Source: Candidatus Uhrbacteria bacterium (lineage in GTDB: Bacteria; Patescibacteriota; Patescibacteriia; 2-12-FULL-60-25). Taken from it: a stretch of 64,000 nucleotides of DNA. Positions within the stretch are counted from its first letter, which is position 1; the number at the start of each line of letters is the position of its first letter. The notes beneath the pieces were generated by a model that ran no database searches, was not told the origin of the DNA, and was given only the letters and a program-made list of their open reading frames with translations. The stretch lies in the NCBI GenBank assembly GCA_008363075.1, contig RHKK01000002.1:1-64000 (forward strand), in the 5' to 3' direction. The position numbers and the translations under genes are program-made. Shown here one piece after another: positions 1-64,000 of this stretch.

Positions 1-679
1 TTTCTACTTTAAGAATTCTTAATTCACTACGCTTATCACCTTCAAAATATAAAACTGTGTCAACCATGTGTTCTAAAATTTTTGGTCCAGCAATTTCACC
101 AGATTTTGTAATATGACCAATAATAAATGCAGGAATACTAAAACCTTTTGCTAAGCTTATAATCTTGTCGGCGCATTCGCTAATTTGAGAAATGGATCCA
201 CTAGTACTTGGTAAATCCGGTGAATAAAGTGTTTGAATTGAATCCACAACAATTAAATCAATATCTTTTGAATGAGATGCAATATAGTTTTGAATGGAGA
301 TTATGTTTGTCTCAGGGTAAAACAGTACATTAGTTTGCTTTTGTTTTAATCGATCAGATCTGTGTTTTATTTGGCTTGGAGATTCTTCGCCTGCAATGTA
401 TAGAATCTTTAAACCTTGATTTGAAAAACTTTCTGTAATCTGTAACGATAAAGTGCTTTTACCAACGCCAGGGCTTCCAGCAAACAAGATTACTTGACCA
501 GAAATTATTCTTCCACCAATTGTATTATCAAATTCCTTGATACCAGTCTTGAGCTCTATTTGTTTGTAGCTTACTTTTTCGTCTTTTTTATCTAAATCAA
601 TAAGTCTAACTGGCTGCTGAGAGCTACGAGCTTCGAGCCGTGAGCTTCGGGAAGCTTTGGACGATTTTGTTTTTGTCAT
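1..679 (-). CDS. radA: RadA/Sms-type DNA repair ATPase, 3' end beyond window, no zinc finger
   Basis: RecA-superfamily ATPase acting in recombination and branch migration. The frame translates to a RadA core: Walker A GSPGVGKST, then AGEESPSQIKHR, a Walker B-like strand DLIVVDSIQTLYS, the GHITKSGEIAGP segment and HMVDTVLYFEGD. The C-terminal KNRFG motif and Lon-like domain would lie beyond base 1. The first ATG in the frame is at 679, just downstream of an in-frame TGA near 724. The N-terminal four-cysteine zinc ribbon normal for RadA is absent, and about 18 N-terminal residues (rich in S, R, L, E, A) come from repeat DNA. The gene is about one third G+C by eye, unlike the rest of the window. 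It could be a horizontally acquired short form, a truncated gene, or one side of a chimeric join. Confidence 0.85.
   Translation of the reverse strand, partial: MTKTKSSKASRSSRLEARSSQQPVRLIDLDKKDEKVSYKQIELKTGIKEFDNTIGGRIISGQVILFAGSPGVGKSTLSLQITESFSNQGLKILYIAGEESPSQIKHRSDRLKQKQTNVLFYPETNIISIQNYIASHSKDIDLIVVDSIQTLYSPDLPSTSGSISQISECADKIISLAKGFSIPAFIIGHITKSGEIAGPKILEHMVDTVLYFEGDKRSELRILKVE
620..657. repeat. reiterated-word repeat inside the radA 5' end
   Basis: Words of the type gagcttcg / gagctacgag recur in degenerate form across about 38 bases, with partial self-complementarity (gaagctt, gagctc-like words). The stretch is translated as the unusual SRSSRLEARSS segment of RadA. It resembles the reiterated-word arrays listed elsewhere in this window and sits exactly where base composition changes. 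Confidence 0.6.
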
Positions 680-737
680 CCTGAGCGTAGCGAAGGATCT
701 CACTCGGAGGGAGATTCTTCACTCCGTTCAGAATGAC
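675..737. repeat. imperfect inverted repeat of the gtcatcctgag...gaatgac type
   Basis: The left end gtcatcctgagcgtagcg and the right end ccgttcagaatgac are imperfect inverted copies around a short core, so the element can fold into one long hairpin. Sequences that translate to VILSVAKDL / LRMT-type peptides are widely dispersed in unrelated bacterial genomes (general knowledge). Here the element supplies the radA start codon and lies at the boundary between AT-rich and GC-rich DNA. Confidence 0.8.
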
Positions 738-742
738 GGAGA

Positions 743-1507
743 TTATCTAATCTCAAACGTCACGCTTATATTTGATTGCACGTCGAGTTCTCCGGCTTGT
801 ATGTCCGGCACCGCGGTAGGCACGGGAGCCGCTTCAAGTCCGCGGAAAAAGACCGGCGGCGGTTCGGTGCCGCCCGTGCTCTCCGAGAACGTGACGATTT
901 TCACGATGCGCACGCCCATCGCGTCCGCGAGCTCCTGCGCCTTGCGCTTCGCGTCCTCGATCGCCTTGGTGCGCGCCCGTTGCCGCACGTCGGTCGGATC
1001 ATCGATCGTGAAGCGTACGCCGTTCACCTGGTTCGCGCCAAGCTCGCCGGCTCGCGACAGTACGGCGCCGACGTTCGACAAATTGCGCACCTTCACCTTC
1101 AGGTTCTGGCTGACGATATACCCCACCACGTTCTGCACGCCGTCGGCGTATTCGAATTTGGGGGAAATGGTGTAGTTCGACGTTTGCATGTCGGCGTCCG
1201 CGATGCCCATTTGCTTGAGCGCGGCGATAATCGAGTTGATTTTGCCCGCATTGGCTTGCTGTACCGACGCGACGTCCCGACCCTCGGAGTAGAGACCGAG
1301 GTCCACTTCGGCGAGTGTCGGCTCCGCGGAAACCTTGCCCTCGCCCTGGATGGTGAACGTGTCGCGCGGACGCGGTTCAAGCCCGACCCGGCCGTATTCG
1401 GCCAGCGCTTTGATGGACAAAATGGCGAGATAAAGGACGAGCACCGTCCCGACGGCGACGAGGATGCCGTTCAGCGTTTTGTCTTTGGAAGATGGAATCG
1501 GAGGCAT
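743..1507 (-). CDS. SIMPL-domain (DUF541) membrane-anchored protein
   Basis: 254 residues. One N-terminal membrane helix (about residues 12-36) is followed by a SIMPL/DUF541 domain. Family features visible are FTIQGEGKVSAEPTLAEVDL at the domain start, the long helix with AGKINSIIAALKQMGI, the LKVKVRNLSNVG strand and the RARTKAIEDAKRKAQELADA helix. Members are periplasmic or surface proteins of unclear biochemical role, sometimes linked to oxidative stress. The protein is predicted to face outward, tethered by its N-terminus. It is transcribed away from the dockerin gene. The family call is firm; the function is unknown. Confidence 0.85.
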   Translation of the reverse strand: MPPIPSSKDKTLNGILVAVGTVLVLYLAILSIKALAEYGRVGLEPRPRDTFTIQGEGKVSAEPTLAEVDLGLYSEGRDVASVQQANAGKINSIIAALKQMGIADADMQTSNYTISPKFEYADGVQNVVGYIVSQNLKVKVRNLSNVGAVLSRAGELGANQVNGVRFTIDDPTDVRQRARTKAIEDAKRKAQELADAMGVRIVKIVTFSESTGGTEPPPVFFRGLEAAPVPTAVPDIQAGELDVQSNISVTFEIR

Positions 1508-1520
1508 AAGGGGAAGTTTA

Positions 1521-1605
1521 TCGTTGACAGTTTACAGTGAACAGATCGATATGAACAGCCTTTTTCAAACATCAATCTGTCAACGGTTATCTGTCATCTG
1601 TTAAC
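1521..1605. repeat. reiterated-word palindromic array
   Basis: The left arm repeats tgacag / acagtgaacag words. The right arm, from about 1576, repeats their complements (ctgtcaa, atctgtcatctgtt). A short spacer separates the arms. The right end overlaps the stop codon of the 57-residue gene. A near-identical word set recurs at 50141-50207 and inside truB (63556-63585). Confidence 0.7.
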
Positions 1606-1774
1606 TCTCTTTCTCGATGCGATCCTTGAGTTTGCCGATGTACGTCCGGTCGACCTCGTCGAGCAATTGCGAAACGGTCATGCGATGTTCGTGCGCGATC
1701 TTGCGTAAGGACCGTTCGAACTCGGCATAGGCGTCGACGATTTGCTTTTTCGTCTCGGGAGTGACGTCGGGCAT
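1601..1774 (-). CDS. small hypothetical protein (57 aa)
   Basis: An open frame starts with ATG at 1774 and ends with TAA at 1601-1603. The product begins MPDVTPETKKQIVDAYAEFE and continues as amphipathic helices (SLRKIAHEHRMTVSQLLDEV), ending with a basic/acidic helix. The balanced charged composition and helix periodicity look like a real small cytoplasmic protein; the other frames here are arginine-rich shadows. I do not recognise a family. The helix-turn-helix-like spacing of IAHEHRMTVSQLLDEVDR suggests a possible nucleic-acid-binding fold, but that is weak. It is divergent from the dockerin gene with only 38 bases between starts. Confidence 0.6.
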   Translation of the reverse strand: MPDVTPETKKQIVDAYAEFERSLRKIAHEHRMTVSQLLDEVDRTYIGKLKDRIEKES

Positions 1775-1812
1775 ACGCACGAATCATACCACGAACGTGC
1801 TAAGATGCGTGC

Positions 1813-2577
1813 ATGCGCCGCTCGCGCCTAGCGTTGTTTGTCGCCGTATCGGCATCGGCGGTTCTTGTGATGCGCGACGCGTTCGCCCAGAGTCAATCCA
1901 GCGCGAATTTCCAGAATACGAATCCCTCAATCGAAGTGCTCGTCGGAGAAATGAAATCATCCAACTATCGGATCAGCGCGTCGGTCGGCGTATTCACGGC
2001 GGACACCCAAAGCGCAACGTATCAACTCGAAGCCGGCGCGCAAGGCAACCCGGGAAGTGCGCCGTCGACGGGGCCGTCTCCCGCACCGGTGACGGGAGGC
2101 GGTGCCGGTGGCGGGGGAGCCGTGTTTTACGATGTGTTCGCGCCCTCGACGACGACCGGAGAGGCGTTACTCCCGGCGCCTACGTTGCTTGCGCGTCGCT
2201 GGACCTACCGGAATGCCGTCATGCTTTCCGGATTGCGGGGTAGCGAGGAGGCAGAGATCCTCGTCAACGGCTCCGCGCAGGGCGTCACGCACCCGGCGCC
2301 GTTTTCCTGGGAGCGACTTTTGCCGCTTGCGCTCGGCAACAATGAAGTGTACGTACAAGCGCGCAAGGACGGGCTCGTATCGCCCGTCGTGTACGGCGTC
2401 ATCCGACGCCGGCTCATCGGCGACGTCAACGACAGCCGACGGGTGGATGATGTAGACTTATCGTTGTTCACGCGCCATTGGAATACGTTTGACGAACAAT
2501 CCGATTTCAACGAAGACGGTCGGATCGACGATATCGACCTTTCGCTCCTGGCGAGCCATTGGAATCGCAGCTTCTAA
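1813..2577 (+). CDS. secreted protein with C-terminal dockerin-like repeat pair
   Basis: 254 residues with an N-terminal signal peptide ending near AFA (about residue 25). A conserved-looking beta region follows (SSANFQNTNPS, SSNYRISASVGVF, ATYQLEAGAQ), then a Gly/Ser/Pro linker and an Ig-like region. From residue 203 to the end there are two calcium-loop motifs of the dockerin type I pattern: D204, N206, S208, D212 with D215-L, and D231, N233, D235, R237, D239 with D242-L. Each is followed by a helix ending in HWN. Dockerins bind cohesin domains. The next gene, six bases downstream, encodes a cohesin-like protein, so the two are probably partners at the cell surface. The function of the remaining domains is unknown. 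Confidence 0.75.
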   Translation: MRRSRLALFVAVSASAVLVMRDAFAQSQSSANFQNTNPSIEVLVGEMKSSNYRISASVGVFTADTQSATYQLEAGAQGNPGSAPSTGPSPAPVTGGGAGGGGAVFYDVFAPSTTTGEALLPAPTLLARRWTYRNAVMLSGLRGSEEAEILVNGSAQGVTHPAPFSWERLLPLALGNNEVYVQARKDGLVSPVVYGVIRRRLIGDVNDSRRVDDVDLSLFTRHWNTFDEQSDFNEDGRIDDIDLSLLASHWNRSF

Positions 2578-2583
2578 CCGTTT

Positions 2584-3801
2584 ATGTTATCACGCCTTTG
2601 TTCCGCCCTCGTTCTGACGCTCGTGCTTACGTGTGCGGGATTCCCCGTCATCGCACAGGCCGCCACGGCGGGCGTATCGGGACCGTCCCAAGTGCGAGTC
2701 GGGACCACCTTTCGCGTGAACTTGGTCATCTCGGGCGCGAAAGACGTGGATACGGTCCGGTTCGTCGGCACGTTCCCCGCCGACTTGCTCGAGCTGCAGG
2801 GCATGGCCAACGGCTCCGCATTGCCGAATCGTTCACCCGGATCGGGCTCGGGCAACGGTTCGTTCAATCTCGGGGCGTTTTCCCTCGGCGCGGCGGTCAA
2901 CGGCGGCGCGACCGTCGGCACGTTGACGTTTCGGGCAAAGAAAACGGGTGAGGCCGTGATTTCGCTCGTATCCGGCACGACGATCTTGTCTGCCGGCGAA
3001 AGCCAGCTCACGGGGCAAGGTGGGTTGCGTATCGCGATCACGGAAGCGCCGCCGCCGTCCGAAGCTCCGGCCATACCCGTTCCGGAAACCAAGATCACGC
3101 TGGCGAGCCCGAGTCACCCGAATGAAAACGCGTGGTACGCGAACCGGACCGTCGCGGTCACATGGGACGTGACAGGACGCCGTCCGCAGGCGGTGTACAT
3201 CGGATTTGATCAAGCGCCGGAAGGGCCTGCCGAAGAACGGCGAGCGGAACGCGGAGAGATTGCGCATACCGTCCCGCATGACGGGGTCTGGTACGCGCAT
3301 CTCGTCGTGCGTTTTTCCGCGACCGAGATCGAGCGGCGCGATTTCCGTTTCCAAGTCGATACGACGCCTCCCCGCGCGTTCGCCGTAGTCGCCGACCACA
3401 CCGACGTCGTCCCCACCACGCCGAATGCGCTGCGTTTTGCCGCACTGGACGACGCGTCCGGCGTCCGCGCCTACGACGTGTGGATCAACGACGTTCACGT
3501 GACATCGACCGCCGAGAACGCCTTCGCGCTCATTCGTCTTCCGGCGGGGGAATATGCGGCCCGCGTCCGGGCAACGGACGCGGCGGGCAACAGCGCCGAG
3601 GCGACGACGTCATTCCGCATCCTTCCGGTCCTGCCTGCCGAGGCGACCGTCGCTATTGTGGACGGTTTCCGTGATGCGGCCGTTCGTTGGATCCTGACGA
3701 CCATCATCGCGATCATGCTATTCTTTTCCGGATATTGGTACGGGAGGACGTATTTCCAAAAACGCCGCAAGAGCTCCGCCCAAAAAAGGCAGAAATTTTA
3801 G
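2584..3801 (+). CDS. membrane-anchored cohesin-like surface protein
   Basis: 405 residues with a signal peptide (cleavage near AQA). Residues about 30-155 match the cohesin pattern: a VSGPSQVRVGTTFRVNLVIS start, KDVDTVRFVGTFPADLLEL, and a later ATVGTLTFRAKKTGEAVISL strand pair. One or two Ig-like beta domains follow (FQVDTTPPRAFAVV, LRFAALDDASGVRAYDVWI, YAARVRATDAAGNSAEA). One C-terminal membrane helix (WILTTIIAIMLFFSGYWYG) is followed by a strongly basic tail, so the protein is anchored with its N-terminus outside. It is directly downstream of the dockerin gene and probably co-transcribed. A generic extracellular Ig protein is the alternative; the cohesin assignment rests on motif shape and on the neighbour. 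Confidence 0.7.
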   Translation: MLSRLCSALVLTLVLTCAGFPVIAQAATAGVSGPSQVRVGTTFRVNLVISGAKDVDTVRFVGTFPADLLELQGMANGSALPNRSPGSGSGNGSFNLGAFSLGAAVNGGATVGTLTFRAKKTGEAVISLVSGTTILSAGESQLTGQGGLRIAITEAPPPSEAPAIPVPETKITLASPSHPNENAWYANRTVAVTWDVTGRRPQAVYIGFDQAPEGPAEERRAERGEIAHTVPHDGVWYAHLVVRFSATEIERRDFRFQVDTTPPRAFAVVADHTDVVPTTPNALRFAALDDASGVRAYDVWINDVHVTSTAENAFALIRLPAGEYAARVRATDAAGNSAEATTSFRILPVLPAEATVAIVDGFRDAAVRWILTTIIAIMLFFSGYWYGRTYFQKRRKSSAQKRQKF

Positions 3802-3830
3802 GGAAATAAAGTTAGCTACAGGACAGAGTG

Positions 3831-3879
3831 AGGACGGCGCGGGAAAAATGATCTATAATGTTTTTACGGGGCAACCCGT
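3831..3879 (+). promoter_or_regulatory. promoter and leader hairpin for the S74 repeat protein
   Basis: A consensus -10 TATAAT lies at 3854-3859. A weak -35 (aggacg, 3831-3836) sits 17 bases upstream. A small hairpin, acggg-gcaa-cccgt (3866-3879), follows in the leader. No clear ribosome binding site precedes the ATG at 3900. Confidence 0.5.
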
Positions 3880-3899
3880 GAATTTGCCGTACTTTTGTA

Positions 3900-6800
3900 A
3901 TGAAAAATACTCAAAAGAACGGTCTTTATTTCATAGGAAAACGCGTTTTTCCGTTTTTGGTATTCCTCGGTTTATGGTTCGGCCTCTTTACGGCGCAAGA
4001 GGCGAACGCCACCATTCCGATGACATTCGGTTTTCAGGGGCGTCTGAAAGACAGTTCCGGCACCGCGCTTTCTTCGTCGTTCTCGTTTACGTTTCGTCTG
4101 TACGATGCATCCTCCGGCGGCACGGCTCTCTGGACCGAAACGCATCCGTCGGTGACGACGGATCAGGGATTTTTCTCGGTTCGGCTTGGATCCGTCACGC
4201 CGTTTCCGGATACCTTGGATTTTAACGGGGCGCTGTACCTTGCTACGCAAGTGGGCGCCGATGCGGAGATGTCGCCGCGATTGCCGCTCAATACCGTGCC
4301 GTATGCCTATACCGCAGGCGGCGTCAACGCGCTGGATGCGGCTCCCGTGACCGCGACCGGCGGACGCATGTATTACGACGCGACGGACGGAACATTAAAT
4401 TATTACGACCACACGGCCGCCGCCTGGCGGTCACTCGGAACGGCCACGGGCACGTTGCAACAGGTGACCGATGGCGGCAACGTGACCACGAACGCGATCC
4501 AATTCGCCGGAGGCACATCGACCGGCGGATTCATTGTGAGCGGCTCGGGTGTCACGACCACCAATCTCTTCGTGTCCGGTACGGCGAGCTCGTCGCAGCT
4601 GTATGTGGCGGGTCAACTCGTCTGCTTGGCAAGCGGAGTGAACTGTCCTTCTCTTGGGGGGAGTTCCGACACCCTCGCCACGGTCACGGCTCGCGGTTCC
4701 TTCGCGACATCGACGCTTCAACTCTACGGAGGCTTCCTTGCGTCGAGCTCCACCGTCACCTCAACACTTACCGTCCTCGGATCGACGAGTCTTCAGAACT
4801 TCACATTCGTCGATGCGACCGGGACGAACGTCACCACGACCAATCTCTTCGCCTCGGGCGTCGTCTCCACCACCGAGCTGTATGTCGCGGGTTCTCTCGT
4901 CTGTCTCGCGACCGGCACGAATTGTCCTTCGAGTACGGCCGCAAATCTCCAGACGGTGACCAATGCGGGCAATACGACCACGAACGCCATCGTGTTTGCC
5001 GGAGGAACGAGTACGGCCTCCTTCGTCTTCGAGGATGCCCTCGCCGTCCTTGGCGACACGTCCCTCCAGGGTCTCACCTTCACGGATGCCACCGGGACGA
5101 ACGTCACCACGACCAATCTCTTCGCGACCAACGGCTCCTTCACGACCCTCACGGCCGGCTCCTTCACCCTCACGGATCTTGTCTGGACGAACGCCACGGG
5201 AACCAACACGACGAGTACGAACCTGTTTGCGACGAACCTTCAGGCGACGAACGCTCTCTTTGTGAACGCCACGGCGACCTGGCTCGGCTTCACGACGGCC
5301 TCGGGCACGACGCTCGCCGCCAATGCCGCCACCATCGGTTCCCTCACGGCCGGGATGGGCTCCTTCACCGACCTCTCCGTCGCGCGCGTGACCTCGACCG
5401 AATGGCTCGGCTTCACGACGGCCTCGGGCACGACGCTCCACGCGCTCCAGCTCTTCGTGGGCGGACAGGCGGTCTGTCTCGCCAACGGGACGAACTGCCA
5501 GACCTTCGTCGAATCCGACACCCTCGCCACCGTCACGGCTCGCGGTTCCTTCGCGACATCGACGCTTCAACTCTACGGAGGCTTCCTTGCGTCGAGCTCC
5601 ACCGTCACCTCAACGTTCACGGTGCTTGGCAATGGCTTGATGCGAACTAATGCGCTCGTCGGCACATCCACATACGGCGGCGGCCTGCATTCGCTATTTG
5701 CCGTCAACGGCGACGATCTGTTCGTCCAGGGCAATATCGGCAGCGCCTCCAGCGTGTACACGAACGGAGAACTCGTGGTCGGTGCATCGTCTGCGCGGTA
5801 CGGCGACGGTTATCTGAGGCAAACAAGCGGGAATTACACCTTTACGATCGCGGGCGGCTTTCTATTGCCCGCCGTCGACAGGGGCGTGTCGCTCGGATCG
5901 CTGACTCAGAGGTTTGATGGCGTTTTCGGAAATACGACGTCCACGAATTCAACCAGCACGAAGATATTCGCGACAAATTTCGTCGCGACCAACGCCACGA
6001 CGACGAACCTGAACGTCGTCGGCTTGTATCGGCAAAACGGAACGCCCGGCATCAATATCGATTGTATGACAGATGAATTCATCGGCAATCAGACCGTTTC
6101 GGGCGGCATTACGACGGCGGGAGCCTGCGAGGCCGACACGGCGATCCTGTCCGATGCCCGGCTAAAAGAAAACGTGCAAAGCGTGGGATCGGTTCTTGCT
6201 AATCTCAATTCCGTCAATATTGTTTCATTCGACTGGAACGCGGAGGCGCATAGCAATTTCGATTTTTCTACCGGTACGCAATACGGCGTGATCGCCGACG
6301 ATTTGGAATTGCTGTTTCCCGAATTGGTGATCGTAGGTCAGGACGGGTATAAACGGGTAAATTATCGCGCCTTGAGTTTGTACTCGCTGCAGGGAGTGAT
6401 CGACGTGTTTGGCGAGCTGAACGCGCTGCATACCATCGTCACCACGACCGCGCTCGAGTGGGTATATGCAACGGGGACGAACGTCACGACGACCAACGCC
6501 TTCATCAGCCGGGGCACGATAACGGATCTGACAAGCACCAATGTCACGACAACCAATCTGGACGTGACCGGACTGCTTTCGGCGGCGGATCTTCTGGTCG
6601 GCGGACAAAGCGTGTGTCTGACCGACGGCTCGAATTGCGGCATCGGCGTGGTGAAGACGGCTTCAAGTACGTCGTCGGTGAACCTGACGAGTACGGAGGT
6701 AAGTTTGTTGACGGTCACCACGACGCCTCATGCAACGACTGACGCGGTGTGGACTCTTTCGACGGTGCGGACCACGAACTCCGATCTACTCGGCTTGTCC

Positions 6801-9005
6801 TCCGCCTCATACAGGATCCGGCGCGGTACGAGCTGCGCCGCAGGTACGACGGTCGGAGTCGCGACGACGTTATCGTTGCCGCTGATCGACGATACCGAAA
6901 TCGCCACGCTTAGCTTCGTCGACAACCCCGCCACGACCACGGCCGTCGCGTATCACCTCTGCGGCCAGGAAACCGCCGGATCGATCACGGTCGGTCAACG
7001 CTCCATGATTACGCAAACCGTGTTTCCGGGCGCGGACTTGGGCGAGGTGTATTATACGCATGACGATACACTGGCACCCGGGGAAGTCGTGTCTCTGGAT
7101 CCGACGCTCAACGACGGGGTGAGACGCTCCACCTTCGCGTATGATCCGTTTGTCATCGGTATCATCTCGACGTTTCCCGGGAGAGTGCTCGCTCTTCCGC
7201 CGTCCAACTCCACCACCGTCCCGGTCATCGTGGCGCTGACCGGCCGCGCGCCGGTTCGTGCGTCCAACGAAAACGGACAAATCAAACAAGGTGATTCGTT
7301 GGCCGCGGCCGCCACCCCGGGATACGTGATGAAGGCTTCCAGCATGGCCCGCAGTATCGGCCGGGCATTGGAGGATTTACCGGTTCCGGAAGGAGAGACC
7401 ACGTCGACCGTGAAGGGGACGATCGAGATGTTCATCGAGACGAGCGTGTTCCTCCCGGTCTCCGAGGACGGACGCTTGATCAACCTCCCAACGGTGGGAC
7501 CCGCGACGTTCGGATTCGAAAACCGCTTGCCGGTGCTGAGTTCATCCACCCTCGTGCAGTTTTCCGCCACGACGAATACCGCATTGATCGTGAACCTGCA
7601 AAACGCGTCCACCGGCACCAATGCGTCGTCGGAATATACGGTGACCGGCAGTCTCGGGACGACGTCGACGCATCATTTCAAGATGGGAGTTCGCGGTTCG
7701 GGGTATAGCGATTCGAATTTTTCCATCACGGGACCCAATGACGCGTATCTCTATACGCACGGAGCGAATCTCGCGATCGGAACGGCGTCGGGATCGTCCA
7801 TCGTCTTCCATACGGCCGGAACACAGGCGAGCGACGAACGTATGCGCATTACGGAGACCGGTTGGGTGGGGATCGGAACACCCGCACCGTCCAGCACGCT
7901 GCATGTGATCGGTGACGCGATCTTCAGCGGTTCCGTGACCGCGACGCGGCTGTCCGTATCCGGCATCGTCAGCTCCACGGGAGCCGTCTTCCATGGTGGT
8001 CTGTCCGATTCGAGCGCGGGCGACGACGCGCTGTGCATCGATCCGTCCACCGGGGAAATTCGTCGCGCGGCAGGAGCGACGGACTGTACGTTGTCGAGCC
8101 GTCGGTTCAAGCATGATATCGAGAGCCTTACGGTCGGCCTCGACGCGTTGATGGACTTGCGTCCGGTGAGCTTCAAGATGGACGGATCCGACCAAGAACG
8201 GCTCGGTCTCGTGGCGGAAGAAGTCGCGGAAATCGAGCCGCGCCTCGTGTTCTTTGAAGAGGACGGCGTGACGCCGCGGGGCGTGCGGTATTCGGAAATC
8301 GCGTCTCTTTTGATCAAATCCATTCAAGAACAACAAGCGATGATCCGCGCGCTGCAGGAGGGCCGCGCGGATGGACTGACGTTTCATTCCACCGCCACCT
8401 TCCTCGGCGGAATCGTGGTGAAAGAGCACTTGTATGCGGGGCAGGACATCGCGGGACATGCGAGGCTGATTTCCGGCGCGACACGCGTACGCGTGACGTT
8501 CGACAAGACGTTCCTGCATCAGCCGATCGTGACCGTGACGCCTCTCGACTTTGTGGACAGCATGTATCGCGTCACGGACGTGACGATCGAGGGATTCACG
8601 ATCCAGGTGAACGCCGCGCAATCCAACGACAAGGTGTTTGCGTGGCATGCGATCGGCAGCGATGGCGGCAAGGTCTTCTCGAGCGACGGAACCACGGAAG
8701 ACATTGAACCGGTCGAGCCGGACCCTGATGAGATGCCGGGCGGCGAGCCTGCTCCCGCGATATCCGAACCCGAACCTGAACCGGCGCCGGAATCCGAGTC
8801 CATATCGGAATCTGAACCGGAATCCGTGAGTGAGCCTGAACCGGAGGCCGTCGCGGAACCGGAGCCGGTTTCAGAACCGCTCGTAGAACCGGAACCCGTG
8901 AGTGAGCCTGAACTTGAATCCGATACGGCACCCGAACCGGAACCTTCGCCGGAACCCGAGCAGGCACCGGCAACCCCTCCGCCCGATACGGGCGAATCAT
9001 CATGA
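3900..9005 (+). CDS. 1701-aa repetitive surface/fibre protein with two peptidase S74 domains
   Basis: The signal peptide ends near ANA (residue ~38), followed by a beta domain (FGFQGRLKDSSGTALSSSFS, LPLNTVPYAYTAGGV) typical of collar regions in bacterial fibre proteins. Long low-complexity beta repeats built on ATGTNVTTTNLFA and LYVAGQLVCL follow. Two chaperone-like S74 domains are visible. The first starts at S751 (SDARLKENV) and sits in mid-protein. The second starts near S1399 (SSRRFKHDI) and is followed by a helix EQQAMIRALQEG. A third beta region and a Pro-Glu tail made of EPEPEP-like units follow. S74 domains trimerise fibres and autocleave by a Ser-Lys dyad; both copies keep Ser and Lys, but the second has Ser where Asp is normal. 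The protein is probably a trimeric fibre exported by Sec. The next gene is a LytR_C protein. Confidence 0.85.
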   Translation: MKNTQKNGLYFIGKRVFPFLVFLGLWFGLFTAQEANATIPMTFGFQGRLKDSSGTALSSSFSFTFRLYDASSGGTALWTETHPSVTTDQGFFSVRLGSVTPFPDTLDFNGALYLATQVGADAEMSPRLPLNTVPYAYTAGGVNALDAAPVTATGGRMYYDATDGTLNYYDHTAAAWRSLGTATGTLQQVTDGGNVTTNAIQFAGGTSTGGFIVSGSGVTTTNLFVSGTASSSQLYVAGQLVCLASGVNCPSLGGSSDTLATVTARGSFATSTLQLYGGFLASSSTVTSTLTVLGSTSLQNFTFVDATGTNVTTTNLFASGVVSTTELYVAGSLVCLATGTNCPSSTAANLQTVTNAGNTTTNAIVFAGGTSTASFVFEDALAVLGDTSLQGLTFTDATGTNVTTTNLFATNGSFTTLTAGSFTLTDLVWTNATGTNTTSTNLFATNLQATNALFVNATATWLGFTTASGTTLAANAATIGSLTAGMGSFTDLSVARVTSTEWLGFTTASGTTLHALQLFVGGQAVCLANGTNCQTFVESDTLATVTARGSFATSTLQLYGGFLASSSTVTSTFTVLGNGLMRTNALVGTSTYGGGLHSLFAVNGDDLFVQGNIGSASSVYTNGELVVGASSARYGDGYLRQTSGNYTFTIAGGFLLPAVDRGVSLGSLTQRFDGVFGNTTSTNSTSTKIFATNFVATNATTTNLNVVGLYRQNGTPGINIDCMTDEFIGNQTVSGGITTAGACEADTAILSDARLKENVQSVGSVLANLNSVNIVSFDWNAEAHSNFDFSTGTQYGVIADDLELLFPELVIVGQDGYKRVNYRALSLYSLQGVIDVFGELNALHTIVTTTALEWVYATGTNVTTTNAFISRGTITDLTSTNVTTTNLDVTGLLSAADLLVGGQSVCLTDGSNCGIGVVKTASSTSSVNLTSTEVSLLTVTTTPHATTDAVWTLSTVRTTNSDLLGLSSASYRIRRGTSCAAGTTVGVATTLSLPLIDDTEIATLSFVDNPATTTAVAYHLCGQETAGSITVGQRSMITQTVFPGADLGEVYYTHDDTLAPGEVVSLDPTLNDGVRRSTFAYDPFVIGIISTFPGRVLALPPSNSTTVPVIVALTGRAPVRASNENGQIKQGDSLAAAATPGYVMKASSMARSIGRALEDLPVPEGETTSTVKGTIEMFIETSVFLPVSEDGRLINLPTVGPATFGFENRLPVLSSSTLVQFSATTNTALIVNLQNASTGTNASSEYTVTGSLGTTSTHHFKMGVRGSGYSDSNFSITGPNDAYLYTHGANLAIGTASGSSIVFHTAGTQASDERMRITETGWVGIGTPAPSSTLHVIGDAIFSGSVTATRLSVSGIVSSTGAVFHGGLSDSSAGDDALCIDPSTGEIRRAAGATDCTLSSRRFKHDIESLTVGLDALMDLRPVSFKMDGSDQERLGLVAEEVAEIEPRLVFFEEDGVTPRGVRYSEIASLLIKSIQEQQAMIRALQEGRADGLTFHSTATFLGGIVVKEHLYAGQDIAGHARLISGATRVRVTFDKTFLHQPIVTVTPLDFVDSMYRVTDVTIEGFTIQVNAAQSNDKVFAWHAIGSDGGKVFSSDGTTEDIEPVEPDPDEMPGGEPAPAISEPEPEPAPESESISESEPESVSEPEPEAVAEPEPVSEPLVEPEPVSEPELESDTAPEPEPSPEPEQAPATPPPDTGESS
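4665..4765 (+). repeat. 101-bp direct repeat, copy 1, inside the S74 gene
   Basis: This 101-base segment starting tccgacaccctcgccac is repeated at 5514-5614 with a single visible mismatch (g versus c near base 17). It encodes the SDTLATVTARGSFATSTLQL repeat block. Identity at the DNA level, including third positions, points to recent duplication or gene conversion. Confidence 0.9.
5514..5614 (+). repeat. 101-bp direct repeat, copy 2, inside the S74 gene
   Basis: Second copy of the segment at 4665-4765, 849 bases downstream and in the same reading frame. The flanking repeats (for example the tggctcggcttcacgacg word at about 5280 and 5403) are also nearly identical, so the whole 4.6-5.6 kb part is prone to copy-number change or assembly collapse. 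Confidence 0.9.
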
Positions 9006-9048
9006 TTCGGTCTGGAGCCTACGCATGAAAATTGATATACTCCATGAT

Positions 9049-9807
9049 ATGTCACCCATAAAACGCCGCGGATCGCGCCGTGCACGTCCGACGGAAACGC
9101 CCGCGATGCCGGATTCCGCGGCCGCGCCTTCGACGGTGTTGTCCGAAATCGTTCGCGCGCATCGATGGAAGCTTTCGGGTGGGGTTGTTGTGTGTCTTTT
9201 GATCGTGATTTTTGTCGGCGCCACTTCGCTCAAGGGTCGCGCCGCCAAGGAAGAGATGCCTTCGGACATGGCGGATATCCCGACGCTCGTTTCGGAGGTT
9301 CGCGCGCTCGTGCAGATCGCGGACGAGGAGGCGCCGGCCGTCGCGACCGTGACCGACGTGGAGCTCTTGCGCGCGCAAAGCCCGTTGTTCTATCGCGACG
9401 CGCAAAACGGCGATCGCCTGCTCGTGTGGAAAGATAAAATCGTTCTGTATTCCGCGGCGCAAGGTCGCGTGATCGCCGCGCAGCCCATCGAACTTCCGTC
9501 GGCGGAGGAGGTCGCGCCACAGGCGGAGACGCCGACGATTGTCGTACGCAACGCGTCCGGACGCGCCGGACTCGCCGCGAGCGTCACCGATCGGTTATCC
9601 GCCGAGGGATATCGGATGTCCGATCCCGGGAACGCCGCCTCCTCGTATCCGCGTTCCTTGATTGTCGTTGCGGAAGGAAAATCCTTCCCTCAAACCGTGA
9701 ACGCGCTTCAAGCCGCAATCGGTGGGAACGTCGCGACATTGCCCGCCGGCGAAGCGTCGTTTTCCGAGGATATCCTCGTGATCCTGGGCGCCGATGCGAA
9801 GGAATAA
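9049..9807 (+). CDS. membrane protein with LytR C-terminal (LytR_C) domain
   Basis: 252 residues from ATG 9049; an upstream extension of the frame overlaps the previous gene and looks unreal. A basic N-terminus precedes one membrane helix (SGGVVVCLLIVIFVGATS, about residues 45-62). A linker follows, then a LytR_C domain near residues 165-252: TIVVRNASGRAGLAASVTDR, GYRMSDPGNA, SLIVVAEGK, ILVILGAD. LytR_C domains accompany LytR-CpsA-Psr cell-wall ligases or stand alone as wall-associated modules. Here there is no catalytic LCP domain, so only an envelope role is inferred. Confidence 0.75.
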   Translation: MSPIKRRGSRRARPTETPAMPDSAAAPSTVLSEIVRAHRWKLSGGVVVCLLIVIFVGATSLKGRAAKEEMPSDMADIPTLVSEVRALVQIADEEAPAVATVTDVELLRAQSPLFYRDAQNGDRLLVWKDKIVLYSAAQGRVIAAQPIELPSAEEVAPQAETPTIVVRNASGRAGLAASVTDRLSAEGYRMSDPGNAASSYPRSLIVVAEGKSFPQTVNALQAAIGGNVATLPAGEASFSEDILVILGADAKE

Positions 9808-9844
9808 TCTTGAAGGATTCCCCGTTCGGTGATAGGTTCCGGCC

Positions 9845-11185
9845 GTGAATCCCGCGCCCACCTACAGCATCACCACCTACGGATGCCAGATGAACAAAAA
9901 CGACAGCGAGCGCATGGCGGGGCTTTTGTCGTCGCTCGGTTTTTCCGAAACCCCGGACGAATCCGCGGCTGATCTCATCATCGTGAATACCTGCTCGGTG
10001 CGTCAGTCCGCCGAAGATCGCGTGTACGGGTCGCAGGAAAAATATCTCGAATACAAGAAAACGAAACCCGACATGATCGTAGCCGTGACGGGCTGCATGC
10101 CGGGTCGCGACAAGGCGAAGGAGTTTAAAAAGCGTCTTCCCGGCACCGATTTGTATTTCCCGACACCGGAGATGGTGCATTTGCCCCGTTGGATCGCGGA
10201 GCTGCGTCCCGAGCTCGTCAATTCCGAGTCGCTCGAGGCAGATTATCTCAAAATCCATCCGTTACGCGCTCCGTCCGCGCAGGCGTATCTCACCATCCAG
10301 ACGGGATGCAACAAATTTTGTACGTATTGCGTTGTGCCGTATGCGCGCGGTCTCGAGCGAAACCGTCCCGCCGCGGAAATCCTGCAGGAAGCGCGGGAGC
10401 TGATCGCGCACGGCGTCATCGAAATCACGCTACTCGGACAAACCGTGAACTCGTATCGCGCCACCGACCCCGAAACGTTTTCGAACGAGAATCCGTACAA
10501 GGATCATTTCGCCGCGCTGTTGTGGGAGATGAATCAATTGCCGGGACTCGCGCGCTTGCATTGGACGGCCGCGCATCCGATTTCCATGACGGATGAAGTG
10601 ATCGATGCGCTTGCGCTTCCGAAGCAGGTAAACTATCTCCATCTGCCCGTGCAGTCCGGTAATAATGAAGTATTGCGGCGCATGAATCGCAAGTACACGC
10701 GCGAACAATTTCTCGACGTGATCAACAAGGTCAAAGCGCGGCGTCCCGGGATCGCGCTTGGGTCGGATATTATCGTCGGATTCCCGGGCGAAACGCGCGA
10801 ACAATTCAACGAGACGCTCTCCCTCTATACGGAAGTCGATTTCGACATTTCGTATAACGCCCAATATTCGCCGCGGTCGGGTACGCTCGGTGTCAAGCTC
10901 TATCCCGACGACGTTTCAAAAGAGGAAAAGCGCGATCGCTGGGACGAACTCCAGTCGCTCATGGAAGCGATCTCGCTCAAAAAGAATCAGGCATTCGTCG
11001 AGAAGACCGTTTCGGTGCTCGTGGACAAGGTAGACAACGGGTATGCGAGCGGCCAGTCACGCGAGATGAAACTCACGAGATTCCGTTCGGCGGACGCGAA
11101 TCTCGTCGGCAAGATCGTTCCGGTATCCGTCACAGTTGTGAAATCCTGGGTGCTGGAGGGTGAGTTATCCACGACCGAGGCTTGA
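9845..11185 (+). CDS. miaB: tRNA-2-methylthio-N6-dimethylallyladenosine synthase
   Basis: 446 residues, normal length for MiaB. This radical-SAM methylthiotransferase converts i6A37 to ms2i6A37 in tRNAs reading UNN codons. The UPF0004 domain has its three cluster cysteines C14 (YGCQMN), C50 (NTCSVR) and C84 (TGCMPG). The radical-SAM cluster is C155, C159, C162 in TGCNKFCTYCVVPYARG. A TRAM-type RNA-binding domain closes the protein. The start ATG at 9845 gives the family-standard YxITTYGCQMN beginning. miaA lies one gene downstream, so both steps of the A37 pathway are encoded together. Confidence 0.95.
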   Translation: MNPAPTYSITTYGCQMNKNDSERMAGLLSSLGFSETPDESAADLIIVNTCSVRQSAEDRVYGSQEKYLEYKKTKPDMIVAVTGCMPGRDKAKEFKKRLPGTDLYFPTPEMVHLPRWIAELRPELVNSESLEADYLKIHPLRAPSAQAYLTIQTGCNKFCTYCVVPYARGLERNRPAAEILQEARELIAHGVIEITLLGQTVNSYRATDPETFSNENPYKDHFAALLWEMNQLPGLARLHWTAAHPISMTDEVIDALALPKQVNYLHLPVQSGNNEVLRRMNRKYTREQFLDVINKVKARRPGIALGSDIIVGFPGETREQFNETLSLYTEVDFDISYNAQYSPRSGTLGVKLYPDDVSKEEKRDRWDELQSLMEAISLKKNQAFVEKTVSVLVDKVDNGYASGQSREMKLTRFRSADANLVGKIVPVSVTVVKSWVLEGELSTTEA

Positions 11186-11226
11186 CAAAATGTTCCGAAA
11201 AGGGAACGTGGTATATCCTGAAACAG

Positions 11227-11588
11227 ATGAAACTAAACCTTGAGCAAAAAGTCGATCTTCTCCTTGAAGGGTTCAGCCGACAAGAAGCCGTTACCGAGCG
11301 TCTTGTGCAATCATCCAACCGTCACGAAGCGGCTATTGATCGTCTTGTTGAAGGGTTCGAGCGGCAAGAAGCGACGTTGGACAGCGTCGCGATAGAAGTC
11401 GTCAATCTGCGCGGCGATGTGGACGGATTGACGAGCCGCGTCGGATCCCTGGAACGGAAGTTCGACGAAGGGTTCACCAAGCTGGATGCATTTGTGCAAG
11501 AAATGAGCCGGCAAAGGAAATCCTCGCAAACCGTTCGGCGATCACGCGACATGAAGATCGGATAGAAGCCCTGGAACGATCCGTTTGA
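11227..11588 (+). pseudogene. small coiled-coil protein split by a -1 frameshift near 11510
   Basis: From ATG 11227 the frame gives a heptad-rich coiled coil (LEQKVDLLLEGFSRQEAVTE, FERQEATLDSVAIEVVNLRG, VGSLERKFDEGFTKLDAFVQ). After EMSR it becomes a basic non-coiled tail and stops at 11565. One base back, the frame starting GCA at 11511 continues the coiled-coil pattern (AKEILANRSAITRHEDRIEA, then LERSV) and stops at 11586-11588. The simplest reading is a one-base loss or sequencing error around 11500-11511 in a ~120-residue coiled-coil protein. A TTG at 11182 overlapping the miaB stop is a less likely start. The function is unknown. Confidence 0.65.
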
Positions 11589-11614
11589 CCATACGACGGG
11601 TATTCCGATATCAT
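11585..11614 (+). promoter_or_regulatory. promoter for miaA
   Basis: -35 ttgacc (11585-11590), 18-base spacer, -10 tatcat (11609-11614). The predicted transcript start lies within a few bases of ATG 11623, so the mRNA would be leaderless if that ATG is used. Confidence 0.55.
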
Positions 11615-11622
11615 ACCGTCAA

Positions 11623-12657
11623 ATGTCGGTTCGAGTTCGAGCTGGAAACCGCCCCGGGTCACGAGGTCCGGTGGGTACAAAACGCGCTCTTCCGCGCGTT
11701 TTGTGTATCGTCGGACCAACGTCTTCGGGAAAAACGCTCCTCGGCATTCGGTTGTCTCGGGTATTCGACGGCGAGATCATCAACGCGGACGCGCGGCAGG
11801 TGTTTCAGGAGTTCGACATCGGGACGGGAAAGCCGATCGGCGGCAAGCGCACGGCCGTTGGCGCACGCAAGATGTACCTCTTCGAGGGCGTGCCGCATTA
11901 CCTCATGGATTTCTTGCCGCCGACGAAGACGATGACCGTCGCCGAGTGGCAGGAGAAGGCGCTCGTGGCCGTGAAGGGCATCACGAAGCGCGGCAAGCTC
12001 CCGATCGTCGTCGGTGGGACGGGGCTGTATATCCAATCGCTCATCGACAATTACCGGATCCCGCAGGTACCGCCGCAACCGCAATTTCGCAAGGCCATGG
12101 AGTCCAAATCGCTCGACGAATTGGTGAAGTTGTTGATCCGTGTCGATCCGGACGCGGAGCGTCTCGTCGATCTCAAGAACCCGCGTCGCGTGTTGCGCGC
12201 GCTGGAAGTCGCGACGTTCACCGGCAAGCCTTTCACGAAACAAAAGGGCGCTTCGAAGCCGGTGATCGATCCGTTCCTTATCGCCATCATGCGCGACCGC
12301 GACGAGTTGCGCGAGCGCATCAATCTTGCCGTCGAGGCGTACGTCGAGGCCGGGTGGATCGACGAAATCCGCAAGGTGCGCACACTCGGCATCCCGTGGG
12401 ACGCGCCCGCGATGACGTCGATCGGCTACCGCGAACTTGGCGCGTACATCCGCGGCGAATGCCCGCTCGACGAGGCCGTCAAAAAAACCAAAGACGCGAC
12501 GTGGCAATATGCCAAACGGCAATTAACGTGGTTCAAGCGCGACCAACGTATTCATTGGGTGAAAGACGAGGACGAGGCAGAGGCGCTCGTGAAGAAGTGG
12601 GTTTCGTCGAAAAAGAAAAACCCGCCTCCGCATAAAGCTTCGGCGGACAGAGCCTGA
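11623..12657 (+). CDS. miaA: tRNA dimethylallyltransferase
   Basis: 344 residues. Transfers a dimethylallyl group to A37 of tRNA, making i6A37, the substrate of MiaB. The P-loop GPTSSGKT is at residues 31-38. NADARQVFQEFDIGTGK follows (family motif with DSRQxY/IGTxK), then VVGGTGLYIQSLIDNY, RRVLRALEV and a C-terminal WQYAKRQLTWFKRD helix. About 20 extra residues precede the usual start. GTG 11671 with an adjacent gaggt is an alternative start, although its spacing is short. The C-terminal tail is Lys/Pro-rich. The gene converges on pyrH with six bases between stops; aacccgcc/ggcgggtt arms around the junction may terminate both. Confidence 0.93.
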   Translation: MSVRVRAGNRPGSRGPVGTKRALPRVLCIVGPTSSGKTLLGIRLSRVFDGEIINADARQVFQEFDIGTGKPIGGKRTAVGARKMYLFEGVPHYLMDFLPPTKTMTVAEWQEKALVAVKGITKRGKLPIVVGGTGLYIQSLIDNYRIPQVPPQPQFRKAMESKSLDELVKLLIRVDPDAERLVDLKNPRRVLRALEVATFTGKPFTKQKGASKPVIDPFLIAIMRDRDELRERINLAVEAYVEAGWIDEIRKVRTLGIPWDAPAMTSIGYRELGAYIRGECPLDEAVKKTKDATWQYAKRQLTWFKRDQRIHWVKDEDEAEALVKKWVSSKKKNPPPHKASADRA

Positions 12658-12663
12658 TCGGGA

Positions 12664-13398
12664 TCAGGTAGCGGCGGGTTCGCCTGCGGACGAGACGAGC
12701 GACCCGATCTCCGCCCCGGTGAGCGCCGCTTCGATGCGACCGGGCTCCTTGAGCGAGAAGATGCGGATAGGAATGCGCTGGTCACGGCACAGCGCGAAGG
12801 CCTCGGTGTCCATGACCTTGAGGTCGTCGCGGATGCATCGCTCGTAGCTCACATGCGGTAGGAGTTTGGCGTCGGGGTGCGTGCGCGGGTTCTTGTCGTA
12901 CACGCCGTCGATGTTCGTCGCCTTGGCGACGAGCTGCGCCTCGATCTCACTCGCACGCAAGGCGGCCGCATAGTCCGTGGTGCAGAAGGGGTTGCCCGTG
13001 CCGCCCGCGAGGATGATGACGCGCTCCTTCTCCAGGTGACGGATCGCGCGCCGCGTGATGTAGGGCTCTGCGACCTTGTGAACCTCGAGTCCGGACATGA
13101 GCCGCGTCTTGATGCCGCAGCGCCGCTCGAGCAGGTCGAGGAGCGCCAGGCCGTTCTGGATGGTGGCCAGCATGCCGAACTGGTCGGCGATCGTACGGTT
13201 CATGCCATGGCTTGCGCCGTTGGCGCCTCGGAAGATGTTGCCGCCGCCCACCACGACGGCGATCTCGCGTCCCTTGTCGAACGCGGCGTGGATTTCCTTC
13301 GCGATCTGGAGCATGGTCTCCGGATCATACGGGAAACGGCTTTCGGGCCCGAGCAGGGCCTCGCCGGAGAGCTTCAGCAGAACGCGCTTGTAGCGCAT
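12664..13398 (-). CDS. pyrH: UMP kinase
   Basis: 244 residues from ATG 13398. Phosphorylates UMP to UDP in pyrimidine synthesis; hexameric amino-acid-kinase fold. Motifs: KRVLLKLSGEAL at the start, VVVGGGNIFRG, FGMLATIQNGLAL, ILAGGTGNPFCTTDYAAALR and ATNIDGVYDKNPRTHPDAK. A longer frame begins at 13518, but a strong ribosome binding site (gggaggt) six bases before 13398 and the family start MRYKRVLLKLSGEAL fix the start here. It is transcribed toward miaA and divergently from the EVE-domain gene. Confidence 0.95.
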   Translation of the reverse strand: MRYKRVLLKLSGEALLGPESRFPYDPETMLQIAKEIHAAFDKGREIAVVVGGGNIFRGANGASHGMNRTIADQFGMLATIQNGLALLDLLERRCGIKTRLMSGLEVHKVAEPYITRRAIRHLEKERVIILAGGTGNPFCTTDYAAALRASEIEAQLVAKATNIDGVYDKNPRTHPDAKLLPHVSYERCIRDDLKVMDTEAFALCRDQRIPIRIFSLKEPGRIEAALTGAEIGSLVSSAGEPAAT

Positions 13399-13453
13399 GC
13401 GCACCTCCCAATTTGACGGGTACGTCTCCGACACGATCATCGGAGCTTTGCTC

Positions 13454-13482
13454 GGCTTATCAACGCGTGGAGCGAGGGTCAA
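13454..13482 (-). promoter_or_regulatory. possible pyrH promoter
   Basis: On the minus strand, ttgacc (13477-13482), a 17-base spacer and a weak -10 taagcc (13454-13459) lie about 55 bases upstream of the pyrH start. Confidence 0.3.
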
Positions 13483-13573
13483 GTTTGGCATCGTGCCATT
13501 TGACGTTTTACGTTTCAAGTTTTTTTACCTGCCAAGTTGCATAAAATGCTTCTGGCGGGCAAGCTTCACGTAT

Positions 13574-13987
13574 ATGGCCCGCTGGCTCGTCAAAGCCGAC
13601 CCGTCGGACTACAGCTGGGAAGATCTGGAGCGCGACGGCGAGACGGAATGGACAGGCATTCGCAATTTTCAGGCGCGGAATTTTCTGAACGAGATGCAAC
13701 CCGGCGACCCGGTATTCGTCTATCACAGCACCGAGGACAAGAGTATCGTCGGGTTGGCGGAGGTCGCGCGCGCCGCGCAACCGGATCCGACGGCGGATGA
13801 TGGAAAATGGGTTTCGGTGAAACTGAAGGCCGTGAAACCCGTCGGGCGGCCGTTGAGCCTCGACGAAATCCGTAACACGCCCGGCCTGTCCACCTCGCCG
13901 CTTGTGGAACAGCCGCGGTTGTCCGTCATGCCGGTCACGGAGCCGCAATGGGAAGCGATATTAAAATATTCAAAAACGGCATCGTAG
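13574..13987 (+). CDS. EVE-domain protein (DUF55), possible modified-base binder
   Basis: 137 residues, essentially one EVE domain: MARWLVKADPSDYSWEDLE, the W-x-G-I-R-N-(F/Y)-x-A-R-N motif as TEWTGIRNFQARNFL, MQPGDPVFVYHS, SIVGLAEVARAAQPDPTAD, VSVKLKAVKPV and LSLDEIRNTPGL. EVE domains resemble PUA and YTH folds and bind modified bases in DNA or RNA; in bacteria they are often linked to tRNA modification or restriction. ATG 13574 gives the family start, so upstream in-frame codons to 13397 are dismissed. The nucleotidyltransferase gene follows after three bases. Confidence 0.88.
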   Translation: MARWLVKADPSDYSWEDLERDGETEWTGIRNFQARNFLNEMQPGDPVFVYHSTEDKSIVGLAEVARAAQPDPTADDGKWVSVKLKAVKPVGRPLSLDEIRNTPGLSTSPLVEQPRLSVMPVTEPQWEAILKYSKTAS

Positions 13988-13990
13988 GGC

Positions 13991-14710
13991 ATGATCAGGT
14001 ATGCAATCATTTTGGCGGGCGGGGAAGGGTCGCGTTTGCGTCCCGTGACGCTTGAGATCCCGAAACCGCTCGTGCCGGTGCAGGGGCTGCCGATTTTGAC
14101 GTGGCAGGCGCGCTGGTTTGCGCGCCACGGCGTCGAGCACATCACCGTCACCGCGCCGAAGAAATGGGCGAATGCGTTTGAGACATGGGCAGCGACGATA
14201 CGCGATTCGCGATACGCGATACGCGTAGACATCTTGGTCGAACCCGAACCCATGGGAACCCTGGGCGCGCTCGCCCATCACCTTGTCTCGGAGATGGGTG
14301 ACGATCCGGTGTTCGTGAGTAACGGCGATGAATTGAAGGGATTGGATTTGGATGCGCTCTCGGCGTTCCACCAGGCGCATCGTCCCGCGGCGACGGTTGC
14401 ACTGATCCGCGTTCCGAACCCGTCGGATTACGGCGTGGCTGAAATGGAGGGCCACCGCATTAGACGTTTTCACGAAAAGCCGGAGATTCCGCCCTCGACG
14501 CTCGTCTCATCCGGCTTGTATGCGATCGACCCGGTCGTCCTGTCGGAGATAGATCGGACAAAGGCGTTTCTGATGTTCGAAAAAGACCTGTTCCCACGGC
14601 TCGCGGCAGAGGGGAGATTGGGCGGCTGCGCGCTCGATGGGCCGTGGTACGACTGCGGCACGATGGAGCGCTGGGAAAAGGCGATCAGGGAATGGCGCGA
14701 GCCGGCGTAA
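13991..14710 (+). CDS. sugar-phosphate nucleotidyltransferase (GlmU/RmlA/HddC-like)
   Basis: 239 residues. NTP-transferase fold forming NDP-sugars for surface polysaccharide. Motifs: AIILAGGEGSRLRPVTLEIP at the N-terminus, a K-P-L-V-P-V-x-G-x-P loop, EPEPMGTLGALAHHL, VSNGDELKGLD (catalytic metal region), GVAEMEGHRIRRFHEKPE, SSGLYAIDPVVL and WYDCGTMERWEKA. Most like mannose-1-phosphate guanylyltransferase or heptose guanylyltransferase proteins; the exact sugar cannot be told. The variable loop between residues ~69 and 77 (RDSRYAIRV) is encoded by an eight-base tandem repeat. It is tightly linked downstream of the EVE gene. Confidence 0.85.
   Translation: MIRYAIILAGGEGSRLRPVTLEIPKPLVPVQGLPILTWQARWFARHGVEHITVTAPKKWANAFETWAATIRDSRYAIRVDILVEPEPMGTLGALAHHLVSEMGDDPVFVSNGDELKGLDLDALSAFHQAHRPAATVALIRVPNPSDYGVAEMEGHRIRRFHEKPEIPPSTLVSSGLYAIDPVVLSEIDRTKAFLMFEKDLFPRLAAEGRLGGCALDGPWYDCGTMERWEKAIREWREPA
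14196..14226 (+). repeat. 8-nt tandem repeat inside the nucleotidyltransferase gene
   Basis: The word gatacgcg (one variant gattcgcg) occurs four times back to back. It is in frame and adds about ten residues to a surface loop just before the EPEPMGTLGAL motif. Confidence 0.85.
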
Positions 14711-14752
14711 CGATGCTTGCCAGAAGCGGCATTTTGCCGTAAAGTGCCCGCC

Positions 14753-15367
14753 ATGGCTCTGAAATGGTTCGGTCGTCGGCGCCAGGAAGAAGACGTCCCG
14801 CAAACGCCCAAGGCGAAAGCGATCGCGTTGATATTGGAAATGGTCCAGGTACTCGCCGTGTCGCTCGCGATCATCATCCCGGTACGCTGGTTCCTGATCC
14901 AACCCTTCTATGTCCAGGGGGCGAGCATGGAACCGAATTTTTTCGATCACGAATATCTTATTATTGACGAGTTGTCCTATCGCTTCGGCGAACCTCGTCG
15001 CGGTGATGTCGTCGTGTTCCATTATCCGAACGATCCGAAGCAGTTCTTCATCAAGCGCGTGATCGGTTTGCCCGCGGAGACGGTGGAGATTTCGGACGGA
15101 CGCGTACGAATCTACAACGAAACCCATCCCAACGGCATCGTGCTCGACGAGGGGGCGTATCTTGACCAGGACTTCACCGCCGCGAACCAGACGGTGACGC
15201 TCAAGGCCGATCAATACTATCTGCTCGGTGACAATCGTTCCTCCAGCCTCGATTCACGTTTCTTCGGACCCGTGCAACGTTCGCACATCGTCGGGCGCGT
15301 GTGGGTACGCGGGTATCCGATCGATCGCTGGAAGCATTTTCAACCGCAAACGTATAAAGACCTCTAA
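14753..15367 (+). CDS. lepB: signal peptidase I
   Basis: 204 residues from ATG 14753. A membrane-bound serine protease that removes signal peptides from Sec-exported proteins, of which this window encodes many. One membrane helix (about residues 23-48) precedes the catalytic motif GASMEPNF with nucleophile Ser58. The general base is Lys101 in FFIKRVIGLPAE. Further signature boxes are RRGDVVVFHYP and GDNRSSSLDSRFFGPV. The upstream ATG 14717 adds 12 residues without a family match. hisS follows four bases after the stop. Confidence 0.95.
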   Translation: MALKWFGRRRQEEDVPQTPKAKAIALILEMVQVLAVSLAIIIPVRWFLIQPFYVQGASMEPNFFDHEYLIIDELSYRFGEPRRGDVVVFHYPNDPKQFFIKRVIGLPAETVEISDGRVRIYNETHPNGIVLDEGAYLDQDFTAANQTVTLKADQYYLLGDNRSSSLDSRFFGPVQRSHIVGRVWVRGYPIDRWKHFQPQTYKDL

Positions 15368-15371
15368 TCCT

Positions 15372-16772
15372 ATGCCTCCGAAAAAATCCGCCGGCAAAAA
15401 ACCCGCCGCGAAGTCCGTCGCGCCCAAACCCGCTCCCAAAAAACCCGCCGAATCTTCCGGCGAGGCCGTGCCCGCGCCTCGCAAGGGCATGGGGCCGATC
15501 CAGTCGGTGCGTGGCATGCGCGACCTCCTGCCTGCGGACCAGCATTATTGGCGGCGCGTGAACAGGCTGTCCGAAGAGCTTGCGAATGCGTACGGATTCG
15601 AGCGCATCGACACGCCCATGGTCGAGGAGACGTCGTTGTTTATCCGAGGCGTCGGTCGCTCCACCGACATCGTCGAGAAGGAGCTGTACTCCTGGGAGAC
15701 GCCGGGCGGCGAGAATGTTGCGCTGCGTCCCGAGGGCACCGCGTCGGTCGTGCGCGCCTACGTGCAGCACGGGATGCTGAACCAGCCGCAACCGGTAAAA
15801 CTTTGGTATGTCGGTCCGATGTTCCGCTACGACCGTCCGCAGGCCGGCCGGTTCCGTCAGTTCTACCAGCTCGGGTTCGAAGCGATCGGCGATGCGGATC
15901 CGGTGATCGATGCCCAGCTCATGATCGTGGGCTGGAGCTTCCTGCGCGGCCTCGGCATCGACGCGGTCGTGCGCGTCAACTCTCTCGGCTCGCCCGAGTC
16001 GCGCGCGAATTACAAAAACGCACTCGTCGCGTACTTCCGCGCGAAGCGCGCGAAGCTCTCGGATGATGACAAGCGCCGCCTGCTCAAAAACCCGTTGCGT
16101 CTCCTTGACTCGAAGGACCCGGCCGTACAGGAGATGAAAGCCGAGGCGCCGCAAATCGTCGACTGGCTCGACGAAGAATCCAAGGCGCACTTTATGCGCG
16201 TGCTCGAATATCTCGACGAGGTCGGCGTGCCGTACCAACTCGATCCGTATCTCGTGCGCGGCCTCGACTATTACACGAAGACCGTTTTCGAGTGGTATGC
16301 GGCCGGCGACGACCAGGAGCTCGCGCAATCCGCGCTCGGCGGCGGCGGGCGCTACGACGGACTCGTCGAACAGCTCGGCGGTCGGCCGACACCCGCGGCC
16401 GGATTCAGCTTCGGCCTCGACCGCATCGTTTCGCGCATCAAGGACACGCAGCCGTCCACGGCCATCGGGTACAAGGCGGAGGTATTCCTCGCGCAACTCG
16501 GCGACATGGGTCGCAAGAAGGCGATCGCCCTGTTCGAGGAATTTCGCGAATCCGGCATTCCGGTCGGCGAAGCTTTTTCGAAGGCGAATATCAAGCAGCA
16601 GATGGAAATCGCCAACCGCCAGGGCGCGAAATGGGTCGTCGTGATCGGGCAGAAGGAAGTCCTCGACGGTACGGCTATCATCCGCGACATGGAGGCGGGA
16701 TCGCAGGAAATCGTGGACGCGAAGAAGGTGGTGCACGAAATCAAGAAGAAGCTGGGCAGGAACGGGGAATAG
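15372..16772 (+). CDS. hisS: histidyl-tRNA synthetase with basic N-terminal extension
   Basis: 466 residues. Class II synthetase charging tRNA-His. Motif 1 region GMRDLLPADQHYWRRVNRL, motif 2 (LRPEGTASVVRAYV, WYVGPMFRYDRPQAGRFRQF), the histidine-binding LVRGLDYYTKTVFEW and motif 3 (GGGGRYDGLVEQLGG, AAGFSFGLDRI) are all present. The C-terminal anticodon-binding domain is intact. The first ~37 residues are Lys/Ala/Pro-rich (KKSAGKKPAAKSVAPKPAPK), a histone-tail-like extension not needed for catalysis that may bind RNA. The start at 15372, just after lepB, is chosen over an overlapping upstream ATG. Confidence 0.95.
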   Translation: MPPKKSAGKKPAAKSVAPKPAPKKPAESSGEAVPAPRKGMGPIQSVRGMRDLLPADQHYWRRVNRLSEELANAYGFERIDTPMVEETSLFIRGVGRSTDIVEKELYSWETPGGENVALRPEGTASVVRAYVQHGMLNQPQPVKLWYVGPMFRYDRPQAGRFRQFYQLGFEAIGDADPVIDAQLMIVGWSFLRGLGIDAVVRVNSLGSPESRANYKNALVAYFRAKRAKLSDDDKRRLLKNPLRLLDSKDPAVQEMKAEAPQIVDWLDEESKAHFMRVLEYLDEVGVPYQLDPYLVRGLDYYTKTVFEWYAAGDDQELAQSALGGGGRYDGLVEQLGGRPTPAAGFSFGLDRIVSRIKDTQPSTAIGYKAEVFLAQLGDMGRKKAIALFEEFRESGIPVGEAFSKANIKQQMEIANRQGAKWVVVIGQKEVLDGTAIIRDMEAGSQEIVDAKKVVHEIKKKLGRNGE

Positions 16773-16775
16773 GGA

Positions 16776-16804
16776 TTGACAGTCCTGAAGGATTATCGTA
16801 CATT
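16776..16804 (+). promoter_or_regulatory. rpsU promoter
   Basis: -35 ttgaca (16776-16781), exactly 17 bases, -10 tacatt (16799-16804), immediately after the hisS stop. The leader to rpsU is about 50 bases and carries the ribosome site aaaggag. Confidence 0.8.
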
Positions 16805-16862
16805 TCGCCACGACAAAGCGGTTTATCGCCTTTGATCTTATCCATAGAAAGGAGCGTGGCTT

Positions 16863-17108
16863 ATGGTAGAAATCAAGCGGAAGAAGAATGAAACATTCGA
16901 CGCGATGCTGCGCCGCTTTTCGCGCCGCTTCCAGTCGTCCGGCAAGCAGATCGAGTCCAAGCGCCGGCGCTTCCACGATTCCGGCATGAACAAAAACCGA
17001 CGTCGCGACAGCGCGCTGCGCCGCGTCACCAAGGGCGCCGAGTACGCGTATCTGATGAAGACCGGCCAGCTCAAGGAAGAGCCGAAGCGCCGCTATGGGC
17101 GGAGGTAA
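16863..17108 (+). CDS. rpsU: small ribosomal subunit protein bS21
   Basis: 81 residues. Motifs: MVEIKRKKNETFDAMLRRFS (family KxxEsxdxaLRRFkR), then a basic helix RRRFHDSGMNKNRRRDSALR and a basic C-terminus. bS21 binds the 30S platform near the 16S rRNA 3' end and aids initiation. It has its own consensus promoter and a good Shine-Dalgarno (aaaggag). It is a little longer than the usual ~70 residues. Confidence 0.92.
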   Translation: MVEIKRKKNETFDAMLRRFSRRFQSSGKQIESKRRRFHDSGMNKNRRRDSALRRVTKGAEYAYLMKTGQLKEEPKRRYGRR

Positions 17109-17109
17109 G

Positions 17110-17231
17110 GAAGTGAGTAGTGAGTCGTGAGTAGCCAAAAGGGGACGTTATGTCCTCTTTTGCGTTTACTCGTCCGAGTCGATAGGATTTCGTTCAGGCT
17201 ACTTCCTACCTCCTACTCTCTACTCACTTCC
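17110..17231. repeat. reiterated-word palindromic array flanking a terminator
   Basis: Left arm 17110-17136 is built of gtgagtag words. Right arm 17199-17231 is built of their complements (ctactc, ctactcacttcc). The arms are separated by about 60 bases that contain the rpsU terminator. The right arm abuts the yqeY start codon at 17234. Confidence 0.75.
17137..17162 (+). terminator. rpsU terminator
   Basis: Stem aaaaggggac / gtcctctttt with a short gttat loop and a T-rich right side, 30 bases after the rpsU stop. Confidence 0.65.
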
Positions 17232-17233
17232 CT

Positions 17234-17671
17234 ATGACTACCCTCGAACGCATCGACCAGGATTTCAAGGAAGCCATGAAATCCAAGGACGAATTCCGCT
17301 TGTCCGTCTTGCGCATGGCGCGCACGGCGCTCAAGAACAGGCAGATCGACCTCCGGAAGGAATTGGGCGATGCGGATGCGCAAGCCGTGTTGAAGACGAT
17401 GGTGAAGCAATACCAGGACGCGCTCTCCGATTTTCAATCGGCCGGCCGCCAGGATCTCGTCGAAAAGCAGCAAAAGGAAATTGATCTGCTCGCGACGTAT
17501 CTTCCCGCGAAGCTTCCGCCGGAAGAGGTGGAAAAGATCGTGGCAGAGGCCGTGAAAGGACTCGCGTCGAACGAGATGGGCAAGGCGATGGGCGCGGCCA
17601 TGAAGGCGGTGGACGGGAGAGCGGACGGGAATGAAGTCCGGGCGATTGTGCAGCGTCTGATTTCCGGGTAA
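17234..17671 (+). CDS. yqeY: YqeY/GatB-like domain protein
   Basis: 145 residues, normal for the YqeY family. Shows the helical YqeY pattern: MTTLERIDQDFKEAMKSKDE, RLSVLRMARTALKNRQIDLR, LSDFQSAGRQDLVEKQQKEI, DLLATYLPAKLPPEEVEKIV, and a C-terminal NEMGKAMGAAMKAVDGRADG followed by EVRAIVQRLI. The C-terminal tail resembles the tRNA-binding tail of GatB. YqeY often neighbours rpsU, as here. Its role is thought to be linked to tRNA amidation or translation but is not settled. Confidence 0.9.
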   Translation: MTTLERIDQDFKEAMKSKDEFRLSVLRMARTALKNRQIDLRKELGDADAQAVLKTMVKQYQDALSDFQSAGRQDLVEKQQKEIDLLATYLPAKLPPEEVEKIVAEAVKGLASNEMGKAMGAAMKAVDGRADGNEVRAIVQRLISG

Positions 17672-17710
17672 GATACGGGAAGCATCCTTTGTGAGCGGTG
17701 CTTTCGTTCC

Positions 17711-19663
17711 ATGCTTGAGAACGCATCCGTGCAAACCGTCGTGCAAAAACAGTTCGCAAACGCGATTCGTTTTTTGGCGATGGTTTTTGCGTGTCTGGCG
17801 ATCGCGGCCGTGGCCGTGCCGTCGGTCGCATACGCGCAGGCGCCGGTGACGGAAGGGCTCGAGGCCGTGGGGGAGGCGGGCGGGATCGCGGGAGGGGAGA
17901 CAGACCTGCTCGTCATCATCGGACGCATCATCAATATCGCGCTCGGGTTCGTGGGAATCGTCCTGCTCGTGATCCTGTTATATGCGGGATACGAATGGAT
18001 GACGTCCGGCGGCGATCCGGCCAAAGTGGATTCCGCTCGCACGCGCATCCGGAACGCCGTGATTGGCCTTGTGATTCTCACGATGTCGTTCGCGATTGTG
18101 AATTTCATTATGAACGCGCTCATCCAGGCCACCGGCGGCGCCGGGGGAGGCGCGGGCGGGACCGGTATCGGCACGCCGGGGAGCTTTGGTTTGCCGGGCG
18201 CGTCCGGGTCGCTGGGCGGCGGGATCATCGAGTCGCACGTACCGGGCCGTGACGCGACCGGCGTGCCGCGTAACACCGCGATCGTCATCACGTTCAAGGA
18301 ACCGATCAAGATCGGATCGTTCATACAGGATTATGACGACAACGGCACGCCGGACGACCTCTCCGACGACACGGTCACGGAAGGAATCAACGGCGCGGCG
18401 GTCAAGGTGTATCCGTCCGGTCAGCGCGATCGCGCGCTCACCACGGCGCAGGCGCGCGTCCGGTTTACGGAAGACCGCCGCACGTTCGTGATCCGGCCCG
18501 TCGAATACCTCGGCAGTCCGACCGAGAATATGACGTACACGGTCGAGCTCGTGGCGGGCGCGTCCGCCGGCGCGACGATCGCGTCCGTGTTGCTCGAGGA
18601 CGGCACGCCGGCCTTCAGCGGCGCGTTCTCGTCCGGCTATCAGTGGCAGTTCGAGGTTTCCACCATCGTGGATCTCACGCCGCCGCGCGTGACGTCCGTG
18701 ATTCCGACGGCGGGACGCGTGTTTGCTCCCAACATCGTCGTACAGATCAATTTCAACGAAGCGATCGATCCGACGTCTGCCGCGGGTGCCTGGTCGTCCG
18801 GAAGCGGATTCACCAACATCCGTGTCACGGCGACGCCCGATGAACCGCCCGGCGCCGCTTCCACGCGTCCGAACGGCGAATTCCGTATTTCCAACCAATA
18901 CCGAACGGTCGAATTCGTTACCGATCTTGCCTGCGGTACCAACTCGTGCGGCCGCACCGTGTATTGCCTGCCTTCCAATCACTCGATCGCGGTCGAAGCC
19001 CTCGCCGCTTCTCTGACCGACACGCCGCCCGTCGCCGCGCTCACCGCATCGGGTTACGACGGCATCGTGGACATGGCCGGCAACTCGCTCGACGGCAACG
19101 GCGACGGCGACGCGCAGGGATCGGACACGGACACCACCCCCGGCGACGACCGCTACGGATGGACGTTCGGCACCAATGATTCGCCCAATCTCGCCGCGCC
19201 CGTGATCCGTTCGACCAACCCGACGGCCGGCGATCTCGGCGCGTCGAGCAATCTCCCGCTTGATTTCGAACCGCAGGCCACCTTTGACACCATCCTGCAA
19301 AGCTCCACGGTCAACAGCGACAACGTGATCCTGCGCACCAACGAACCGGCCGAGTTTGCCGATACGTTCTGGTGGGCCGTCTCGCAAGAATTCCTCACCG
19401 CCGCGGGGATGCCGGCGGACGTCGGCGACGATCCGGAACACGGACGCCTCTCCATCCGTCATCGCTTGTACTTGCCGGCCACGTCCACCCGCGCGACGCC
19501 GATCTATCAGCCGCTGCTGCGTTCCGGCATCCAGAACGTGTACCAGAATTGCTACAACCCCGCCGGTTCGGACGATTGCCGCGCCGACGGCGCGAATCCG
19601 AATTGCTGCGATGGCACCTCGCAGTCCGGCGCCTGCGCGGCGCCGCGACCTCTCGGCTCATGA
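17711..19663 (+). CDS. pilin-like (VirB2/TrbC-type) membrane hairpin fused to Ig-like domains
   Basis: 650 residues. Signal peptide with cleavage near AYA (residue 42). Two membrane helices (about 66-92 and 115-138) are joined by a short loop YAGYEWMTSGGDPAKVDSAR, the pattern of VirB2/TrbC pilins and their relatives. Next come a Gly-rich linker and at least two SbsA/Big_5-like Ig domains (GVPRNTAIVITFKEPI; TPPRVTSVIPTAGRVFAP with VVQINFNEAIDP). The C-terminus is Cys-rich (CYNPAGSDDC, NPNCCDGTSQSGAC). It is probably anchored in the membrane with a large outer part. The stop overlaps the start of the next, giant gene (ATGA), so translation is likely coupled. Type IV secretion function is not shown; only the hairpin resembles it. 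Confidence 0.75.
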   Translation: MLENASVQTVVQKQFANAIRFLAMVFACLAIAAVAVPSVAYAQAPVTEGLEAVGEAGGIAGGETDLLVIIGRIINIALGFVGIVLLVILLYAGYEWMTSGGDPAKVDSARTRIRNAVIGLVILTMSFAIVNFIMNALIQATGGAGGGAGGTGIGTPGSFGLPGASGSLGGGIIESHVPGRDATGVPRNTAIVITFKEPIKIGSFIQDYDDNGTPDDLSDDTVTEGINGAAVKVYPSGQRDRALTTAQARVRFTEDRRTFVIRPVEYLGSPTENMTYTVELVAGASAGATIASVLLEDGTPAFSGAFSSGYQWQFEVSTIVDLTPPRVTSVIPTAGRVFAPNIVVQINFNEAIDPTSAAGAWSSGSGFTNIRVTATPDEPPGAASTRPNGEFRISNQYRTVEFVTDLACGTNSCGRTVYCLPSNHSIAVEALAASLTDTPPVAALTASGYDGIVDMAGNSLDGNGDGDAQGSDTDTTPGDDRYGWTFGTNDSPNLAAPVIRSTNPTAGDLGASSNLPLDFEPQATFDTILQSSTVNSDNVILRTNEPAEFADTFWWAVSQEFLTAAGMPADVGDDPEHGRLSIRHRLYLPATSTRATPIYQPLLRSGIQNVYQNCYNPAGSDDCRADGANPNCCDGTSQSGACAAPRPLGS

Positions 19664-22600
19664 CGTTCTTCCGACGCTCGGCCCTTGCGGCCCTCATCGC
19701 CCTCTCGCTTGCCGCGGGAGCGCTCTCGTTTGACGCGCGTCCGGTTCTCGCGCAGGACGCGGGCCTCGAGGCCGTCGGGTCGGAAATCGGGCTGTCCGCC
19801 GAGGATCCGCGCCTCATCGCCGCGCGGATCATCAACATCGCGCTCGGATTCCTCGGCATCATCACGCTCGTCATCATTCTCTATGCCGGATTCCAGTGGA
19901 TGACCTCCGGCGGTGATGCGGACAAGGTTGCGCAGGCGCAGCGCCGGCTTCGCAACGCCGTGATCGGCCTTATCATCATCCTTTCATCCTACGCGTTGAC
20001 TTCTTTCATTGTTCGATCGCTCACCGAGGCGACGGGATTCGGCGAAGGCACGGGCGTCGGCGCGCCGTCCGGTCCGGGCGGACCGTTGCCCGGCGGGGGA
20101 GGCGCGGCCGCGTTCCAGCTCCGGTCCATCACGCCCTCCGGCTCGGTGCCGATCCGCAACGTCGAGGTGCGCTTCCTGTTCACCCGCAGTGTGGATCCGG
20201 CGTCGGCGGCCGGCGCGATCCAGGTCCTGCGCGCGTCCGATTCGACGCCGGTCGAGGGCGCGGTCTCGACCGACGGCTCGACCGTCACCTTCGTCCCGAG
20301 CGCGCCGTGTCCCGCGCCCAACGAGGATCGCCGCTGTTTTGACGCGGACACGGAATTTATCGCGCGCGTCTCGACGGCCCTGCGTTCCACGGGAGGCACG
20401 GCGCTGGTTTGCGGCGGATTCGCGCCCGCGTGCGAAGGACGCTTCACGACCGGAAATCTCGTCGATACGGCCGATCCGACCGCGACCATCGAATACCCGC
20501 TCGACGGCCAAGGGGTGCCGGTGGACGATCTGATCCTCGTACGCACGCGCGCCACCGACGACGCGGGCCTGTCGCATGTCGAAACGTTCGTGGATGGCTC
20601 CTCGATCGGTACCGGTACGGGACCGGATTCCTCCTCGCCGTTCGTTGCGACCGTGGAGTGGGACACGACCGGACTGTCCACGGGCGGACGGAGCCTCATG
20701 TCGCGGGCCTTCGACCTCGATTCCAACACGGCGGACAGCGCCTCGATCGGCGTCGTCGTACGACCGCGTCACTGTTTCAACGGCGTGCAGGATGAAGATG
20801 AAACCGCGGTGGATTGTGGCGGCGCATCCTGCGGAGCCTGTTCCGGCGGCTCATGTACGAGCGGCTCCATGTGCGCGAGCGGCGTGTGCGTCGGCGGCGT
20901 GTGCGTCGAGCAGCCGGTGATCGTTGCCGTGTCGCCGGATGACGGCCGCGTCGGCACGCTCGTCTCGATCGCCGGCAGCAATTTCGGTTCCACGCCCGGC
21001 ACCGTCACGTTTGCCGACGGCCGTGCGGCCTCGGCTCCGGCTGCCTGCTCCGCCGCCGGCGTGCCGACGTGGACGCCGACGTTGGTCGTCGTGTCGGTGC
21101 CGGAAGGCGCGATCGACGGTCCGATCTTGCTCGAAAACGCCTCAGGATTGCGCGACGCGACCAATGACGAGCGCGGCCCCGTGCTCGACGATTTCGACGT
21201 CAACGACGTCGCGCGCCCGGGATTGTGCGCGGTACGCCCGTCTTCGGGTGTCGCCGGCGACCGCATCGAGCTCGTCGGTGTCGGTCTCGGCGCCTCTTCC
21301 GGCCGCGTGCAATTCAACGACCGCGACGTTTCGTCTTTCCTTTCATGGAACGACGAGTTGGTCGCCATGAACGTCCCGGTGTTCTCGCCGGCGACATACG
21401 CCGTGCGCGCGATCGCGGGCGGCGTCGAATCCAACCGGGTCGCCTTCCGTCTCGACGAACGCGTCGTGACCGCCGCGCCCGTGATCGACTCGATCGACCC
21501 GGCGGCGGGTCCGATCGGCGAATACATCACCCTGCAAGGGCGCAACTTTGGCAGTCGCACGGGCCGCGTCCTGTTCCGCCGCGGCGATGGTGAGGGCGTG
21601 GCGGATACGGACTTTCCGGAGCAATGTTCTCTCGCGTTCTGGACCGGCACGGCCGTGACCGTCAAGGTGCCCCGCACATACCGCGCGGGACTCGGCGATT
21701 CCGCCGTCACCGCAGGTGACTGGCAGGTCGTTCTCGAGCGGCAGGATACGGTGGAAAGCAACGCGTTCGGCTTTACGGTCAATGCCGACGCCCCGCGTCC
21801 GGGTGTCTGCGCGATCCGCCCCGGCGCAGGGCCGGTCGGCACGAGCGTCGAGATCATCGGCGAGCGGTTCGGCTCGGTCGCGTCCGGACAGGCGAGTTTT
21901 GCCGGCCCGGGCGATACGCGCGCGCCCATGAGCGTCGCCGCGTCCGACTGGACGCCGACGCGGATCGCGGGAAGCGTGCCGACCGGTGCGATCACCGGTA
22001 ACGTTCGCGTCCGGCAAGGTACGATCGACTCAAACGGCGTCCCCTTCGCGGTCCGCAACTGCAACGAGGATGCGTCGATTTGCAGTGCGGGCGAGATCTG
22101 CTGCCGCAGCGGCGCCTGTTCCGTCGGCAGCGTGTGCGAAGCCGCCTCGCCCGAAGCCGAATTCGCGTGGCAACTTTCCACCGGCATCCTTCCGGTGAAT
22201 CCGCGCGTCGTCGAAGAATGCTCGCCGGACCGACCGGCCTCGCCGTCGCCGTGGAGCGGCCGCACCGGCGGCGACCGGGCCTGTGTCAACACCGATTTGT
22301 ATATCCGATTTACGACGCCGATCAACCCCGCCTCGGTCGTACTTTCCGGTCCGGGAGCCACCTTCCTCGTGCGCGAATGTATCGGTTCCGATCCGTCTAA
22401 CCCGTGCGCGGAAGCGTCCGATCCGGTACCGCCCGCGGCCGGGACGGGACTGCGTGTCGGTGCGGAAGGGGATCCGGATACCGGCAACGGCTACATCCGT
22501 TTCCGGCCCGCCGCGCTTTGGGACGGTAATTCGACCTATCAGGTGATTTTGACGACCGGCATCCGCTCGAACACCAACGTGCCGATGCTTGAGAACGCGT

Positions 22601-25600
22601 CCCGTTGCGGCGCGGGGAACGCGTACTGCTTCACGTTCGGCACGCGCGATGCGACCGATACCTGTCGCATCGGTTCGATCAACGTCGTGCCGGAGTCGGC
22701 GACGCTCGCGGACATCGGCGCGACCCGCGACGAGCTTGCGGTGCCGCGCGCCGAGGGCGACGTGTGCTTGAACCTGCGCTCGGACGCGTTTGACTGGCGC
22801 TGGAGCGCAAGCGATGCACGCGTCGAGATCTCCAACGAGACGGAAACCCGGTCGGACGGTTCGGTACGCGGCTTGGAGGAGCAGACGGCCACCGCCCGTG
22901 CCGAAACCGGCGCCGATGCGACGCGCGTGACGGCCTCGGTGACGCAGGACGGCGAAACCGTTTCCGGCATCGGTCGCGTGTTCGTCCGCCTGCAACCGCC
23001 GCGCGTGGTCGCGTTCGGCCCGAATTGCGATGAAGCCTGCTTGAACGCGGCGGCGTGGGCGAGATTCAATACGGCGATCGAAGCCTCGACCGTGACCGGG
23101 AACGTGCTATTGCGACGTTGCGTCAACGAGAACTGCCTGTCGTACGACATGACGCTCGACATGTCGCGCGCCGTGATCCGCGTCACGCGCGCGCCGGACA
23201 CGACGTCGGAAGCGTTGACGTATCTCATCGTCGAGCCGGTCGGCGCGGGAGGAACCACGCTGCTCGAGACCGGCCGTTTCTACCGCATCACGCTGCGCGG
23301 CGGCGATCTGACGGGCATCCGTTCGACGAACGGTCTGCCGCTTGCCGGATTGAACGATCCCGAAGGATTCTCGTGGACGTTCCGCGTCCGAGAGGGGGAT
23401 GATGCGCGATGCGCGACCGCGCGCGTCTTGGTGATTCCCGGCGAAAAATTCGAAACCGCCGTCGGCGCGCGCCAGACGTTTGCCGCCACGCCGATTTCCG
23501 GTCCCAACGCTTGCGACGCGACCGGTTCGCCGCTCATCAGCGACCGTACGTTCGCCTGGACCATCGACCAGCCCGCGCCGGTTTCCCGTTACATCAATGG
23601 TGGCACGGGAACCATGGTGCGGCCCGGTCTTGTGGACACGACGCCGACTCTGCCCGCGGGATGCAGCGGTCGCTGTTTGAACCGCGGTTCGGACGGCGTC
23701 GCCGGTCGGACGGCAAGCTGCGGCAACGGCGTCGTGGAAACGACGAATGCCCGCTATTGCGCGGGCGGTCGCACGCCGTTCGGTGACGCGTGTACGCTCT
23801 TACCGCCGGGTTCGCGCGGAGGGGAGGAATGCGACGAGGCGAGTACCCTGTGCGGCGCCGATTGCCGATGGCGCCCGATGACCGGCGGTACGTGCGGAAA
23901 CGGCCGATTGGATCGCGGCGAACAATGCGACGAAGGACCGGGAGGCGGCCGCGGATGCAGCGCCGAGTGCCAGCTGCTCGGCTCGCGTCTCGGCGGATCG
24001 ACCTGCGGCAACAACGACGTAGCCGCAGGGGAGGCCTGCGACGACGGTAATACGACGAGCGGCGACGGGTGCAGTGCGGACTGCTTGCACGAAGGATCAA
24101 TCCGCGTGCGCGCGCTATGCGGCAACGGGGTACGCGAGCCGGGCGAGTCCTGCGAACGCCCGGTGCCCGGCGCCCCGTTCCCGGCCGGATGCAACACGAC
24201 GACGTGTTTGAACGAAGGGACGACGCCGCCCGAATGCGGAAACGGTCGCCCCGATCCCGGTGAAGATTGCGATGACGGAAACCTCGTCAGCGGCGACGGT
24301 TGTTCCTCGCGTTGTCTCGCCGAAGGTTCGTCCGCGGGATACTCCGTGCCGTCTTTCTGCGGCGACGGCGTGCGCGGCCGCGGCGAGCTGTGCGAGGCGC
24401 CGGCCACCGGCGGCGACGGGCGTCCCGATCCAGTCCAGCTTGCGGAAATCCTCGGCGAGGGCGAACCGGACGCCGACGGCCGCATGTCTTCGCAAATCGT
24501 TGCGGACTACGATGCCCAGCGCGGCAACGCGATATACGGATTGCAATGCGGGTACAGCGAAGAGAGTTCGTGCCCCGTGGGAACGGGATTGGACGCGCGC
24601 GGTTGTTGCGCTCCGCGCCCGACGCTCGTCTCGCAATACCCGACGCCGGGGGAAACGGGCGTCTGTCGCAATGTGATGGTCTCGGCCGTGTTCGGTACGC
24701 AGATGAACGAGGGATCCGTTTCTGCAAACTTCGTCTTCGCGCACGAGGTGACGGGAGCGACCTGCCCCGCCGGCACCGAGCGGGTCGCGAGCATCGAAGA
24801 CTATGATCCGACGCCGGGCATGCGCGGTTGGTTGAATCGTACGTGGCACAGGCTTTTGTCCTGGTTCCGCCCGCCGTCGGCGGACGCCGCTTGGTGCGCG
24901 GGGAGCGCCCGCGGTCGCCTCGAGTTCCTGCCGGAAGGCGACGGTACGCGCGTGAACTTCGTCCTGGAACGCGCGCTCGCGACCTCCACGAGATACCAAG
25001 TCCTCTTCCGTGGCGACACGAACCTCGCCGACAACGGGGATCCGAGCAATCGCGTGGGCGTTCGCACCGCGCGCGGCGTGGTCGCGGACGGAAATTTCCT
25101 CTGGGATTTCACGACCGGCGCGCGCTTGTGCGCGGTCACGACGATTTACGTACGCGACACGAATACGGACAGCCCCAACCTCTTTACGACCGCGGGCGAA
25201 TCGCACCTGTACACGGCGGAAGTCATCTCCCTGCAGGACGGTCGCCGCATCGCGCTGTCTCCGGTCGCCGAATATACCTGGGCGTGGGAGCCTTGGGTCG
25301 CGTCCAACCGAGAGGTGCTTGACGCCGAGGTCGGAACCGGGACGGATACGGCGAGTCGTTCCAATGTGAGCGTCGTCTCGCCGCCGCGCAACGGCGCCTC
25401 GTTCATCGAAGCCGGCATCCGCATCGTTCGAGACGACGTGAACGTACCGAGCACCACCGGCCGCATCGTAAAAGGCGCGCAGAACGCGACAGTCCTGCTC
25501 TGCGAGAACCCGTGGCCGGACCGCGCGCTCGCTCCGTTCAGCGAAGTCTCGGGACATCCGTCGCTTGAATTGCTTGGTACGTCGCCGCTCGCGGCCGCGA

Positions 25601-28600
25601 TCCGATCGTTCGGTCCGTACTTCAATTTTGCGACGATGTATTGCCGTGATGCGGGCGAACCCGGCACGGCGGGAGACCTGCCCGCCATGAGCGTGCAGCC
25701 CGTCGAAGTCGCAAGAGGCGACCGCGAACTCGGCATTTTACGACAATATCTCTTCACCTTTGACGTACCGGCATTGCGCGGCGACGGGATCGGTATCCGC
25801 GTGGCAACGAACCCGCTACATCTGTCGCCGTCCGCCTGGTATGCCTCGCGCGGCTTCACCGGAACGCCGGAAGCGGTGACGGTGGACGGATACGAAGCCG
25901 TCAAGGACGGCACGACCTGGTACGTGGGAGCCGTGAACACGGCGGATGCGGCGTCCGCCACAGTGTATTCGCAAATCTATATCCTTTCGCATAATCCGGA
26001 CGCAAAACCCGAAACGCGCAATATCGTGGAACAGCTGGTCCGTAATCTCACGCTGAACGCGAATATCCAGGGCGGCGCTTCCAACGCCTGCGCGTATGCC
26101 GTCGCCGAAGGCACGCATGTCCCGGGAGAGCTTTATCGGGGCACAGACGGCCGCATCGCTCGCTGCACCGCGGACTGGGAGTGTCTCGCGCAGAATCCGA
26201 ACCTGCGTTGTGCGAGTTTCAAGTCCAAGATGCAGCGCGACTCAAAGCGCATCGTCGACTTCCAGTACATGACGGAGGCGCTCGAGACCTCGAACGAGCG
26301 GGCCGGACGTTATCCGCAGCTGCAGGTAGGCACGTTCGTGCCGACGCTTTCCACCTCGCGCTGGCCGTCGTGGTCCGCGCAATTCCAGAGCGAAGTCGGC
26401 GCGTCTTTCCCGACGGATCCCGTCAACCGCTATCTTTCCTGCGGCGTGTGTTCGGAATCCGGCTCGCCGTGCCAAGACGGGAGCGAATGTCCGTCGGGCC
26501 AAGCATGCTCGCCCGTCCCGACCCAGCCCGGCGTCGAACCGTCCACGTGCTGGAATCCCGACGTACGCCAATACCAATGCCCAAGCCTCACGCCGGGCGT
26601 GCGTGAATCCGCGTCACGCGTCTACCAGTACCGCTCCATCAACGCCGGCCAGCGCTACGAGCTTGCCACCGAGCTTGAGGGCGCGCTTGCGAGCCGGTAC
26701 TTCCCGCCGCTTCTCACGGAGATCCGCCGCTGCTCGAACGTCAATTCCCCGTGCGTGAGCAACGATGATTGCCGCGTCTTCAACGCGGCGGGGACCGTGA
26801 TTTCCACCGGCACCTGCAACGCGACCGGCGGCAGCTGGCGCTATCACGGCGTCTGTGAAGCGTCCTCCATCTACGGCGTCGGCGGCAATATTTGCGGCGA
26901 CGGCGTGATCGGCAGCGCGGAGGTATGCGAATTGGGGGACACCCGTCCGGAGGCGTGCACGCTGACGGGCGGCGCGGCCGGCACAAAGCTCCAAATCTGT
27001 GACGACTGTCGTGGTTGGATCGACGGGCCCGATACGCGTTGCATACAGAACGTGCAATGCGGCAACGGCCGCGTTGATGCGGGTGAGATCTGCGACGACG
27101 GCGCATTGAACGGCACCTACGGCCGGTGTAATACGACCTGTACGGGCTATGACGCGTTTTGCGGCGATGGCCGCCGCTCGCCGGGAGAGACGTGCGATCT
27201 CGGCGCCTCGAACGGCGCGTATTGCCGTAGCTCCTGCGACGCGTCCACGTCGTGCAGCCTGTCCTGCACGGGTCCGGGTCCGCGTTGCGGCGATGGCATC
27301 GTGAACGGTCCGGAACAGTGCGACGGCAACGCCGAGCGTACGACAAGCGCGTTGTGTCAGGGCCCGACCAATCCGGACATGCCGTGTACGACGGATGCGG
27401 ACTGCGGGGAGGATCCTTCGGATCAGTGCGGAGGAACGGGGCCGTTCGGATACGATTTCAACAGCTGCGTCGGCGTCACGGCGAGACGCTGCTCCAGCGA
27501 CCGCGAGCGCTCATGCACGACGGATGCGGATTGCGTCACGCCGGCAGACCGCGGCGCTCGTTGCCTCTCGTACCCGACCGCGCGCGTGCGTACCTGCAAA
27601 CCCTACGGCGGCACCGACGCGCCAGCACAGTGGTGCACCTGGAACCTGTGGACGTCCTGCCAACCGACGAGTTATTGCGGCGACGGTATCGTGGATGAGG
27701 GCGAGCAGTGCGACGATGGCAACCGCAACAACAACGACGCATGCACCAACGCCTGCAGGAACAACGTCTGCGGCGACGCGACGGTGTATATCGGCGTCGA
27801 GGAATGCGATCTCGGCACGGCCGGCATCGCACCTTCGGGTGTCACCCCTCAAAACGGCCTCCGAAGCTGCACGGCGGATTACGGCTCTTCCTGCCTTTCG
27901 TGCTCGACGAGTTGTCGCCAGGTGGCGAGCTCGGGCGGGTTCTGCGGCAACGGTGTGCGCGAAGGGTCGGAGCAATGCGACGGGACGCAGGGGCTTGAGG
28001 GGATCAGCTGCCGCGCGCTTGGGTTTGATTATCCGCCGAGTGTCGTATGCGCGACGTACGGCTACTCCCGCCGTCGGGGTACCGAGGAACCGCTCTGCGT
28101 TTCGACGACCGGCAGCAGCCCGGAGGATTTATTCCCCTGCAGATTCTCGGCTCTAGATTCGGCGAATGAATGGGTTCCGGGCAGTTACACGCCGCGCGAA
28201 GTGCCCATCGAAATCGCAAACCGCGTCTGCATGCCGAACCAGTCGGAATGCGCGCCGGGAACGCTGTGCGCTGGCGATCACCCGAACCGTCGCGATGGGC
28301 TGACCTGTTCCTCGAGCTGCGGATACACCGGATGCCGCATGTGCGGCGACCGGCCGGGGATCGGAACGATTCGTGCCCAGGTATTGGACGCCGTGAACTA
28401 TGTGTATCCCGTACCGAACGCGCGCGTCACGCTCTACAACAGGGGGATTCGCATCGACGAGACTCATACGGACGGAGACGGTTACTTCGAATTTACGGAA
28501 TTGGACGAAAACGGGGCATGCGTCAATTATTCTATCGTCGTGGATTTCTACGAAGACAACCCATGCACCGGTTCGGATCAGCGAGGTTTGAGTTGCGCCG

Positions 28601-29703
28601 GCGTCAGATGGAGGGAAGATTCTCTCGGGATAGCGGATGAAGGCGTGAACGGCGGGTATTGGCCGTACACGAGCGGAAACTTCTCCGTGGCCACGTTCAT
28701 CACGAGCGGTTTGCGCAGCGATCAGGCAAAATTGTACCTCACGCCGAGAATCGGGGAGGGGGAAGTGTTGGTGATGGTGCAGACAAATGCCGGACAAACC
28801 ATTTTCCCCTCACTGATCATGCCGAGAACCGGAGCATTCGTGCAGACGACCGGATGGAACGGTCCCTCGACGGGCCCCACTCGGTCCATGCAGGCAAACA
28901 AATTCACGTATGCCTCGTGCGAGTTGGATGCGAAAGACGGCGTACGTCCGGGGGTGGCCGGCTATTGTGTCGTGGACGGTGACAACGATCAATCGAGGCC
29001 ATGTACTTCGGACGCACAGTGCGGATCCGGATTGCGTTGTCGCACGGGATACTGGGGATGCACCAGACAGGTAATGAATCCTCAAGGGAGGCAGGATTTG
29101 AACCTCTATCCTCATGCGGAATTCGTGTGTCGGAAAACCGTTGACGGGGTCGTAACTCCGAGCTGTCATCGCGCGCCGCCCCCCTATGTCTTCCGTTACA
29201 AAATCGCGCCGGGAATTCCGACATGGTTTGCGGGCGGGAATACCGGGCACATCAGCTTCTTCGTCGTGGATACCAATACCGAAGACCGTCCGCCGTCACA
29301 CGAGTATCTCAAGTCGCGGGCAGCGAACGTGCAGGTCACGATCGTGACGTTTGAACGCGTGTATCGCGTGACGCCTCCCGATGTGACCCCGACATGCGTG
29401 CCCGGGCCAAGCCCCGTCGCGGCTTCCCAGCGGCCGGCAACGTGGGAACCCGCCGCGACCACCGCGAGCAGGAGCCCGGCGTTCGATGTGGAAACCGGCG
29501 TCGGTAAATACTGGCTCGTGTTCCAACACAATGTCGCGACCGGAAACCTCGTGTTCGGAAATCAATACCTTTGCCGTGGTTCGACCATTCCCAACGAGGG
29601 ACCCTCGGCGAGTCCAAGCGATCCGTTAACACCCGCGACGCCCACGTATCCGTTACCGTGGCCGTTGTATTGGAACGATGGAATCTATGCCTATCCCCGT
29701 TGA
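19660..29703 (+). CDS. giant 3347-aa Cys-rich surface protein with pilin-like N-terminal hairpin
   Basis: Signal peptide (about 1-31) and two helices (56-78, 100-119) with loop [20 protein letters not shown] make a second copy of the upstream gene's hairpin. Then come Big_5/Ig domains (~150-365), a Cys-rich knot (~370-418) and four IPT/TIG-like domains (~420-800; for example [20 protein letters not shown]). More beta domains follow. Two blocks of DUF4215-like repeats of the form CGNGxxxxGExCDxG lie at ~1350-1640 and ~2410-2780, about 13 copies. A carboxypeptidase-regulatory-like fold ([20 protein letters not shown]) lies near residue 2903. Dozens of cysteines imply disulfide formation outside the cell. 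It is probably a long surface adhesin. Start ATG 19660 overlaps the previous stop; an upstream in-frame ATG is dismissed. Confidence 0.85.
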
Positions 29704-30256
29704 AACGACGCCGGGAGCGAATTTGACCACGCCCGGGTCAGAGGGAAAGAACGTCACCAAGTATTGGGTGATTGGAGGCGTATCGCTGGCCGTGGTCGCT
29801 TTGATTGCCGCCGGTATTTGGTTTTTACGGTCGCGAGATCCGTTTGCGGAATCGGGCATGGGCCCGGATCGCCCTCAAGGGCCGGCTTCGTCCCAAGAAA
29901 TCCGAGAGGAAGACATTGAGCCTAACTATGATTTTTCGGCCGAAGGGTCGGATCAGATTCCCGAAGATCAGGAAGAAAGTCTTCGCAGAGAGTATGAAGC
30001 ATTTTTCGGGAGGCCGGTGGAATCGGTTCCGGAGGTTTCAACGGCGACGGAGGCCTCGCAAGAACCCCCTCCGCCTCCCGCCCCCGCCCCGTCTCCCGCC
30101 TTCATCGACTCCGACGGTGACGGGCTGACGGATTTGCAGGAAGAGCAGATCGGGACCGATCCGAACAATCCGGATACCGACGGCGACGGGTTCAATGATG
30201 GTGAAGAAGTGGAGGCAGGGTATAATCCATTAGGGCCTGGTAGATTAAACGAATAA
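29678..30256 (+). CDS. membrane protein with thrombospondin type 3 calcium repeats (copy 1)
   Basis: 192 residues. A short cytoplasmic N-terminus precedes one membrane helix ([20 protein letters not shown], about residues 29-49). An acidic linker and a Pro-rich spacer follow, then TSP3-type repeats: [20 protein letters not shown] and [19 protein letters not shown]. These D-x-D-G-D-G-x-x-D loops bind calcium. The start (29678, or 29687) lies inside the end of the giant gene, so the two are co-translated. The first of three tandem genes with the same architecture. Confidence 0.8.
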
Positions 30257-30325
30257 CGAGTAACGAATAACGTCTAATGTTCGACGATACTTGATACTCG
30301 ATACTTGATACTCGATACTCGACTT
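30250..30325. repeat. reiterated-word array between TSP3 genes 1 and 2
   Basis: Words gaataacgagtaacg are followed by gatacttgatactcg repeated about 2.5 times. The array spans the stop of the first TSP3 gene and ends just before the start of the second. Confidence 0.75.
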
Positions 30326-31147
30326 ATGGCAAATCCACCGACAAATCTCCCGTTCGAGCCGGTTCCTCCTACCGGCGGCATGGCGCCTGCGCCACGACCA
30401 ACACCACCACCCCCGCCAGCCACGCCTACCCCTCCTCCCGGAGGAGGGGCCGGGGGAGGTGTGCCACCCGCCACCAAGCCCGCTCCGTCTGTGCCTCGAA
30501 AAGAACCCGAGGATATCTTTTCCAATATCGAACAGGCGGCACAAAAGGGCGGGCCGAGCATCCAGGCAGGCGGTCCCGGCCCATTGCCGCACGGCGGGGG
30601 AGGTGGCGCGCTGAAGACGTTTCTTGTCATCCTTCTTATCATCGTTGCCGTCGTGGCGATCGGTGGTGGATTATTCTGGTTCCTTGTCCTTCGCGCCCCG
30701 ATCGAAACGGGAACGGTCGAGGAAATCCCTGCCGTGAAGACCAATGGAAGCCCCGTTCCGGCACCGGCACCGGCCCCGACACCGACTCCAGTTCCGGCAC
30801 CTCCCCCGGTCACCGAACCACCGGATGGCGTCAATATCCCACCGCCGACGTCCGTCAACGACGTGCCGGCAATTCCACCGACGAGCACCGAGCCTGAACC
30901 CGAGCCGGACGTGGATACCGACGGCGACGGGTTGAGCGATCGACGCGAAACCGAGCTCGGGCTTGATCCGAACAATCCGGATACCGACGGCGACGGGTTG
31001 ACGGACGGCGAAGAGGTGCTGACCTACGGGACGAACCCGACCCTTCCCGATACCGACGGCGACGGGTTTACCGATGCGGAAGAGATCAGGAACGGATACA
31101 ACCCGCTCGGTGCCGGCCGCTGCGCCAATCCCGACTGTACGCCGTAA
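30326..31147 (+). CDS. membrane protein with thrombospondin type 3 calcium repeats (copy 2)
   Basis: 273 residues from ATG 30326. The N-terminal ~95 residues are Pro/Gly-rich and cytoplasmic. One membrane helix ([20 protein letters not shown], about residues 101-121) leads to a Pro/Thr spacer and then three TSP3 loops: [40 protein letters not shown] and [20 protein letters not shown]. The C-terminus carries two cysteines (CANPDC). Its paralogues lie directly before and after. The likely role is a calcium-stabilised outer domain of the same surface system; this is inferred from position only. Confidence 0.8.
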
Positions 31148-31155
31148 TCAACTCA

Positions 31156-31231
31156 AAACTTAGAACGTATAACCAAGAACTATGAATCATGACAAACGAG
31201 ACGAAGTTATAAGTTCTAAGTTCTAAGTTAT
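31156..31231. repeat. reiterated-word palindromic array between TSP3 genes 2 and 3
   Basis: The left arm has aacttagaac / gtataaccaagaac words; the right arm has ttataagttctaagttctaag. The same word set recurs at 49415-49500, 18 kb away. Confidence 0.75.
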
Positions 31232-31235
31232 CCCA

Positions 31236-32588
31236 ATGCCCCCCATCCCTCCCCCTCCCGCACCAAAGCCGGGAGCCGTACCACCTCCTCCGTCGGGGGG
31301 AGTTTCGGGTGCGGCCAAGCAGGGAGAGCGCGAGCCGGAAATCGTCGTCATGCCGGAAAAATATTACGGCATGGCGGCGAAGATGGAGGGAAAGACGCAG
31401 GCCGAACTCGAGGCGATGGCCGCGAAAAAAGCCGCCCCGCCCCCGCCGGCTCCAAAGCCGCCCGCTCCGGCCGCTCCGTCTGCTAAGCGCCCGATGTGGC
31501 CGTTTGCGGTACTCTTTCTCGTCGTCATCCTGCTCATTGGCGGCGGCTTTGTCTGGTTCAATCGTGAGGCCTTGTTCCAGCCCCCGCAGCCGCCGGTCGT
31601 CACGGAGCCCGCGCCACAGCCGCGCCCCGCGCCCAACGCGCCCGCTAATCTGGTCGCCACCGTGACGAGCGGGACCGCACCGGCGGTCGCACTCTCCTGG
31701 GTAGACGGGGGAGGCGAGACGACCGGGTTTCGGCTCGAACGCCGCGAGGGCGAGGGTACGTTCCTGCCGCTTACGCCCCTGCCCGCGAGCTCCGTTTCCT
31801 TTCTGGACGTGACCGTTCGCGAGGGGCGCGCATACCAGTATCGCGTCTTCGCCGTGGGGCCGGGCGGGGAATCGTCGGCATCCAATATCGCGCTTGCCCG
31901 CGTCGAGGCGGGCGAGCCGGTCGCCGTCGCGCCTACGCTGCCGCCGGGCGGTCTCGATTCGGACTCGGACGGGCTCACGGACGTCGAGGAGGCGGTATAC
32001 GGCACCGATCCGCGCGTGCCGGATTCCGATCGCGACGGCTTTCTCGACGGCAACGAGGTCTTCCATCTGTACAACCCGGCCGCCGCGGCCCCGGTCCGTC
32101 TCCTGGATTCGGGCCTCGTCGAGCCGTTTGTTTCGCCCGCTGGGTGGTCCATCTACGTCCCGCGCGGCTGGACGGCGACGCTCGACGAGAACGACGGCTC
32201 GCGCGCGACGATCCGTACGGGCCAGGGCGAGGTGTTCCGCATCTCGATCGAGGATAATCCGAACGGTGCGTCATTGGTTGACTGGTACACGGCTCGCCAT
32301 GCCGGCGTCGCGCCATCGCAGTTGCGCGAGATCTTCACCAAGGGCGGGCTCGAGGGCCTGCTCGGCCCGGACCGGATGGACGCGAATTTTGACTGGGACG
32401 GAAAGATCTTCGTTCTGACCTACGACAATGCGAACAAACCCTTTATCCAATTCCGTACCACGTACGAAATGCTTCTGAACTCCCTTCGACTCTCCGGCGT
32501 GCCGCTCCTCTCCGAAGCCGAGGCACCCGCCCTCGAGGGGCCGGGCGAATTCCTCGCCACGACGTCCACCACCTCCACCGCCCCATGA
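31236..32588 (+). CDS. membrane protein with FN3 domain, TSP3 repeats and a C-terminal globular domain (copy 3)
   Basis: 450 residues. Cytoplasmic Pro/Ala-rich N-terminus, one membrane helix (MWPFAVLFLVVILLIGGGFV, about residues 87-108), then a fibronectin type III domain (APNAPANLVATVTSGTAPAV, TGFRLERREGEG, AYQYRVFAVGPGGESSAS). Two TSP3 loops follow (DSDSDGLTDVEEAVYGTDPR, DSDRDGFLDGNEVF). The last ~170 residues form an alpha/beta domain (GWSIYVPRGWTATLDEND ... FIQFRTTYEMLLNSLRLSG) resembling PsbP/Mog1-like folds, which is a guess. It ends ATGA-overlapped with ybeY. Confidence 0.8.
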   Translation: MPPIPPPPAPKPGAVPPPPSGGVSGAAKQGEREPEIVVMPEKYYGMAAKMEGKTQAELEAMAAKKAAPPPPAPKPPAPAAPSAKRPMWPFAVLFLVVILLIGGGFVWFNREALFQPPQPPVVTEPAPQPRPAPNAPANLVATVTSGTAPAVALSWVDGGGETTGFRLERREGEGTFLPLTPLPASSVSFLDVTVREGRAYQYRVFAVGPGGESSASNIALARVEAGEPVAVAPTLPPGGLDSDSDGLTDVEEAVYGTDPRVPDSDRDGFLDGNEVFHLYNPAAAAPVRLLDSGLVEPFVSPAGWSIYVPRGWTATLDENDGSRATIRTGQGEVFRISIEDNPNGASLVDWYTARHAGVAPSQLREIFTKGGLEGLLGPDRMDANFDWDGKIFVLTYDNANKPFIQFRTTYEMLLNSLRLSGVPLLSEAEAPALEGPGEFLATTSTTSTAP

Positions 32589-33040
32589 TCCGATTTGACA
32601 TGTCAGGACGTCGGCTTCCGGCCGCGCTTTCGGAAGCCGATCTGCGAAAGACGGGTCGGGTCATGTCGAACCTCTTGCGTGTCAAGCGGCCGTCCGTCGT
32701 CGATGTGCGTTTCGTGTCCGAACGGGAAATGCAACGGTTAAATCGTGCGTACATGGGGAAAAACCGACCCACCGACGTCCTTTCTTTTCCATCGCCATCC
32801 GTTTCACGTTTCACGTTTCACGTTTCACGTTTCACGTACCTGGGCGATCTCATCCTCTGCCCCGCCTACGCCTCCCGCGAAGCCCGGCGTCGATCCATTC
32901 CGCTCAAGGAAGAGCTGATCCGACTGCTCGTTCATGGCATACTGCATCTGCATGGGTATGATCATTGCGACGAGCGTGAAGAAATGAGGATGTTCGCCTT
33001 GCAAGAGCGAGCCGTTGAAAGGATAGCAACCGAACCTTGA
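32585..33040 (+). CDS. ybeY: endoribonuclease YbeY
   Basis: 151 residues. Metal-dependent RNase for 16S rRNA 3' maturation and ribosome quality control. It has the family NRAYMGKNRPTDVLSFP segment and the zinc motif HGILHLHGYDH with three histidines. Between LSFP and LGDLILCPAYAS, the variable loop is replaced by VSRFTFHVSRFTY, encoded by a pure heptanucleotide repeat. The N-terminus overlaps the preceding TSP3 gene by four bases. The active-site residues are intact, so the insert is probably tolerated. Confidence 0.93.
   Translation: MIRFDMSGRRLPAALSEADLRKTGRVMSNLLRVKRPSVVDVRFVSEREMQRLNRAYMGKNRPTDVLSFPSPSVSRFTFHVSRFTYLGDLILCPAYASREARRRSIPLKEELIRLLVHGILHLHGYDHCDEREEMRMFALQERAVERIATEP
32801..32840 (+). 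repeat. heptanucleotide tandem repeat inside ybeY
   Basis: gtttcac is repeated five times in succession, followed by gtacc. Because 7 is not a multiple of 3, gain or loss of one unit would shift the frame of ybeY, while three units keep it. Confidence 0.95.
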
Positions 33041-33096
33041 TCCCAGAACCTCGATCCCAGAGTTACTCAGGGATCAGGGTTCTGGGTTCAAGGATC
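33035..33096. repeat. reiterated-word palindromic array between ybeY and dgkA
   Basis: gatcccagaacc, twice in variant form, faces gggatcagggttctgggttc. The arms are inverted with about seven bases between them. It may act as a terminator or mRNA stabiliser, but no T-run follows. Confidence 0.7.
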
Positions 33097-33105
33097 CTCT
33101 CTCTT

Positions 33106-33471
33106 ATGCCTTCTCTTCTCAAAAGCTTCCGACACGCCTTCCGGGGCCTCGCGACCGCCTTTCGAACGGAACGGAGTTTTCGTATCCAGATCGCGGCCGG
33201 GATCATCATTCTCGCCCTGCTGTTCATGCTGCCGCTCGTGACGTGGGAACGCGCGTTGCTCGTGCTTGTTGTGACCCTGATTTTGGTGCTAGAATTGGTC
33301 AACAGCAGTTTGGAGCGATTGGTGGATCTTGCCAAACCGCGCCTGCACGCGTATGCCGGAGAGATCAAGGATGTCATGGCAGGCGGGGTTTTGATCGCGT
33401 CCGCGGGCGCGATCGTTATCGGCGCGATCATCCTCGGCCCGCATCTCCTCACTTTCCTGCAACGCGTATGA
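33106..33471 (+). CDS. dgkA: diacylglycerol/undecaprenol kinase family protein
   Basis: 121 residues from ATG 33106. A small integral-membrane lipid kinase. Family signature: FRTERSFRIQ at the N-terminal amphipathic segment, three membrane helices, the catalytic ELVNSSLERLVDL (Glu, Asn, Glu) and KDVMAGGVLIASAGA. Gram-positive-type members recycle undecaprenol for wall synthesis, a plausible job next to ftsA and ybeY (ybeY-dgkA is a common pair). The in-frame upstream extension to 33037 is repeat DNA and is left out. ftsA overlaps by four bases. Confidence 0.9.
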   Translation: MPSLLKSFRHAFRGLATAFRTERSFRIQIAAGIIILALLFMLPLVTWERALLVLVVTLILVLELVNSSLERLVDLAKPRLHAYAGEIKDVMAGGVLIASAGAIVIGAIILGPHLLTFLQRV

Positions 33472-34730
33472 GAGACCGCATCCTCGCCGGCATCGACCTC
33501 GGAAGCCACGCCATCCGCCTGGCGGTTGGTCAGGTGACGCCCGGCGCGGAACGCCGCGACGTGTTGCAGCTCATCGGGGCGCACGAGGTTCCGTCGCAGG
33601 GGATTACGCGCGGGTCCATCCGCTCCATCGACGACGCGGTGGCCGCGATCTCGGCCTGTCTCGACGGCGCCGAACGTCAGATCGGCGTGCCTGTCTCCGA
33701 GGCCTATGTCGGCATCGGCGGCACGCAGGTCGAGGTCGTAACGACCAAGGGCGTCGTCGGCGTGTCCCGACCGGATAACGAAATACAGGAAGAGGATTAT
33801 TTCCGCGTCATCGATGCCGCTTCCGGCGGGCAGATGGCGAATTTTGACGTGCTGCATCGCCTGCCGCAGCGGTTCACCGTGGACAGCCAGACGAGCATCA
33901 AGGATCCCGTCGGCATGGAAGGGAAGCGTCTCGAGGCCGACGTCTGCGTGATCCAGGGATTGTCGGGTCATGTGCGCAGTCTCACCAAGGCCGTGGGAAG
34001 TGCCAATGTGGATGTGAGCGGCATCGTATTTTCGCCCTTGGCCGCGGCCGAAGCCGCGTTGTCGGGCCGGCAGCGGGATCTGGGCGTCGCGCTCGTGAAC
34101 ATCGGCGCGACGACCACGTCCGTGGCCGTGTTCGAGGAAGGGGATTTGCTGCATGCGGCGGTGATCCCGATGGGGGCGGACCACGTGACGCGTGACCTGG
34201 CCGTCGTGTTGCGTACGGACATCGACGTGGCCGACAAGTGCAAGCAGACGTTCGTGACGGCCGCGCCGGAACAGGCGAGCGACACCGATCTCGTGGATCT
34301 GCACGATCTCGGCGCGCCGGAGCACGAGCTCGTGTCTCCGCGTTTCATGTCGGACATCGCCGCGGCTCGCATCGAGGATCTGTTTGCCGCCGTCGAAAAG
34401 GAATTACGCAAGGCGGATCGAAGCGGTAACCTGCCGGCCGGCGTAGTGTTGGTCGGCGGAGGCGCAAAACTCCGTGGCATCGTCGAAGCGGCGAAGAAGC
34501 ATTTGCGTTTGCCTGCGAGCGTCGCCGGCCAGGCATCGGTTCCGACGCCGCTCACCGAAATCGTCCGCGACCCGGCCTTCTCACCCGCGATCGGCATCAT
34601 GCTGTGGGGGTTCAGCCAGGAACGCGCGGGCGGATCGGGCGGGCTCGGCTCCGTCTGGGCGGGAAAGACGAAAGCGGCCGGCAAAGTGGGTCAGTCCGTG
34701 AAAAAGATTTTCAAATCATTCATCCCTTAG
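33468..34730 (+). CDS. ftsA: cell division protein FtsA
   Basis: 420 residues from ATG 33468, which overlaps the dgkA stop. Actin-like ATPase tethering FtsZ to the membrane. It has AGIDLGSHAIRLAVGQV (phosphate 1), the SHS2 1C region (VGIGGTQVEVVTTKGVVGVS), GVALVNIGATTTSVAVFEEG (phosphate 2), a GVVLVGGGAKLRGIVE adenosine motif and a C-terminal amphipathic basic helix (VGQSVKKIFKSFI) for membrane binding. A longer upstream frame is spurious. ftsZ follows after 189 bases with its own promoter. Confidence 0.95.
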   Translation: MRDRILAGIDLGSHAIRLAVGQVTPGAERRDVLQLIGAHEVPSQGITRGSIRSIDDAVAAISACLDGAERQIGVPVSEAYVGIGGTQVEVVTTKGVVGVSRPDNEIQEEDYFRVIDAASGGQMANFDVLHRLPQRFTVDSQTSIKDPVGMEGKRLEADVCVIQGLSGHVRSLTKAVGSANVDVSGIVFSPLAAAEAALSGRQRDLGVALVNIGATTTSVAVFEEGDLLHAAVIPMGADHVTRDLAVVLRTDIDVADKCKQTFVTAAPEQASDTDLVDLHDLGAPEHELVSPRFMSDIAAARIEDLFAAVEKELRKADRSGNLPAGVVLVGGGAKLRGIVEAAKKHLRLPASVAGQASVPTPLTEIVRDPAFSPAIGIMLWGFSQERAGGSGGLGSVWAGKTKAAGKVGQSVKKIFKSFIP

Positions 34731-34733
34731 AAC

Positions 34734-34810
34734 CGCATGCATCCGTAAACCGCAAACCGCAGGGCCTTGGTTCCTGCGGATGCTACGGATGCGTACAGAA
34801 GCATGCGGAC
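34734..34810. repeat. reiterated-word palindromic array between ftsA and ftsZ
   Basis: Words gcatgcatccgtaaaccgca and ccgcagg face cctgcggatgctacggatgc and agcatgcgg, giving nested inverted arms. ccgcagg/cctgcgg forms the inner stem. It could double as the ftsA terminator, but no T-run follows. Confidence 0.65.
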
Positions 34811-34824
34811 GCTTGACATATCGT

Positions 34825-34853
34825 TTGACCCATATCCGCGCGGGACGTACTGT
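34825..34853 (+). promoter_or_regulatory. ftsZ promoter
   Basis: -35 ttgacc (34825-34830), a 17-base spacer, -10 tactgt (34848-34853). A second ttgaca lies at 34813-34818. The leader to ftsZ is about 60 bases and AT-rich. Confidence 0.65.
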
Positions 34854-34919
34854 CGTATTGATGATCATTTTTTGTGGTCAACGAACGGGAAAATGAACCT
34901 CTGACGTACTCAAACTCAT

Positions 34920-36296
34920 ATGGCGGAAGTCAAACCCGAAATTGAAACATTTGCGAAGATCAAGGTCGTCGGCGTCGGCGGCTCCGGTGGCGCGTCCGCA
35001 AACCGCATGATCGCATCCAAGATCCGAGGCGTGGATTTCGTCGCGATGAACACCGACGTGCAGGCGCTTCATCTGTCGCTCGCGCCGACCAAGCTTCATA
35101 TCGGCAAAACCGTGACGCGCGGCCTCGGTGCGGGCATGGATCCGGAGGTCGGCGCGCGCGCCGCGGAGGAGAGCGCAAACGAAATCCGCGAGACGCTGAA
35201 GGGCGCGGACATGGTGTTCGTCGCCTGCGGGTTGGGCGGCGGGACGGGTTCCGGTGCGAGCCCGGTCGTCGCGTCCATCGCCAAGGAGCTCGGTGCGCTG
35301 ACGGTCGCCGTCGTGACGCGTCCGTTCGCGTTCGAGGGGACGCAACGCAAGGGCATCGCCGAGTCGGCGCTCGAGAAGCTCGCCGCGCAGGTGGATACCA
35401 TCATCACCATCCCGAATGACCGTATCCTCCAGCTCATCGATCGCAAGACCACGATGATGGAAGCGTTCGAGACGATCGACGACGTGCTGCGTCAAGCCGT
35501 GCAGGGCATCTCGGAACTCATTACGAGTCCGGGCCAGATCAATACGGACTTTGCCGACGTACGGAAAATCATGAATAACAAAGGCGCCGCGCTCATGGGG
35601 ATCGGCCGCGGCCACGGGGAAAACCGCGCCGCCGACGCCGCCAAGGCCGCGATCGCGTCGCCGCTCCTTGAGGTCTCAATGGACGGGGCGAAGAGCGTAC
35701 TGATCTCGATCACCGGCGGTTCCAATCTCACGCTTCAGGAGGTCCACGAGGCGGCGACGCTCGTCACGAAGAGCGCCGATCCGGACGCGACCGTCATTTG
35801 GGGAACCGCCATCGACGAGACGATGAAGGACGACATCAAGGTCACGGTGATTGCCACGGGTTTTGACAAGGCGCCGGCAGGATTGCCGTCCGCCGGACGC
35901 AAATCCGCGTCGACTCCGATGTCTCCGCCGGCCTCGCCGTACGTGCCCAAGTCCGTGGACCATTCCGTGAACGAGCCGCTCGCCCGCGTGCCGATGCGCG
36001 AACCGCGCGTACCCAACAACCCTGTGCCGCCAGGTTTCGGCGTCGCGCCGCGTGATGTCACGGCCGACCGGGAAACGGCTTCTCCGGAGCCGGCCAAACA
36101 ACCGGAACCCCTGCCCAAGGCGAGCGGCATCTTTTCACGTATCATTTCCTCGCCGGCCGCCGAGTCTCCCAAACACTCGCCGATCGAAAAGGCGCCGGAA
36201 CCGCGCACGAGCGCGGCTGCCATCCCGCCGGTGAAAAAAGAGGAAGATGACGACCTGGACGCCATCCCGAGCTTCATTCGGAAAAAGATGATGTGA
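34920..36296 (+). CDS. ftsZ: cell division GTPase FtsZ
   Basis: 458 residues. Tubulin-like GTPase forming the division ring. GTP-binding G-box GGGTGSG is at residues 106-112, with VGVGGSGGASANRM at the N-terminus, NTDVQAL, and the T7 loop region QINTDFADVRKIM. The central C-terminal linker is Pro-rich and long. The extreme C-terminus, DDLDAIPSFIRKKM, is the conserved peptide that binds FtsA, consistent with ftsA next door. The G-box has Ser in place of the usual second Thr (GGGTGTG), a mild variation. Confidence 0.96.
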   Translation: MAEVKPEIETFAKIKVVGVGGSGGASANRMIASKIRGVDFVAMNTDVQALHLSLAPTKLHIGKTVTRGLGAGMDPEVGARAAEESANEIRETLKGADMVFVACGLGGGTGSGASPVVASIAKELGALTVAVVTRPFAFEGTQRKGIAESALEKLAAQVDTIITIPNDRILQLIDRKTTMMEAFETIDDVLRQAVQGISELITSPGQINTDFADVRKIMNNKGAALMGIGRGHGENRAADAAKAAIASPLLEVSMDGAKSVLISITGGSNLTLQEVHEAATLVTKSADPDATVIWGTAIDETMKDDIKVTVIATGFDKAPAGLPSAGRKSASTPMSPPASPYVPKSVDHSVNEPLARVPMREPRVPNNPVPPGFGVAPRDVTADRETASPEPAKQPEPLPKASGIFSRIISSPAAESPKHSPIEKAPEPRTSAAAIPPVKKEEDDDLDAIPSFIRKKMM

Positions 36297-36301
36297 GGGG
36301 C

Positions 36302-36363
36302 GGTTGTCAGTTGTCAGCTTTCAGTTGTCAGTTCTGAAGCTGAAACCTGAAACCTGAAAACTG
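36302..36363. repeat. reiterated-word palindromic array between ftsZ and nrdR
   Basis: gttgtcag / ctttcagttgtcag words face gaagctgaaacctgaaacctgaaaactg. The arms are complementary in part (ctttcag/ctgaaa). The array ends five bases before the nrdR start. Confidence 0.75.
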
Positions 36364-36367
36364 CCCT

Positions 36368-36883
36368 ATGCATTGCCCCATCTGCAACCATCCGGAATCG
36401 CGCGTGGTGGATACGCGCGTCTCGCCGGACGGGACGTCCATCCGTCGGCGTCGAGAATGCGACCGTTGCGGATATCGTTTTTCGACGAGCGAGATCGTCG
36501 AGCTCCTGAACCTCGTCGTGATCAAGCGCGACGGTTCGCACGAGCTCTACAGTCGCGACAAGATGGAACGGGGCTTGCGCCGCGCGTTGGAAAAGCGACC
36601 GCATACCGACGCGGATTTCCGCGGCCTCGTCAACGGCGTCGAGCTCGACATCCAACGGCTCAATTCGACCGAGGTCAAAAGTTCGGATCTCGGGACCATC
36701 GTCATGGACCGGCTCAAAGCCTTTGACAAGGTCGCCTATATCCGATTTGCATCCGTGTATCGGAGCTTCGAGGACGTCAAGACGTTCCAGGCCGAGCTGG
36801 ACCGACTCATGGCTTCCGGGCGTGTACCCACATCCAAACAGAAAAAGACCACGCGCCGATCGCGAAAAAAGGCGTCTCGTTGA
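36368..36883 (+). CDS. nrdR: transcriptional repressor NrdR
   Basis: 171 residues. Regulates ribonucleotide reductase genes in response to ATP/dATP. The zinc ribbon has C3, C6, C31 and C34 (HCPIC ... CDRCGYRF), followed by SPDGTSIRRRRECDRCGYRF, an ATP-cone domain (VVIKRDGSHELYSRDKMERG, LGTIVMDRLKAFDKVAYIRF, ASVYRSFED) and a Lys/Arg-rich tail. It is slightly longer than the usual ~150 residues because of the basic C-terminus. htrA follows after 19 bases. Confidence 0.95.
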   Translation: MHCPICNHPESRVVDTRVSPDGTSIRRRRECDRCGYRFSTSEIVELLNLVVIKRDGSHELYSRDKMERGLRRALEKRPHTDADFRGLVNGVELDIQRLNSTEVKSSDLGTIVMDRLKAFDKVAYIRFASVYRSFEDVKTFQAELDRLMASGRVPTSKQKKTTRRSRKKASR

Positions 36884-36902
36884 TCGTGCTATACTGGAGG
36901 CC

Positions 36903-38042
36903 ATGCGGATCTCGCAGGCTCAATTGATTCTGGTCGCGCTCTTCGCCGCTATTCTCGGCGGGGTCGCGGGCGGCACGGCGGTGTTTTTTGCGTCCGCCCC
37001 GCCGCCGTTGTCCGGACCCTATGTCATCGAAATGCCGAGGGAAGAGCTTCGCCTGGGCGTTCAGGACGAGGCGGTGACCGACGTGGTGGAACGCGTCTTG
37101 CCGTCCGTCGTGTCGATCGACATCAAACAATCGTTGGGGGACGCGCCGACGTTGCGCAGTGGATTCCCGCTTGGCCCGGTCAGCGTCGGCGGCGGGACGG
37201 GGTTCTTCATCTCCGAGGACGGTCTCGTCGTGACGAATCGGCACGTGATTTCCGACCCGGAGGCGGAGTACGTCGTCATCACGCAAGACGGCGAGGAGTA
37301 TCCCGCGACGGTGCTTGCGCTTGATCCGGCCATGGACTTGGGCGTCCTCAAGGTCGAAGGAAGCGGATTTCCGGCACTCGAGCTTGGCAACAGCGACGCG
37401 ATCAAGCCCGGGCAAACCGTGATCGCGATCGGCAACGCGCTCGCGGAATTCCAGAACAGCGTCACCAAGGGCGTCGTGTCGGGGTTGAATCGCCGGCTGA
37501 TCGCGGGCGAGTTCGGTCGCACGGAACTCATCGAGGAAGCGATCCAAACGGATGCGGCCATCAACCCGGGAAATTCCGGCGGCCCGTTGTTGACGCTTGA
37601 CGGCAAGGTCGTCGGCATGAACACGGCGATCACCGACGGCGCACAGTCGCTCGGATTCGCGCTGCCGTCCAACGCCCTTCTTCGCGCCGTGGAAAGCGCG
37701 CGCGCATACGGCCGCATCGTCCGCCCGTGGATCGGCGTTCGGTATGTGCCCGTGGACAAGGAGGTCGCGGAAAGCGAGGGGTTGGATCGCGACTACGGCG
37801 CGTTGGTCCTCGGAAGCGGCAGACGCGATCCGGGCGTCGTGCCCGGTTCGCCCGCCGAAAAAGCCGGTCTCAAAGAGCGTGACGTGATTCTTGAAATCAA
37901 CGGCGAGCGCATCGGGATTCGGCGATCGCTCGCTTCGATCGTGGCGCGGCTTCTGCCCGGCGAAACGGTGGAGCTCAAGGTGCTGCGCGACGGCACGGAA
38001 CGGCAAATCCCGATCGTGCTCGAAGAGCGACCGAGTAACTGA
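36903..38042 (+). CDS. membrane-anchored HtrA/DegS-like serine protease with PDZ domain
   Basis: 379 residues from ATG 36903 (ggagg just upstream). One N-terminal membrane helix (about 7-30) anchors an outward-facing trypsin-like domain. The triad is His114 (VTNRHVIS), Asp145 (AMDLGVLK) and Ser225 (NPGNSGGPL). One PDZ domain follows (GVRYVPVDKEVAE, GSPAEKAGLKERDVILEING). Probable role: degradation or control of misfolded envelope proteins, in keeping with many secreted proteins here. A longer frame from 36723 overlaps nrdR and is rejected. Pyruvate kinase begins one base after the stop. Confidence 0.94.
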   Translation: MRISQAQLILVALFAAILGGVAGGTAVFFASAPPPLSGPYVIEMPREELRLGVQDEAVTDVVERVLPSVVSIDIKQSLGDAPTLRSGFPLGPVSVGGGTGFFISEDGLVVTNRHVISDPEAEYVVITQDGEEYPATVLALDPAMDLGVLKVEGSGFPALELGNSDAIKPGQTVIAIGNALAEFQNSVTKGVVSGLNRRLIAGEFGRTELIEEAIQTDAAINPGNSGGPLLTLDGKVVGMNTAITDGAQSLGFALPSNALLRAVESARAYGRIVRPWIGVRYVPVDKEVAESEGLDRDYGALVLGSGRRDPGVVPGSPAEKAGLKERDVILEINGERIGIRRSLASIVARLLPGETVELKVLRDGTERQIPIVLEERPSN

Positions 38043-38043
38043 T

Positions 38044-39468
38044 ATGAAACGAACCAAGATCGTGTGCACGATCGGCCCGGCAAGCGAAGAAATCGAATCG
38101 TTGGTGGCGCTGACCGAGGCGGGCATGAACGTCTGTCGTCTTAATTTTTCGCACGGCACGCACGAGAACCACGCGGAACTCATTCGACGCATTCGACAAG
38201 TACGCGAACTGACCGGTGAACCGCTTTCCATCTTGCAGGATTTGCAGGGACCGAAGATCCGCGTCGGGGATTTGCCGAAAGAGGGGGTCGAGCTTGTCGC
38301 CGGAAAGACGGTCGTGTTTACGTCCGGCGAGGGAGACGTGCCCAAAACGATTCCCGTGACCTATCCGGATTTGCATGAAGACGTAAAACCGGGCCAACGC
38401 CTCCTGCTCGATGACGGATTGCTCGAAGTGACGGTGAAGTCCGTCAAAGGCCAGGACGTGACTTGCGAGGTGGTAACGGGAGGGAAGCTCACGTCGCACA
38501 AGGGTCTCAACCTGCCGGAAACAGAAACCAAAATTTCCGCCATTACGGACAAAGACAAGGAGGATTTGGCGTTCGGCGTGGCGCAGGGCGTGGATTGGAT
38601 CGCGCTTTCGTTCGTCCGATCCGCCGAGGACATCCGGAGTCTGCGCGCCTTGATCGAGGCGGAGGAGCGGAAGCTCGCCAAACCGCGCGAACTCCCGATC
38701 GGGATCATCGCAAAAATCGAAAAGCCGCAGGCGGTCGAACGCATGGACGAAATCATCGCGGAAGTCGACGGCATCATGGTTGCGCGCGGCGACCTCGGCA
38801 TCGAGTTACCGGCGGAAAAAGTTCCGGTGATCCAGAAAGACCTGATCAAAAAATGCCTCGCCGCCGGCAAACCCGTCATCGTCGCGACGCAAATGCTCGA
38901 TTCCATGATCCGCAATCCGCGTGCGACGCGCGCCGAGGTCTCCGATATCGCGAACGCGGTGATCGACCACGCGGACGCGACCATGCTCTCCGGCGAGACG
39001 GCGAGCGGCTCGCATCCCGTCGAAGCCGTGAAAACGATGGCGGCCACGATCGCGGAAACCGAGAAAAGCTCCTATGACGATTTGCCGATCCAGACACGTG
39101 TCAAACATGCGAAGCAAGAGGCCGTGACGAATGTTGCGAGTATCCTTGCGCGCGTGGTCGATACGAAGGCGATTCTCGTCGCGTCGATGGACGGCGCGGC
39201 GGCGCGGCTCGTCTCGCGGTATCGTCCCGAGGTGCCGATCTATCTCGCCACGCCGTCGGAACATGTGGCGCACCGGCTGAACCTGTCATGGGGCGTGCGG
39301 CCGATCATCCTCGCGGGCGCGAAAACCATTCCCGACCTCCTGCAAGGAGGCGTTGCGGAACTGAAGCGGCGCAAGCTCGTCGCGGACGGCGACGAGATTG
39401 TCGTGGTCGCCGGAGACGCGCTCGGAGAGACGGGAATGGTGCAGTTGGTCGAGCTACGAACGGCGTGA
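38044..39468 (+). CDS. pyk: pyruvate kinase
   Basis: 474 residues. Converts phosphoenolpyruvate and ADP to pyruvate and ATP. Visible: RTKIVCTIGPAS at the N-terminus, GMNVCRLNFSHGTHENH, ILQDLQGPKIRVG, a B-domain lid, the active-site KIEKPQAVERMDEII and VARGDLGIELPAEKVPVIQK, KPVIVATQMLDSMIRNPRAT and DATMLSGETASGSHPVEAV, and the C-terminal domain. Length is normal. The gene end overlaps the convergent fatty-acid hydroxylase gene by 15 bases. Confidence 0.96.
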   Translation: MKRTKIVCTIGPASEEIESLVALTEAGMNVCRLNFSHGTHENHAELIRRIRQVRELTGEPLSILQDLQGPKIRVGDLPKEGVELVAGKTVVFTSGEGDVPKTIPVTYPDLHEDVKPGQRLLLDDGLLEVTVKSVKGQDVTCEVVTGGKLTSHKGLNLPETETKISAITDKDKEDLAFGVAQGVDWIALSFVRSAEDIRSLRALIEAEERKLAKPRELPIGIIAKIEKPQAVERMDEIIAEVDGIMVARGDLGIELPAEKVPVIQKDLIKKCLAAGKPVIVATQMLDSMIRNPRATRAEVSDIANAVIDHADATMLSGETASGSHPVEAVKTMAATIAETEKSSYDDLPIQTRVKHAKQEAVTNVASILARVVDTKAILVASMDGAAARLVSRYRPEVPIYLATPSEHVAHRLNLSWGVRPIILAGAKTIPDLLQGGVAELKRRKLVADGDEIVVVAGDALGETGMVQLVELRTA

Positions 39469-40227
39469 GCGCGTCCGTACGGATGCGGCCCACAGCTTCA
39501 CGGGCCGCGCGAGCGTTTCAAGAATCGGCGCATCGGAGGCAAGCTCCTGCGTGCCGGTCGGCGGAAATTCGCTATTCGCAGGTCGATAATATGTTCCGAA
39601 GATGATGTCCAAAACCGGAAAAAACTGCGCGAAGTTTTTGTGTTGATGATGCGGCAGGATCGAATGGTGGACGCGATGGAGTTGCGGCCCGACGATGACC
39701 GGCGTGAACCGCCCGAGCTCCAGCCGCCAGTTCGCATGCGAAAAGAACAGCCAGCCGAGAGCGGCGAACGGGACGATCGCGGCCGCCGTCGCGTCCAAAC
39801 CGAGGAAATATTCCACGGGTGTGACGATGAGTGCGGTTTGGATCGGACGTTCGAGCCAATATGTGCGCATACTCGTCGTCGCGTTCAGTTCGCGGTCGGC
39901 GTGATGGAGCTCGTGGATCGGCCAAAGCCATCGCCAAGCGTGTTGCGCGCGGTGGTACCAGTAGAAGATCAGGTCGCCGAGGAAGAGGTAAAAAAGTACG
40001 ATGAGGATCGAAAACGTGAGGCTATACTTCGGCACAAGGCGGGTTGGGATCGGGACAACGGAAAACAGCCATCCGACCACGATCCCGCCCATAAGCAGGA
40101 ACATGCCCGTGAATATGAGATTCCGGAGCCGTCCTCTCGCCGTTTGTCCGCGTTCGGCGGGAAAGAAATATTCGAATACGCCGAGGATCGCGTAGAGACC
40201 GAGGATGATCAGGATCGTCCGTGTCAT
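39454..40227 (-). CDS. fatty acid hydroxylase / sterol desaturase family membrane protein
   Basis: 257 residues with several membrane helices. Di-iron histidine boxes of the superfamily are visible: HRAQH (H92, H96), HELHH (H105, H108, H109), and in the C-terminal half HRVHH with PHHQHKNF. Such enzymes hydroxylate or desaturate lipids using oxygen and an electron donor. The substrate is unknown. It overlaps the upstream gene on the same strand by four bases (ATGA), so the two are coupled. The presence of an O2-using enzyme is notable for a reduced genome. Confidence 0.85.
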   Translation of the reverse strand: MTRTILIILGLYAILGVFEYFFPAERGQTARGRLRNLIFTGMFLLMGGIVVGWLFSVVPIPTRLVPKYSLTFSILIVLFYLFLGDLIFYWYHRAQHAWRWLWPIHELHHADRELNATTSMRTYWLERPIQTALIVTPVEYFLGLDATAAAIVPFAALGWLFFSHANWRLELGRFTPVIVGPQLHRVHHSILPHHQHKNFAQFFPVLDIIFGTYYRPANSEFPPTGTQELASDAPILETLARPVKLWAASVRTRSRRS

Positions 40228-41324
40228 AACCCCATCTCTTCATCTCGTTCCTGCTTCTTGAGTTGGAAATATTCCTCTTTTTGGGTTCGCGCGAGCGGTC
40301 CCCATGACTTTGAGATGCGCGTATCTCCTATTGGATACACAAAAGGATAGTGTTCCTCCTCGAATTTTACATATTGCTTCGCCGTCCAATCGACGATCAG
40401 TATTTTATCCAAAATGTTGACCTGATGGTAGAACTGGGAATGTCCGAAGTACTCTTTATGATACTCGTCCGTTTCGACATCCAGGCCGTGCATGATACGG
40501 GCATAGTTGCGAAACATCCAAGGTACCGTAAAGCAGCTTCCAACCTCGCAAAAGCGCTCGTGCGGCGTCTTTGGTTCAGGCTTCACATACGCGGCGAAAC
40601 CTTGAATGGCTTCCTTGAGTTTACGGACATGTTCCGGATCGAGGGCGAGCGCGGCACCGAATCGTTCAACGTCTTCGAGAGCGGAGCGGCAATCCGTTCT
40701 GTCTTTCACGTTGATCTGACGAAGGGCCTCCTCTACGACCGCGGGATCGATTTCAAGCGAGAGATCGGGCGCGTGTTCGGCCTCGGCAAGAGGGAGGAAT
40801 ATTGGATTTTTTATGGAGGCAGCAGCAAGATACATTCCGTGAAAACGGACATCCTCCGGACGGATCCATTCGTTTCCCGTGCGGGCGATATCCCGGTCCG
40901 TTGAATAGGCGAACGCAACGTACCTGTTCGGATATTCTTTAAATGGCGCTATGTTTGCGATAGCGAACCGACGGTCCGTCAGCGGCTCATGCGCCCCGGC
41001 CAGTCTCATCCGGACACCGGGGTCTCGGCTGAATCTTCGTAAGCTCATGATCCGCCACGGACCCTGTTGGGCCGGCATGACGCGGTCGGTTCCGCCCACC
41101 GCGTCATGCCCAAAGGCCTCCTTCAGAGTCATGGAGAAGACCTTTTTCGTTTCTTCAATACGCTCGGGGTGCCACTCAAAGATTTCTCTCAAATCGGCAA
41201 GCGATATGCGATCAGGATGCTTGATGCCGTAGTCGTTCCAATCAAAAATCCTTTTCTCCTTGGGCGGTTCCGTTGGAGGTTTTTCCGTCGCCGAAGACGG
41301 GCGTTCCATGGACATGGTAACCAT
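40224..41324 (-). CDS. unknown protein with possible transglutaminase/papain-like C-terminal half
   Basis: 366 residues, soluble, no signal peptide. I recognise no named family. The C-terminal half has EVGSCFTVPWMFRNYARIMH, then GHSQFYHQVNILDKI and LIVDWTAKQYVKFEE. Cys, then His after about 50 residues, then Asp about 14 residues later followed by W-T-A-K-Q is the order of a transglutaminase-like triad, which is an inference. The middle part contains YVAFAYSTDRDIARTGNEWI. DNA is less GC-rich than its neighbours. It is coupled to the fatty-acid hydroxylase gene. Start ATG 41324; a second Met five residues in is possible. Confidence 0.55.
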   Translation of the reverse strand: MVTMSMERPSSATEKPPTEPPKEKRIFDWNDYGIKHPDRISLADLREIFEWHPERIEETKKVFSMTLKEAFGHDAVGGTDRVMPAQQGPWRIMSLRRFSRDPGVRMRLAGAHEPLTDRRFAIANIAPFKEYPNRYVAFAYSTDRDIARTGNEWIRPEDVRFHGMYLAAASIKNPIFLPLAEAEHAPDLSLEIDPAVVEEALRQINVKDRTDCRSALEDVERFGAALALDPEHVRKLKEAIQGFAAYVKPEPKTPHERFCEVGSCFTVPWMFRNYARIMHGLDVETDEYHKEYFGHSQFYHQVNILDKILIVDWTAKQYVKFEEEHYPFVYPIGDTRISKSWGPLARTQKEEYFQLKKQERDEEMGL

Positions 41325-41401
41325 GGTACACGCTCCGTCGTTGCGCTTCGAGTCTTGACGAAGCTCCGACTGGGCCGGTATTTGATACGGGTCCGCAACA
41401 C

Positions 41402-41425
41402 AAAACCGCCCGATCGGGCGGTTTT
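41402..41425. terminator. terminator after tRNA-Asp (works on both strands)
   Basis: Near-perfect palindrome aaaaccgcccgatcgggcgg followed by tttt, five bases beyond the CCA end of tRNA-Asp on the minus strand, with T-runs on both sides. Confidence 0.85.
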
Positions 41426-41429
41426 GTTG

Positions 41430-41507
41430 TGGCGGACGCGAAGGGATTCGAACCCTCGATCTTCTCCGTGACAGGGAGACGTGTTAACCGGGCTACACCA
41501 CGCGTCC
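41430..41507 (-). tRNA. tRNA-Asp (GUC)
   Basis: Acceptor GGACGCG pairs with CGCGTCC. D-arm GTGTAGCCCGGTTAACAC. Anticodon stem TCTCC/GGAGA encloses CTGTCAC with anticodon GTC. T-arm CGAGGGTTCGAATCCCTTCG. CCA is encoded (41430-41432). The stop codon of the GIY-YIG gene lies inside this tRNA (its TAG is in GTGTAGCCC). Confidence 0.95.
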
Positions 41508-41792
41508 GTGATTTGTGTCATTCACTTCTTCTCCAAGAAGCTCTTTCAAACTTTCATATACGCGTTTGCGTATATCTTTTTTGCCATCGCTTGATTTGAG
41601 GTACATTTCGCGCCGAACGGCTTCTGATCGGAGCCAATAACTTTCATACGCGAGGAGAATAAGAGGACGTCTATGACGGGTAGATTCTACCAAGCCCTTG
41701 GAATGCTCGTCGAAACGTCGTTTAAGCTCTTGAGTTGAGCCGACGTAGAATCGACGATCTTTCAGGCTGATAAGAATATACACGTAGTACAT
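41493..41792 (-). CDS. GIY-YIG nuclease-domain protein between two tRNA-Asp sequences
   Basis: 99 residues: a single GIY-YIG domain with YYVYILISLKDRRFYVGSTQ (GIY and YVG motifs), ELKRRFDEHSKG (catalytic Arg) and EAVRREMYLKSSDGKKDIR (Glu). Of the small UvrC-like/YhbQ type common in Patescibacteria. It lies between a 5' fragment of tRNA-Asp upstream and the intact tRNA-Asp downstream, ending 15 bases inside the latter. That layout suggests insertion into the tRNA gene with duplication of its 5' part. Only ~6 bases separate the start from the fragment. DNA is AT-richer than its surroundings. Confidence 0.85.
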   Translation of the reverse strand: MYYVYILISLKDRRFYVGSTQELKRRFDEHSKGLVESTRHRRPLILLAYESYWLRSEAVRREMYLKSSDGKKDIRKRVYESLKELLGEEVNDTNHGRVV

Positions 41793-41798
41793 AGTCGA

Positions 41799-41862
41799 GT
41801 GTTAACCGACCGGCATTCGCCGGTCGAGGGGCGAATGCCCCCTCGGGCTACACCACGCGTCC
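41799..41862 (-). pseudogene. 5' fragment of tRNA-Asp, interrupted in the D-loop
   Basis: Reading on the minus strand, 41862-41845 and 41807-41799 match the acceptor strand and D-arm of the intact tRNA-Asp base for base, together with three bases of upstream flank (30 bases in all). The anticodon and 3' half are missing. A 37-base hairpin insert splits the D-loop between GCCC and GG. It cannot make a functional tRNA. Confidence 0.85.
41808..41844. repeat. 37-base double-hairpin insert in the tRNA-Asp fragment
   Basis: Two adjacent hairpins: gaccggc-attc-gccggtc and gaggggc-gaat-gccccctc. The insert falls exactly in the D-loop. Hairpins with gaatgcc / ggcattc cores are a known style of dispersed repeat in these genomes. 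Confidence 0.8.
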
Positions 41863-41934
41863 GTGTTGATCCGTGTTGAATTGTCTTGACGGATGCTCGT
41901 CCCGGGGGGACGATGAATATGTCTGGCGGGCGAT

Positions 41935-41963
41935 ACCTTAGCAAGGTTCGCCGCCGTTGGCAA
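41935..41963 (-). promoter_or_regulatory. promoter upstream of the tRNA-Asp fragment and GIY-YIG gene
   Basis: On the minus strand, ttgcca (41958-41963), a 17-base spacer and taaggt (41935-41940). It reads into the tRNA fragment, the GIY-YIG gene and the intact tRNA-Asp, so it is probably the original tRNA-Asp promoter. Confidence 0.5.
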
Positions 41964-41972
41964 GAGTAAACC

Positions 41973-42386
41973 ATGTTTGCCGCCGTTCGCCACGCCGGAT
42001 ACCGGATCGGTACCGGCTCGTTGACGCCCGAGGGACACGGGCAAGCCTTGGCATTGGCGCGTGCCATCCGCGAGGCAGGGAGCGCGTGGAAGGAAGTGCG
42101 CACGTCGCCGACGGCGCGCACGCATGAGACGGCGGCGATCATCGCGAGTGAGCTCGGCATCCCGGTCATTGACGACGATCGCATCGGTGTGGACGGCGAC
42201 TTGTCCGATCTTCTGCCGCCCACGGAGCCGAGCGGCATCATTTTCGTCTCTCATTTACCGGTCTTGAACCGCATGTTCCGCGCATGGGCAAAGCGCTTCG
42301 GACAGGAGGAACCGCCGCTGACCGATATTGCCGCGGGATGTCTCGTCGATCCGGACAGAAACAGTTTCACGGCCATCCGAGGATAA
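41973..42386 (+). CDS. histidine phosphatase superfamily protein (SixA/PGM-like)
   Basis: 137 residues. N-terminal VRHAGYRIGTGSLTPEGHGQ carries the RH(G/A) phosphohistidine motif, followed by ALALARAIREAG, VRTSPTARTHETAAIIASEL (second Arg), and IIFVSHLPVLNRMF (second His). It is short, similar to SixA-type phosphatases acting on phosphohistidine proteins or small phosphometabolites; the substrate is unknown. No clear ribosome site is seen. Convergent with the CYTH-kinase gene, with a hairpin terminator between. Confidence 0.75.
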   Translation: MFAAVRHAGYRIGTGSLTPEGHGQALALARAIREAGSAWKEVRTSPTARTHETAAIIASELGIPVIDDDRIGVDGDLSDLLPPTEPSGIIFVSHLPVLNRMFRAWAKRFGQEEPPLTDIAAGCLVDPDRNSFTAIRG

Positions 42387-42411
42387 GAAAAGGCCGTCCC
42401 GGGAGGACGGC
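42385..42411 (-). terminator. terminator of the CYTH-kinase gene
   Basis: On the minus strand, gccgtcc-tcccg-ggacggc is followed by cttttctta directly after the stop at 42413. The histidine phosphatase stop lies at its other edge. Confidence 0.7.
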
Positions 42412-42412
42412 G

Positions 42413-43534
42413 TCAGGTGTGCCGTTCGAGCACGCCGAGGAGGAACATGCGCGCTCCGGAGAGCTTGCCGTTCCAGTCGAGTGCGCGTTCGGATTCCGGG
42501 CAGTGATAGACGCTCGCGTACGGTTTCCAGCACGCCTCGATCCGACGGTCGAGGGCGAGCGCCTCGTCGTACGACTCGCTTCGAGCCGGGTTGTTGCCGC
42601 GAATGCGCTCGTACACCTCCCGGGGAGGGACGTTGAGCTTGATGACGGCGCGGTATCGCCGGGCGAGCGTCGCGACGTCGAGGCGCGTACAGCGCTCGAA
42701 GTCCGACACGCCGTCCTTGAAATACGCCGCGTTGTCGAGCAGGCCGCGATCGAGGATGACGGCCTTCTTGCCGTCGGTGAACGCCTGGTCCGTCGCGCCG
42801 TCCTCGAAGATCATCTGCGCCTCGGCAAGGCGGCGCTGGAAGCGCGCATGCCCCACGCGATCGACCGCGCGATCTGGCGGGCGGATGCCGACCTGCGCGA
42901 TGACGATGCTCGCCGCCTCCGGCACGAACGCCACGCGCGGGCCGATGTTCGGGTCCCGCCGGAACGCCTCGATCATGGTGCTCTTGCCCGAACCCGGTCC
43001 GCCCGTCAGGACGACGCGCGGCATCGGACGCGGCAGGTGCAGATGCACGGGCATGCGGTCGCCCGCATCCTCCTCGAGCTCGGTCGCGAGCCGCGCGAGC
43101 GTGAGGTTGTTGACGACGTCCGTCACCTCGTGCGCGCGTCCGATCCACGGCGGCAGGACGAGCGGCTCGTCGGCCGAGCGCTTTTCGAACTCGGCGACGA
43201 CGAGGCCTTCGAGCGGTCCGTGGAACGCGTCGACCTCCCAGCCGTCCAGGACGCGACGCGTCTTGCGGATGCGGTGAGGACAGCGCGCGAAGAGCTCCTC
43301 GAAGAGTCGCCCGTCGATCTCGCGCTCGTACTCGTCACGCACGAGGCCGGTGCCCCGCTTGTGCGCGAGCGACACACGCTCCGTCCCGTCGGCGAGGATC
43401 GTCCGGCGCAGGCGCAGGCTTTCTCCCGGCATGGTGTCGAGATAGGCCTGCTCGATGGTGAAGGCGATTGCCGTCGCCAGCGCGGACTCGTCGAGCTCCT
43501 CGACGATGAAACGGTGTTCGATTTCGTCGGCCAC
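42413..43534 (-). CDS. CYTH triphosphate-tunnel domain fused to a P-loop kinase (AAA_28-like)
   Basis: 373 residues. N-terminal CYTH domain (about 1-165) begins VADEIEHRFIV with the metal-binding ExExR-like motif and runs through SLRLRRTILADGTERVSLAH, EYEREIDG and VVAEFEKRS. A P-loop kinase-like domain begins at VVLTGGPGSGKSTMIEAF (P-loop 178-186), with AQMIFEDGATDQAFTDGKKA, VILDRGLLDNAAYF and a C-terminal lid. The same order occurs in the eukaryotic TTD14 protein (family knowledge). GTG at 43534 follows a perfect aaaggagg by four bases and gives the family start, so upstream in-frame ATGs (43570, 43609, 43708) are rejected. Substrate unknown; perhaps nucleoside or thiamine-like triphosphates. 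Confidence 0.8.
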   Translation of the reverse strand: MADEIEHRFIVEELDESALATAIAFTIEQAYLDTMPGESLRLRRTILADGTERVSLAHKRGTGLVRDEYEREIDGRLFEELFARCPHRIRKTRRVLDGWEVDAFHGPLEGLVVAEFEKRSADEPLVLPPWIGRAHEVTDVVNNLTLARLATELEEDAGDRMPVHLHLPRPMPRVVLTGGPGSGKSTMIEAFRRDPNIGPRVAFVPEAASIVIAQVGIRPPDRAVDRVGHARFQRRLAEAQMIFEDGATDQAFTDGKKAVILDRGLLDNAAYFKDGVSDFERCTRLDVATLARRYRAVIKLNVPPREVYERIRGNNPARSESYDEALALDRRIEACWKPYASVYHCPESERALDWNGKLSGARMFLLGVLERHT

Positions 43535-43701
43535 GCGGCCTCCTTTCCGGATCGTGAAAAGATCCGTCATGAGCGTGACAGTATCGCTTTTGTCCGTCAA
43601 CGAAGCCATTGTCAGGATGCCGACGGATTTTGTCGAGATTTTTTGCTTATTTTTGTAGAGAAGCAGGGCGATTTTTTGGCCAAGATTAGATAATATATTA
43701 C

Positions 43702-43730
43702 TTGACAAAATTCATAAATTGTGCTACTAT
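43702..43730 (+). promoter_or_regulatory. strong promoter for the small lipoprotein gene
   Basis: -35 ttgaca (43702-43707), exactly 17 bases, -10 tactat (43725-43730), within an AT-rich stretch unlike the surrounding coding DNA. The transcript start would be about 50 bases before the ATG. Confidence 0.85.
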
Positions 43731-43790
43731 ATCACGTTCTGAGGATGATTCCGGACGGACCGGTACATCACTCAGCGGGAGGTTTCAAAG

Positions 43791-44096
43791 ATGAACAACC
43801 GCTTCGGCTTCTACGGCGTGCTCGGCGGGATCGTGCTCGCGCTCCTTCTCAACGTGCTCTCCGGCTGCGCCTCTCCGGCGCAGGCCGAGCAGCCCCGCGC
43901 CCCGCGCGTCACGGTCCTCGAGACCATCGAGATCATCGGCGACGTCGAGCGTGTCTCCAACGAGTACACGCTCACGATCAGCGACATCCGCGCGGTCGAG
44001 TCCGTGACCTACGTCACGGGCGAGGCGCACACCTACACGACCGACGACGGGATCACCGTCGACGTCGAGCAGGGGACGGTCACCATCTACAACTGA
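43791..44096 (+). CDS. small lipoprotein of unknown function
   Basis: 101 residues. A hydrophobic signal (YGVLGGIVLALLLNVLSGC) ends in a lipobox LSGC at Cys26, so the mature ~75-residue protein is lipid-anchored. The mature part is beta-rich (VTVLETIEIIGDVERVSNEY, VTYVTGEAHTYTTDDGITVD), with a possible short repeated strand motif. It has a consensus promoter, an excellent ribosome site (gggaggt) and its own terminator, so it is a free-standing and probably well-expressed gene. I recognise no family. Confidence 0.75.
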   Translation: MNNRFGFYGVLGGIVLALLLNVLSGCASPAQAEQPRAPRVTVLETIEIIGDVERVSNEYTLTISDIRAVESVTYVTGEAHTYTTDDGITVDVEQGTVTIYN

Positions 44097-44120
44097 TCGC
44101 ACGCGCGTCACTTGCGCGGC

Positions 44121-44149
44121 GAAACCCGCCTTCACAAGAGGCGGGTTTC
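44121..44149 (+). terminator. terminator of the lipoprotein gene
   Basis: Ten-pair stem gaaacccgcc / ggcgggtttc with a nine-base loop, 24 bases after the stop. Confidence 0.8.
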
Positions 44150-44167
44150 AAAATCCAAAAAAAAGCT

Positions 44168-44236
44168 GTCGTTGCGAGGAACGAAGTGACGAAGCAATCT
44201 CATCCGATGGGATTGCTTCGCTTCGCTCGCAACGAC
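44168..44236. repeat. inverted repeat of the gtcgttgcgag...ctcgcaacgac type
   Basis: Left end gtcgttgcgaggaacgaag and right end cttcgctcgcaacgac are inverted copies around gcaatctcatccgatgggattgc. A long hairpin element lying just past the transketolase stop. This class is widely dispersed in bacterial genomes (general knowledge). Confidence 0.85.
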
Positions 44237-44237
44237 A

Positions 44238-45221
44238 CTACTTACGCTTTAAGGCTCGTTTCACCGCCGCTTTGATGTGCTTTACGCCCATGCCAAAATG
44301 CTCGATCAGCTCCGTCGGCGGTCCGGATTCTCCGAAGCGATCCTGCACGCCGATGAATTCCATCGGTACGGGATTGTGTTTCGCGAGGAGTTCCGCCACG
44401 GCGCCGCCAAGTCCGCCCGCAATTTGATGCTCTTCGACCGTGACGATCGCTTTGCATCGCCTTGCCGCATCCAAAATTGTCTTTTCATCAAGCGGTTTGA
44501 TCGTATGAGAATTGATCACCGTGCATTCGATTTTTTGTTTCGAGAGTTCATCCGCGGCTTTGAGCGCATTCCAGAGGAGCGGACCGCAACCGATTATCGC
44601 CACGTCCTTTCCATCACGGAACGTTGTCGCCTTGCCGATCTGGAACGGCGTTTTCGCGGTCGTAAAGACATGCGTTTTTTCGCGCGCGAAACGGACGTAG
44701 CACGGGCCCTTCACGTTCGCGATCGCGATCGTTGCCTTGCGTGCCTCCTCGACGTCGCAGGGAGCGATCACCGTGATGTGCGGAATACAGCGCATGATGG
44801 CGATGTCTTCGATCGCCTGATGCGTCGCGCCGTCCGGTCCGACCGAAACGCCCGCATGGCTCCCGATGATCTTCACGTTCGCCTCGTTGAGGCAGATATT
44901 CGTCCGAACCTGCTCCCACGAACGTCCCGGGCAAAACATGGCGTACGAGGTGATGTAGGGGATTTTGCCCGCCAGCGCCATCCCGGCAGCCGATGCCGCC
45001 AAGAGCTGTTCATGCACGCCCATTTGTACGAACCGATCGGGAAACTGTTTCTTGAATTCCAAATTGCGCGTGGATTCCGTGAGATCGGCGCACATCACGA
45101 CCACGTTGGTATTTTTCGCCGCAGCTTCAAGCACGCCCATGCCGTAGCCGTCGCGCGTGGGCTTTTGCGGCACGTCGGGGGAGAACAGGTCCTCGATGAG
45201 GTAGGCGTCGGATCGGATCAT
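44238..45221 (-). CDS. transketolase, C-terminal half subunit
   Basis: 327 residues. Carries the pyrimidine-binding and C-terminal domains: VVVMCADLTESTRNLEFKKQ, FVQMGVHEQLLAASAAGMAL (TPP-activating Glu), SHAGVSVGPDGATHQAIEDI, VDVEEARK-type helix, and IECTVINSHTIKPLDEKTIL in the C-terminal domain. With the partner half upstream it moves two-carbon units in the pentose phosphate pathway. The upstream subunit overlaps by four bases. Split transketolases are normal in many anaerobes and Patescibacteria. Confidence 0.93.
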   Translation of the reverse strand: MIRSDAYLIEDLFSPDVPQKPTRDGYGMGVLEAAAKNTNVVVMCADLTESTRNLEFKKQFPDRFVQMGVHEQLLAASAAGMALAGKIPYITSYAMFCPGRSWEQVRTNICLNEANVKIIGSHAGVSVGPDGATHQAIEDIAIMRCIPHITVIAPCDVEEARKATIAIANVKGPCYVRFAREKTHVFTTAKTPFQIGKATTFRDGKDVAIIGCGPLLWNALKAADELSKQKIECTVINSHTIKPLDEKTILDAARRCKAIVTVEEHQIAGGLGGAVAELLAKHNPVPMEFIGVQDRFGESGPPTELIEHFGMGVKHIKAAVKRALKRK

Positions 45222-46087
45222 ACGCGTGCGTGATCGGCCTTAAGCCGCTTTTCTATCTCTTTCAATTCATCGAGCGCCTGCTTGGCCTGACCTTCCTTAA
45301 ACGGCTGGCTGTGCCATAAATAATTATTTTCCATGTAGGAGACGCCGCGACCCGGTACCGTATGCGCGATGATGGCCGTCGGACGTTGTCGCCGCACCTT
45401 GGCATCCTCGATCGCGCGGACCACGTCCGGGATGTCGTTGCCGTTGCACTCGATCACGTACCAGTTGAATGCCTCGTACTTATCCTTCAACGGTTCAAGC
45501 GGCATGATGTCTTCCGTGTCGCCGTCGATCTGGATGTTGTTACGATCGATAATGTTGATCAGATTGTCGAGTCGATACTTGCCTGCAAACATCATTGCTT
45601 CCCAGTGCAACCCCGCCTCATGTTCGCCGTCGGACGTGATACAAAAAACGTGATGCGTTTTGCCGTCCATCTGTGACGCGTACGCCATGCCGGCGGCCTG
45701 CGCCAGTCCCGCGCCAAGCGGACCCGAGGTCGTTTCCGACCCGGGAAGCCGCGTTCGTTCGGGATGTCCCTGAAGTCGTGTTCCGAGCGCACGCAGCGTC
45801 AAGAGCTCTTTTTTCGGGAAATAGCCGGCTTCGGCCATGGCGGCGTAGCGGATCGGGCAGATATGACCGTTCGAGAGGATAAGCCGGTCACGATCTTCCC
45901 AGTTCGGATCCTTCGGTTTGTGGTGGAGGACGTGGAAATACAGCACCGCAAAGATATCCGCCATGCCGAGCGGTCCGCCTTGATGACCGGAACCCGCATA
46001 CGCGACCATTTCGATCACGTGTTGGCGCAATTTGTTCGCGATGAGTTCCAGTTTTTTTGTCTCGGCGTCGTGCAAATGCGCGGGCAT
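45218..46087 (-). CDS. transketolase, N-terminal half subunit
   Basis: 289 residues. Diphosphate-binding half: AGSGHQGGPLGMADIFAVLY, LILSNGHICPIRYAAMAEAG, GHPERTRLPGSETTSGPLGA, GLAQAAGMAYASQMDG, then the TPP motif region SDGEHEAGLHWEAMMFAGKY and LINIIDRNNIQIDG, and YNWHV-like motif FNWYVIECNGND. GDGE is replaced by SDGE, a common variant. It is translated with the C-terminal half (four-base overlap). Confidence 0.93.
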   Translation of the reverse strand: MPAHLHDAETKKLELIANKLRQHVIEMVAYAGSGHQGGPLGMADIFAVLYFHVLHHKPKDPNWEDRDRLILSNGHICPIRYAAMAEAGYFPKKELLTLRALGTRLQGHPERTRLPGSETTSGPLGAGLAQAAGMAYASQMDGKTHHVFCITSDGEHEAGLHWEAMMFAGKYRLDNLINIIDRNNIQIDGDTEDIMPLEPLKDKYEAFNWYVIECNGNDIPDVVRAIEDAKVRRQRPTAIIAHTVPGRGVSYMENNYLWHSQPFKEGQAKQALDELKEIEKRLKADHARV

Positions 46088-46115
46088 ACGCCGTCAGTCT
46101 AGCAAATACGCGCCG

Positions 46116-47069
46116 TTATTTCGAACGGAATTTTTTCCAGAGCGCACGGACGATCCATGCGACGAGCATGACGCCGAGCGCGACGGGGAGGACGAGTCCG
46201 AACAGGAATACCGCGAGCGCGATCAGGAGATCCGCGAGCCCCTGAAGGGCGATAACGAGATCTCGCAATGACTCGCGAAGCGTTTCACCCGGGCGCCAGA
46301 CGGGTGTCGGAACCTGCACGCGCGCCTCTTCCGTCATCGAGACGCGGATCGTGGAATATTCCGTGCGATCGCGCAGATAGCGGAGCTGGCCTTCCATGGA
46401 TTCGATCCGCGCCCGCACTTCGCCCAGACGCGCCGTGACCTGAAGCGTTTCTTCGATCGTGTCCGCGTCTTCAAGAATGCGCAGATACTGCGCTTCTTCC
46501 GCGCGCGCCGCGCCGAGACGCGCTTCTAGATCGACGAATTGCGCCGTGACGTCCTCCGTATTCGTCGATTCGTTGAACACCGTGGACGCGAGTTCCTTGA
46601 GGCGCGCGAGCGTGCGGTCGAAGGCGTCTTGCGGGACGCGGATCGTGAGGGTCGCCGATTTCACGCCTTCGCGGTCCACGACGTTCGCGTCCGCGACGAA
46701 TCCGTTTTCCGCCGTGGCGATCGCCCGCGCTTCCGCGAGTCGCGTCTCGACGCGGTCCACGCGCAACGAAAGCGAGCCGTTGCGGATCACGCGTTCGCCG
46801 ACGCGGGCGCGATCTTCCGCCGATGCGGCGAGATCGTACCCCTTTTCCTCATACGCATACGAATCCGTCACGGGTGCGGTGGGCGCCATCATGCCGACGG
46901 ATCCCGAAACTTCACCGCGCAGCGTTTGCATGACGGGCGAGGATTGCCACGGCATGCGCGCCGTGCTTTGCCAAATGAGGGCAAGGAGTGCAAGGATGAG
47001 CAAAAATGAAAGGAGGCCGATCGCGAGGCCGAAGCCTTTGACGCGTCCCGAAACGGAGGTGGTGGACAT
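46116..47069 (-). CDS. DUF4349 membrane protein
   Basis: 317 residues. An N-terminal membrane helix (about 12-34) precedes an outer domain with RVIRNGSLSLRVDRVETRLA, AENGFVADANVVDREGVKSA, LTIRVPQDAFDRTLARLKEL and NTEDVTAQFVDLEARLGAAR. A coiled coil (EEAQYLRILEDADTIEETLQ) follows, then a C-terminal membrane helix pair (LLIALAVFLFGLVLPVALGV) and a basic tail. This is the DUF4349 layout, seen near envelope-stress proteins in other bacteria; the biochemical role is unknown. Upstream of the transketolase pair on the same strand with 28 bases between, so possibly co-transcribed. Confidence 0.85.
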   Translation of the reverse strand: MSTTSVSGRVKGFGLAIGLLSFLLILALLALIWQSTARMPWQSSPVMQTLRGEVSGSVGMMAPTAPVTDSYAYEEKGYDLAASAEDRARVGERVIRNGSLSLRVDRVETRLAEARAIATAENGFVADANVVDREGVKSATLTIRVPQDAFDRTLARLKELASTVFNESTNTEDVTAQFVDLEARLGAARAEEAQYLRILEDADTIEETLQVTARLGEVRARIESMEGQLRYLRDRTEYSTIRVSMTEEARVQVPTPVWRPGETLRESLRDLVIALQGLADLLIALAVFLFGLVLPVALGVMLVAWIVRALWKKFRSK

Positions 47070-47092
47070 ATGACGCCATCATATCACGAACA

Positions 47093-47118
47093 AAACACCC
47101 CCGCATTGCGGGGGTGTT
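47093..47118. terminator. bidirectional terminator
   Basis: Palindrome aacacccccgcattgcgggg followed by gtgtt, T-rich on both sides, after the cupredoxin gene and before DUF4349 on the minus strand. Confidence 0.85.
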
Positions 47119-47138
47119 TGACGTCCGTATTCCGCCGT

Positions 47139-47933
47139 TTACGGAACGACGTTGATCGTGGCCTGCATGGCGGGGTGGATCGAACAGTGGTAGTCGAACG
47201 AGCCCACCACGTCATAGATCTTGGTATAGGACTGGCCCGGCGCAATGTCGCCCGAGCTCCAGTTGGAACCGCTCACGTTGTGGACCATGTTGTCACGGTT
47301 CGTCCATGTCACGCGCGTTCCGCGCTTGACCGTGATCGAGGAGGGGACGAAGCCGTCGCCGGGCGCACCGATCGAGATCGTGATCACGCCTTCTTCCTCG
47401 AGGCCCTTGTCCTGGGCGATCGTGGTCGTGAGCGTCATGACGTTCGCCGGCTGATATTCGGACGCCGTCTCAATCGCCGTACCGAGTCGGTAATTGATGA
47501 AAAAGCCGTCCGGGATATCGTCGATCTGGTTGTTCCAGTTCAAACCATACAGCGTCTGTGCGAGCGACTCGCTCGTGACATGGCGCAGCACGCCGCCGCG
47601 ATCGACGACGTAGGTACGCGGATCGGTGTCGATCTTCACCATCTTACGGCCCGGGCGGTACGTGACGTTGCCGCCGAGCGGGACCGTGGACAGGTGGTTG
47701 TCGGGGATCTGCTTCACTGTGTCAAAGTTGGCGTACCACGTGAAGTAGGTCTTCGCGTTCGGGAACACGTAGCGTTTTCCGTTCGAGGCGAAGTAGTAGA
47801 CGGTGTCCATGGAGCCCTTGATCAGGTCTCCGGGACCGAACGAAGTGGTGACGGCCGCCGACGAGGCAAGCGGGGCCGCGAGCATGGCAACCGAGCCGGC
47901 CGCGGCCAAGGTGCGTTGCAGAAGACGTTTCAT
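47139..47933 (-). CDS. secreted blue-copper (cupredoxin) protein with an N-terminal unnamed domain
   Basis: 264 residues from ATG 47933. Signal peptide (RTLAAAGSVAMLAAPLASSA). Residues ~30-150 hold a domain shared with the next gene upstream: DTVYYFASNGKRYVFPNAKT, YFTWYANFDTV, GGNVTYRPGRKMVKIDTDPR, TYVVDRGGVLRHVTSESLAQ, LYGLNWNNQIDDIPDGFF. The C-terminal ~100 residues are a plastocyanin/amicyanin-like domain with copper ligands H218, C250, H253 and M256 (the C-x2-H-x2-M pattern). Such proteins shuttle electrons outside the cell. The upstream in-frame ATG at 47996 lacks a signal-peptide fit. Its terminator is at 47093. Confidence 0.85.
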   Translation of the reverse strand: MKRLLQRTLAAAGSVAMLAAPLASSAAVTTSFGPGDLIKGSMDTVYYFASNGKRYVFPNAKTYFTWYANFDTVKQIPDNHLSTVPLGGNVTYRPGRKMVKIDTDPRTYVVDRGGVLRHVTSESLAQTLYGLNWNNQIDDIPDGFFINYRLGTAIETASEYQPANVMTLTTTIAQDKGLEEEGVITISIGAPGDGFVPSSITVKRGTRVTWTNRDNMVHNVSGSNWSSGDIAPGQSYTKIYDVVGSFDYHCSIHPAMQATINVVP

Positions 47934-48004
47934 ACTGGAAACGAAAAGTGGGGATGAATGAATAAGCATCTCTAAGGATGAGGCTTTTGCGTCCATCGGT
48001 CAAC

Positions 48005-49390
48005 CTATTGCACGGTGATGACGCTCGAGCTCGCCGTACCGACGGCTCCGCCCGGATCCGCAGCCGTGCCGATGAAGTAGAACGTACCCGAGGATTCGCG
48101 TGTCACCGTCGCGGTGCAGCGGAACGTTTCGCATCGTTTGGAGAACGAGCCGTCGCTCGTGGCGATCTCCGTATAGGCGATCCCTTCATCATCCGACGCC
48201 TCGACGAGGACGTCGACGCTTTCGCCGGCGAGGAGGGCGGTCTTGCCAGGCGTCATCGTCACGATCGGGCGCGGGTTCTCGACGATCGTGAAGACGGAGA
48301 CGGCCGATTGCCGCGCAAAGCCGTTCGCGTCGCGCGCGATCGCGTACGCCTCATGCGTCGTACCGACCGCGCCCGGCGCCGTGCCGAGATACCGGCACTG
48401 CTGCACGTCGTTGCACCCGCGCACGGCGTTCCCGTCGACGTAAATATCGATGGTTTTTGCCACGAAACTCGCGTCCACATCCGCGACGATTTCATGTAGC
48501 GCGTTCGGTTTGACTTCGGGGCGCATCGTGATCGTCACGCCGCTTGCGCCCGCCATGGCCTGGATCGTGGTCGTCGCGTAGAGCTTCAGGCCGTCGCCCC
48601 ACACGAACTCCGCCACGGCCGTCGCCGTCGAGGATGCGCCGGGGAAGGTGACGTCCGCGCCGCACGGGCTGAACTCGCATCGTCGCATATGCAGTCCCTC
48701 GAACCACACGTTCACGTACCAGATCGCGGTGGACGGTTGCGCCGTCGCGATGAGCGTGAAGGTTTGCCCGTGGCCCACCTTGTCCGGCGTGTACGTCAGC
48801 GTTCCGGAGCGGCTCGGCGCGGGTTCCGGCTCCGGTTCGGGCGTCGGTTCCGGCTCCGGTTCGGGCGCGGGTTCGATCGCCCGATCGGCGTCGATCGACG
48901 TCGCGGCGGCTTGTTCCGCGACGCGGTCATATTGCGATGCGCTCGTGATCGGATCGCCCAATCGATAATTGACGAAGAAGGCGGCCGAGATATCGTCGAT
49001 CATCCGGTTCCAATCCGTCCCGTACAGGTCGCGGGCGACACCTTCGGTTTCGACCCAGCGAAGCGTGCCGCTTTTCGCGACGGCGTACACGCGAGGATCG
49101 CTCTCGATCTTCAGCATGCGCGTCCCCGGCTTATAGGTGACATTCGCGCCGATCGGGTAGGCGGCCAAGGCCGCATCATCAATCGTGACGACGGAGGCGA
49201 AGTCCGCGTACCAGGTGAAGTAGGTGTTCTCGTTCGGAAAGACGTAGCGCTTGCCGTCCGTGCCAAGGTAATACACCGACGGCCCGGAGGCTTTGATCAG
49301 CGAGCCGGCGGCTGGGGCGGATTGTGCGCCGATGGCTATGGGCGCGAACGCCAAGGCCACCGACGCGCAGAAAAGAAGAATGCGTCGCAT
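48005..49390 (-). CDS. secreted protein with the shared unnamed domain, EP-rich linker and Ig-like domains
   Basis: 461 residues. Signal peptide ending near IGA. Residues ~28-147 are the same domain as in the cupredoxin gene (SVYYLGTDGKRYVFPNENTY, FTWYADFASV, NVTYKPGTRMLKIESDPRVY, LYGTDWNRMIDDISAAFFVN). A linker of EPEP units follows, then three Ig-like beta domains with paired cysteines (RRCEFSPCG, RGCNDVQQCRYLG, KRCETFRC). The tandem pair of genes with the same N-terminal domain looks like gene duplication followed by domain swapping. No membrane anchor is seen. A -10 tacaat lies 14 bases before the start. Confidence 0.75.
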   Translation of the reverse strand: MRRILLFCASVALAFAPIAIGAQSAPAAGSLIKASGPSVYYLGTDGKRYVFPNENTYFTWYADFASVVTIDDAALAAYPIGANVTYKPGTRMLKIESDPRVYAVAKSGTLRWVETEGVARDLYGTDWNRMIDDISAAFFVNYRLGDPITSASQYDRVAEQAAATSIDADRAIEPAPEPEPEPTPEPEPEPAPSRSGTLTYTPDKVGHGQTFTLIATAQPSTAIWYVNVWFEGLHMRRCEFSPCGADVTFPGASSTATAVAEFVWGDGLKLYATTTIQAMAGASGVTITMRPEVKPNALHEIVADVDASFVAKTIDIYVDGNAVRGCNDVQQCRYLGTAPGAVGTTHEAYAIARDANGFARQSAVSVFTIVENPRPIVTMTPGKTALLAGESVDVLVEASDDEGIAYTEIATSDGSFSKRCETFRCTATVTRESSGTFYFIGTAADPGGAVGTASSSVITVQ

Positions 49391-49414
49391 ATACTTCGTA
49401 TTGTACCACGAGCA

Positions 49415-49500
49415 AACTCATAACTCATAACCAAGAACTTTTTAGAACCCCCCGTTCCTTCATATTTCTGGGTTCTAAGTTATACGTTCTAAGTTCTCAT
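49415..49500. repeat. reiterated-word palindromic array
   Basis: aactcataaccaagaac words face gggttctaagttatacgttc taagttctca. It shares its words with 31156-31231 and overlaps the rpe stop codon region. Confidence 0.75.
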
Positions 49501-50132
49501 CTATGGGTTAGAAGTTTTTTGAGGCTTTGTGCCGCCGCGCGCGGATGCGGGTCGCGGAAGATGGCGGACGCCGCGCAGACGCGATCCACCCCCGTGGCAA
49601 GCAGTTCGGGGATGTTTCCGCGCGTCACGCCGCCATCAAACCCGATGACCAGCGCGGGCCAGCGTTCCTTGAGACGTTTCACTTTTTCCAGCGTGGATGG
49701 GATGAGTTTTTGGCCGCTCCATCCGGGCGTTACGCCCATCACGAGAACGGCGTCCGTCGCGTCAGCATAGGGCGCAAGCCGGTCTACCGGCGTCTCGGGA
49801 GAGATCGCCAGTCCGCATTCCCATCCGTTGGATCGGCACGCGCGAATCGCCGCCTCGTGGTCGATCGGAAGTTCGAGATGCCAAAACGCGCGGATCACCT
49901 GCGGCACACGTTTCCACTCGCGGATCACCGCGATCGGATCCGTCACCATGAGGTGCAGTTCGATTTCAAGCGTCGTATCGATGGGTCCGGCCTGATACCA
50001 CGTCCGATTCGAGACGAAATGCCCGTCCATGCAATCGATTTGCACGCAGCGCGCGATGCCTTCGACCACGGCAAGTCGCGACCGGAATTCGGCCGCATCC
50101 TTGGCAAGAATGGCGGGAATGAGTTCGGACAT
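49497..50132 (-). CDS. rpe: ribulose-phosphate 3-epimerase family protein
   Basis: 211 residues, TIM barrel. Interconverts ribulose-5-P and xylulose-5-P. Metal and catalytic residues: QIDCMDGHFV (Asp), IELHLMVTDP (His), VLVMGVTPGWSGQKLIPSTL (the GF/W-GGQ-like loop) and VIGFDGGVTRGNI (second Asp). It departs from the consensus HxDxMDGxFVPN start, so the exact substrate is slightly uncertain. rpiB lies upstream on the same strand, and the split transketolase is nearby, which supports the pathway. Confidence 0.85.
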   Translation of the reverse strand: MSELIPAILAKDAAEFRSRLAVVEGIARCVQIDCMDGHFVSNRTWYQAGPIDTTLEIELHLMVTDPIAVIREWKRVPQVIRAFWHLELPIDHEAAIRACRSNGWECGLAISPETPVDRLAPYADATDAVLVMGVTPGWSGQKLIPSTLEKVKRLKERWPALVIGFDGGVTRGNIPELLATGVDRVCAASAIFRDPHPRAAAQSLKKLLTHR

Positions 50133-50140
50133 GGGCGAGT

Positions 50141-50207
50141 TGGCAGTTATCAGATGACAGTTGACAAAGGGGGCGAGTTCTTTCTGTCATCTGTTATCTG
50201 TCATCTG
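50141..50207. repeat. reiterated-word palindromic array between rpiB and rpe
   Basis: cagttatcagatgacagttg faces ctgtcatctgttatctgtca around a 12-base spacer. The right arm runs into rpiB and encodes its last residues (QMTDNR). Its words match 1521-1605. Confidence 0.8.
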
Positions 50208-50645
50208 GTCGAGCTGTTTCACGCGTCGGACGTGCCGAGCGGTCTTGGACGGCTTGGTTTTGAGGAAGGTCGCGACGATCTTTTTCGCGGCAGCGGGCTT
50301 CGTGACCCAGCCCCCGAGGACGAGAACATTTGCGTGATTGTGCTCGCGGGAGAGCTTCGCGTCCCGTTCCGAGCGCGCAACCACGGCGCGGACGCCGCGA
50401 AAACGGTTCGCCGCGACGTCCATCCCGTGTCCCGTGCCGCAAAACAGCAGGCCGAACGCGGCCTGATCCTTTTGCACGGCCATCGCGACCTTGCGTGCGG
50501 CCAGCGGATAATCGTCGCCCGCCACGAGGTTCGGCGATACATCGACGGGATCATATCCGCGCGTCCACAGATCTGCCTTGATCGCTTCTTTCAACGCAAA
50601 GCCCGCGTGATCGGCGCCAAGGTACAACGGAATGGGTTTGGGCAT
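50187..50645 (-). CDS. rpiB: ribose-5-phosphate isomerase B
   Basis: 152 residues. RpiB/LacA fold converting ribulose-5-P to ribose-5-P. Motifs: LYLGADHAGFALKEAIKADL, YDPVDVSPNLVAGDDYPLAA, GLLFCGTGHGMDVAANRFRG (catalytic Cys), VRAVVARSERDAKLSREHNH and ANVLVLGGWV. The last residues are encoded by a palindromic repeat, which extended or altered the original C-terminus. Divergent from ileS, with 61 bases between start codons. Confidence 0.93.
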   Translation of the reverse strand: MPKPIPLYLGADHAGFALKEAIKADLWTRGYDPVDVSPNLVAGDDYPLAARKVAMAVQKDQAAFGLLFCGTGHGMDVAANRFRGVRAVVARSERDAKLSREHNHANVLVLGGWVTKPAAAKKIVATFLKTKPSKTARHVRRVKQLDQMTDNR

Positions 50646-50706
50646 AAAAAGTCGCTTGACCTGCGGGGAAAATCAACGCATGCTGGTCGCGTTTCCCCCG
50701 TAGTAT

Positions 50707-53700
50707 ATGTCAGACATCCAAAAGCCGGAAACCGGCGACGAATCCAAGGCGCAACCGGGCCTTCCCATGCTGCCCGCGATGGAAGAGGAGATCGCGGCGT
50801 ATTGGAAAAAGCATGACATTTTCCGCCGTTCGATCGAGGAACGGCCGGCGTCAAAAGGATACGCGTTCTATGACGGACCGCCGTTCGCGACCGGCATGCC
50901 GCACTTCGGTCACCTGCTTCAAAGCGCCGTCAAGGATGTCGTGCCGCGTTATTGGGCGATGAAGGGCTACCGCATTCCGCGGTTGTGGGGATGGGATTGT
51001 CACGGGCTGCCGGTCGAATCGCTGATCCAGAAAGAGCTCAAACTTTCCGGCAAGCCGGCGATCGAGGCATACGGCGTCGAGGAGTTCAACCGCGCCTGCG
51101 CCGCCTCGGTCCTGAAATACACCGACGAATGGAAGCGGTACGTCGAGCGCCTCGGTCGCTGGGTCGAGTTTGATCGCGCGTATAAGACCATGGACCACTC
51201 GTACATCGAGTCGGTGTGGTGGGCATTTGCTGAATTGTGGAAGAAGAAGCTCGTGTACAAGGGCTTGCGCGTCTCGTTTTTCTCGCCGTTCAACGGCACG
51301 CCGCTTTCTAACATGGAAGTGGCGATGGAAAACTCCTACGTCGATGCGGAGGATCCCTCGATTATCGTGAAATTTCCCGTGCAGGGCGAGCCCGGCACAT
51401 TCTTCCTCGCGTGGACCACGACGCCGTGGACGCTGCCCGCGAACGTCGCGCTCGCCGTGCATCCGAACGAGACGTATGCGAAGGTTCGCGTGCACGGCCG
51501 AAAGGAGACGTACTGGTTTGCCGAGAAGCTGACATCGAAAGTTTTGCGCGAGTTTTTTCCGCTCGAGGAGGACCAGGAGGATTTCGAGGTGCTCGAGAAA
51601 CGCCTCGGTTCGGGGCTGGTCGGCATTGGGTACGAGCCGCCGTTCGCGCTGGACGACGAAACGCGCGAAACGCTCACCAAGCGACCGGGATCGATCCTGT
51701 ATCAGGTGATCGCGATGGACTACGTCACAACCGAGGATGGCACGGGCATCGTGCACACCGCGCCCGCCTTCGGTGAGGAGGACTTCCGCGCCTCCGCGGA
51801 GCGCAAGCTTCCGGTGATCGTGACGCTCGACGACAACGGCAAGCATCTGCCGGGCGTGCCTCTCGTCGCGGGAACGGGGTTCATGGAATCCAATCCCGTG
51901 CTTATCGAGGATTTGCGGAATCGTGGACGCGTGTTCCGCGAGGAGACGGTCAAGCACTCCGTCGCGATTTTCGCGCGCAACGGTACGCGTCTCATCTACA
52001 AGGCGCAGGACGCGTGGTATGTGGACGTCACCAAGCTCAAGCCCAAGATGCGCAAGAGCGCGGCCAAAATCGACTGGCATCCGCCGCATCTCAAGGAGGG
52101 GCGGTTCGGGCAGGGGATTGAAACGGCGCCGGATTGGTGCATTTCCCGATCGCGGTTCTGGGGCGCGCCGTTGCCCGTGTGGACCAACGCCGATGGCACC
52201 GACGTACGTGTTTTCGGTTCGATCGCCGAGCTGGAAAAAGCAGTCGGAAAAAAGATCGACCTCAAGGATCCGATGGCGCTGCACCGGCCCTGGATCGACG
52301 AGTTGACGTTCAACAACGACGAGGGCGAGGAGATGCGCCGCATTCCGGACGTATTCGATTGCTGGTTTGAGTCGGGATCGATGCCGTACGCATCCATCCA
52401 CTATCCGTTCGAAAATAAAAAATGGTTCGAGGCGAATTTTCCCGCGGATTTCATCGCCGAAGGCCAGGACCAGACGCGCGGCTGGTTTTACAACCTGCAC
52501 GTGCTCGCGACCGCGCTCTTCGGCAAGCCGGCGTTTCGTGACGTCGTTTGCACCGGTCTCGTCCTGGCCGAGGACGGACGCAAGATGTCCAAGAGCCTCA
52601 ATAATTATCCGGACCCGTGGGACGTGCTCACCACGCAGGGGGCGGACGCGCTCCGGTTCTATCTTGTCTCGTCGCCGGTGGTCGAGGCGGACTCCGTTAA
52701 TTTCTCGGAACGCGACCTGCAAAATCTCGTGCGCGGGTTCCTGAACCTGTTCTGGAACGTGAAGACGTTCTACGCGACGTACGCGGAGGGACAATCCGTA
52801 CGTCTGATGAAACCGCGCAGCGCGCATATGCTCGATCGCTGGATGTTCGCGCGCCTGCACGAAACGCTCGGCGACGTCACAAAATCGATGGACGAGTACG
52901 AGCTCGCACGCGCCGCGCGACCGTTGCGCGGATTCGTCGAGGATCTCTCGACGTGGTGGCTGCGCCGCTCGCGCGAACGCATCAAATCGGAAAACGTCTT
53001 CGATCGCACCGATGCCCTACGCACGCTGCTGGAAGTATTGCTCGAAACCGCGAAAATGCTTGCGCCGTTCACGCCGTTCATCGCGGAAAAAGTGTATTTG
53101 GATGTTGGCGGTAAGCTCGCGTCCGTACATCTGGAAAAGTGGTCCAAGCCCGACGCCCGCCTCGTGGATGCCCGTCTCATCGCGGATATGCAGCTCGTGC
53201 GCGCGATCGCGTCAAAGGGACACGAGCAGCGCGCGATGGCAAAACTGCCGGTACGCCAGGCGCTTGCGGCGGCCGTGGTGCGCGTCAAGGACGCGGAGGA
53301 GGCCGCCCGGATCTTGCGGCAGCTCGATCTTTTGCAGTTGCTTGCCGAAGAGTTGAATGTGGAGGCGGTGCGCGTCGAAGCCAAGGCGGACCTCTCCGAA
53401 CCGTGGACGGTCGAGCTCGATACGGAGCTCACGCCGGAGCTCAAGCGCAAGGGTCTGCGTCGCGAGTTCGTCCGCCAGATGATGGCGCTGCGCAAGCAGG
53501 TCGGCCTTGCGCCCGGCGACCGCATCCGGCTCATGATCACGGCGGTGGAAGGGGAGTTGCGCGACGCGATCGAGGAAACGCGCGCCGAGGTCCTGCGCGA
53601 CCTCAAGGCGACCGAGATCGTGTACGAATCGCCCGACGCGGAAGCGGCTGCGGAAGAGGGCGCGATCATGCGGATTGCCGACGCCAAGGTCGGCGATGAC

Positions 53701-53730
53701 GCGTTCCGCGTCGCCATCGAACGGGCGTAA
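50707..53730 (+). CDS. ileS: isoleucyl-tRNA synthetase
   Basis: 1007 residues, full length. Class I synthetase charging tRNA-Ile. HIGH motif is PHFGH (65-69). The KMSKS motif is at 626-630. The editing domain holds FFLAWTTTPWTLPANVALAV and DGTGIVHTAPAFGEEDF. GWDCHGLPVESLIQKEL and the C-terminal anticodon-binding helices are present. The sequence style (RIPRLWGWDCHGLPVE, long C-terminus without an obvious zinc finger) is that of the eukaryote-like IleS2 clade, commonly linked with mupirocin tolerance; this is inferred. ttgacc upstream at ~50657 may be its promoter. Confidence 0.96.
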   Translation: MSDIQKPETGDESKAQPGLPMLPAMEEEIAAYWKKHDIFRRSIEERPASKGYAFYDGPPFATGMPHFGHLLQSAVKDVVPRYWAMKGYRIPRLWGWDCHGLPVESLIQKELKLSGKPAIEAYGVEEFNRACAASVLKYTDEWKRYVERLGRWVEFDRAYKTMDHSYIESVWWAFAELWKKKLVYKGLRVSFFSPFNGTPLSNMEVAMENSYVDAEDPSIIVKFPVQGEPGTFFLAWTTTPWTLPANVALAVHPNETYAKVRVHGRKETYWFAEKLTSKVLREFFPLEEDQEDFEVLEKRLGSGLVGIGYEPPFALDDETRETLTKRPGSILYQVIAMDYVTTEDGTGIVHTAPAFGEEDFRASAERKLPVIVTLDDNGKHLPGVPLVAGTGFMESNPVLIEDLRNRGRVFREETVKHSVAIFARNGTRLIYKAQDAWYVDVTKLKPKMRKSAAKIDWHPPHLKEGRFGQGIETAPDWCISRSRFWGAPLPVWTNADGTDVRVFGSIAELEKAVGKKIDLKDPMALHRPWIDELTFNNDEGEEMRRIPDVFDCWFESGSMPYASIHYPFENKKWFEANFPADFIAEGQDQTRGWFYNLHVLATALFGKPAFRDVVCTGLVLAEDGRKMSKSLNNYPDPWDVLTTQGADALRFYLVSSPVVEADSVNFSERDLQNLVRGFLNLFWNVKTFYATYAEGQSVRLMKPRSAHMLDRWMFARLHETLGDVTKSMDEYELARAARPLRGFVEDLSTWWLRRSRERIKSENVFDRTDALRTLLEVLLETAKMLAPFTPFIAEKVYLDVGGKLASVHLEKWSKPDARLVDARLIADMQLVRAIASKGHEQRAMAKLPVRQALAAAVVRVKDAEEAARILRQLDLLQLLAEELNVEAVRVEAKADLSEPWTVELDTELTPELKRKGLRREFVRQMMALRKQVGLAPGDRIRLMITAVEGELRDAIEETRAEVLRDLKATEIVYESPDAEAAAEEGAIMRIADAKVGDDAFRVAIERA

Positions 53731-53737
53731 TCGATCC

Positions 53738-53766
53738 TTGACGATTTGAGAAAAGAATATTAGGGT
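53738..53766 (+). promoter_or_regulatory. promoter of the 247-aa coiled-coil gene
   Basis: -35 ttgacg (53738-53743), 17 bases, -10 tagggt (53761-53766), just after the ileS stop. The ribosome site aaggagg is six bases before ATG 53809. Confidence 0.65.
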
Positions 53767-53808
53767 GCGTTCTTAGCACCCCGGAGCAACCGAAGAAGGA
53801 GGCGTACC

Positions 53809-54552
53809 ATGGCGAGTCATCCTCATGCGGTGGAGAAGCCGCACGATACCCGGTACCACGTACCGAACCATCCGCCGGAACGGTTCTACGCGATCCTGCG
53901 CAGGCTGGCAAAAGCCACGCGCGATCCGGCGTACCGCACGCATGGCGGGTTCCATACGGCGGACGTGATCCGCGGACACGTCAAGACGGTGTTGGATCTG
54001 CCGCGCGGCGACGCGGACGATGTCGTCCGCTTCCTCAAACGGGAGGAGATTCTCGTCTCCGACCGCGCCGCGGAGGCGGGCGCGGTATGGAAGTTCGATC
54101 CGGAGAAGGCGGATGCCGTCTACGACGCCTGCGTTCGCGCGGGTACGGCCGAGGCCAAGGATCGAACGATGACGAGTTTCGTCGAGCGCGCCTCGTCTCC
54201 GGACGGCGTGTCTGACTCCGACCGTCCGTCGGGCGTGCACGGCGTGTCGCCGGAGACGCGCGCAGAGCCTTCCTCGGACTATTCCGTCTACGAAGACGAG
54301 ACGCTCGATGACGTCAGTCGCGGATTGACGGAACGCGAGGCGCAGCTCGAGCGTGATCTCGAGCGCGTTCGCGGGGAGCTCGCGGCGATCGAGCACGAGC
54401 GACATCGACGCACCGAGCGTCGCAGGCTCGAACAGGAGCTCGAGACCGTCCGACGCGAGAAGGAGGCCGCGTTGTTGCGCAGCCAGGAACTCGAGGAGCA
54501 GGAGCTCGAGATCGCGCAGCGGATCAAGCGGCTCAAACAACCGACTTACTGA
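53809..54552 (+). CDS. unknown protein with alpha-helical head and long C-terminal coiled coil
   Basis: 247 residues, no signal or membrane segment. Residues ~20-115 look like one or two winged-helix-like units (PERFYAILRRLAKATRDPAY, HTADVIRGHVKTVLDL, DVVRFLKREEILVSDRAAEA). A disordered acidic-Ser linker follows, then a coiled coil from about 165 to the end (LTEREAQLERDLERVRGELA, RRLEQELETVRREKEAALLR). The head could bind DNA, but no family is recognised. Own promoter, good ribosome site and an immediate terminator overlapping its stop codon. Confidence 0.65.
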   Translation: MASHPHAVEKPHDTRYHVPNHPPERFYAILRRLAKATRDPAYRTHGGFHTADVIRGHVKTVLDLPRGDADDVVRFLKREEILVSDRAAEAGAVWKFDPEKADAVYDACVRAGTAEAKDRTMTSFVERASSPDGVSDSDRPSGVHGVSPETRAEPSSDYSVYEDETLDDVSRGLTEREAQLERDLERVRGELAAIEHERHRRTERRRLEQELETVRREKEAALLRSQELEEQELEIAQRIKRLKQPTY

Positions 54553-54573
54553 CCGAAGGGTCGGTACTTTTTT
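54548..54573 (+). terminator. terminator overlapping the stop codon of the coiled-coil gene
   Basis: Seven-pair stem actgacc-gaag-ggtcggt and a run of six T. The TGA stop is within the stem. Confidence 0.9.
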
Positions 54574-54580
54574 ATAACAA

Positions 54581-54605
54581 ACGTCCCCGCGTTCGGCGGG
54601 GACGT
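54581..54605 (-). terminator. tRNA-Arg terminator
   Basis: acgtccccgc / gcggggacgt, ten perfect pairs and a five-base loop, six bases beyond the CCA of tRNA-Arg on the minus strand, followed by ttgtta. Confidence 0.85.
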
Positions 54606-54610
54606 CGTGG

Positions 54611-54687
54611 TGGTGCACCCCAGACGATTCGAACGTCTGGCCTCTTCCTTCGGAGGGAAGCGCTCTATCCAGCTGAGCTAGGGGTGC
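54611..54687 (-). tRNA. tRNA-Arg (CCG)
   Basis: Acceptor GCACCCC pairs with GGGGTGC. D-arm TAGCTCAGCTGGATAGAGC. Anticodon stem CTTCC/GGAAG encloses CTCCGAA with anticodon CCG. T-arm AGACGTTCGAATCGTCT. CCA is encoded. Confidence 0.95.
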
Positions 54688-54697
54688 GAGCGGTCGG

Positions 54698-54748
54698 ATC
54701 GTAGCCTAGGCAAAGGCGTTTGACAATTGGGCCAAGGTTAGATACGAT
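54698..54748. promoter_or_regulatory. divergent promoters of tRNA-Arg and tRNA-Lys sharing their -35 bases
   Basis: Plus strand: ttgaca (54720-54725), 17 bases, tacgat (54743-54748) toward tRNA-Lys. Minus strand: ttgtca (54721-54726), 17 bases, tacgat (54698-54703) toward tRNA-Arg. The two -35 boxes overlap on tgaca. Confidence 0.85.
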
Positions 54749-54772
54749 CTCGCAACATTTTCCCTACCGATT

Positions 54773-54848
54773 GCAGCGGTAGCTCAGCTGGTAGAGCAGG
54801 GGCCTCTTAAGCCCAAGGTCCTGGGTTCGATCCCCAGCCGCTGCACCA
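54773..54848 (+). tRNA. tRNA-Lys (CUU)
   Basis: Acceptor GCAGCGG pairs with CCGCTGC. D-arm TAGCTCAGCTGGTAGAGC. Anticodon loop CTCTTAA with anticodon CTT. T-arm CCTGGGTTCGATCCCCAG. CCA is encoded. It borders the GC-rich mosaic region on the right. Confidence 0.95.
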
Positions 54849-55069
54849 GAGCGAAAAGGACACCGTCCGAGCCGCGCCACGAGCGCGGCTTTCGCGTTGG
54901 TTGAGCGACTTTCCGGTCGCGATATTCGGGTTCGCTCCCGCCGGGGCGGGAGACGCACGCCGGGACGAGGTTCGCGACGCATGTGGAGCACGGCGGGCCA
55001 ATGTTCTCGGGGCTTTTCGACTCATCGGGCTCGGGTTCGCTCCTTCGGAGGAGTGCCGCCCGTTCGTGC

Positions 55070-55280
55070 CGGCCAAGAGAGCGTAGGGAGCCGCGAGCTG
55101 AACCACAACGAAGCCCTCGCGGAGCTCCACCGTGTCGCAGACCGCAGCGACGAGCTGCCGGCGCTGCTCAGGGTCGCCCTCGCGGAAGGCGCGAGAGGCA
55201 TCCGCCGCGACCTGGAGGGTCTCGCGCAGACGCCCGCGTGCCGCGCTCCACGCTTCGCCACTACGTGCGCGTGCGCGCGC
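55070..55280 (-). pseudogene. remnant of a large serine recombinase C-terminus
   Basis: A minus-strand frame reads RLRETLQVAADASRAFREGD, PEQRRQLVAAVCDTVELREG, FVVVQLAAPYALL. This matches the C-terminal pattern of zinc-ribbon serine recombinases (helix, dPEqrRxLv.aV, then strands ending in P(Y/F)-x-L-L). No catalytic N-terminal domain precedes it; the frame upstream is antisense to the DUF932 gene. The stretch 54849-55395 otherwise holds no convincing gene. DNA is very GC-rich. Probably a decayed integrase tail beside tRNA-Lys. Confidence 0.4.
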
Positions 55281-56202
55281 AGTAATCCGACTTCCTCTCG
55301 GGAGGACGCTTCCGCGTCTCCCGCTTTCCCTCCTCGCGGTGAGCGACCACGCGCACGGTGCGCGTGCTCGATCTCGCCACGAGAAGGTGAGTGACATGGA
55401 AGAGAACACCGAGGCTGGGACCGACATCATCCCGGCAACCGGGGACGGGATCGTCCCCTCCGAGCCCGAGCGCGTGCTCCCGCGCGCGCCCGAGCGCATC
55501 CGCGGCCAGACGTTCGCCGAGGTGCACGACACCGTGCGCGAGCGTGCGAGCCGCAACTTCCCCGACGTCGTGGTCCACGTCGAGCAGCTCCGGGCGACCC
55601 CGGAGGGCACGATCGTGGTCCCCGAGCTCGGCGAGTGCCGGCCGAGCGAGTACGCGAGCCGCCAGCTCGCGACCATGCTCGGCTTCCGGGCGCGGTGGTT
55701 CGAGACCGTTTCGCCCGAGGAGCGGGCGGAGGAGCTCAACCGCCGCCTCGCCCGCATCCCGGGCGAGAAGAAGGTCCGCGCGACGCGGGGGCCCGACGGC
55801 CTCCCCGTGATCCGGGCCTTCTTGGGCCCCAACTACCAGCCCATCGACGATCTCCGGATCATGGACGGGCTCGCGACGCTCCCGCCCGCGCTCCTCGACG
55901 AGTACCGCTTCACGCACGTCGAGCTCACCGAGACGACGAGCACCTTCACGGCCGTGCACTCGGCCGGCCACGTGGTCGGCGACGACGACGAGCTCCACCC
56001 GGGCTTCTGCCTGCGGAACTCCGAAGTCGGCGCCGCTCCCGTCACGCTCGACGACTACTTCATCAGGATCAGGTGCATGAACGGCCTGGTCACGAAGGTC
56101 GGCGACAAGCGCAGCCTGTACCGGCGCCACGGCGCGATCGACGACGACGTGCTCCACACCGCGCTCGTGACCGCGATCGCGCGGCTCCCGAAGCGCTGGA
56201 GC

Positions 56203-56424
56203 GAGGAGCTCGTCGTAATCGGCAGGGCCGATCGTGAAGCTCCGCACGATCTCGGGGTAGCGGGAGGCGTTCTCCCAGGTGATGGGCTCGACCGAGACGG
56301 TGAGGCCCTCGCGCGTCACCTCGGTCTCACCGTTCGCGCGGATGGTCGGGTTCGAGAGCGACACGTGCCGGATCCCCGGACCGCAGCTCGGAACCAAGGC
56401 CATGCACGCGCAGATCGCGAGCAA
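56203..56424 (-). pseudogene. 5' fragment of a lipoprotein gene, cut at the same junction
   Basis: On the minus strand a frame reads LLAICACMALVPSCGPGIRH (signal and lipobox VPSC) followed by VSLSNPTIRANGETEVTREG, LTVSVEPITWENASRYPEIV and RSFTIGPADYDELLA, then passes into the antisense of DUF932. The beta-rich mature start looks genuine. The start codon is unclear (TTG at 56424, or a lost upstream codon). Both genes end at gcgaggagctcgtcg, 56201-56215, which suits either reading. Confidence 0.45.
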
Positions 56425-56579
56425 GACGAGCGAGCGACTCGTCCACGGCTTCGCGGACGCGACGGAGATGTTGGGCGAGCAGTTCTCGAATCGAAGCCAG
56501 ATCTGGACCCTGTTGCGGCAGGGATGGGTCCGTGCGATCTCGGCATACTGGATGGACTAACCCCTAACCCGATCTCCAT

Positions 56580-56753
56580 ATGCATCTGCCGCCCGAGGCC
56601 ATCGAAGAGTTCCGACGCATCTGGCGTGAGAAATACGGCGAGGACATCTCCTTCGAGCGCGCGCAACTCGAAGCCGAGCGTTTCCTCTCCGGCATCCGCC
56701 TCATGCTCACGCGCAAGCGTCCGTCCGATGTCGACGAAGGACATAGCGACTAG
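56580..56753 (+). CDS. small helical protein (57 aa) of the EEFRRIWREKYGED type
   Basis: ATG 56580 to TAG 56751. The product MHLPPEAIEEFRRIWREKYG continues EDISFERAQLEAERFLSGIR and ends in a basic-acidic tail. Proteins with an x-x-E-F-x-x-(I/L)-W-x-x-(K/E)-(Y/F)-G helix are familiar small hypotheticals in Patescibacteria, often beside recombinases; their function is unknown. Weak ribosome site. It lies just to the right of the foreign GC-rich mosaic and may be part of the same inserted unit. Confidence 0.65.
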   Translation: MHLPPEAIEEFRRIWREKYGEDISFERAQLEAERFLSGIRLMLTRKRPSDVDEGHSD

Positions 56754-56785
56754 GAATCAAGCGCACGCGTGGCGCTGAGGCTAGC

Positions 56786-56821
56786 GAAGTAGGTTCGAAC
56801 GTCCTTTACTCTGGTGCACCA
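56786..56821 (+). other. tRNA 3'-end-like relic
   Basis: aggttcgaac followed by gtcctttactctggtgcacca looks like a T-loop and a CCA end without a matching acceptor stem, directly before a strong terminator. It has no D or anticodon arm. Perhaps a remnant of a tRNA used as insertion target. Confidence 0.3.
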
Positions 56822-56822
56822 C

Positions 56823-56852
56823 AAAAGAACGGCTCTAGGGAGCCGTTCTTTT
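56823..56852 (+). terminator. strong terminator
   Basis: Twelve-pair stem aaaagaacggct / agccgttctttt with a six-base loop and T-run. Confidence 0.9.
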
Positions 56853-56873
56853 CGTTTACGAATACCTAGAAAG

Positions 56874-56901
56874 TTGACATTTAGGATTTCCCTGCTACCC
56901 T
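56874..56901 (+). promoter_or_regulatory. promoter of the alpha-CTD-like gene
   Basis: -35 ttgaca (56874-56879), 16 bases, -10 taccct (56896-56901). Ribosome site aaggagg is five bases before ATG 56921, giving a leader of only about 15 bases. Confidence 0.75.
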
Positions 56902-56920
56902 CCCTGGCAAGGAGGAATTC

Positions 56921-57376
56921 ATGTCGGAAGAACATGCTCGTTCAACGGTGCTGCAAGATGCGCCTGCCGCGCAAGAGGGGACCAAGCTGGCCGAGAGCCT
57001 GCAATTCACGCTGACATCGATGGCTGAGCGATTGATCATTCAATCGAACGCCAAAGTCGTCGTCGTGAAAGGCCGCGAAGGCGCGTATATCGTCGAATTC
57101 GCGATGCACGAAGCAGACACGGAGCAAGCGAGACGTCATCGACTCTTGGACAAAGACGTAATAACGCTCGACCTGAGCGTTCGTACCAGCAGCATTCTTC
57201 AGAATGCGAACATCAGATACATCGGTCAGCTCGTACAGCTGACCGAAAGAGAGTTCCTCACCAGGAAGAACGCCGGTCGGAAACCTCTTGTCGAATTGAG
57301 ACGGGTGCTGAACCCGCTCGGCCTCGATTTTGGGATGAGCGTAGAAGGATGGGCTCCCCCCTCCCAGAGGGAATGA
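56921..57376 (+). CDS. orphan RNA polymerase alpha C-terminal-domain protein
   Basis: 151 residues. Residues ~81-144 closely follow the alpha-CTD of RpoA: LDLSVRTSSILQNANIRYIG, QLVQLTEREFLTRKNAGRKP, LVELRRVLNPLGLDFGMSVE, then GW. E. coli alpha has the same order (TVRS...IHYIGDLVQRTE... GKKSL... GLSLGM... NW). Arg88 lies where alpha Arg265 contacts UP-element DNA, and Gly119/Lys121 match Gly296/Lys298. The first ~80 residues are not RpoA: they contain an alpha/beta segment (ERLIIQSNAKVVVVKGREGA). There is no NTD for assembly, so it probably acts as a separate DNA- or regulator-binding factor. It has its own promoter, ribosome site and double terminator. Confidence 0.8.
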   Translation: MSEEHARSTVLQDAPAAQEGTKLAESLQFTLTSMAERLIIQSNAKVVVVKGREGAYIVEFAMHEADTEQARRHRLLDKDVITLDLSVRTSSILQNANIRYIGQLVQLTEREFLTRKNAGRKPLVELRRVLNPLGLDFGMSVEGWAPPSQRE

Positions 57377-57386
57377 CTGCCACTTA

Positions 57387-57408
57387 CCGCATTCCATGCG
57401 GTTTTTTT
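57387..57408 (+). terminator. terminator of the alpha-CTD-like gene
   Basis: ccgcat-tcc-atgcgg followed by seven T. Confidence 0.9.
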
Positions 57409-57414
57409 GAAAGC

Positions 57415-57438
57415 CCCCCTTGAACAAGGGGGAGTTTT
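57415..57438 (+). terminator. second hairpin, tandem terminator
   Basis: ccccctt-gaac-aaggggg then agttttcg, directly after the first terminator. Confidence 0.7.
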
Positions 57439-57476
57439 CGTGTAAGGAACGAATACCTAACCCGAAGGAGGAGCTC

Positions 57477-57866
57477 ATGAGCAACAAGGGTTCGCACGTT
57501 CCCGATATCGGCGGATACAGCCTCGGTGATGCCATTTCCGGCGCGGCGCCGACGGGCGTCTCCGAGGATCGTCCGGAGCCACCGCCCGCACGCTGCCGGT
57601 GGCCGGGATGCCGCACGATCTTGTCCGTTACCAACCGGCCGACGGACGGGAAGCGGAGCCTGCATACGCCGGACATTCCCGAAGATCCCGACATCCCGCA
57701 AACGCCCGTGGCGCCGCGCCGTTCCGAGGAGCCCGACGACGAAGCGCTGTGTCGTATGCATCGTCGCGCCACCCTGGACTGGCACCAGGGTCTCTCGGAG
57801 GACCGCCCTGCCCACTATCCGCCGGAGGATCCTGCTCGGAATCCTGTCCGCAAGAAGAAGACCTGA
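57477..57866 (+). CDS. small protein with possible zinc-binding cysteines (129 aa)
   Basis: ATG 57477 with gaaggagg six bases upstream fixes the start; in-frame codons before it belong to the terminator. The product has a Gly-rich start (SNKGSHVPDIGGYSLGDAIS), a Pro-rich acidic body, and four potential metal ligands: CRWPGC near residue 40 and CRMHRR near residue 93 (C-x4-C ... C-x2-H). The rest is probably disordered. It has no recognised family. Own terminator at 57868. It lies in a run of small, individually terminated genes. Confidence 0.65.
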   Translation: MSNKGSHVPDIGGYSLGDAISGAAPTGVSEDRPEPPPARCRWPGCRTILSVTNRPTDGKRSLHTPDIPEDPDIPQTPVAPRRSEEPDDEALCRMHRRATLDWHQGLSEDRPAHYPPEDPARNPVRKKKT

Positions 57867-57867
57867 A

Positions 57868-57887
57868 CCCGCCCTGGCGGGATTTTT
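57868..57887 (+). terminator. terminator
   Basis: cccgcc-ct-ggcggg then attttt, starting two bases after the stop. Confidence 0.85.
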
Positions 57888-57946
57888 CTATTTACCGCGA
57901 AATCCAGTTTCGCGTCACGCGTATGAAAAAACCGAGCTTGGCTCGG

Positions 57947-58315
57947 TCAGGACGGCATGCCGCCGCCGAGGGTGTAGTCGAGCTTCGGCGCCTTCGCCTG
58001 GAACTGGTCGATCGCGGCGATCAGGTCCTCGGCGGTGATGTCGAATGAACGGGCGAGCTCGAGGCCGTTCATCACGACCTTCGCACTCAAGTCGCAGACC
58101 AGCCGGCGCAGCGCCCGCTCGTTCTGGACGCTCGAGCCGTGATCGCGCCGCTCGAGGATGTTCGCGATCGCCCCGGTCTCCTTCACGAGATGGAGCAGGA
58201 TGTGGCGCATGCGCCACGCCTTGCCTCCCTCGTCCCCCTCGGGGAAGCGCGGATAGTTCTCCTTGGTCCAGGGCCAGCGGTTGTGGATTCGGTCCATCAA
58301 GTCCTGCAGGTTCAT
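57947..58315 (-). CDS. MazG-like all-alpha NTP pyrophosphohydrolase
   Basis: 122 residues from ATG 58315, fixed by ggaggt four bases upstream. Helical protein: MNLQDLMDRIHNRWPWTKEN, RMRHILLHLVKETGAIANIL, ERRDHGSSVQNERALRRLVC, DLSAKVVMNGLELARSFDIT. The K-E-T-G ... E-R ... D-L pattern fits the acidic metal-binding helices of the MazG/dUTPase-like all-alpha superfamily, which clean up non-canonical NTPs. The metal motif is not perfect (the second helix has CDLSAKVV), so activity is uncertain. A ~50-residue longer frame through 58423 is rejected. Confidence 0.6.
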   Translation of the reverse strand: MNLQDLMDRIHNRWPWTKENYPRFPEGDEGGKAWRMRHILLHLVKETGAIANILERRDHGSSVQNERALRRLVCDLSAKVVMNGLELARSFDITAEDLIAAIDQFQAKAPKLDYTLGGGMPS

Positions 58316-58363
58316 CGGTACCTCCGTGGCGGTTCGTATCATAAAATTGATTTGTCGGCAACT

Positions 58364-58395
58364 CGGTAGGGGCGTATTGCAATACGCCCCTACCG
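58364..58395. repeat. perfect 32-bp palindrome
   Basis: cggtaggggcgtattg followed by its exact complement, with no loop, between the MazG-like gene and proS. The core gtaggggcgtattgcaatac belongs to a widespread style of dispersed palindromic repeat. Confidence 0.9.
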
Positions 58396-58414
58396 TGGTA
58401 ACCTCTTCACCATT

Positions 58415-59680
58415 ATGCGCCAATCGCGATTGTTTACGAAAACCTCAAAAAACGTCCCGCACGACGCGGATTCGGTGAACGCCAAATACCTCACGCAAGG
58501 CGGATTCGTCCATCAGGAGATGGCCGGCGTGTATTCGTGGTTGCCGCTCGGGCTTCGCGTCTTGCGCAAAATCGAAACGATCATCCGCGAGGAGCTCGAC
58601 AAGCTCGGCGCACAGGAAATCCTCATGTCCGCGCTGCAACCCAAGGAGAGCTGGGAAAAGACCGGCCGTTGGGACACCGTCGACGTGTTGTTCAAGGTCC
58701 CGTCGCAAACCGGCAAGGAATACGCGCTCGGACCCACGCATGAGGAAATCGTGACGCCGCTTGTCAAATCGTTCGTGCAATCGTACAAGGATTTGCCGGT
58801 CGCGGTGTATCAGATCCAGAGCAAGTTTCGCGACGAGTTGCGCGCCAAGTCCGGCGTGCTGCGCGGCCGCGAGTTCGGCATGAAGGATTTGTATTCGTTC
58901 CATCTCACGCAGGAAGATCTCGAAGCGTATTATCGCAAGGTGCTTGAGACGTATCTCACGATTTTCACGCGTTGCGGATTGGAGGCGAAGGTCGTCGAGG
59001 CGTCCGGTGGCGCGTTCACGAAAAAATTCTCGCACGAGTTTCAGGTGCTCACGCCGGCAGGCGAGGACAAGGTTCTCACGTCCGAGCACGGTTCCTTCGC
59101 GCAGAATTGTGAAATCGCCACGTTGAAAGAAGGGGATAAAAATCCGGAAAACGGCGAGCCGCTGTTTTGTTCGACCGGTGTCGAAGTGGGCAACATTTTC
59201 GATTTGAGCTCCAAATTCGCCGAGGCGTTCGATCTTGCCGTGACCGACGAGAACGGGGAGCGTCGCACCGTCGTGATGGGATGCTACGGCGTAGGCACGA
59301 CGCGCCTCGTCGGCACGATCGTCGAGGCGTCGCATGACGACAAAGGCATCATCTGGCCGATCGCCGTCTCGCCGTATCATGTTCACCTCGTGTCGTTACG
59401 ATCAAAAGACGAGGAGACGCAGTCACGTATCAACGCCGTTTCACAGGAGATCTACGAAGGCTTGTGGGCCGAGGGTGTCGAAGTATTGTGGGATGATCGA
59501 GACGCGTCGCCGGGCGAGAAATTCGCGGATGCGGATCTCATTGGCTTGCCGCTCCGCCTCGTCGTTTCGGAAAAGACGTTGAAGGAGGATTCCATCGAAT
59601 GGAAACCGCGCAATGAATCGGAGGCGACGCTGATCGATACGGAAGATATCATCGAAAAAGTGAAGGGAATGATGGAATAA
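58415..59680 (+). CDS. proS: prolyl-tRNA synthetase, short form without editing insertion
   Basis: 421 residues against ~570 for the usual bacterial form. Class II motif 1 (EMAGVYSWLPLGLRVLRKIE), motif 2 (KFRDELRAKSGVLRGREFGM, KDLYSFH), and motif 3 (VMGCYGVGTTRLVGTIVEA) are present, followed by the anticodon-binding domain (DDRDASPGEKFADADLIGLP). The INS/YbaK-like editing domain between motifs 2 and 3 is missing, as in many reduced genomes, so mis-charged Ala-tRNA-Pro would need a trans editor. Convergent with the HU gene. Confidence 0.95.
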   Translation: MRQSRLFTKTSKNVPHDADSVNAKYLTQGGFVHQEMAGVYSWLPLGLRVLRKIETIIREELDKLGAQEILMSALQPKESWEKTGRWDTVDVLFKVPSQTGKEYALGPTHEEIVTPLVKSFVQSYKDLPVAVYQIQSKFRDELRAKSGVLRGREFGMKDLYSFHLTQEDLEAYYRKVLETYLTIFTRCGLEAKVVEASGGAFTKKFSHEFQVLTPAGEDKVLTSEHGSFAQNCEIATLKEGDKNPENGEPLFCSTGVEVGNIFDLSSKFAEAFDLAVTDENGERRTVVMGCYGVGTTRLVGTIVEASHDDKGIIWPIAVSPYHVHLVSLRSKDEETQSRINAVSQEIYEGLWAEGVEVLWDDRDASPGEKFADADLIGLPLRLVVSEKTLKEDSIEWKPRNESEATLIDTEDIIEKVKGMME

Positions 59681-59709
59681 AAAACTCCCCCGCGATGCGG
59701 GGGAGTTTT
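59681..59709. terminator. bidirectional terminator between proS and HU
   Basis: Thirteen-pair stem aaaactcccccgc / gcgggggagtttt with gat loop; T-runs on both sides serve both genes. Confidence 0.95.
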
Positions 59710-59716
59710 GTGTGTC

Positions 59717-60070
59717 TTACATCGACGGCACCGAAGGCGCTTCCGGAGTACTCGGAGTGGCCGGAGCCGGAGCGGATGAAGCTGCGGCGCCGGTGTGCTT
59801 GAGCGCGTCCTTGAGGCCTTTGCCGGCCTTGAACTTGGGGACCGTGACCGCGCCGATCTGGATCTTCTCCGACGGATTTTGCGGGTTGACGCCCATGCGG
59901 GCGGCGCGCGTCTTGGCCATGAACGCGCCGAAACCGGCGATGTTCACTTCCCCCCCGGATTTCAGGGTGTTGGTCACGACGTCCACGAACGCCTCGACCA
60001 TGTCCTCGGCCTGCTTTTTGGTCACGCCGACCTTGTCCGAGAGGTGGTTGATGAGTTCTGCCTTGTTCAT
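59717..60070 (-). CDS. hup: HU-family DNA-binding protein with Ala/Pro/Ser tail
   Basis: 117 residues from ATG 60070. HU/IHF fold: MNKAELINHLSDKVGVTKKQ, AEDMVEAFVDVVTNTLKSGG, EVNIAGFGAFMAKTRAARMG, VNPQNPSEKIQIGAVTVPKF, KAGKGLKDAL. All core residues of the DNA-binding arm are present. After residue ~92 there is a ~25-residue tail rich in Ala, Pro and Ser (GAAASSAPAPATPSTPEAPS), unlike basic tails of other long HU proteins. It is an abundant nucleoid protein. The upstream frame start at 60103 is ignored. Confidence 0.95.
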   Translation of the reverse strand: MNKAELINHLSDKVGVTKKQAEDMVEAFVDVVTNTLKSGGEVNIAGFGAFMAKTRAARMGVNPQNPSEKIQIGAVTVPKFKAGKGLKDALKHTGAAASSAPAPATPSTPEAPSVPSM

Positions 60071-60101
60071 AAGAGTGTGGTTTCTAATGAATGATAAAAC
60101 C

Positions 60102-60131
60102 ACACTACCATTTTTTCGCTAAGATTGGCAA
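60102..60131 (-). promoter_or_regulatory. probable HU promoter
   Basis: On the minus strand, ttgcca (60126-60131), an 18-base spacer and tagtgt (60102-60107), about 32 bases before the start. Confidence 0.5.
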
Positions 60132-60161
60132 ACGGGTGTCAAGGGAGGGTCAAGTAGTATC

Positions 60162-60181
60162 AAAAAACCGCCTTACAGCGG
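60162..60181 (-). terminator. terminator of the 104-aa gene
   Basis: On the minus strand, ccgc-tgtaag-gcgg then six T, directly at the gene's stop codon. Confidence 0.8.
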
Positions 60182-60496
60182 TCAGTAGTCGTTCGCGGTG
60201 AGGATGGCCATCTTTGCCGCATTGAGCGGGAACTCCGGAGAGGAGCCGCTCACGACCTTGAAGTCCCGACATCGCTTGCACAGCTCACGTCGAAACATGA
60301 AATACCCGGGCGGCCATCCGCAGGCCTTGTGCGTCTCCTCGACGATGTACGCGACATGCTCGAGCGCCTCGAGGAAATCCGGTGAGGGATTCGGATGGCG
60401 CTCGGACAATATGATGCGAAACTCTGGAATACGATCGGGCCGCGCCGCGGCGGGTCCCGCAAAATACACGAGCAAGTCGTCTTCCTGATCGAGCAT
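60182..60496 (-). CDS. unknown protein (104 aa) with CxxC
   Basis: Starts at ATG 60496 with gaggaggt seven bases upstream. The product is MLDQEDDLLVYFAGPAAARP, then IPEFRIILSERHPNPSPDFL, EALEHVAYIVEETHKACGWP, PGYFMFRRELCKRCRDFKVV. One CxxC (CKRC) follows a helix. Neutral to acidic, no membrane helix. I recognise no family. Own promoter and terminator, so a single-gene unit. Confidence 0.65.
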   Translation of the reverse strand: MLDQEDDLLVYFAGPAAARPDRIPEFRIILSERHPNPSPDFLEALEHVAYIVEETHKACGWPPGYFMFRRELCKRCRDFKVVSGSSPEFPLNAAKMAILTANDY

Positions 60497-60514
60497 GAAG
60501 ACCTCCTCGAAGAT

Positions 60515-60544
60515 AGACTATCCGGATGTTGTCTAGAGAGTCAA
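60515..60544 (-). promoter_or_regulatory. promoter of the 104-aa gene
   Basis: On the minus strand, ttgact (60539-60544), 18 bases, tagtct (60515-60520). Confidence 0.6.
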
Positions 60545-60606
60545 AAAAACCCGCCATGGAAGACGGATCAGTCGCGCGAGGGCGGCCCTTCTTTCTTCTC
60601 GGCCCA

Positions 60607-60699
60607 TTACCCCATGAGGACGATCACGACCCCAAGCGGGACGCCGATGAACACGCCCTCGAAGAGGGCGTGCAGCGCTGCGGTGTAGAGCCAGTCCAT
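60607..60699 (-). CDS. 30-residue single-helix membrane peptide
   Basis: ATG 60699 with ggaggt six bases upstream; stop TAA at 60607. The product, MDWLYTAALHALFEGVFIGV followed by PLGVVIVLMG, is almost entirely one hydrophobic helix. The strong ribosome site and position as last gene of a small operon support real expression. Small membrane peptides of this size may be regulators of membrane enzymes or toxins; nothing here distinguishes these. Confidence 0.6.
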   Translation of the reverse strand: MDWLYTAALHALFEGVFIGVPLGVVIVLMG

Positions 60700-60722
60700 G
60701 ATCAAACCTCCGTGAACGCGGG

Positions 60723-60896
60723 TCAGGGGCGATTGGGTACCGCATCGAAGGACGCGAGTAGCTCCCGCGTGGCGCGCACGTAGGCTTCGGCCCATTGGAT
60801 CGTCTTGCGACGCCGTTCTCGAGACTTCGGCGAGTTCACGTCGACGAAGACCGCGCGACTTCGGTTGCGGCGTTTCCGCGTTCGCCGACGCGTCAC
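60723..60896 (-). CDS. small basic protein (57 aa)
   Basis: GTG 60896 overlaps the preceding stop (GTGA) and is preceded by ggaggaag. The product begins VTRRRTRKRRNRSRAVFVDV and continues NSPKSRERRRKTIQWAEAYV RATRELLASFDAVPNRP. The Arg-rich N-terminus suggests nucleic-acid binding; the C-terminal half is an amphipathic helix. Translational coupling to the 74-residue gene is clear. No family recognised. Confidence 0.6.
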   Translation of the reverse strand: MTRRRTRKRRNRSRAVFVDVNSPKSRERRRKTIQWAEAYVRATRELLASFDAVPNRP

Positions 60897-61117
60897 GACT
60901 TCCTCCGTTCGTCGGGCGGCACCCAGAGGTACTCCGGCGGGATGAACTCGAGTCCGTGGATGCGTATGTCGCGCTCCTCGCTCTTCACCGCGGTCGGGCC
61001 ATATCGGCGTTCGCGGTAGAGCGCGATGATGAGGCGTTCCTCCGTCTCTTGCGACTCGTCCACGTCGTCGACCCCGCACTCTCCCGGATCGCGTTTCGGT
61101 TTGGAATGTTCGGACAT
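60893..61117 (-). CDS. small acidic protein (74 aa)
   Basis: ATG 61117 with ggaggt five bases upstream. The product is MSEHSKPKRDPGECGVDDVD, ESQETEERLIIALYRERRYG, PTAVKSEERDIRIHGLEFIP, PEYLWVPPDERRKS. The C-terminal part (IHGLEFIPPEYLWVPPDERR) looks like a conserved peptide or interaction motif. It is the first gene of a three-gene small-protein operon with a good promoter. Function unknown. Confidence 0.65.
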   Translation of the reverse strand: MSEHSKPKRDPGECGVDDVDESQETEERLIIALYRERRYGPTAVKSEERDIRIHGLEFIPPEYLWVPPDERRKS

Positions 61118-61134
61118 CAATCACCTCCGCGCTC

Positions 61135-61163
61135 AAGGTACGAAACGGGCTGCAATCAGTCAA
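61135..61163 (-). promoter_or_regulatory. promoter of the small-protein operon
   Basis: On the minus strand, ttgact (61158-61163), 17 bases, tacctt (61135-61140), 17 bases before ATG 61117. Confidence 0.7.
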
Positions 61164-61190
61164 AATGCTTGCTCACCATTGATGAAACTT

Positions 61191-61559
61191 CTATTCCTCT
61201 TCATCCTCCTCCCAGGGCTTACGTTCCGCGATACGTTTTAACAAGTCGTCGATTTCCCGCCGGTCCGCGACATCCTCTTCGGCCCGTTTGCGGAGCGCCC
61301 GTTCCAATTTCCGTCCGAGCTCGCTTACATGTCGTTTTTGCGCCCGCCTTTCCTCCATGGCTTTTTTGTAGTCCGTGACGAGCTTCATCACGGCCGGATC
61401 AATCCGATGCTCGTCCCGGTGGAGGAGATCAAGCGCTTCGTCGATCGCGTCCACATTTTCCTGCAGTCGTTGCTGCTTTTCTCGCTCACGTTCGTAGGCC
61501 TCAAACGCCGCATCTTCCGCCGAGCGTGGCGTTTCCGGCGGCTTGTGTTTTTCGCTCAT
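61191..61559 (-). CDS. coiled-coil protein of unknown function (122 aa)
   Basis: Highly charged and helical throughout: SAEDAAFEAYEREREKQQRL, QENVDAIDEALDLLHRDEHR, AVMKLVTDYKKAMEERRAQK, RHVSELGRKLERALRKRAEE, DVADRREIDDLLKRIAERKP. It ends in an acidic run. Heptad spacing predicts a long coiled coil. No membrane or signal segment. It lies downstream of the RNase Y gene on the same strand, separated by a terminator. Confidence 0.65.
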   Translation of the reverse strand: MSEKHKPPETPRSAEDAAFEAYEREREKQQRLQENVDAIDEALDLLHRDEHRIDPAVMKLVTDYKKAMEERRAQKRHVSELGRKLERALRKRAEEDVADRREIDDLLKRIAERKPWEEDEEE

Positions 61560-61593
61560 ATAGACCGAGTGTAAGTTCCGCGCGACGAAAAGA

Positions 61594-61615
61594 AAACCCG
61601 CCGTTCGACGGGTTT
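61594..61615 (-). terminator. RNase Y terminator
   Basis: aaacccg-ccgttcga-cgggttt, with a T-rich tail (tttctttt) on the minus strand, about 20 bases after the stop. Confidence 0.8.
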
Positions 61616-61634
61616 GTATGTTTTGGGCCGATTT

Positions 61635-63191
61635 TTATTTCGCGTATTCGATCACGCGTTGTTCGCGGATGAGTGTGACGCGTACTTCGCCGGGGAATTT
61701 CATCTCGCTGGCGATCTTGTCCGCGATCTGGCGGGCGAGTTTTGCGGCTTGATAATCATCCACTTCTTTCGGATTGACGAACACGCGCAGCTCGCGGCCG
61801 GCCTGGATCGCGTAGACCTTGTCCACGCCTTCAAACGAAGAAGCGGCGTTCTCCAATTCTTGCAGGCGCTTCACGTACAGCTCGAGCGAGTCCTTGCGCG
61901 CGCCGGGTCGTGCGCCGGAAATCGCATCCGCCGCTTTGACGATAATCGCCTCGAGCGTCTTCGGTTTGTCCTCGTGATGACCGATGCTTTGATAGCAAAT
62001 CTCTTCCGGAAAGCCGAATTTTTGCAAGATCTTGTAGCCGATTTCCGGATGCGATCCCTGCATGTCATGGTCCACGGCCTTGCCCACGTCGTGCAACAAA
62101 CCGCCGAGTTTGCACACATGCACGTTCGCACCGAGCTCCTCGCCGAGCATGGCGGAAATGCGTGCAACTTCCATGGAATGCAAGAGAGCGTTCTGCCCGT
62201 AACTTGTACGGAACTTGAGTCGTCCCAAAATTGAGATCAGCTTCGGATCGATGCCGGACGGCGAGATACCGAGATCGTAGAGCGCATCTTCGCCCGCCTT
62301 GCGGATATCGAGAACAAGTTCGCGCTTGGCCTCGTCCACGAACTCCTCGACGCGTCCCGGATGAATACGGCCGTCCGCGATCAGTTTTTCGAGCGCACGC
62401 TTCGTGACCTGCCGGCGGATGGGGGAGAAGCCCGAAATCGTCACGACGTTCGGCGTGTCGTCCACGATCAGCTCGCAACCCGTCAGCAGCTCGATCGCCT
62501 TGATGTTGCGTCCCTCGCGACCGATGATACGTCCCTTCATTTCCTCCGTCGGCAATTCGACATACGTCGTCGTCGTTTCGCAGACATGTGACGATGCCTG
62601 ACGCTGGATCGCCGTCGCAAGAATATTTTTCGCGCGCTTGTCGATCTCGTCCGCGGTGATCTCGTCAAGCTTGCGCACGCGCGCCATGAGCGCCTCGGAA
62701 TGATGCTCTTCGATTTCCGCAAGCAAACGATTCAGCGCCGATTCGCGGTCAAGATTTGCGACCTCTTCCAGCTTCGCGATGGCCCGCAGCTTCAACTCCT
62801 CGACGTGCTTATGCGCCTCTTCCGCCTTCTGTCGGGCCTGCTCCACGTCTTCCTTTGCTTTGTCGATATCCAAAAGTTTTGCGCTGACCGTCTGTTCGCG
62901 TTCAAGGAGTGCCTGCTGTTGTTTCTTGAGATCTTCAAGCGCCCGCTTCTCCTCGACGCGGGCTTCTTCCAAAATCTTGATGGCTTTGTCTTTGGCTTTT
63001 GCAAGTGCTTCGGCTTCGCGGCGCTCCGCGTCTTTTAAAAGATCCGAAGCCTTCCGTTCGGCTTCGGCGATTTTGTCTTGCGCGTCGGAGAGCTTGCGGC
63101 GATGCGAGGCTCCCCGCAGCGCGTAACCGATGGCGAGCCCGAGCGCGGCTCCTCCCGCGAGGGCGATGATGACAAACAAAGCGTTATTCAT
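61635..63191 (-). CDS. rny: ribonuclease Y
   Basis: 518 residues from ATG 63191. Membrane-anchored endoribonuclease that initiates mRNA decay. One N-terminal helix (NNALFVIIALAGGAALGLAI) is followed by a ~170-residue coiled coil (DAQDKIAEAERKASDLLKDA ...), a KH domain (KGRIIGREGRNIKAIELLTG), and an HD domain with catalytic HD in LGGLLHDVGKAVDHD and IGHHEDK. Length matches the family. The frame's upstream extension to 63281 is repeat and intergenic DNA. It substitutes for RNase E in many bacteria. Confidence 0.95.
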   Translation of the reverse strand: MNNALFVIIALAGGAALGLAIGYALRGASHRRKLSDAQDKIAEAERKASDLLKDAERREAEALAKAKDKAIKILEEARVEEKRALEDLKKQQQALLEREQTVSAKLLDIDKAKEDVEQARQKAEEAHKHVEELKLRAIAKLEEVANLDRESALNRLLAEIEEHHSEALMARVRKLDEITADEIDKRAKNILATAIQRQASSHVCETTTTYVELPTEEMKGRIIGREGRNIKAIELLTGCELIVDDTPNVVTISGFSPIRRQVTKRALEKLIADGRIHPGRVEEFVDEAKRELVLDIRKAGEDALYDLGISPSGIDPKLISILGRLKFRTSYGQNALLHSMEVARISAMLGEELGANVHVCKLGGLLHDVGKAVDHDMQGSHPEIGYKILQKFGFPEEICYQSIGHHEDKPKTLEAIIVKAADAISGARPGARKDSLELYVKRLQELENAASSFEGVDKVYAIQAGRELRVFVNPKEVDDYQAAKLARQIADKIASEMKFPGEVRVTLIREQRVIEYAK

Positions 63192-63199
63192 ACGAATAC

Positions 63200-63228
63200 G
63201 CCGGCAGGCAGGCTCCGCCAAAGGCGGA
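63200..63228. repeat. short hairpin cluster upstream of rny
   Basis: gccggcaggcaggc is followed by the palindrome tccgccaaaggcgga. The class is common between genes in these genomes. The rest of 63192-63352 holds no convincing gene. Confidence 0.6.
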
Positions 63229-63352
63229 CGAGCGTTCTCGGGTCTGGTCGTTCGCTCTTGGGTTTTCGCGCACCATCTCAACCGGATCTTCGCTCAAAAA
63301 CGGGGGAATCGATGACGTGGACTTCCTGCGCAACCGGTCGTTCAAAGGGTTG

Positions 63353-64000
63353 TTATTGCGTCTTGAGGCTACCAAGCGCCTGATCCTTCGTCAATCCGTC
63401 TATCTGCAACGCGTCCCGCACGTCATATCCGCCGATCTTCGTCCTTCGTAACTCGAGGCAATACCCGCCCACGCCGAGTGCGCGGCCAATGTCATCCGCA
63501 AGAGATCGGATGTAAGTCCCGCTCGAACATTTCACGTTGATCTTCAAATCGGGCCATCTGTAATCTGTGATCTGTAATCTGTAAACTTTTACAAATTTCT
63601 TCGGCCGCATCTCTTCCGTGGCTTTTCCCGTTCGGGCCAAATCGTACAATTTTTTTCCGCCGATCTTTTTCGCGCTGTGTAATGGCGCGAGCTGTTCATA
63701 TCCGCCGCGGAATCGAGCCAACGCCTCCTCGATATCATCCCGACCGACCGGAGGGAGCGGAGGGATCACTTCGAAGGGATCCCTCGGCTCACGTTGTTCG
63801 CTCGGGATGATTTGAGTGATCAACCCCTCCACGTCAAACGTATCGCTCGACGCACCGAGCCGGATGGTCGCCTCATATTCTTTGTCCAACCCGACGAGTG
63901 CCGTGAGTTTTTTCGTGCCTTTGCCGATCCCGAGGATCAGCAATCCCGTCGCGAACGGATCGAGCGTGCCCGCGTGTCCGATCCGGCGGATCTTTAAAAT
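63353..64000 (-). CDS. truB: tRNA pseudouridine-55 synthase, 5' end beyond window
   Basis: Makes pseudouridine 55 in the T-loop of tRNAs. The visible 215 residues begin inside IGHAGTLDPFATGLLILGIG, which holds the catalytic Asp. GKGTKKLTALVGLDKEYEAT (motif I/IIa), APLHSAKKIGGKKLYDLART, KCSSGTYIRSLADDIGRALG and AYCLELRRTKIG-like GGYCLELRRTKIGGYDVRDA follow. The short C-terminal part ends without a PUA domain, as in short TruB forms. The strand before CSSGTYIRSL reads VYRLQITDYRWPDL, encoded by a reiterated-word repeat, in place of the usual connecting loop. Upstream part not in window. Confidence 0.94.
   Translation of the reverse strand: MLKIRRIGHAGTLDPFATGLLILGIGKGTKKLTALVGLDKEYEATIRLGASSDTFDVEGLITQIIPSEQREPRDPFEVIPPLPPVGRDDIEEALARFRGGYEQLAPLHSAKKIGGKKLYDLARTGKATEEMRPKKFVKVYRLQITDYRWPDLKINVKCSSGTYIRSLADDIGRALGVGGYCLELRRTKIGGYDVRDALQIDGLTKDQALGSLKTQ
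63556..63585. repeat. reiterated-word repeat inside truB
   Basis: atctgta / atctgtg words recur four times in 30 bases in frame, giving YRLQITDYR on the minus strand. The same words make up the arrays at 1521-1605 and 50141-50207. Confidence 0.85.

Follow-up and report, generated by a model that had tools for sequence, protein, structure and literature searches.

The two neighbouring genes near the beginning of contig C23 in a Candidatus Uhrbacteria genome (1.1 Mb in 25 contigs, 99.89% complete) raise the question whether a dockerin and a cohesin encoded side by side form a docking unit of their own and, if so, what such a unit would serve for. Patescibacteria are generally believed to spend most of their lives in attachment to other cells, and the means by which they hold surface proteins have been little described. 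The window, by which we denote the whole stretch of 64,000 nucleotides that was analysed, begins with this contig. From the letters of the sequence, the initial annotation had described a secreted protein ending in two dockerin calcium loops, followed by a cohesin-like domain with a C-terminal membrane helix, and had regarded the two genes as a minimal cohesin-dockerin docking unit outside the classical cellulosome bacteria, which might serve to keep surface factors on the cell.

Gene layout and domain architecture

The dockerin gene and the cohesin gene (Table 1) share a reading frame and are separated by only 6 bases (TAA ccg ttt ATG), and because of this short distance they are probably co-transcribed. 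By hydropathy, both proteins begin with a hydrophobic segment, but only the cohesin protein has a C-terminal membrane helix, none being present in the dockerin protein.

Table 1. Features of the dockerin-cohesin locus, with positions in the window and the basis of each assignment.
Feature	Position	Strand	Basis
Secreted dockerin-terminated protein gene, 254 aa	1813..2577	+	ORF; Pfam Dockerin_1; hydropathy
N-terminal segment, aa 26-78, SSANF...SSNY... repeats	1888..2046	+	weak NCBIfam match; own profile 'nrep'
Small beta-sandwich domain, aa 120-198, probably Ig/Fn3-like	2170..2406	+	family conservation; pLDDT about 86-96; Foldseek
Dockerin module at the very C-terminus, aa 198-254, with two repeats of calcium loop and helix	2404..2574	+	Pfam; loop parsing; models; Foldseek
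Membrane-anchored cohesin protein gene, 405 aa	2584..3801	+	ORF; Pfam Cohesin
Cohesin domain, aa 28-152	2665..3039	+	Pfam; fold Z 18.0 to 2vo8; domain map
First Ig-like domain, aa 170-265 (Ig-like from sequence alone)	3091..3378	+	bounds from conservation; own profile ig1
Second Ig-like domain, aa 262-350	3367..3633	+	own profile ig2; weak Pfam Big_13, E 2.1e-4, below cut-off
C-terminal membrane helix, aa 365-383	3676..3732	+	hydropathy
Short basic tail, presumably cytoplasmic	3733..3798	+	sequence
Next gene, conserved in the family: protein of 1701 aa, rich in Ser/Thr/Asn, with Peptidase_S74 (endosialidase chaperone) domains	3900..9005	+	Pfam S74, E 7.8e-25

The dockerin assignment is supported by a Pfam match to Dockerin_1 (PF00404) on residues 203-247 that lies well over the cut-off (E 4.1e-8, 33.7 bits vs 22.9), and both the two repeats in the sequence and the two helices in the model agree with a two-repeat dockerin. 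The first and last loop aspartates (D9, D20, D36 and D47) are invariant in 36 of the 36 aligned dockerins. Loop 2, DFNEDGRIDDID, fits the usual dockerin loop, and loop 1, DVNDSRRVDDVD, deviates from it at two positions, 5 (S) and 6 (R). Upstream of the dockerin, a glycine-rich linker connects the SSANF/SSNY segment with the small beta-sandwich. In the AlphaFold2 model of the whole protein (17 sequences) the beta-sandwich and the dockerin are confident, while residues 22-113 are predicted to be disordered in the monomer (pLDDT <50). The top Foldseek match of the beta-sandwich is an Fn3-like module (E 2.6e-4); a clear family could not be assigned to this middle domain, its top VIA-align Z of only 7.2 not being decisive. 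Aligned with 2y3n_B, a dockerin chain of known structure, the dockerin part of the model gives an rmsd of 1.3 over 54 columns and a TM of 0.82 (by target length); this Foldseek match has an E of 0.019 and stands at rank 21.

The cohesin protein consists of a hydrophobic N-terminus, the cohesin, two Ig-like domains, the membrane helix and the basic tail, in this order. Its Pfam match to Cohesin (PF00963) on residues 34-140 is marginal (E 3.8e-5, 24.4 bits vs a cut-off of 24.1). The predicted fold settles this weak score, since it matches cohesins: the top match, the beta-sandwich of 2vo8, is reached with a Z of 18.0 and an rmsd of 1.9 over 129 residues (VIA-align), and 49 of the 50 entries listed by VIA-align are cohesin chains, the exception being the CLIPPER domain 9ifr. 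This count includes 2o4e, 3kcp and 4fl4, which we take to be cohesins, their titles being silent on this point. Catalytic domains were found by Pfam in neither the dockerin nor the cohesin protein.

The S74 protein encoded directly after the pair is probably a surface fibre, and its homologues lie near the pair in five family loci (L025, L026, L028, L029 and L033); a dockerin was not detected in it with our own profiles. On the other side of the pair, a SIMPL/DUF541 protein is encoded on the opposite (-) strand (window 743-1507, Pfam E 5.2e-52). The first 640 positions of the window are AT-rich (G+C 0.338 vs 0.613 elsewhere), hold a partial open reading frame on the - strand, and are possibly a foreign or misassembled contig end. 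Further along, at 17711-29703, two big predicted surface proteins (listed with 650 and 3443 aa) have a similar stretch of two helices in common, which by eye resembles VirB2-type pilin segments.

Predicted interaction of the two modules

For the joint model, the stretch 2395-3063 was given to AlphaFold2 as one chain, with the single stop codon between the genes read through, and the alignment comprised 78 rows, six of which were read-through pairs and the rest single modules. The resulting model of 223 residues, about 26 of which are a disordered linker, reached a mean pLDDT of 91.1 and a pTM of 0.83, values that belong to a read-through single chain and to a program that may recall known complexes; only the linker region was poor. 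Since the cohesin alone would limit the pTM to an estimated value near 0.6, the observed pTM suggests that both domains are placed relative to each other, and hence that their predicted relative placement is confident.

The similarity of the two dockerin halves is higher within one protein (0.56) than across different proteins (0.38), with none of 5000 shuffles as high, in the 32 of 50 dockerins that could be parsed. In known dockerins such half-to-half likeness accompanies binding in two orientations (dual-mode; compare the title of 2vn5). Moreover, two dockerin types, DDxDLS and DFSI, go with two groups of adjacent cohesins, and this match of types is clear. Across 43 pairs the distances between dockerins correlate with those between the adjacent cohesins at 0.70, compared to 0.39 for the distances between the second Ig-like domains (ig2) of the same proteins. 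For the 26 pairs of the DFSI group, however, the partial correlation amounted to 0.16 given ig1 (139 of 2000 shuffles as high) and 0.11 given ig2 (344 of 2000), a small and non-significant excess, and within the DDxDLS group (17 pairs) it was 0.54, no better than the 0.56 obtained in the reverse test with ig2. Co-evolution was consequently not accepted as proof of binding, since the overall signal stems mostly from the match between the two types and weakens inside the DFSI group, and it lends the interaction weak support.

Conservation of the gene pair among relatives

In the family group, which comprises 41 genomes (the search at the rank of order covered 41 as well), the full-length dockerin protein was found at eight loci in seven genomes, one of which (G006) contains two dockerin-cohesin pairs. 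The cohesin gene lies directly downstream at all eight loci, one copy being cut by a contig end, and because of this recurrence the pair is not a mere product of chance. A second dockerin locus occurs in a family genome (L032, G013:C2:246000-257000), where two proteins carry dockerin-like segments and a cohesin was not detected in the gene run.

A similar arrangement was found in a sample of 380 genomes of the class, 67 of which matched the dockerin-protein profile and 142 the cohesin-protein profile. Counting the loci at which the match reaches the dockerin part, and leaving out profile matches that cover only the N-terminal or middle part, a cohesin lies within 3 kb at no fewer than 57 of 74 dockerin loci, in all 57 cases downstream and on the same strand; the remaining 17 are without a cohesin within 3 kb among the matches listed. 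In the phylum sample of 379 genomes, 111 have a cohesin, 149 a dockerin and 75 both (Fisher p 6e-13, a value that ignores kinship). Among the matches listed, 34 genomes hold both modules, which lie within 3 kb of each other, always on the same strand, in 20 genomes and not in the other 14. The presence of similar gene pairs in many related bacteria suggests that this mode of attaching surface proteins to the cell is conserved.

The genome itself contains one dockerin over the Pfam cut-off and one cohesin, the latter both by Pfam and by the family profile. Since only one of each module is present, the cohesin is the only candidate partner of the dockerin in this genome. The search for more dockerin proteins that the initial annotation had proposed yielded none beyond this one, even when a class-wide profile of 36 rows was run at E<=5; a candidate second dockerin on contig C21 (E 0.37) was found neither by this profile nor by the profiles run on that region and was discarded. 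The description of the unit as minimal thus holds for this genome, whereas the wider operon of the relatives has up to three cohesin proteins.

This wider layout was mapped at 55 relative loci and in the first 20 kb of the window, which were chosen for their dockerin or cohesin match, so that the map informs on layout and not on frequency. Outside the family of the window, a common order is a WxLIP-like protein with a C-terminal helix, then the dockerin protein, then one to three cohesin proteins with Ig-like domains and a transmembrane helix; the WxLIP-like gene lies directly upstream of 17 of the 50 mapped dockerin genes. Through this WxLIP-like protein the layout recalls the WxL-type surface systems (WxLIP_PGBD, PF06030). 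Seven of its 17 aligned members match PF06030 at E<=0.01, the best at 9.7e-8, and the only homologue in the window's genome (E 3.7e-70) is found on another contig, C24, and does not adjoin the pair. There, a neighbouring gene encodes the N-terminal repeat that is also present in the dockerin protein of the window. Tentatively, the non-enzymatic cohesin-dockerin operon, often made up of a WxLIP-like protein, a dockerin protein and one to three cohesin-Ig-TM proteins, may be specific to Patescibacteria and may represent a conserved means by which these host-dependent ultra-small bacteria anchor surface fibres or adhesins, with matched dockerin and cohesin types that differ between lineages; we regard this as a possibility rather than an expectation.

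Proposed function and alternative explanations

Both proteins were thus recognised correctly from the letters, as confirmed for the dockerin by its two repeats and its Pfam score, and for the membrane-anchored cohesin by profile, fold and hydropathy. The structure prediction suggested as a check returned a cohesin fold and a confident joint model, so that neither of the refuting outcomes named in advance, another fold or a missing predicted interaction, was obtained. The reading of the two genes as a docking unit outside the cellulosome bacteria is supported in silico by sequence, fold tests, joint model and conserved gene order. On these grounds we infer that the pair quite probably acts as a one-to-one, calcium-dependent anchor that keeps a secreted surface protein on the membrane. 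The product of the upstream gene would be secreted via its N-terminal signal, and its C-terminal dockerin would fold around calcium and plug into the cohesin of the neighbouring protein, which in turn would be raised off the membrane by the two Ig-like domains and fixed by the C-terminal transmembrane helix. The payload, i.e. the Ig-like domain and the disordered PamT-like N-terminus, would thereby be kept at the cell surface without a covalent link, and the dockerin protein might serve as an adaptor for a fibre, for example the S74 protein encoded next.

A special case of this anchor would be a dockerin protein that is a subunit, or a tip or base adaptor, of a CPR-type pilus or fibre with the cohesin protein as its membrane base, which we consider rather unlikely. 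Residues 7-77 of the dockerin protein resemble the NCBIfam model CPR_pilus_PamT (NF058579; E 8e-4), and a second PamT-like gene of the genome (E 1.5e-10) is found beside the WxLIP-like gene on contig C24, where positions 357-5569 of the - strand (L239, G000:C24:1-10000) encode the PamT-like protein, the WxLIP-like protein and a 1095-aa Fn3/CarboxypepD_reg protein; in addition, the S74 fibre-like gene follows the pair in relatives. However, the two matches reach only 18.9 and 40.9 bits, respectively, far below the cut-off of 240 for PamT, this N-terminus is absent from most class-wide dockerin proteins, and the name PamT was not found in the open-access literature searched (PMC).

It appears improbable that the pair is used in trans, with a released dockerin protein linking to the cohesin of a neighbouring or kin cell in aggregation or host contact. 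Such a role would be consistent with the lack of a membrane anchor in the dockerin protein itself, and SEML1_0315, a dockerin-domain protein linked to the present one by domain name, is reported as essential in a cultured, epibiotic Saccharibacterium in the accessible part of PMC10633639. The tight co-orientation and spacing of the genes and the two matched types fit assembly in cis, yet allow a use in trans as well.

That the modules are relics, which kept their folds and lost their mutual binding, is very unlikely: the imperfect loop 1 and the marginal Pfam score of the cohesin would fit such decay, but the pair is kept at every family locus, the loop aspartates are invariant and the joint model is confident. 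Finally, it is scarcely credible that the pair belongs to a cellulosome-like scaffold of enzymes, of the kind suggested for certain Microgenomates. In favour of it, both modules are present, glycosidases with a dockerin occur together with a two-cohesin protein in a CPR lineage of the phylum sample, and such genes are reported for Shapirobacterales (PMC9123182, accessible part). Against it, this genome holds a single dockerin and a single one-cohesin protein, neither with a catalytic domain by Pfam, in place of a scaffoldin with several cohesins and several dockerin-bearing enzymes, which brings that reading close to refuted here.

Comparison with known systems

Both modules and their presence in the phylum were known already. 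Peer et al., as cited in PMC9012536, are said to have described, in 2009, non-cellulosomal cohesin-dockerin pairs in Archaeoglobus fulgidus and Clostridium perfringens. The pair studied here shares with these the two module folds and the low copy number, the archaeal cases likewise being without a scaffoldin. In line with this likeness, C. perfringens cohesins (2vo8 and 2jh2) are the top fold matches, and A. fulgidus 2xdh is also among the entries listed by VIA-align. In contrast to those pairs, the present one is a dedicated unit of two genes, one of them for a membrane-anchored cohesin-Ig-Ig protein; this unit is kept across a class of Patescibacteria and carries no enzyme domain.

Non-cellulosomal cohesins and dockerins of archaea and bacteria are also described in the accessible part of PMC9012536, where cohesin/dockerin surface proteins of ANME archaea were suggested to fix functional proteins to the outer layer of the cell and possibly to bring about contact with partners. 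As far as that part of the source goes, the ANME proteins are non-cellulolytic, as is the pair, but they include multi-cohesin scaffoldin-like proteins with S-layer or ABC-transporter payloads, whereas here a single cohesin is combined with a C-terminal helix. Similarly, the combination of a cohesin and Ig-like domains in one membrane protein recalls the TMEM132 family; according to the accessible text of PMC6030884, however, these are animal proteins with three Ig domains, and dockerin homologues are not detectable in vertebrates.

Closest in taxonomy are the Microgenomates, which belong to the same phylum and have the same modules. The accessible part of PMC9123182 mentions genes for cohesins and dockerins in Shapirobacterales, and for Roizmanbacteria it mentions cellulosomes. 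Unlike the present pair, these cases are put forward there as evidence of cellulosomes, together with glycosidases, and a two-gene anchor unit is not described in that part of the report. Likewise, neither the two-gene anchor unit nor the wider operon was found in the open-access literature searched (PMC), a body of work outside which most subscription papers lie. Within that literature a dedicated, non-enzymatic, membrane-anchored pair kept across the class therefore appears to be undescribed. These results suggest that cohesin and dockerin genes in Patescibacteria need not signify cellulose breakdown. Moreover, a compact anchor pair of class-wide occurrence represents a directly testable module, as its two small soluble domains can be expressed and mixed, and its two genes can be deleted wherever genetic tools are available.

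Gene clusters of a different kind were also seen in the phylum. One Patescibacteria locus (L241, G109:C27:4000-18500) encodes five dockerin-terminal proteins, together with a protein of 939 aa that carries two cohesins besides a dockerin; one of the dockerin-terminal proteins has an apiosidase-like domain (E 1.5e-52) with CBM6/CBM35, and another is weakly GH5/apiosidase-like. A locus of another genus (L242, G134:C36:1-10500) again encodes five dockerin-terminal proteins, some of them near-identical at the N-terminus. The two loci represent a cellulosome-like cluster in a Patescibacteria family, which agrees with the accessible part of the Microgenomates report (PMC9123182).

Follow-up and report, generated by a model that had tools for sequence, protein, structure and literature searches.

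Free-standing GIY-YIG nucleases beside tRNA genes have a precedent in phages. SegB of phages T4 and T6 has its cleavage site, the T-loop sequence RAWTSGAAC, inside tRNA genes (PMC13096335), and it drives inheritance of the tRNA region as well as its tandem amplification (PMC13096335; PMC2988022). In the rRNA genes of CPR bacteria, Patescibacteria carry GIY-YIG ORFs outside group I/II introns, mostly at the tops or bases of stem-loops (PMC11270868). That study described neither tRNA targets nor rebuilding of the target, and judged GIY-YIG genes to fall outside spread by homing. Homing endonuclease genes of fungal mitochondria, such as the Allomyces atp6 unit, duplicate the target gene. Genomic islands integrated at tRNA genes also carry part of the tRNA and keep the gene whole.

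The window, the whole 64,000-nt stretch of DNA analysed here, contains a GIY-YIG gene placed between two copies of tRNA-Asp sequence. The best explanation is that a homing-type nuclease unit, free-standing in the chromosome and specific for tRNA genes, brings along a replacement for half of its target. We consider this reading likely (probability about 0.74), with cleavage and mobility both inferred. The name homing endonuclease unit is provisional, as site-specific cleavage and biased inheritance are likewise inferred. The parts of the locus, in minus-strand order, are as follows.

41935-41963, minus strand: TTGCCA-17-TAAGGT, a weak promoter-like match preceding the partial tRNA copy (sequence; alignment with the empty allele)
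41846-41865, minus strand: partial tRNA copy, block 1, comprising the shared leader CAC (3 nt) and tRNA nt 1-17 (exact repeat; alignment with the empty allele L125)
41809-41845, minus strand: double hairpin of 37 nt interrupting the D-loop of the partial copy, with cores GGCATTCGCC and its reverse complement GGCGAATGCC (fold z = -3.2 for copy plus insert)
41799-41808, minus strand: partial tRNA copy, block 2, tRNA nt 18-27, the 3' side of the D-arm (the copy stops where the D-arm ends)
41493-41792, minus strand: single-domain GIY-YIG nuclease gene, 99 aa (ORF; PF01541, 51.7 bits)
41430-41507, minus strand: intact tRNA-Asp(gtc) (ARAGORN; Rfam RF00005, 66.7 bits; genome-wide tRNA list; DNA search)
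41400-41427, minus strand: terminator-like perfect 14-bp palindrome 3' of tRNA-Asp (perfect stem)

A preliminary description, made from sequence alone, had proposed the order promoter, 5' tRNA-Asp duplicate, GIY-YIG gene, tRNA-Asp and terminator. This order holds, with the promoter only a weak consensus match; a strict promoter scan does not list TTGCCA-17-TAAGGT at 41963-41935. The proposed position of the nuclease stop codon inside the intact tRNA also holds, the TAG falling at tRNA nt 13-15. A contiguous 30-nt duplicate of the acceptor and D-arm holds only in part. The partial copy spans tRNA nt 1-27 (27 nt, containing the acceptor 5' strand and the whole D-arm) and is broken after nt 17 by the 37-nt insert, which is built from two adjacent hairpins, CGAGGGGGCATTCGCCCCTCG and ACCGGCGAATGCCGGT, whose cores are mutually reverse-complementary. 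The exact direct repeat is 22 nt long, composed of tRNA nt 1-19 and 3 leader nt, with a start-to-start spacing of 355 bp. Its repeat score of 19 compares with a best score of 12.5 among 100 shuffles of the flank. The tRNA-Asp at 41430-41507 is the only one found in the window's genome.

The GIY-YIG ORF stands alone between the two tRNA copies, and no integrase gene or att sites were found there. The unit therefore differs from tRNA-integrated islands in lacking an integrase, in its size of about 355 bp and in that the duplicated half can be the 5' one. The ORF lies outside any intron or intein and is part of no other gene product. No group I/II intron was found in the region, where an Rfam search gives the tRNA alone above cut-off, and a TIGR01453 match of 30 bits is under the 56-bit cut-off of that model.

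The protein consists of the GIY-YIG domain only. The GIY-YIG residues Y5, G18, R26, H30, E62 and K66 are invariant across 51 homologues. Judged by these residues and the PF01541 match, the catalytic core is intact, with the activity itself inferred. The pN/pS of the window gene against its nearest relatives is about 0.3, and pN/pS values span 0.16-0.38, showing that the gene is under purifying selection. By sequence, the nearest solved structures are single-domain UPF0213 / YazA-YhbQ GIY-YIG proteins (PDB 1ywl, E 8e-7; 1zg2, E 2e-5), which are not known to act as tRNA-gene elements.

A related genome, G027, has the same gene order as this part of the window, with a single tRNA-Asp and neither the copy nor the nuclease gene. 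Its order is what we take to be pyruvate kinase, tRNA-Asp, histidine phosphatase and a CYTH/AAA-like gene, the names being read from translations. The alignment of the window with this empty allele (L125) begins at the phosphatase start, crosses the promoter-like stretch and reaches tRNA nt 1, which lands on the window's partial copy. The partial copy therefore marks the ancestral start of the tRNA. Compared with the empty allele, the window has the old 5' copy, now partial, still in place, and downstream of it the nuclease gene and the complete tRNA. The stretch at 41963-41935 aligns with the region preceding tRNA-Asp in G027; the preliminary description had proposed that the tRNA was left under its original promoter. 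Besides the window, none of the tRNA-Asp loci examined in the family has this nuclease gene within 1.5 kb; a distinct family member lies 185 nt after tRNA-Asp in G028 (L013). The orphan flanking gene at 40224-41324 was dropped as a synteny marker, having no homologue in 41 family genomes.

A second site shows the same contrast. The tRNA-Gln site of G026 is occupied, and seven congeners with matching flanks are empty. The same nuclease lineage is found at the same T-loop point of tRNA-Gln in G024, which belongs to another genus (L036). Occupied and empty alleles at one specific site are thus seen both at the window locus and at tRNA-Gln of G026. The tRNA-Pro (L049) and tRNA-Trp (L082) loci were considered as further syntenic empty sites and dropped as proof, because their flanks are not cleanly syntenic.

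The association with tRNA genes extends to a family. A survey covered 91 homologous loci from 57 related genomes, with a tRNA within 450 nt scored as a neighbour. Such a tRNA is present at 79 of the 91 loci, against a null of 4.6% per gene, and 76 of these 79 genes share its orientation. The binomial P for the association is about 3e-92; relatedness is ignored, and since the loci share descent, the P values overstate independence. Rfam applied to the tRNA-less loci of this set identified a tmRNA neighbour twice and 23S rRNA once. For loci in named genomes, 53 of 80 adjoin a tRNA or tmRNA and 27 have neither within 450 nt, one of the latter lying near a group I intron. The loci without an RNA neighbour fall largely in separate clade(s) (5 label changes versus a shuffled mean of 22). 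GIY-YIG genes adjoin tmRNA at four loci (L061, L095, L257 and L284), and at L050 a gene of the tRNA-associated family lies inside 23S rRNA. The CPR rRNA insertions likewise have structural RNA genes as targets. The hosts are mostly Patescibacteria, and also include Syntrophaceae, a deltaproteobacterium and Phycisphaerales. The collection scan used a 5-member alignment, the 51-protein alignment being too diverse. A plasmid collection searched for relatives of the nuclease gave no match. A viral origin was rejected, with no confirmed relatives in viral contigs and only three weak hits in a phage collection, none named SegB.

The placement of the genes follows the protein tree. The side of the tRNA on which the gene lies changes 9 times on the tree, versus a shuffled mean of 24, and the tRNA isotype changes 35 times versus 53. 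Nuclease clades hold to one side of the tRNA and largely to one isotype, as in a tRNA-Trp clade of eight members from eight genomes.

Three layouts are found in the family. In layout A, which the window shows, a 5' copy is followed by the gene and then the tRNA, and the gene reaches the start of the tRNA or runs into it. Layout B is its mirror: the tRNA is followed by the gene, located beyond the tRNA terminator, and by a 3' copy that often includes the terminator. In the third, an intact tRNA is followed after 85-250 nt by the gene, and a copy is hard to recognise or absent; often none is clear. About 46 loci, in the two mirror layouts, carry a tRNA copy, whose broken end faces the gene. Copies of the 5' type include a few nt of the leader, and those of the 3' type run on through the terminator; what was duplicated is therefore DNA, not mature tRNA. 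At L018 and L036 the insertion point is GGTTC^GA in the T-loop. Copies tend to end at an arm boundary, but this is no strict rule: only 16 of 42 do so to within 2 nt. Some copies are nearly complete (L059, L060 and L228). Copy and gene can be found apart, since there are pseudo-tRNAs that lack a nuclease gene.

A passive history is a very unlikely alternative. It assumes tandem duplication of a tRNA, decay of one copy and the capture of a small ORF between the two, with tRNA loci acting as insertion hot spots, as for integrase-borne islands. The nearly complete copies and the gene-less pseudo-tRNAs speak for it. Against it, dozens of tRNA loci have members of one and the same protein family, the copy is broken on the side towards the gene, clades hold to one side and isotype, and the unit lacks an integrase gene.

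It is also most improbable that the nuclease is a host or addiction-type factor acting on the tRNA itself, by RNA cleavage, processing or quality control, and placed by the tRNA for co-expression. The shared orientation, the overlap of stop codon and tRNA, and the purifying selection are as this alternative would have them. However, syntenic sites have empty alleles, the neighbours include many isotypes plus tmRNA and 23S, the 3' layout puts the gene past the tRNA terminator, and the partial tRNA copies are left unexplained.

The homing-type unit is best compared with SegB, by analogy the strongest precedent for cutting of tRNA genes by a GIY-YIG enzyme; no direct sequence comparison was made. 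Both are free-standing GIY-YIG nucleases beside tRNA genes, the SegB motif RAWTSGAAC matches the insertion point GGTTC^GA of L018 and L036, and the units show T-loop insertion points and one tandem unit (L092/L093). Unlike SegB, which acts on phage tRNA arrays, the units are chromosomal, encode single-domain proteins of 80-100 aa, are specialised by isotype, and each carry a partial tRNA copy that rebuilds the split tRNA. In this last respect they resemble the Allomyces atp6-type unit, in which the nuclease gene brings a replacement piece of the target and the displaced piece is left behind. That unit differs in its protein-coding target, its organelle setting and other details, and no sequence comparison was made.

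Three observations concern single loci of the family. In G007, the whole unit is tandemly repeated at tRNA-Pro with identical nuclease copies (L092/L093), resembling SegB-type amplification. At L322:1273-1353 (G026), a decayed 27-aa remnant of a GIY-YIG gene lies next to tRNA-Trp, consistent with decay after invasion. L252 and L253, from assemblies labelled Shapirobacteria and Microgenomates, encode the same GIY-YIG protein without any difference, which may reflect recent transfer, contamination or naming.

The homing-type unit would operate as follows. The element, of about 355 bp, would comprise one GIY-YIG nuclease gene and a replacement 5' part of tRNA-Asp. The nuclease is predicted to bind and cut the tRNA gene in or near one arm, and repair from the donor allele would install the gene. 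The missing tRNA half would come from the donor, leaving the host with a working tRNA, and invasion of an essential gene would for this reason be nearly harmless. For the 5' layout, a single transcript would carry the gene and the tRNA, and tRNA processing would release the gene, co-transcription being inferred. Lineages would specialise on particular tRNAs, decay and vanish, leaving pseudo-tRNA scars. In the occupied window allele, the partial copy is broken by hairpins, yet the intact tRNA sequence is rebuilt. The rebuilt tRNA retains the presumed target, which counts against this scheme, and protection from the resident nuclease is at most inferred. In addition, no cleavage, transfer event or donor-recipient pair has been observed. 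The 27 named loci without a tRNA or tmRNA neighbour, the third layout with its often unclear copy and the pseudo-tRNAs that lack the gene also weigh against the scheme.

The central claim of the preliminary description, that a mobile nuclease gene entered the tRNA gene and rebuilt its 5' end by duplication, is supported by the empty alleles and the family. So is its proposal of a small tRNA-targeting GIY-YIG mobile unit, although cutting of the D-arm of the tRNA-Asp gene is inferred. Of the checks it named, the presence of the same gene beside tRNAs in relatives is favourable (79/91 loci; 53/80 named loci when tmRNA is included), and empty single-tRNA sites were found in G027 for tRNA-Asp and in the seven G026 congeners for tRNA-Gln. 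It would have been refuted by a uniform layout without empty alleles or by GIY-YIG paralogues unlinked to tRNA repeats. Neither occurred: the layout is patchy, and the genes without an RNA neighbour belong largely to separate clades. The hairpin inserts, the mirror layout and the wider targets (tmRNA and 23S) had not been foreseen.

The hairpins are the least explained part of the units. The 46 loci that have both a copy and an insert hold 63 inserts; 59 lie in D, anticodon or T arm windows, which cover about half of the tRNA positions, and 50 contain a perfect stem of at least 6 bp. Insert lengths of 30, 36-37, 40 and 20-22 nt recur. In some loci the anticodon arm is swapped for a palindrome. 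In G031 and G057, TCCCTCCTTTCGCGAAAGGAGGGA recurs at dispersed positions as an exact repeat; where this palindrome sits in the tRNA-Trp copy, a 4-nt repeat flanks it. The hairpin core is rare in the window's genome, where one other double hairpin lies between genes. Certain palindromes are terminator sequences found throughout the genome, and another core is common to terminators of the same genomes.

These features raise a third alternative, that the palindromic double-hairpin element is the mobile agent and the GIY-YIG protein its transposition partner, as for RAYT transposases and REP. The hairpin inserts of most copies, in D, anticodon or T arms and with recurring lengths of 30, 36-37 and 40 nt, the dispersal of TCCCTCCTTTCGCGAAAGGAGGGA with its flanking repeat, and the hairpins in pseudo-tRNAs without the gene argue for it. 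The rarity of the core in the window's genome, the identity of certain palindromes with genome-wide terminators, and the tracking of tRNA genes rather than palindromes by the nuclease gene argue against it. No REP/RAYT Y1 transposase linked to the palindromes was found; the associated protein is GIY-YIG only, and the palindromes are REP-like in form only. We regard this alternative as remote.

Since hairpin-bearing pseudo-tRNAs occur without the nuclease, and palindromes are also dispersed or found in terminators, we treat the hairpins as associated with the homing-type units, their role unproven. Speculatively, they may be palindromic elements settling at hairpin tips where selection fails to remove them, or may guard the copy against recutting or recombination. 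Hairpins repress translation of homing endonucleases in T4 (PMC2988022), and by analogy such repression is a further possible role.

Pseudo-tRNAs with palindromes were also observed on their own. A pseudo-tRNA-Asp lies directly upstream of tRNA-Asp, without a nuclease gene, in G001 (L114), G012 (L112), G025 (L129) and G030 (L118). The palindrome CCCCGGTGTCCACCGGGG, or variants of it with compensating changes, replaces the anticodon arm in these pseudo-tRNAs, which may be scars or functional RNAs. At L192:745-1103 (G025), three tandem pseudo-tRNA-Ala units of about 103-110 nt lie beside an intact tRNA-Ala, each with the same palindrome replacing the anticodon arm and a terminator. At L194-L210 (G025 and G029), the palindromic core CCGRTGNNCAYCGG is common to many intrinsic terminators, recalling uptake-sequence terminators.

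A bolder reading is of a widespread class of chromosomal selfish units, under 400 bp long, in Patescibacteria and in other bacteria as well. Each would combine a tRNA half with a single-domain GIY-YIG nuclease, enter tRNA (and tmRNA/rRNA) genes at their loops and rebuild them, and the double-hairpin palindromes of the broken arm would be functional in the unit, not bystanders. The evidence falls a little short of favouring this reading, which is not excluded. No description of tRNA units of this kind was found in the open-access literature searched, which is not proof of their absence from the literature. If the homing-type explanation is true, the units would be among the smallest autonomous mobile elements known; rebuilding of the target would let them use essential, conserved RNA genes in many genomes without doing harm. 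They would also help to account for the abundance of small GIY-YIG genes in Patescibacteria, for pseudo-tRNAs found next to tRNAs and for some of the insertions in structural RNA genes of CPR bacteria, and would provide a family of compact nucleases naturally specific for single tRNA genes.

The window's genome, a 1.1-Mb assembly that is 99.9% complete, contains 42 tRNAs above cut-off and seven GIY-YIG matches. One other match, L006, is a gene at tRNA-Ser in the mirror layout. The matches without a nearby tRNA are UvrC (L007), L001 and L002 near uvrA, L003 and L004. A distinct GIY-YIG subgroup lies near uvrA and uvrC on contig C6 of this genome (L215:2010-7442), with ends of the NPEWKDLS type and repeat peptides of the ERSEGS / LSEAKDL kind.
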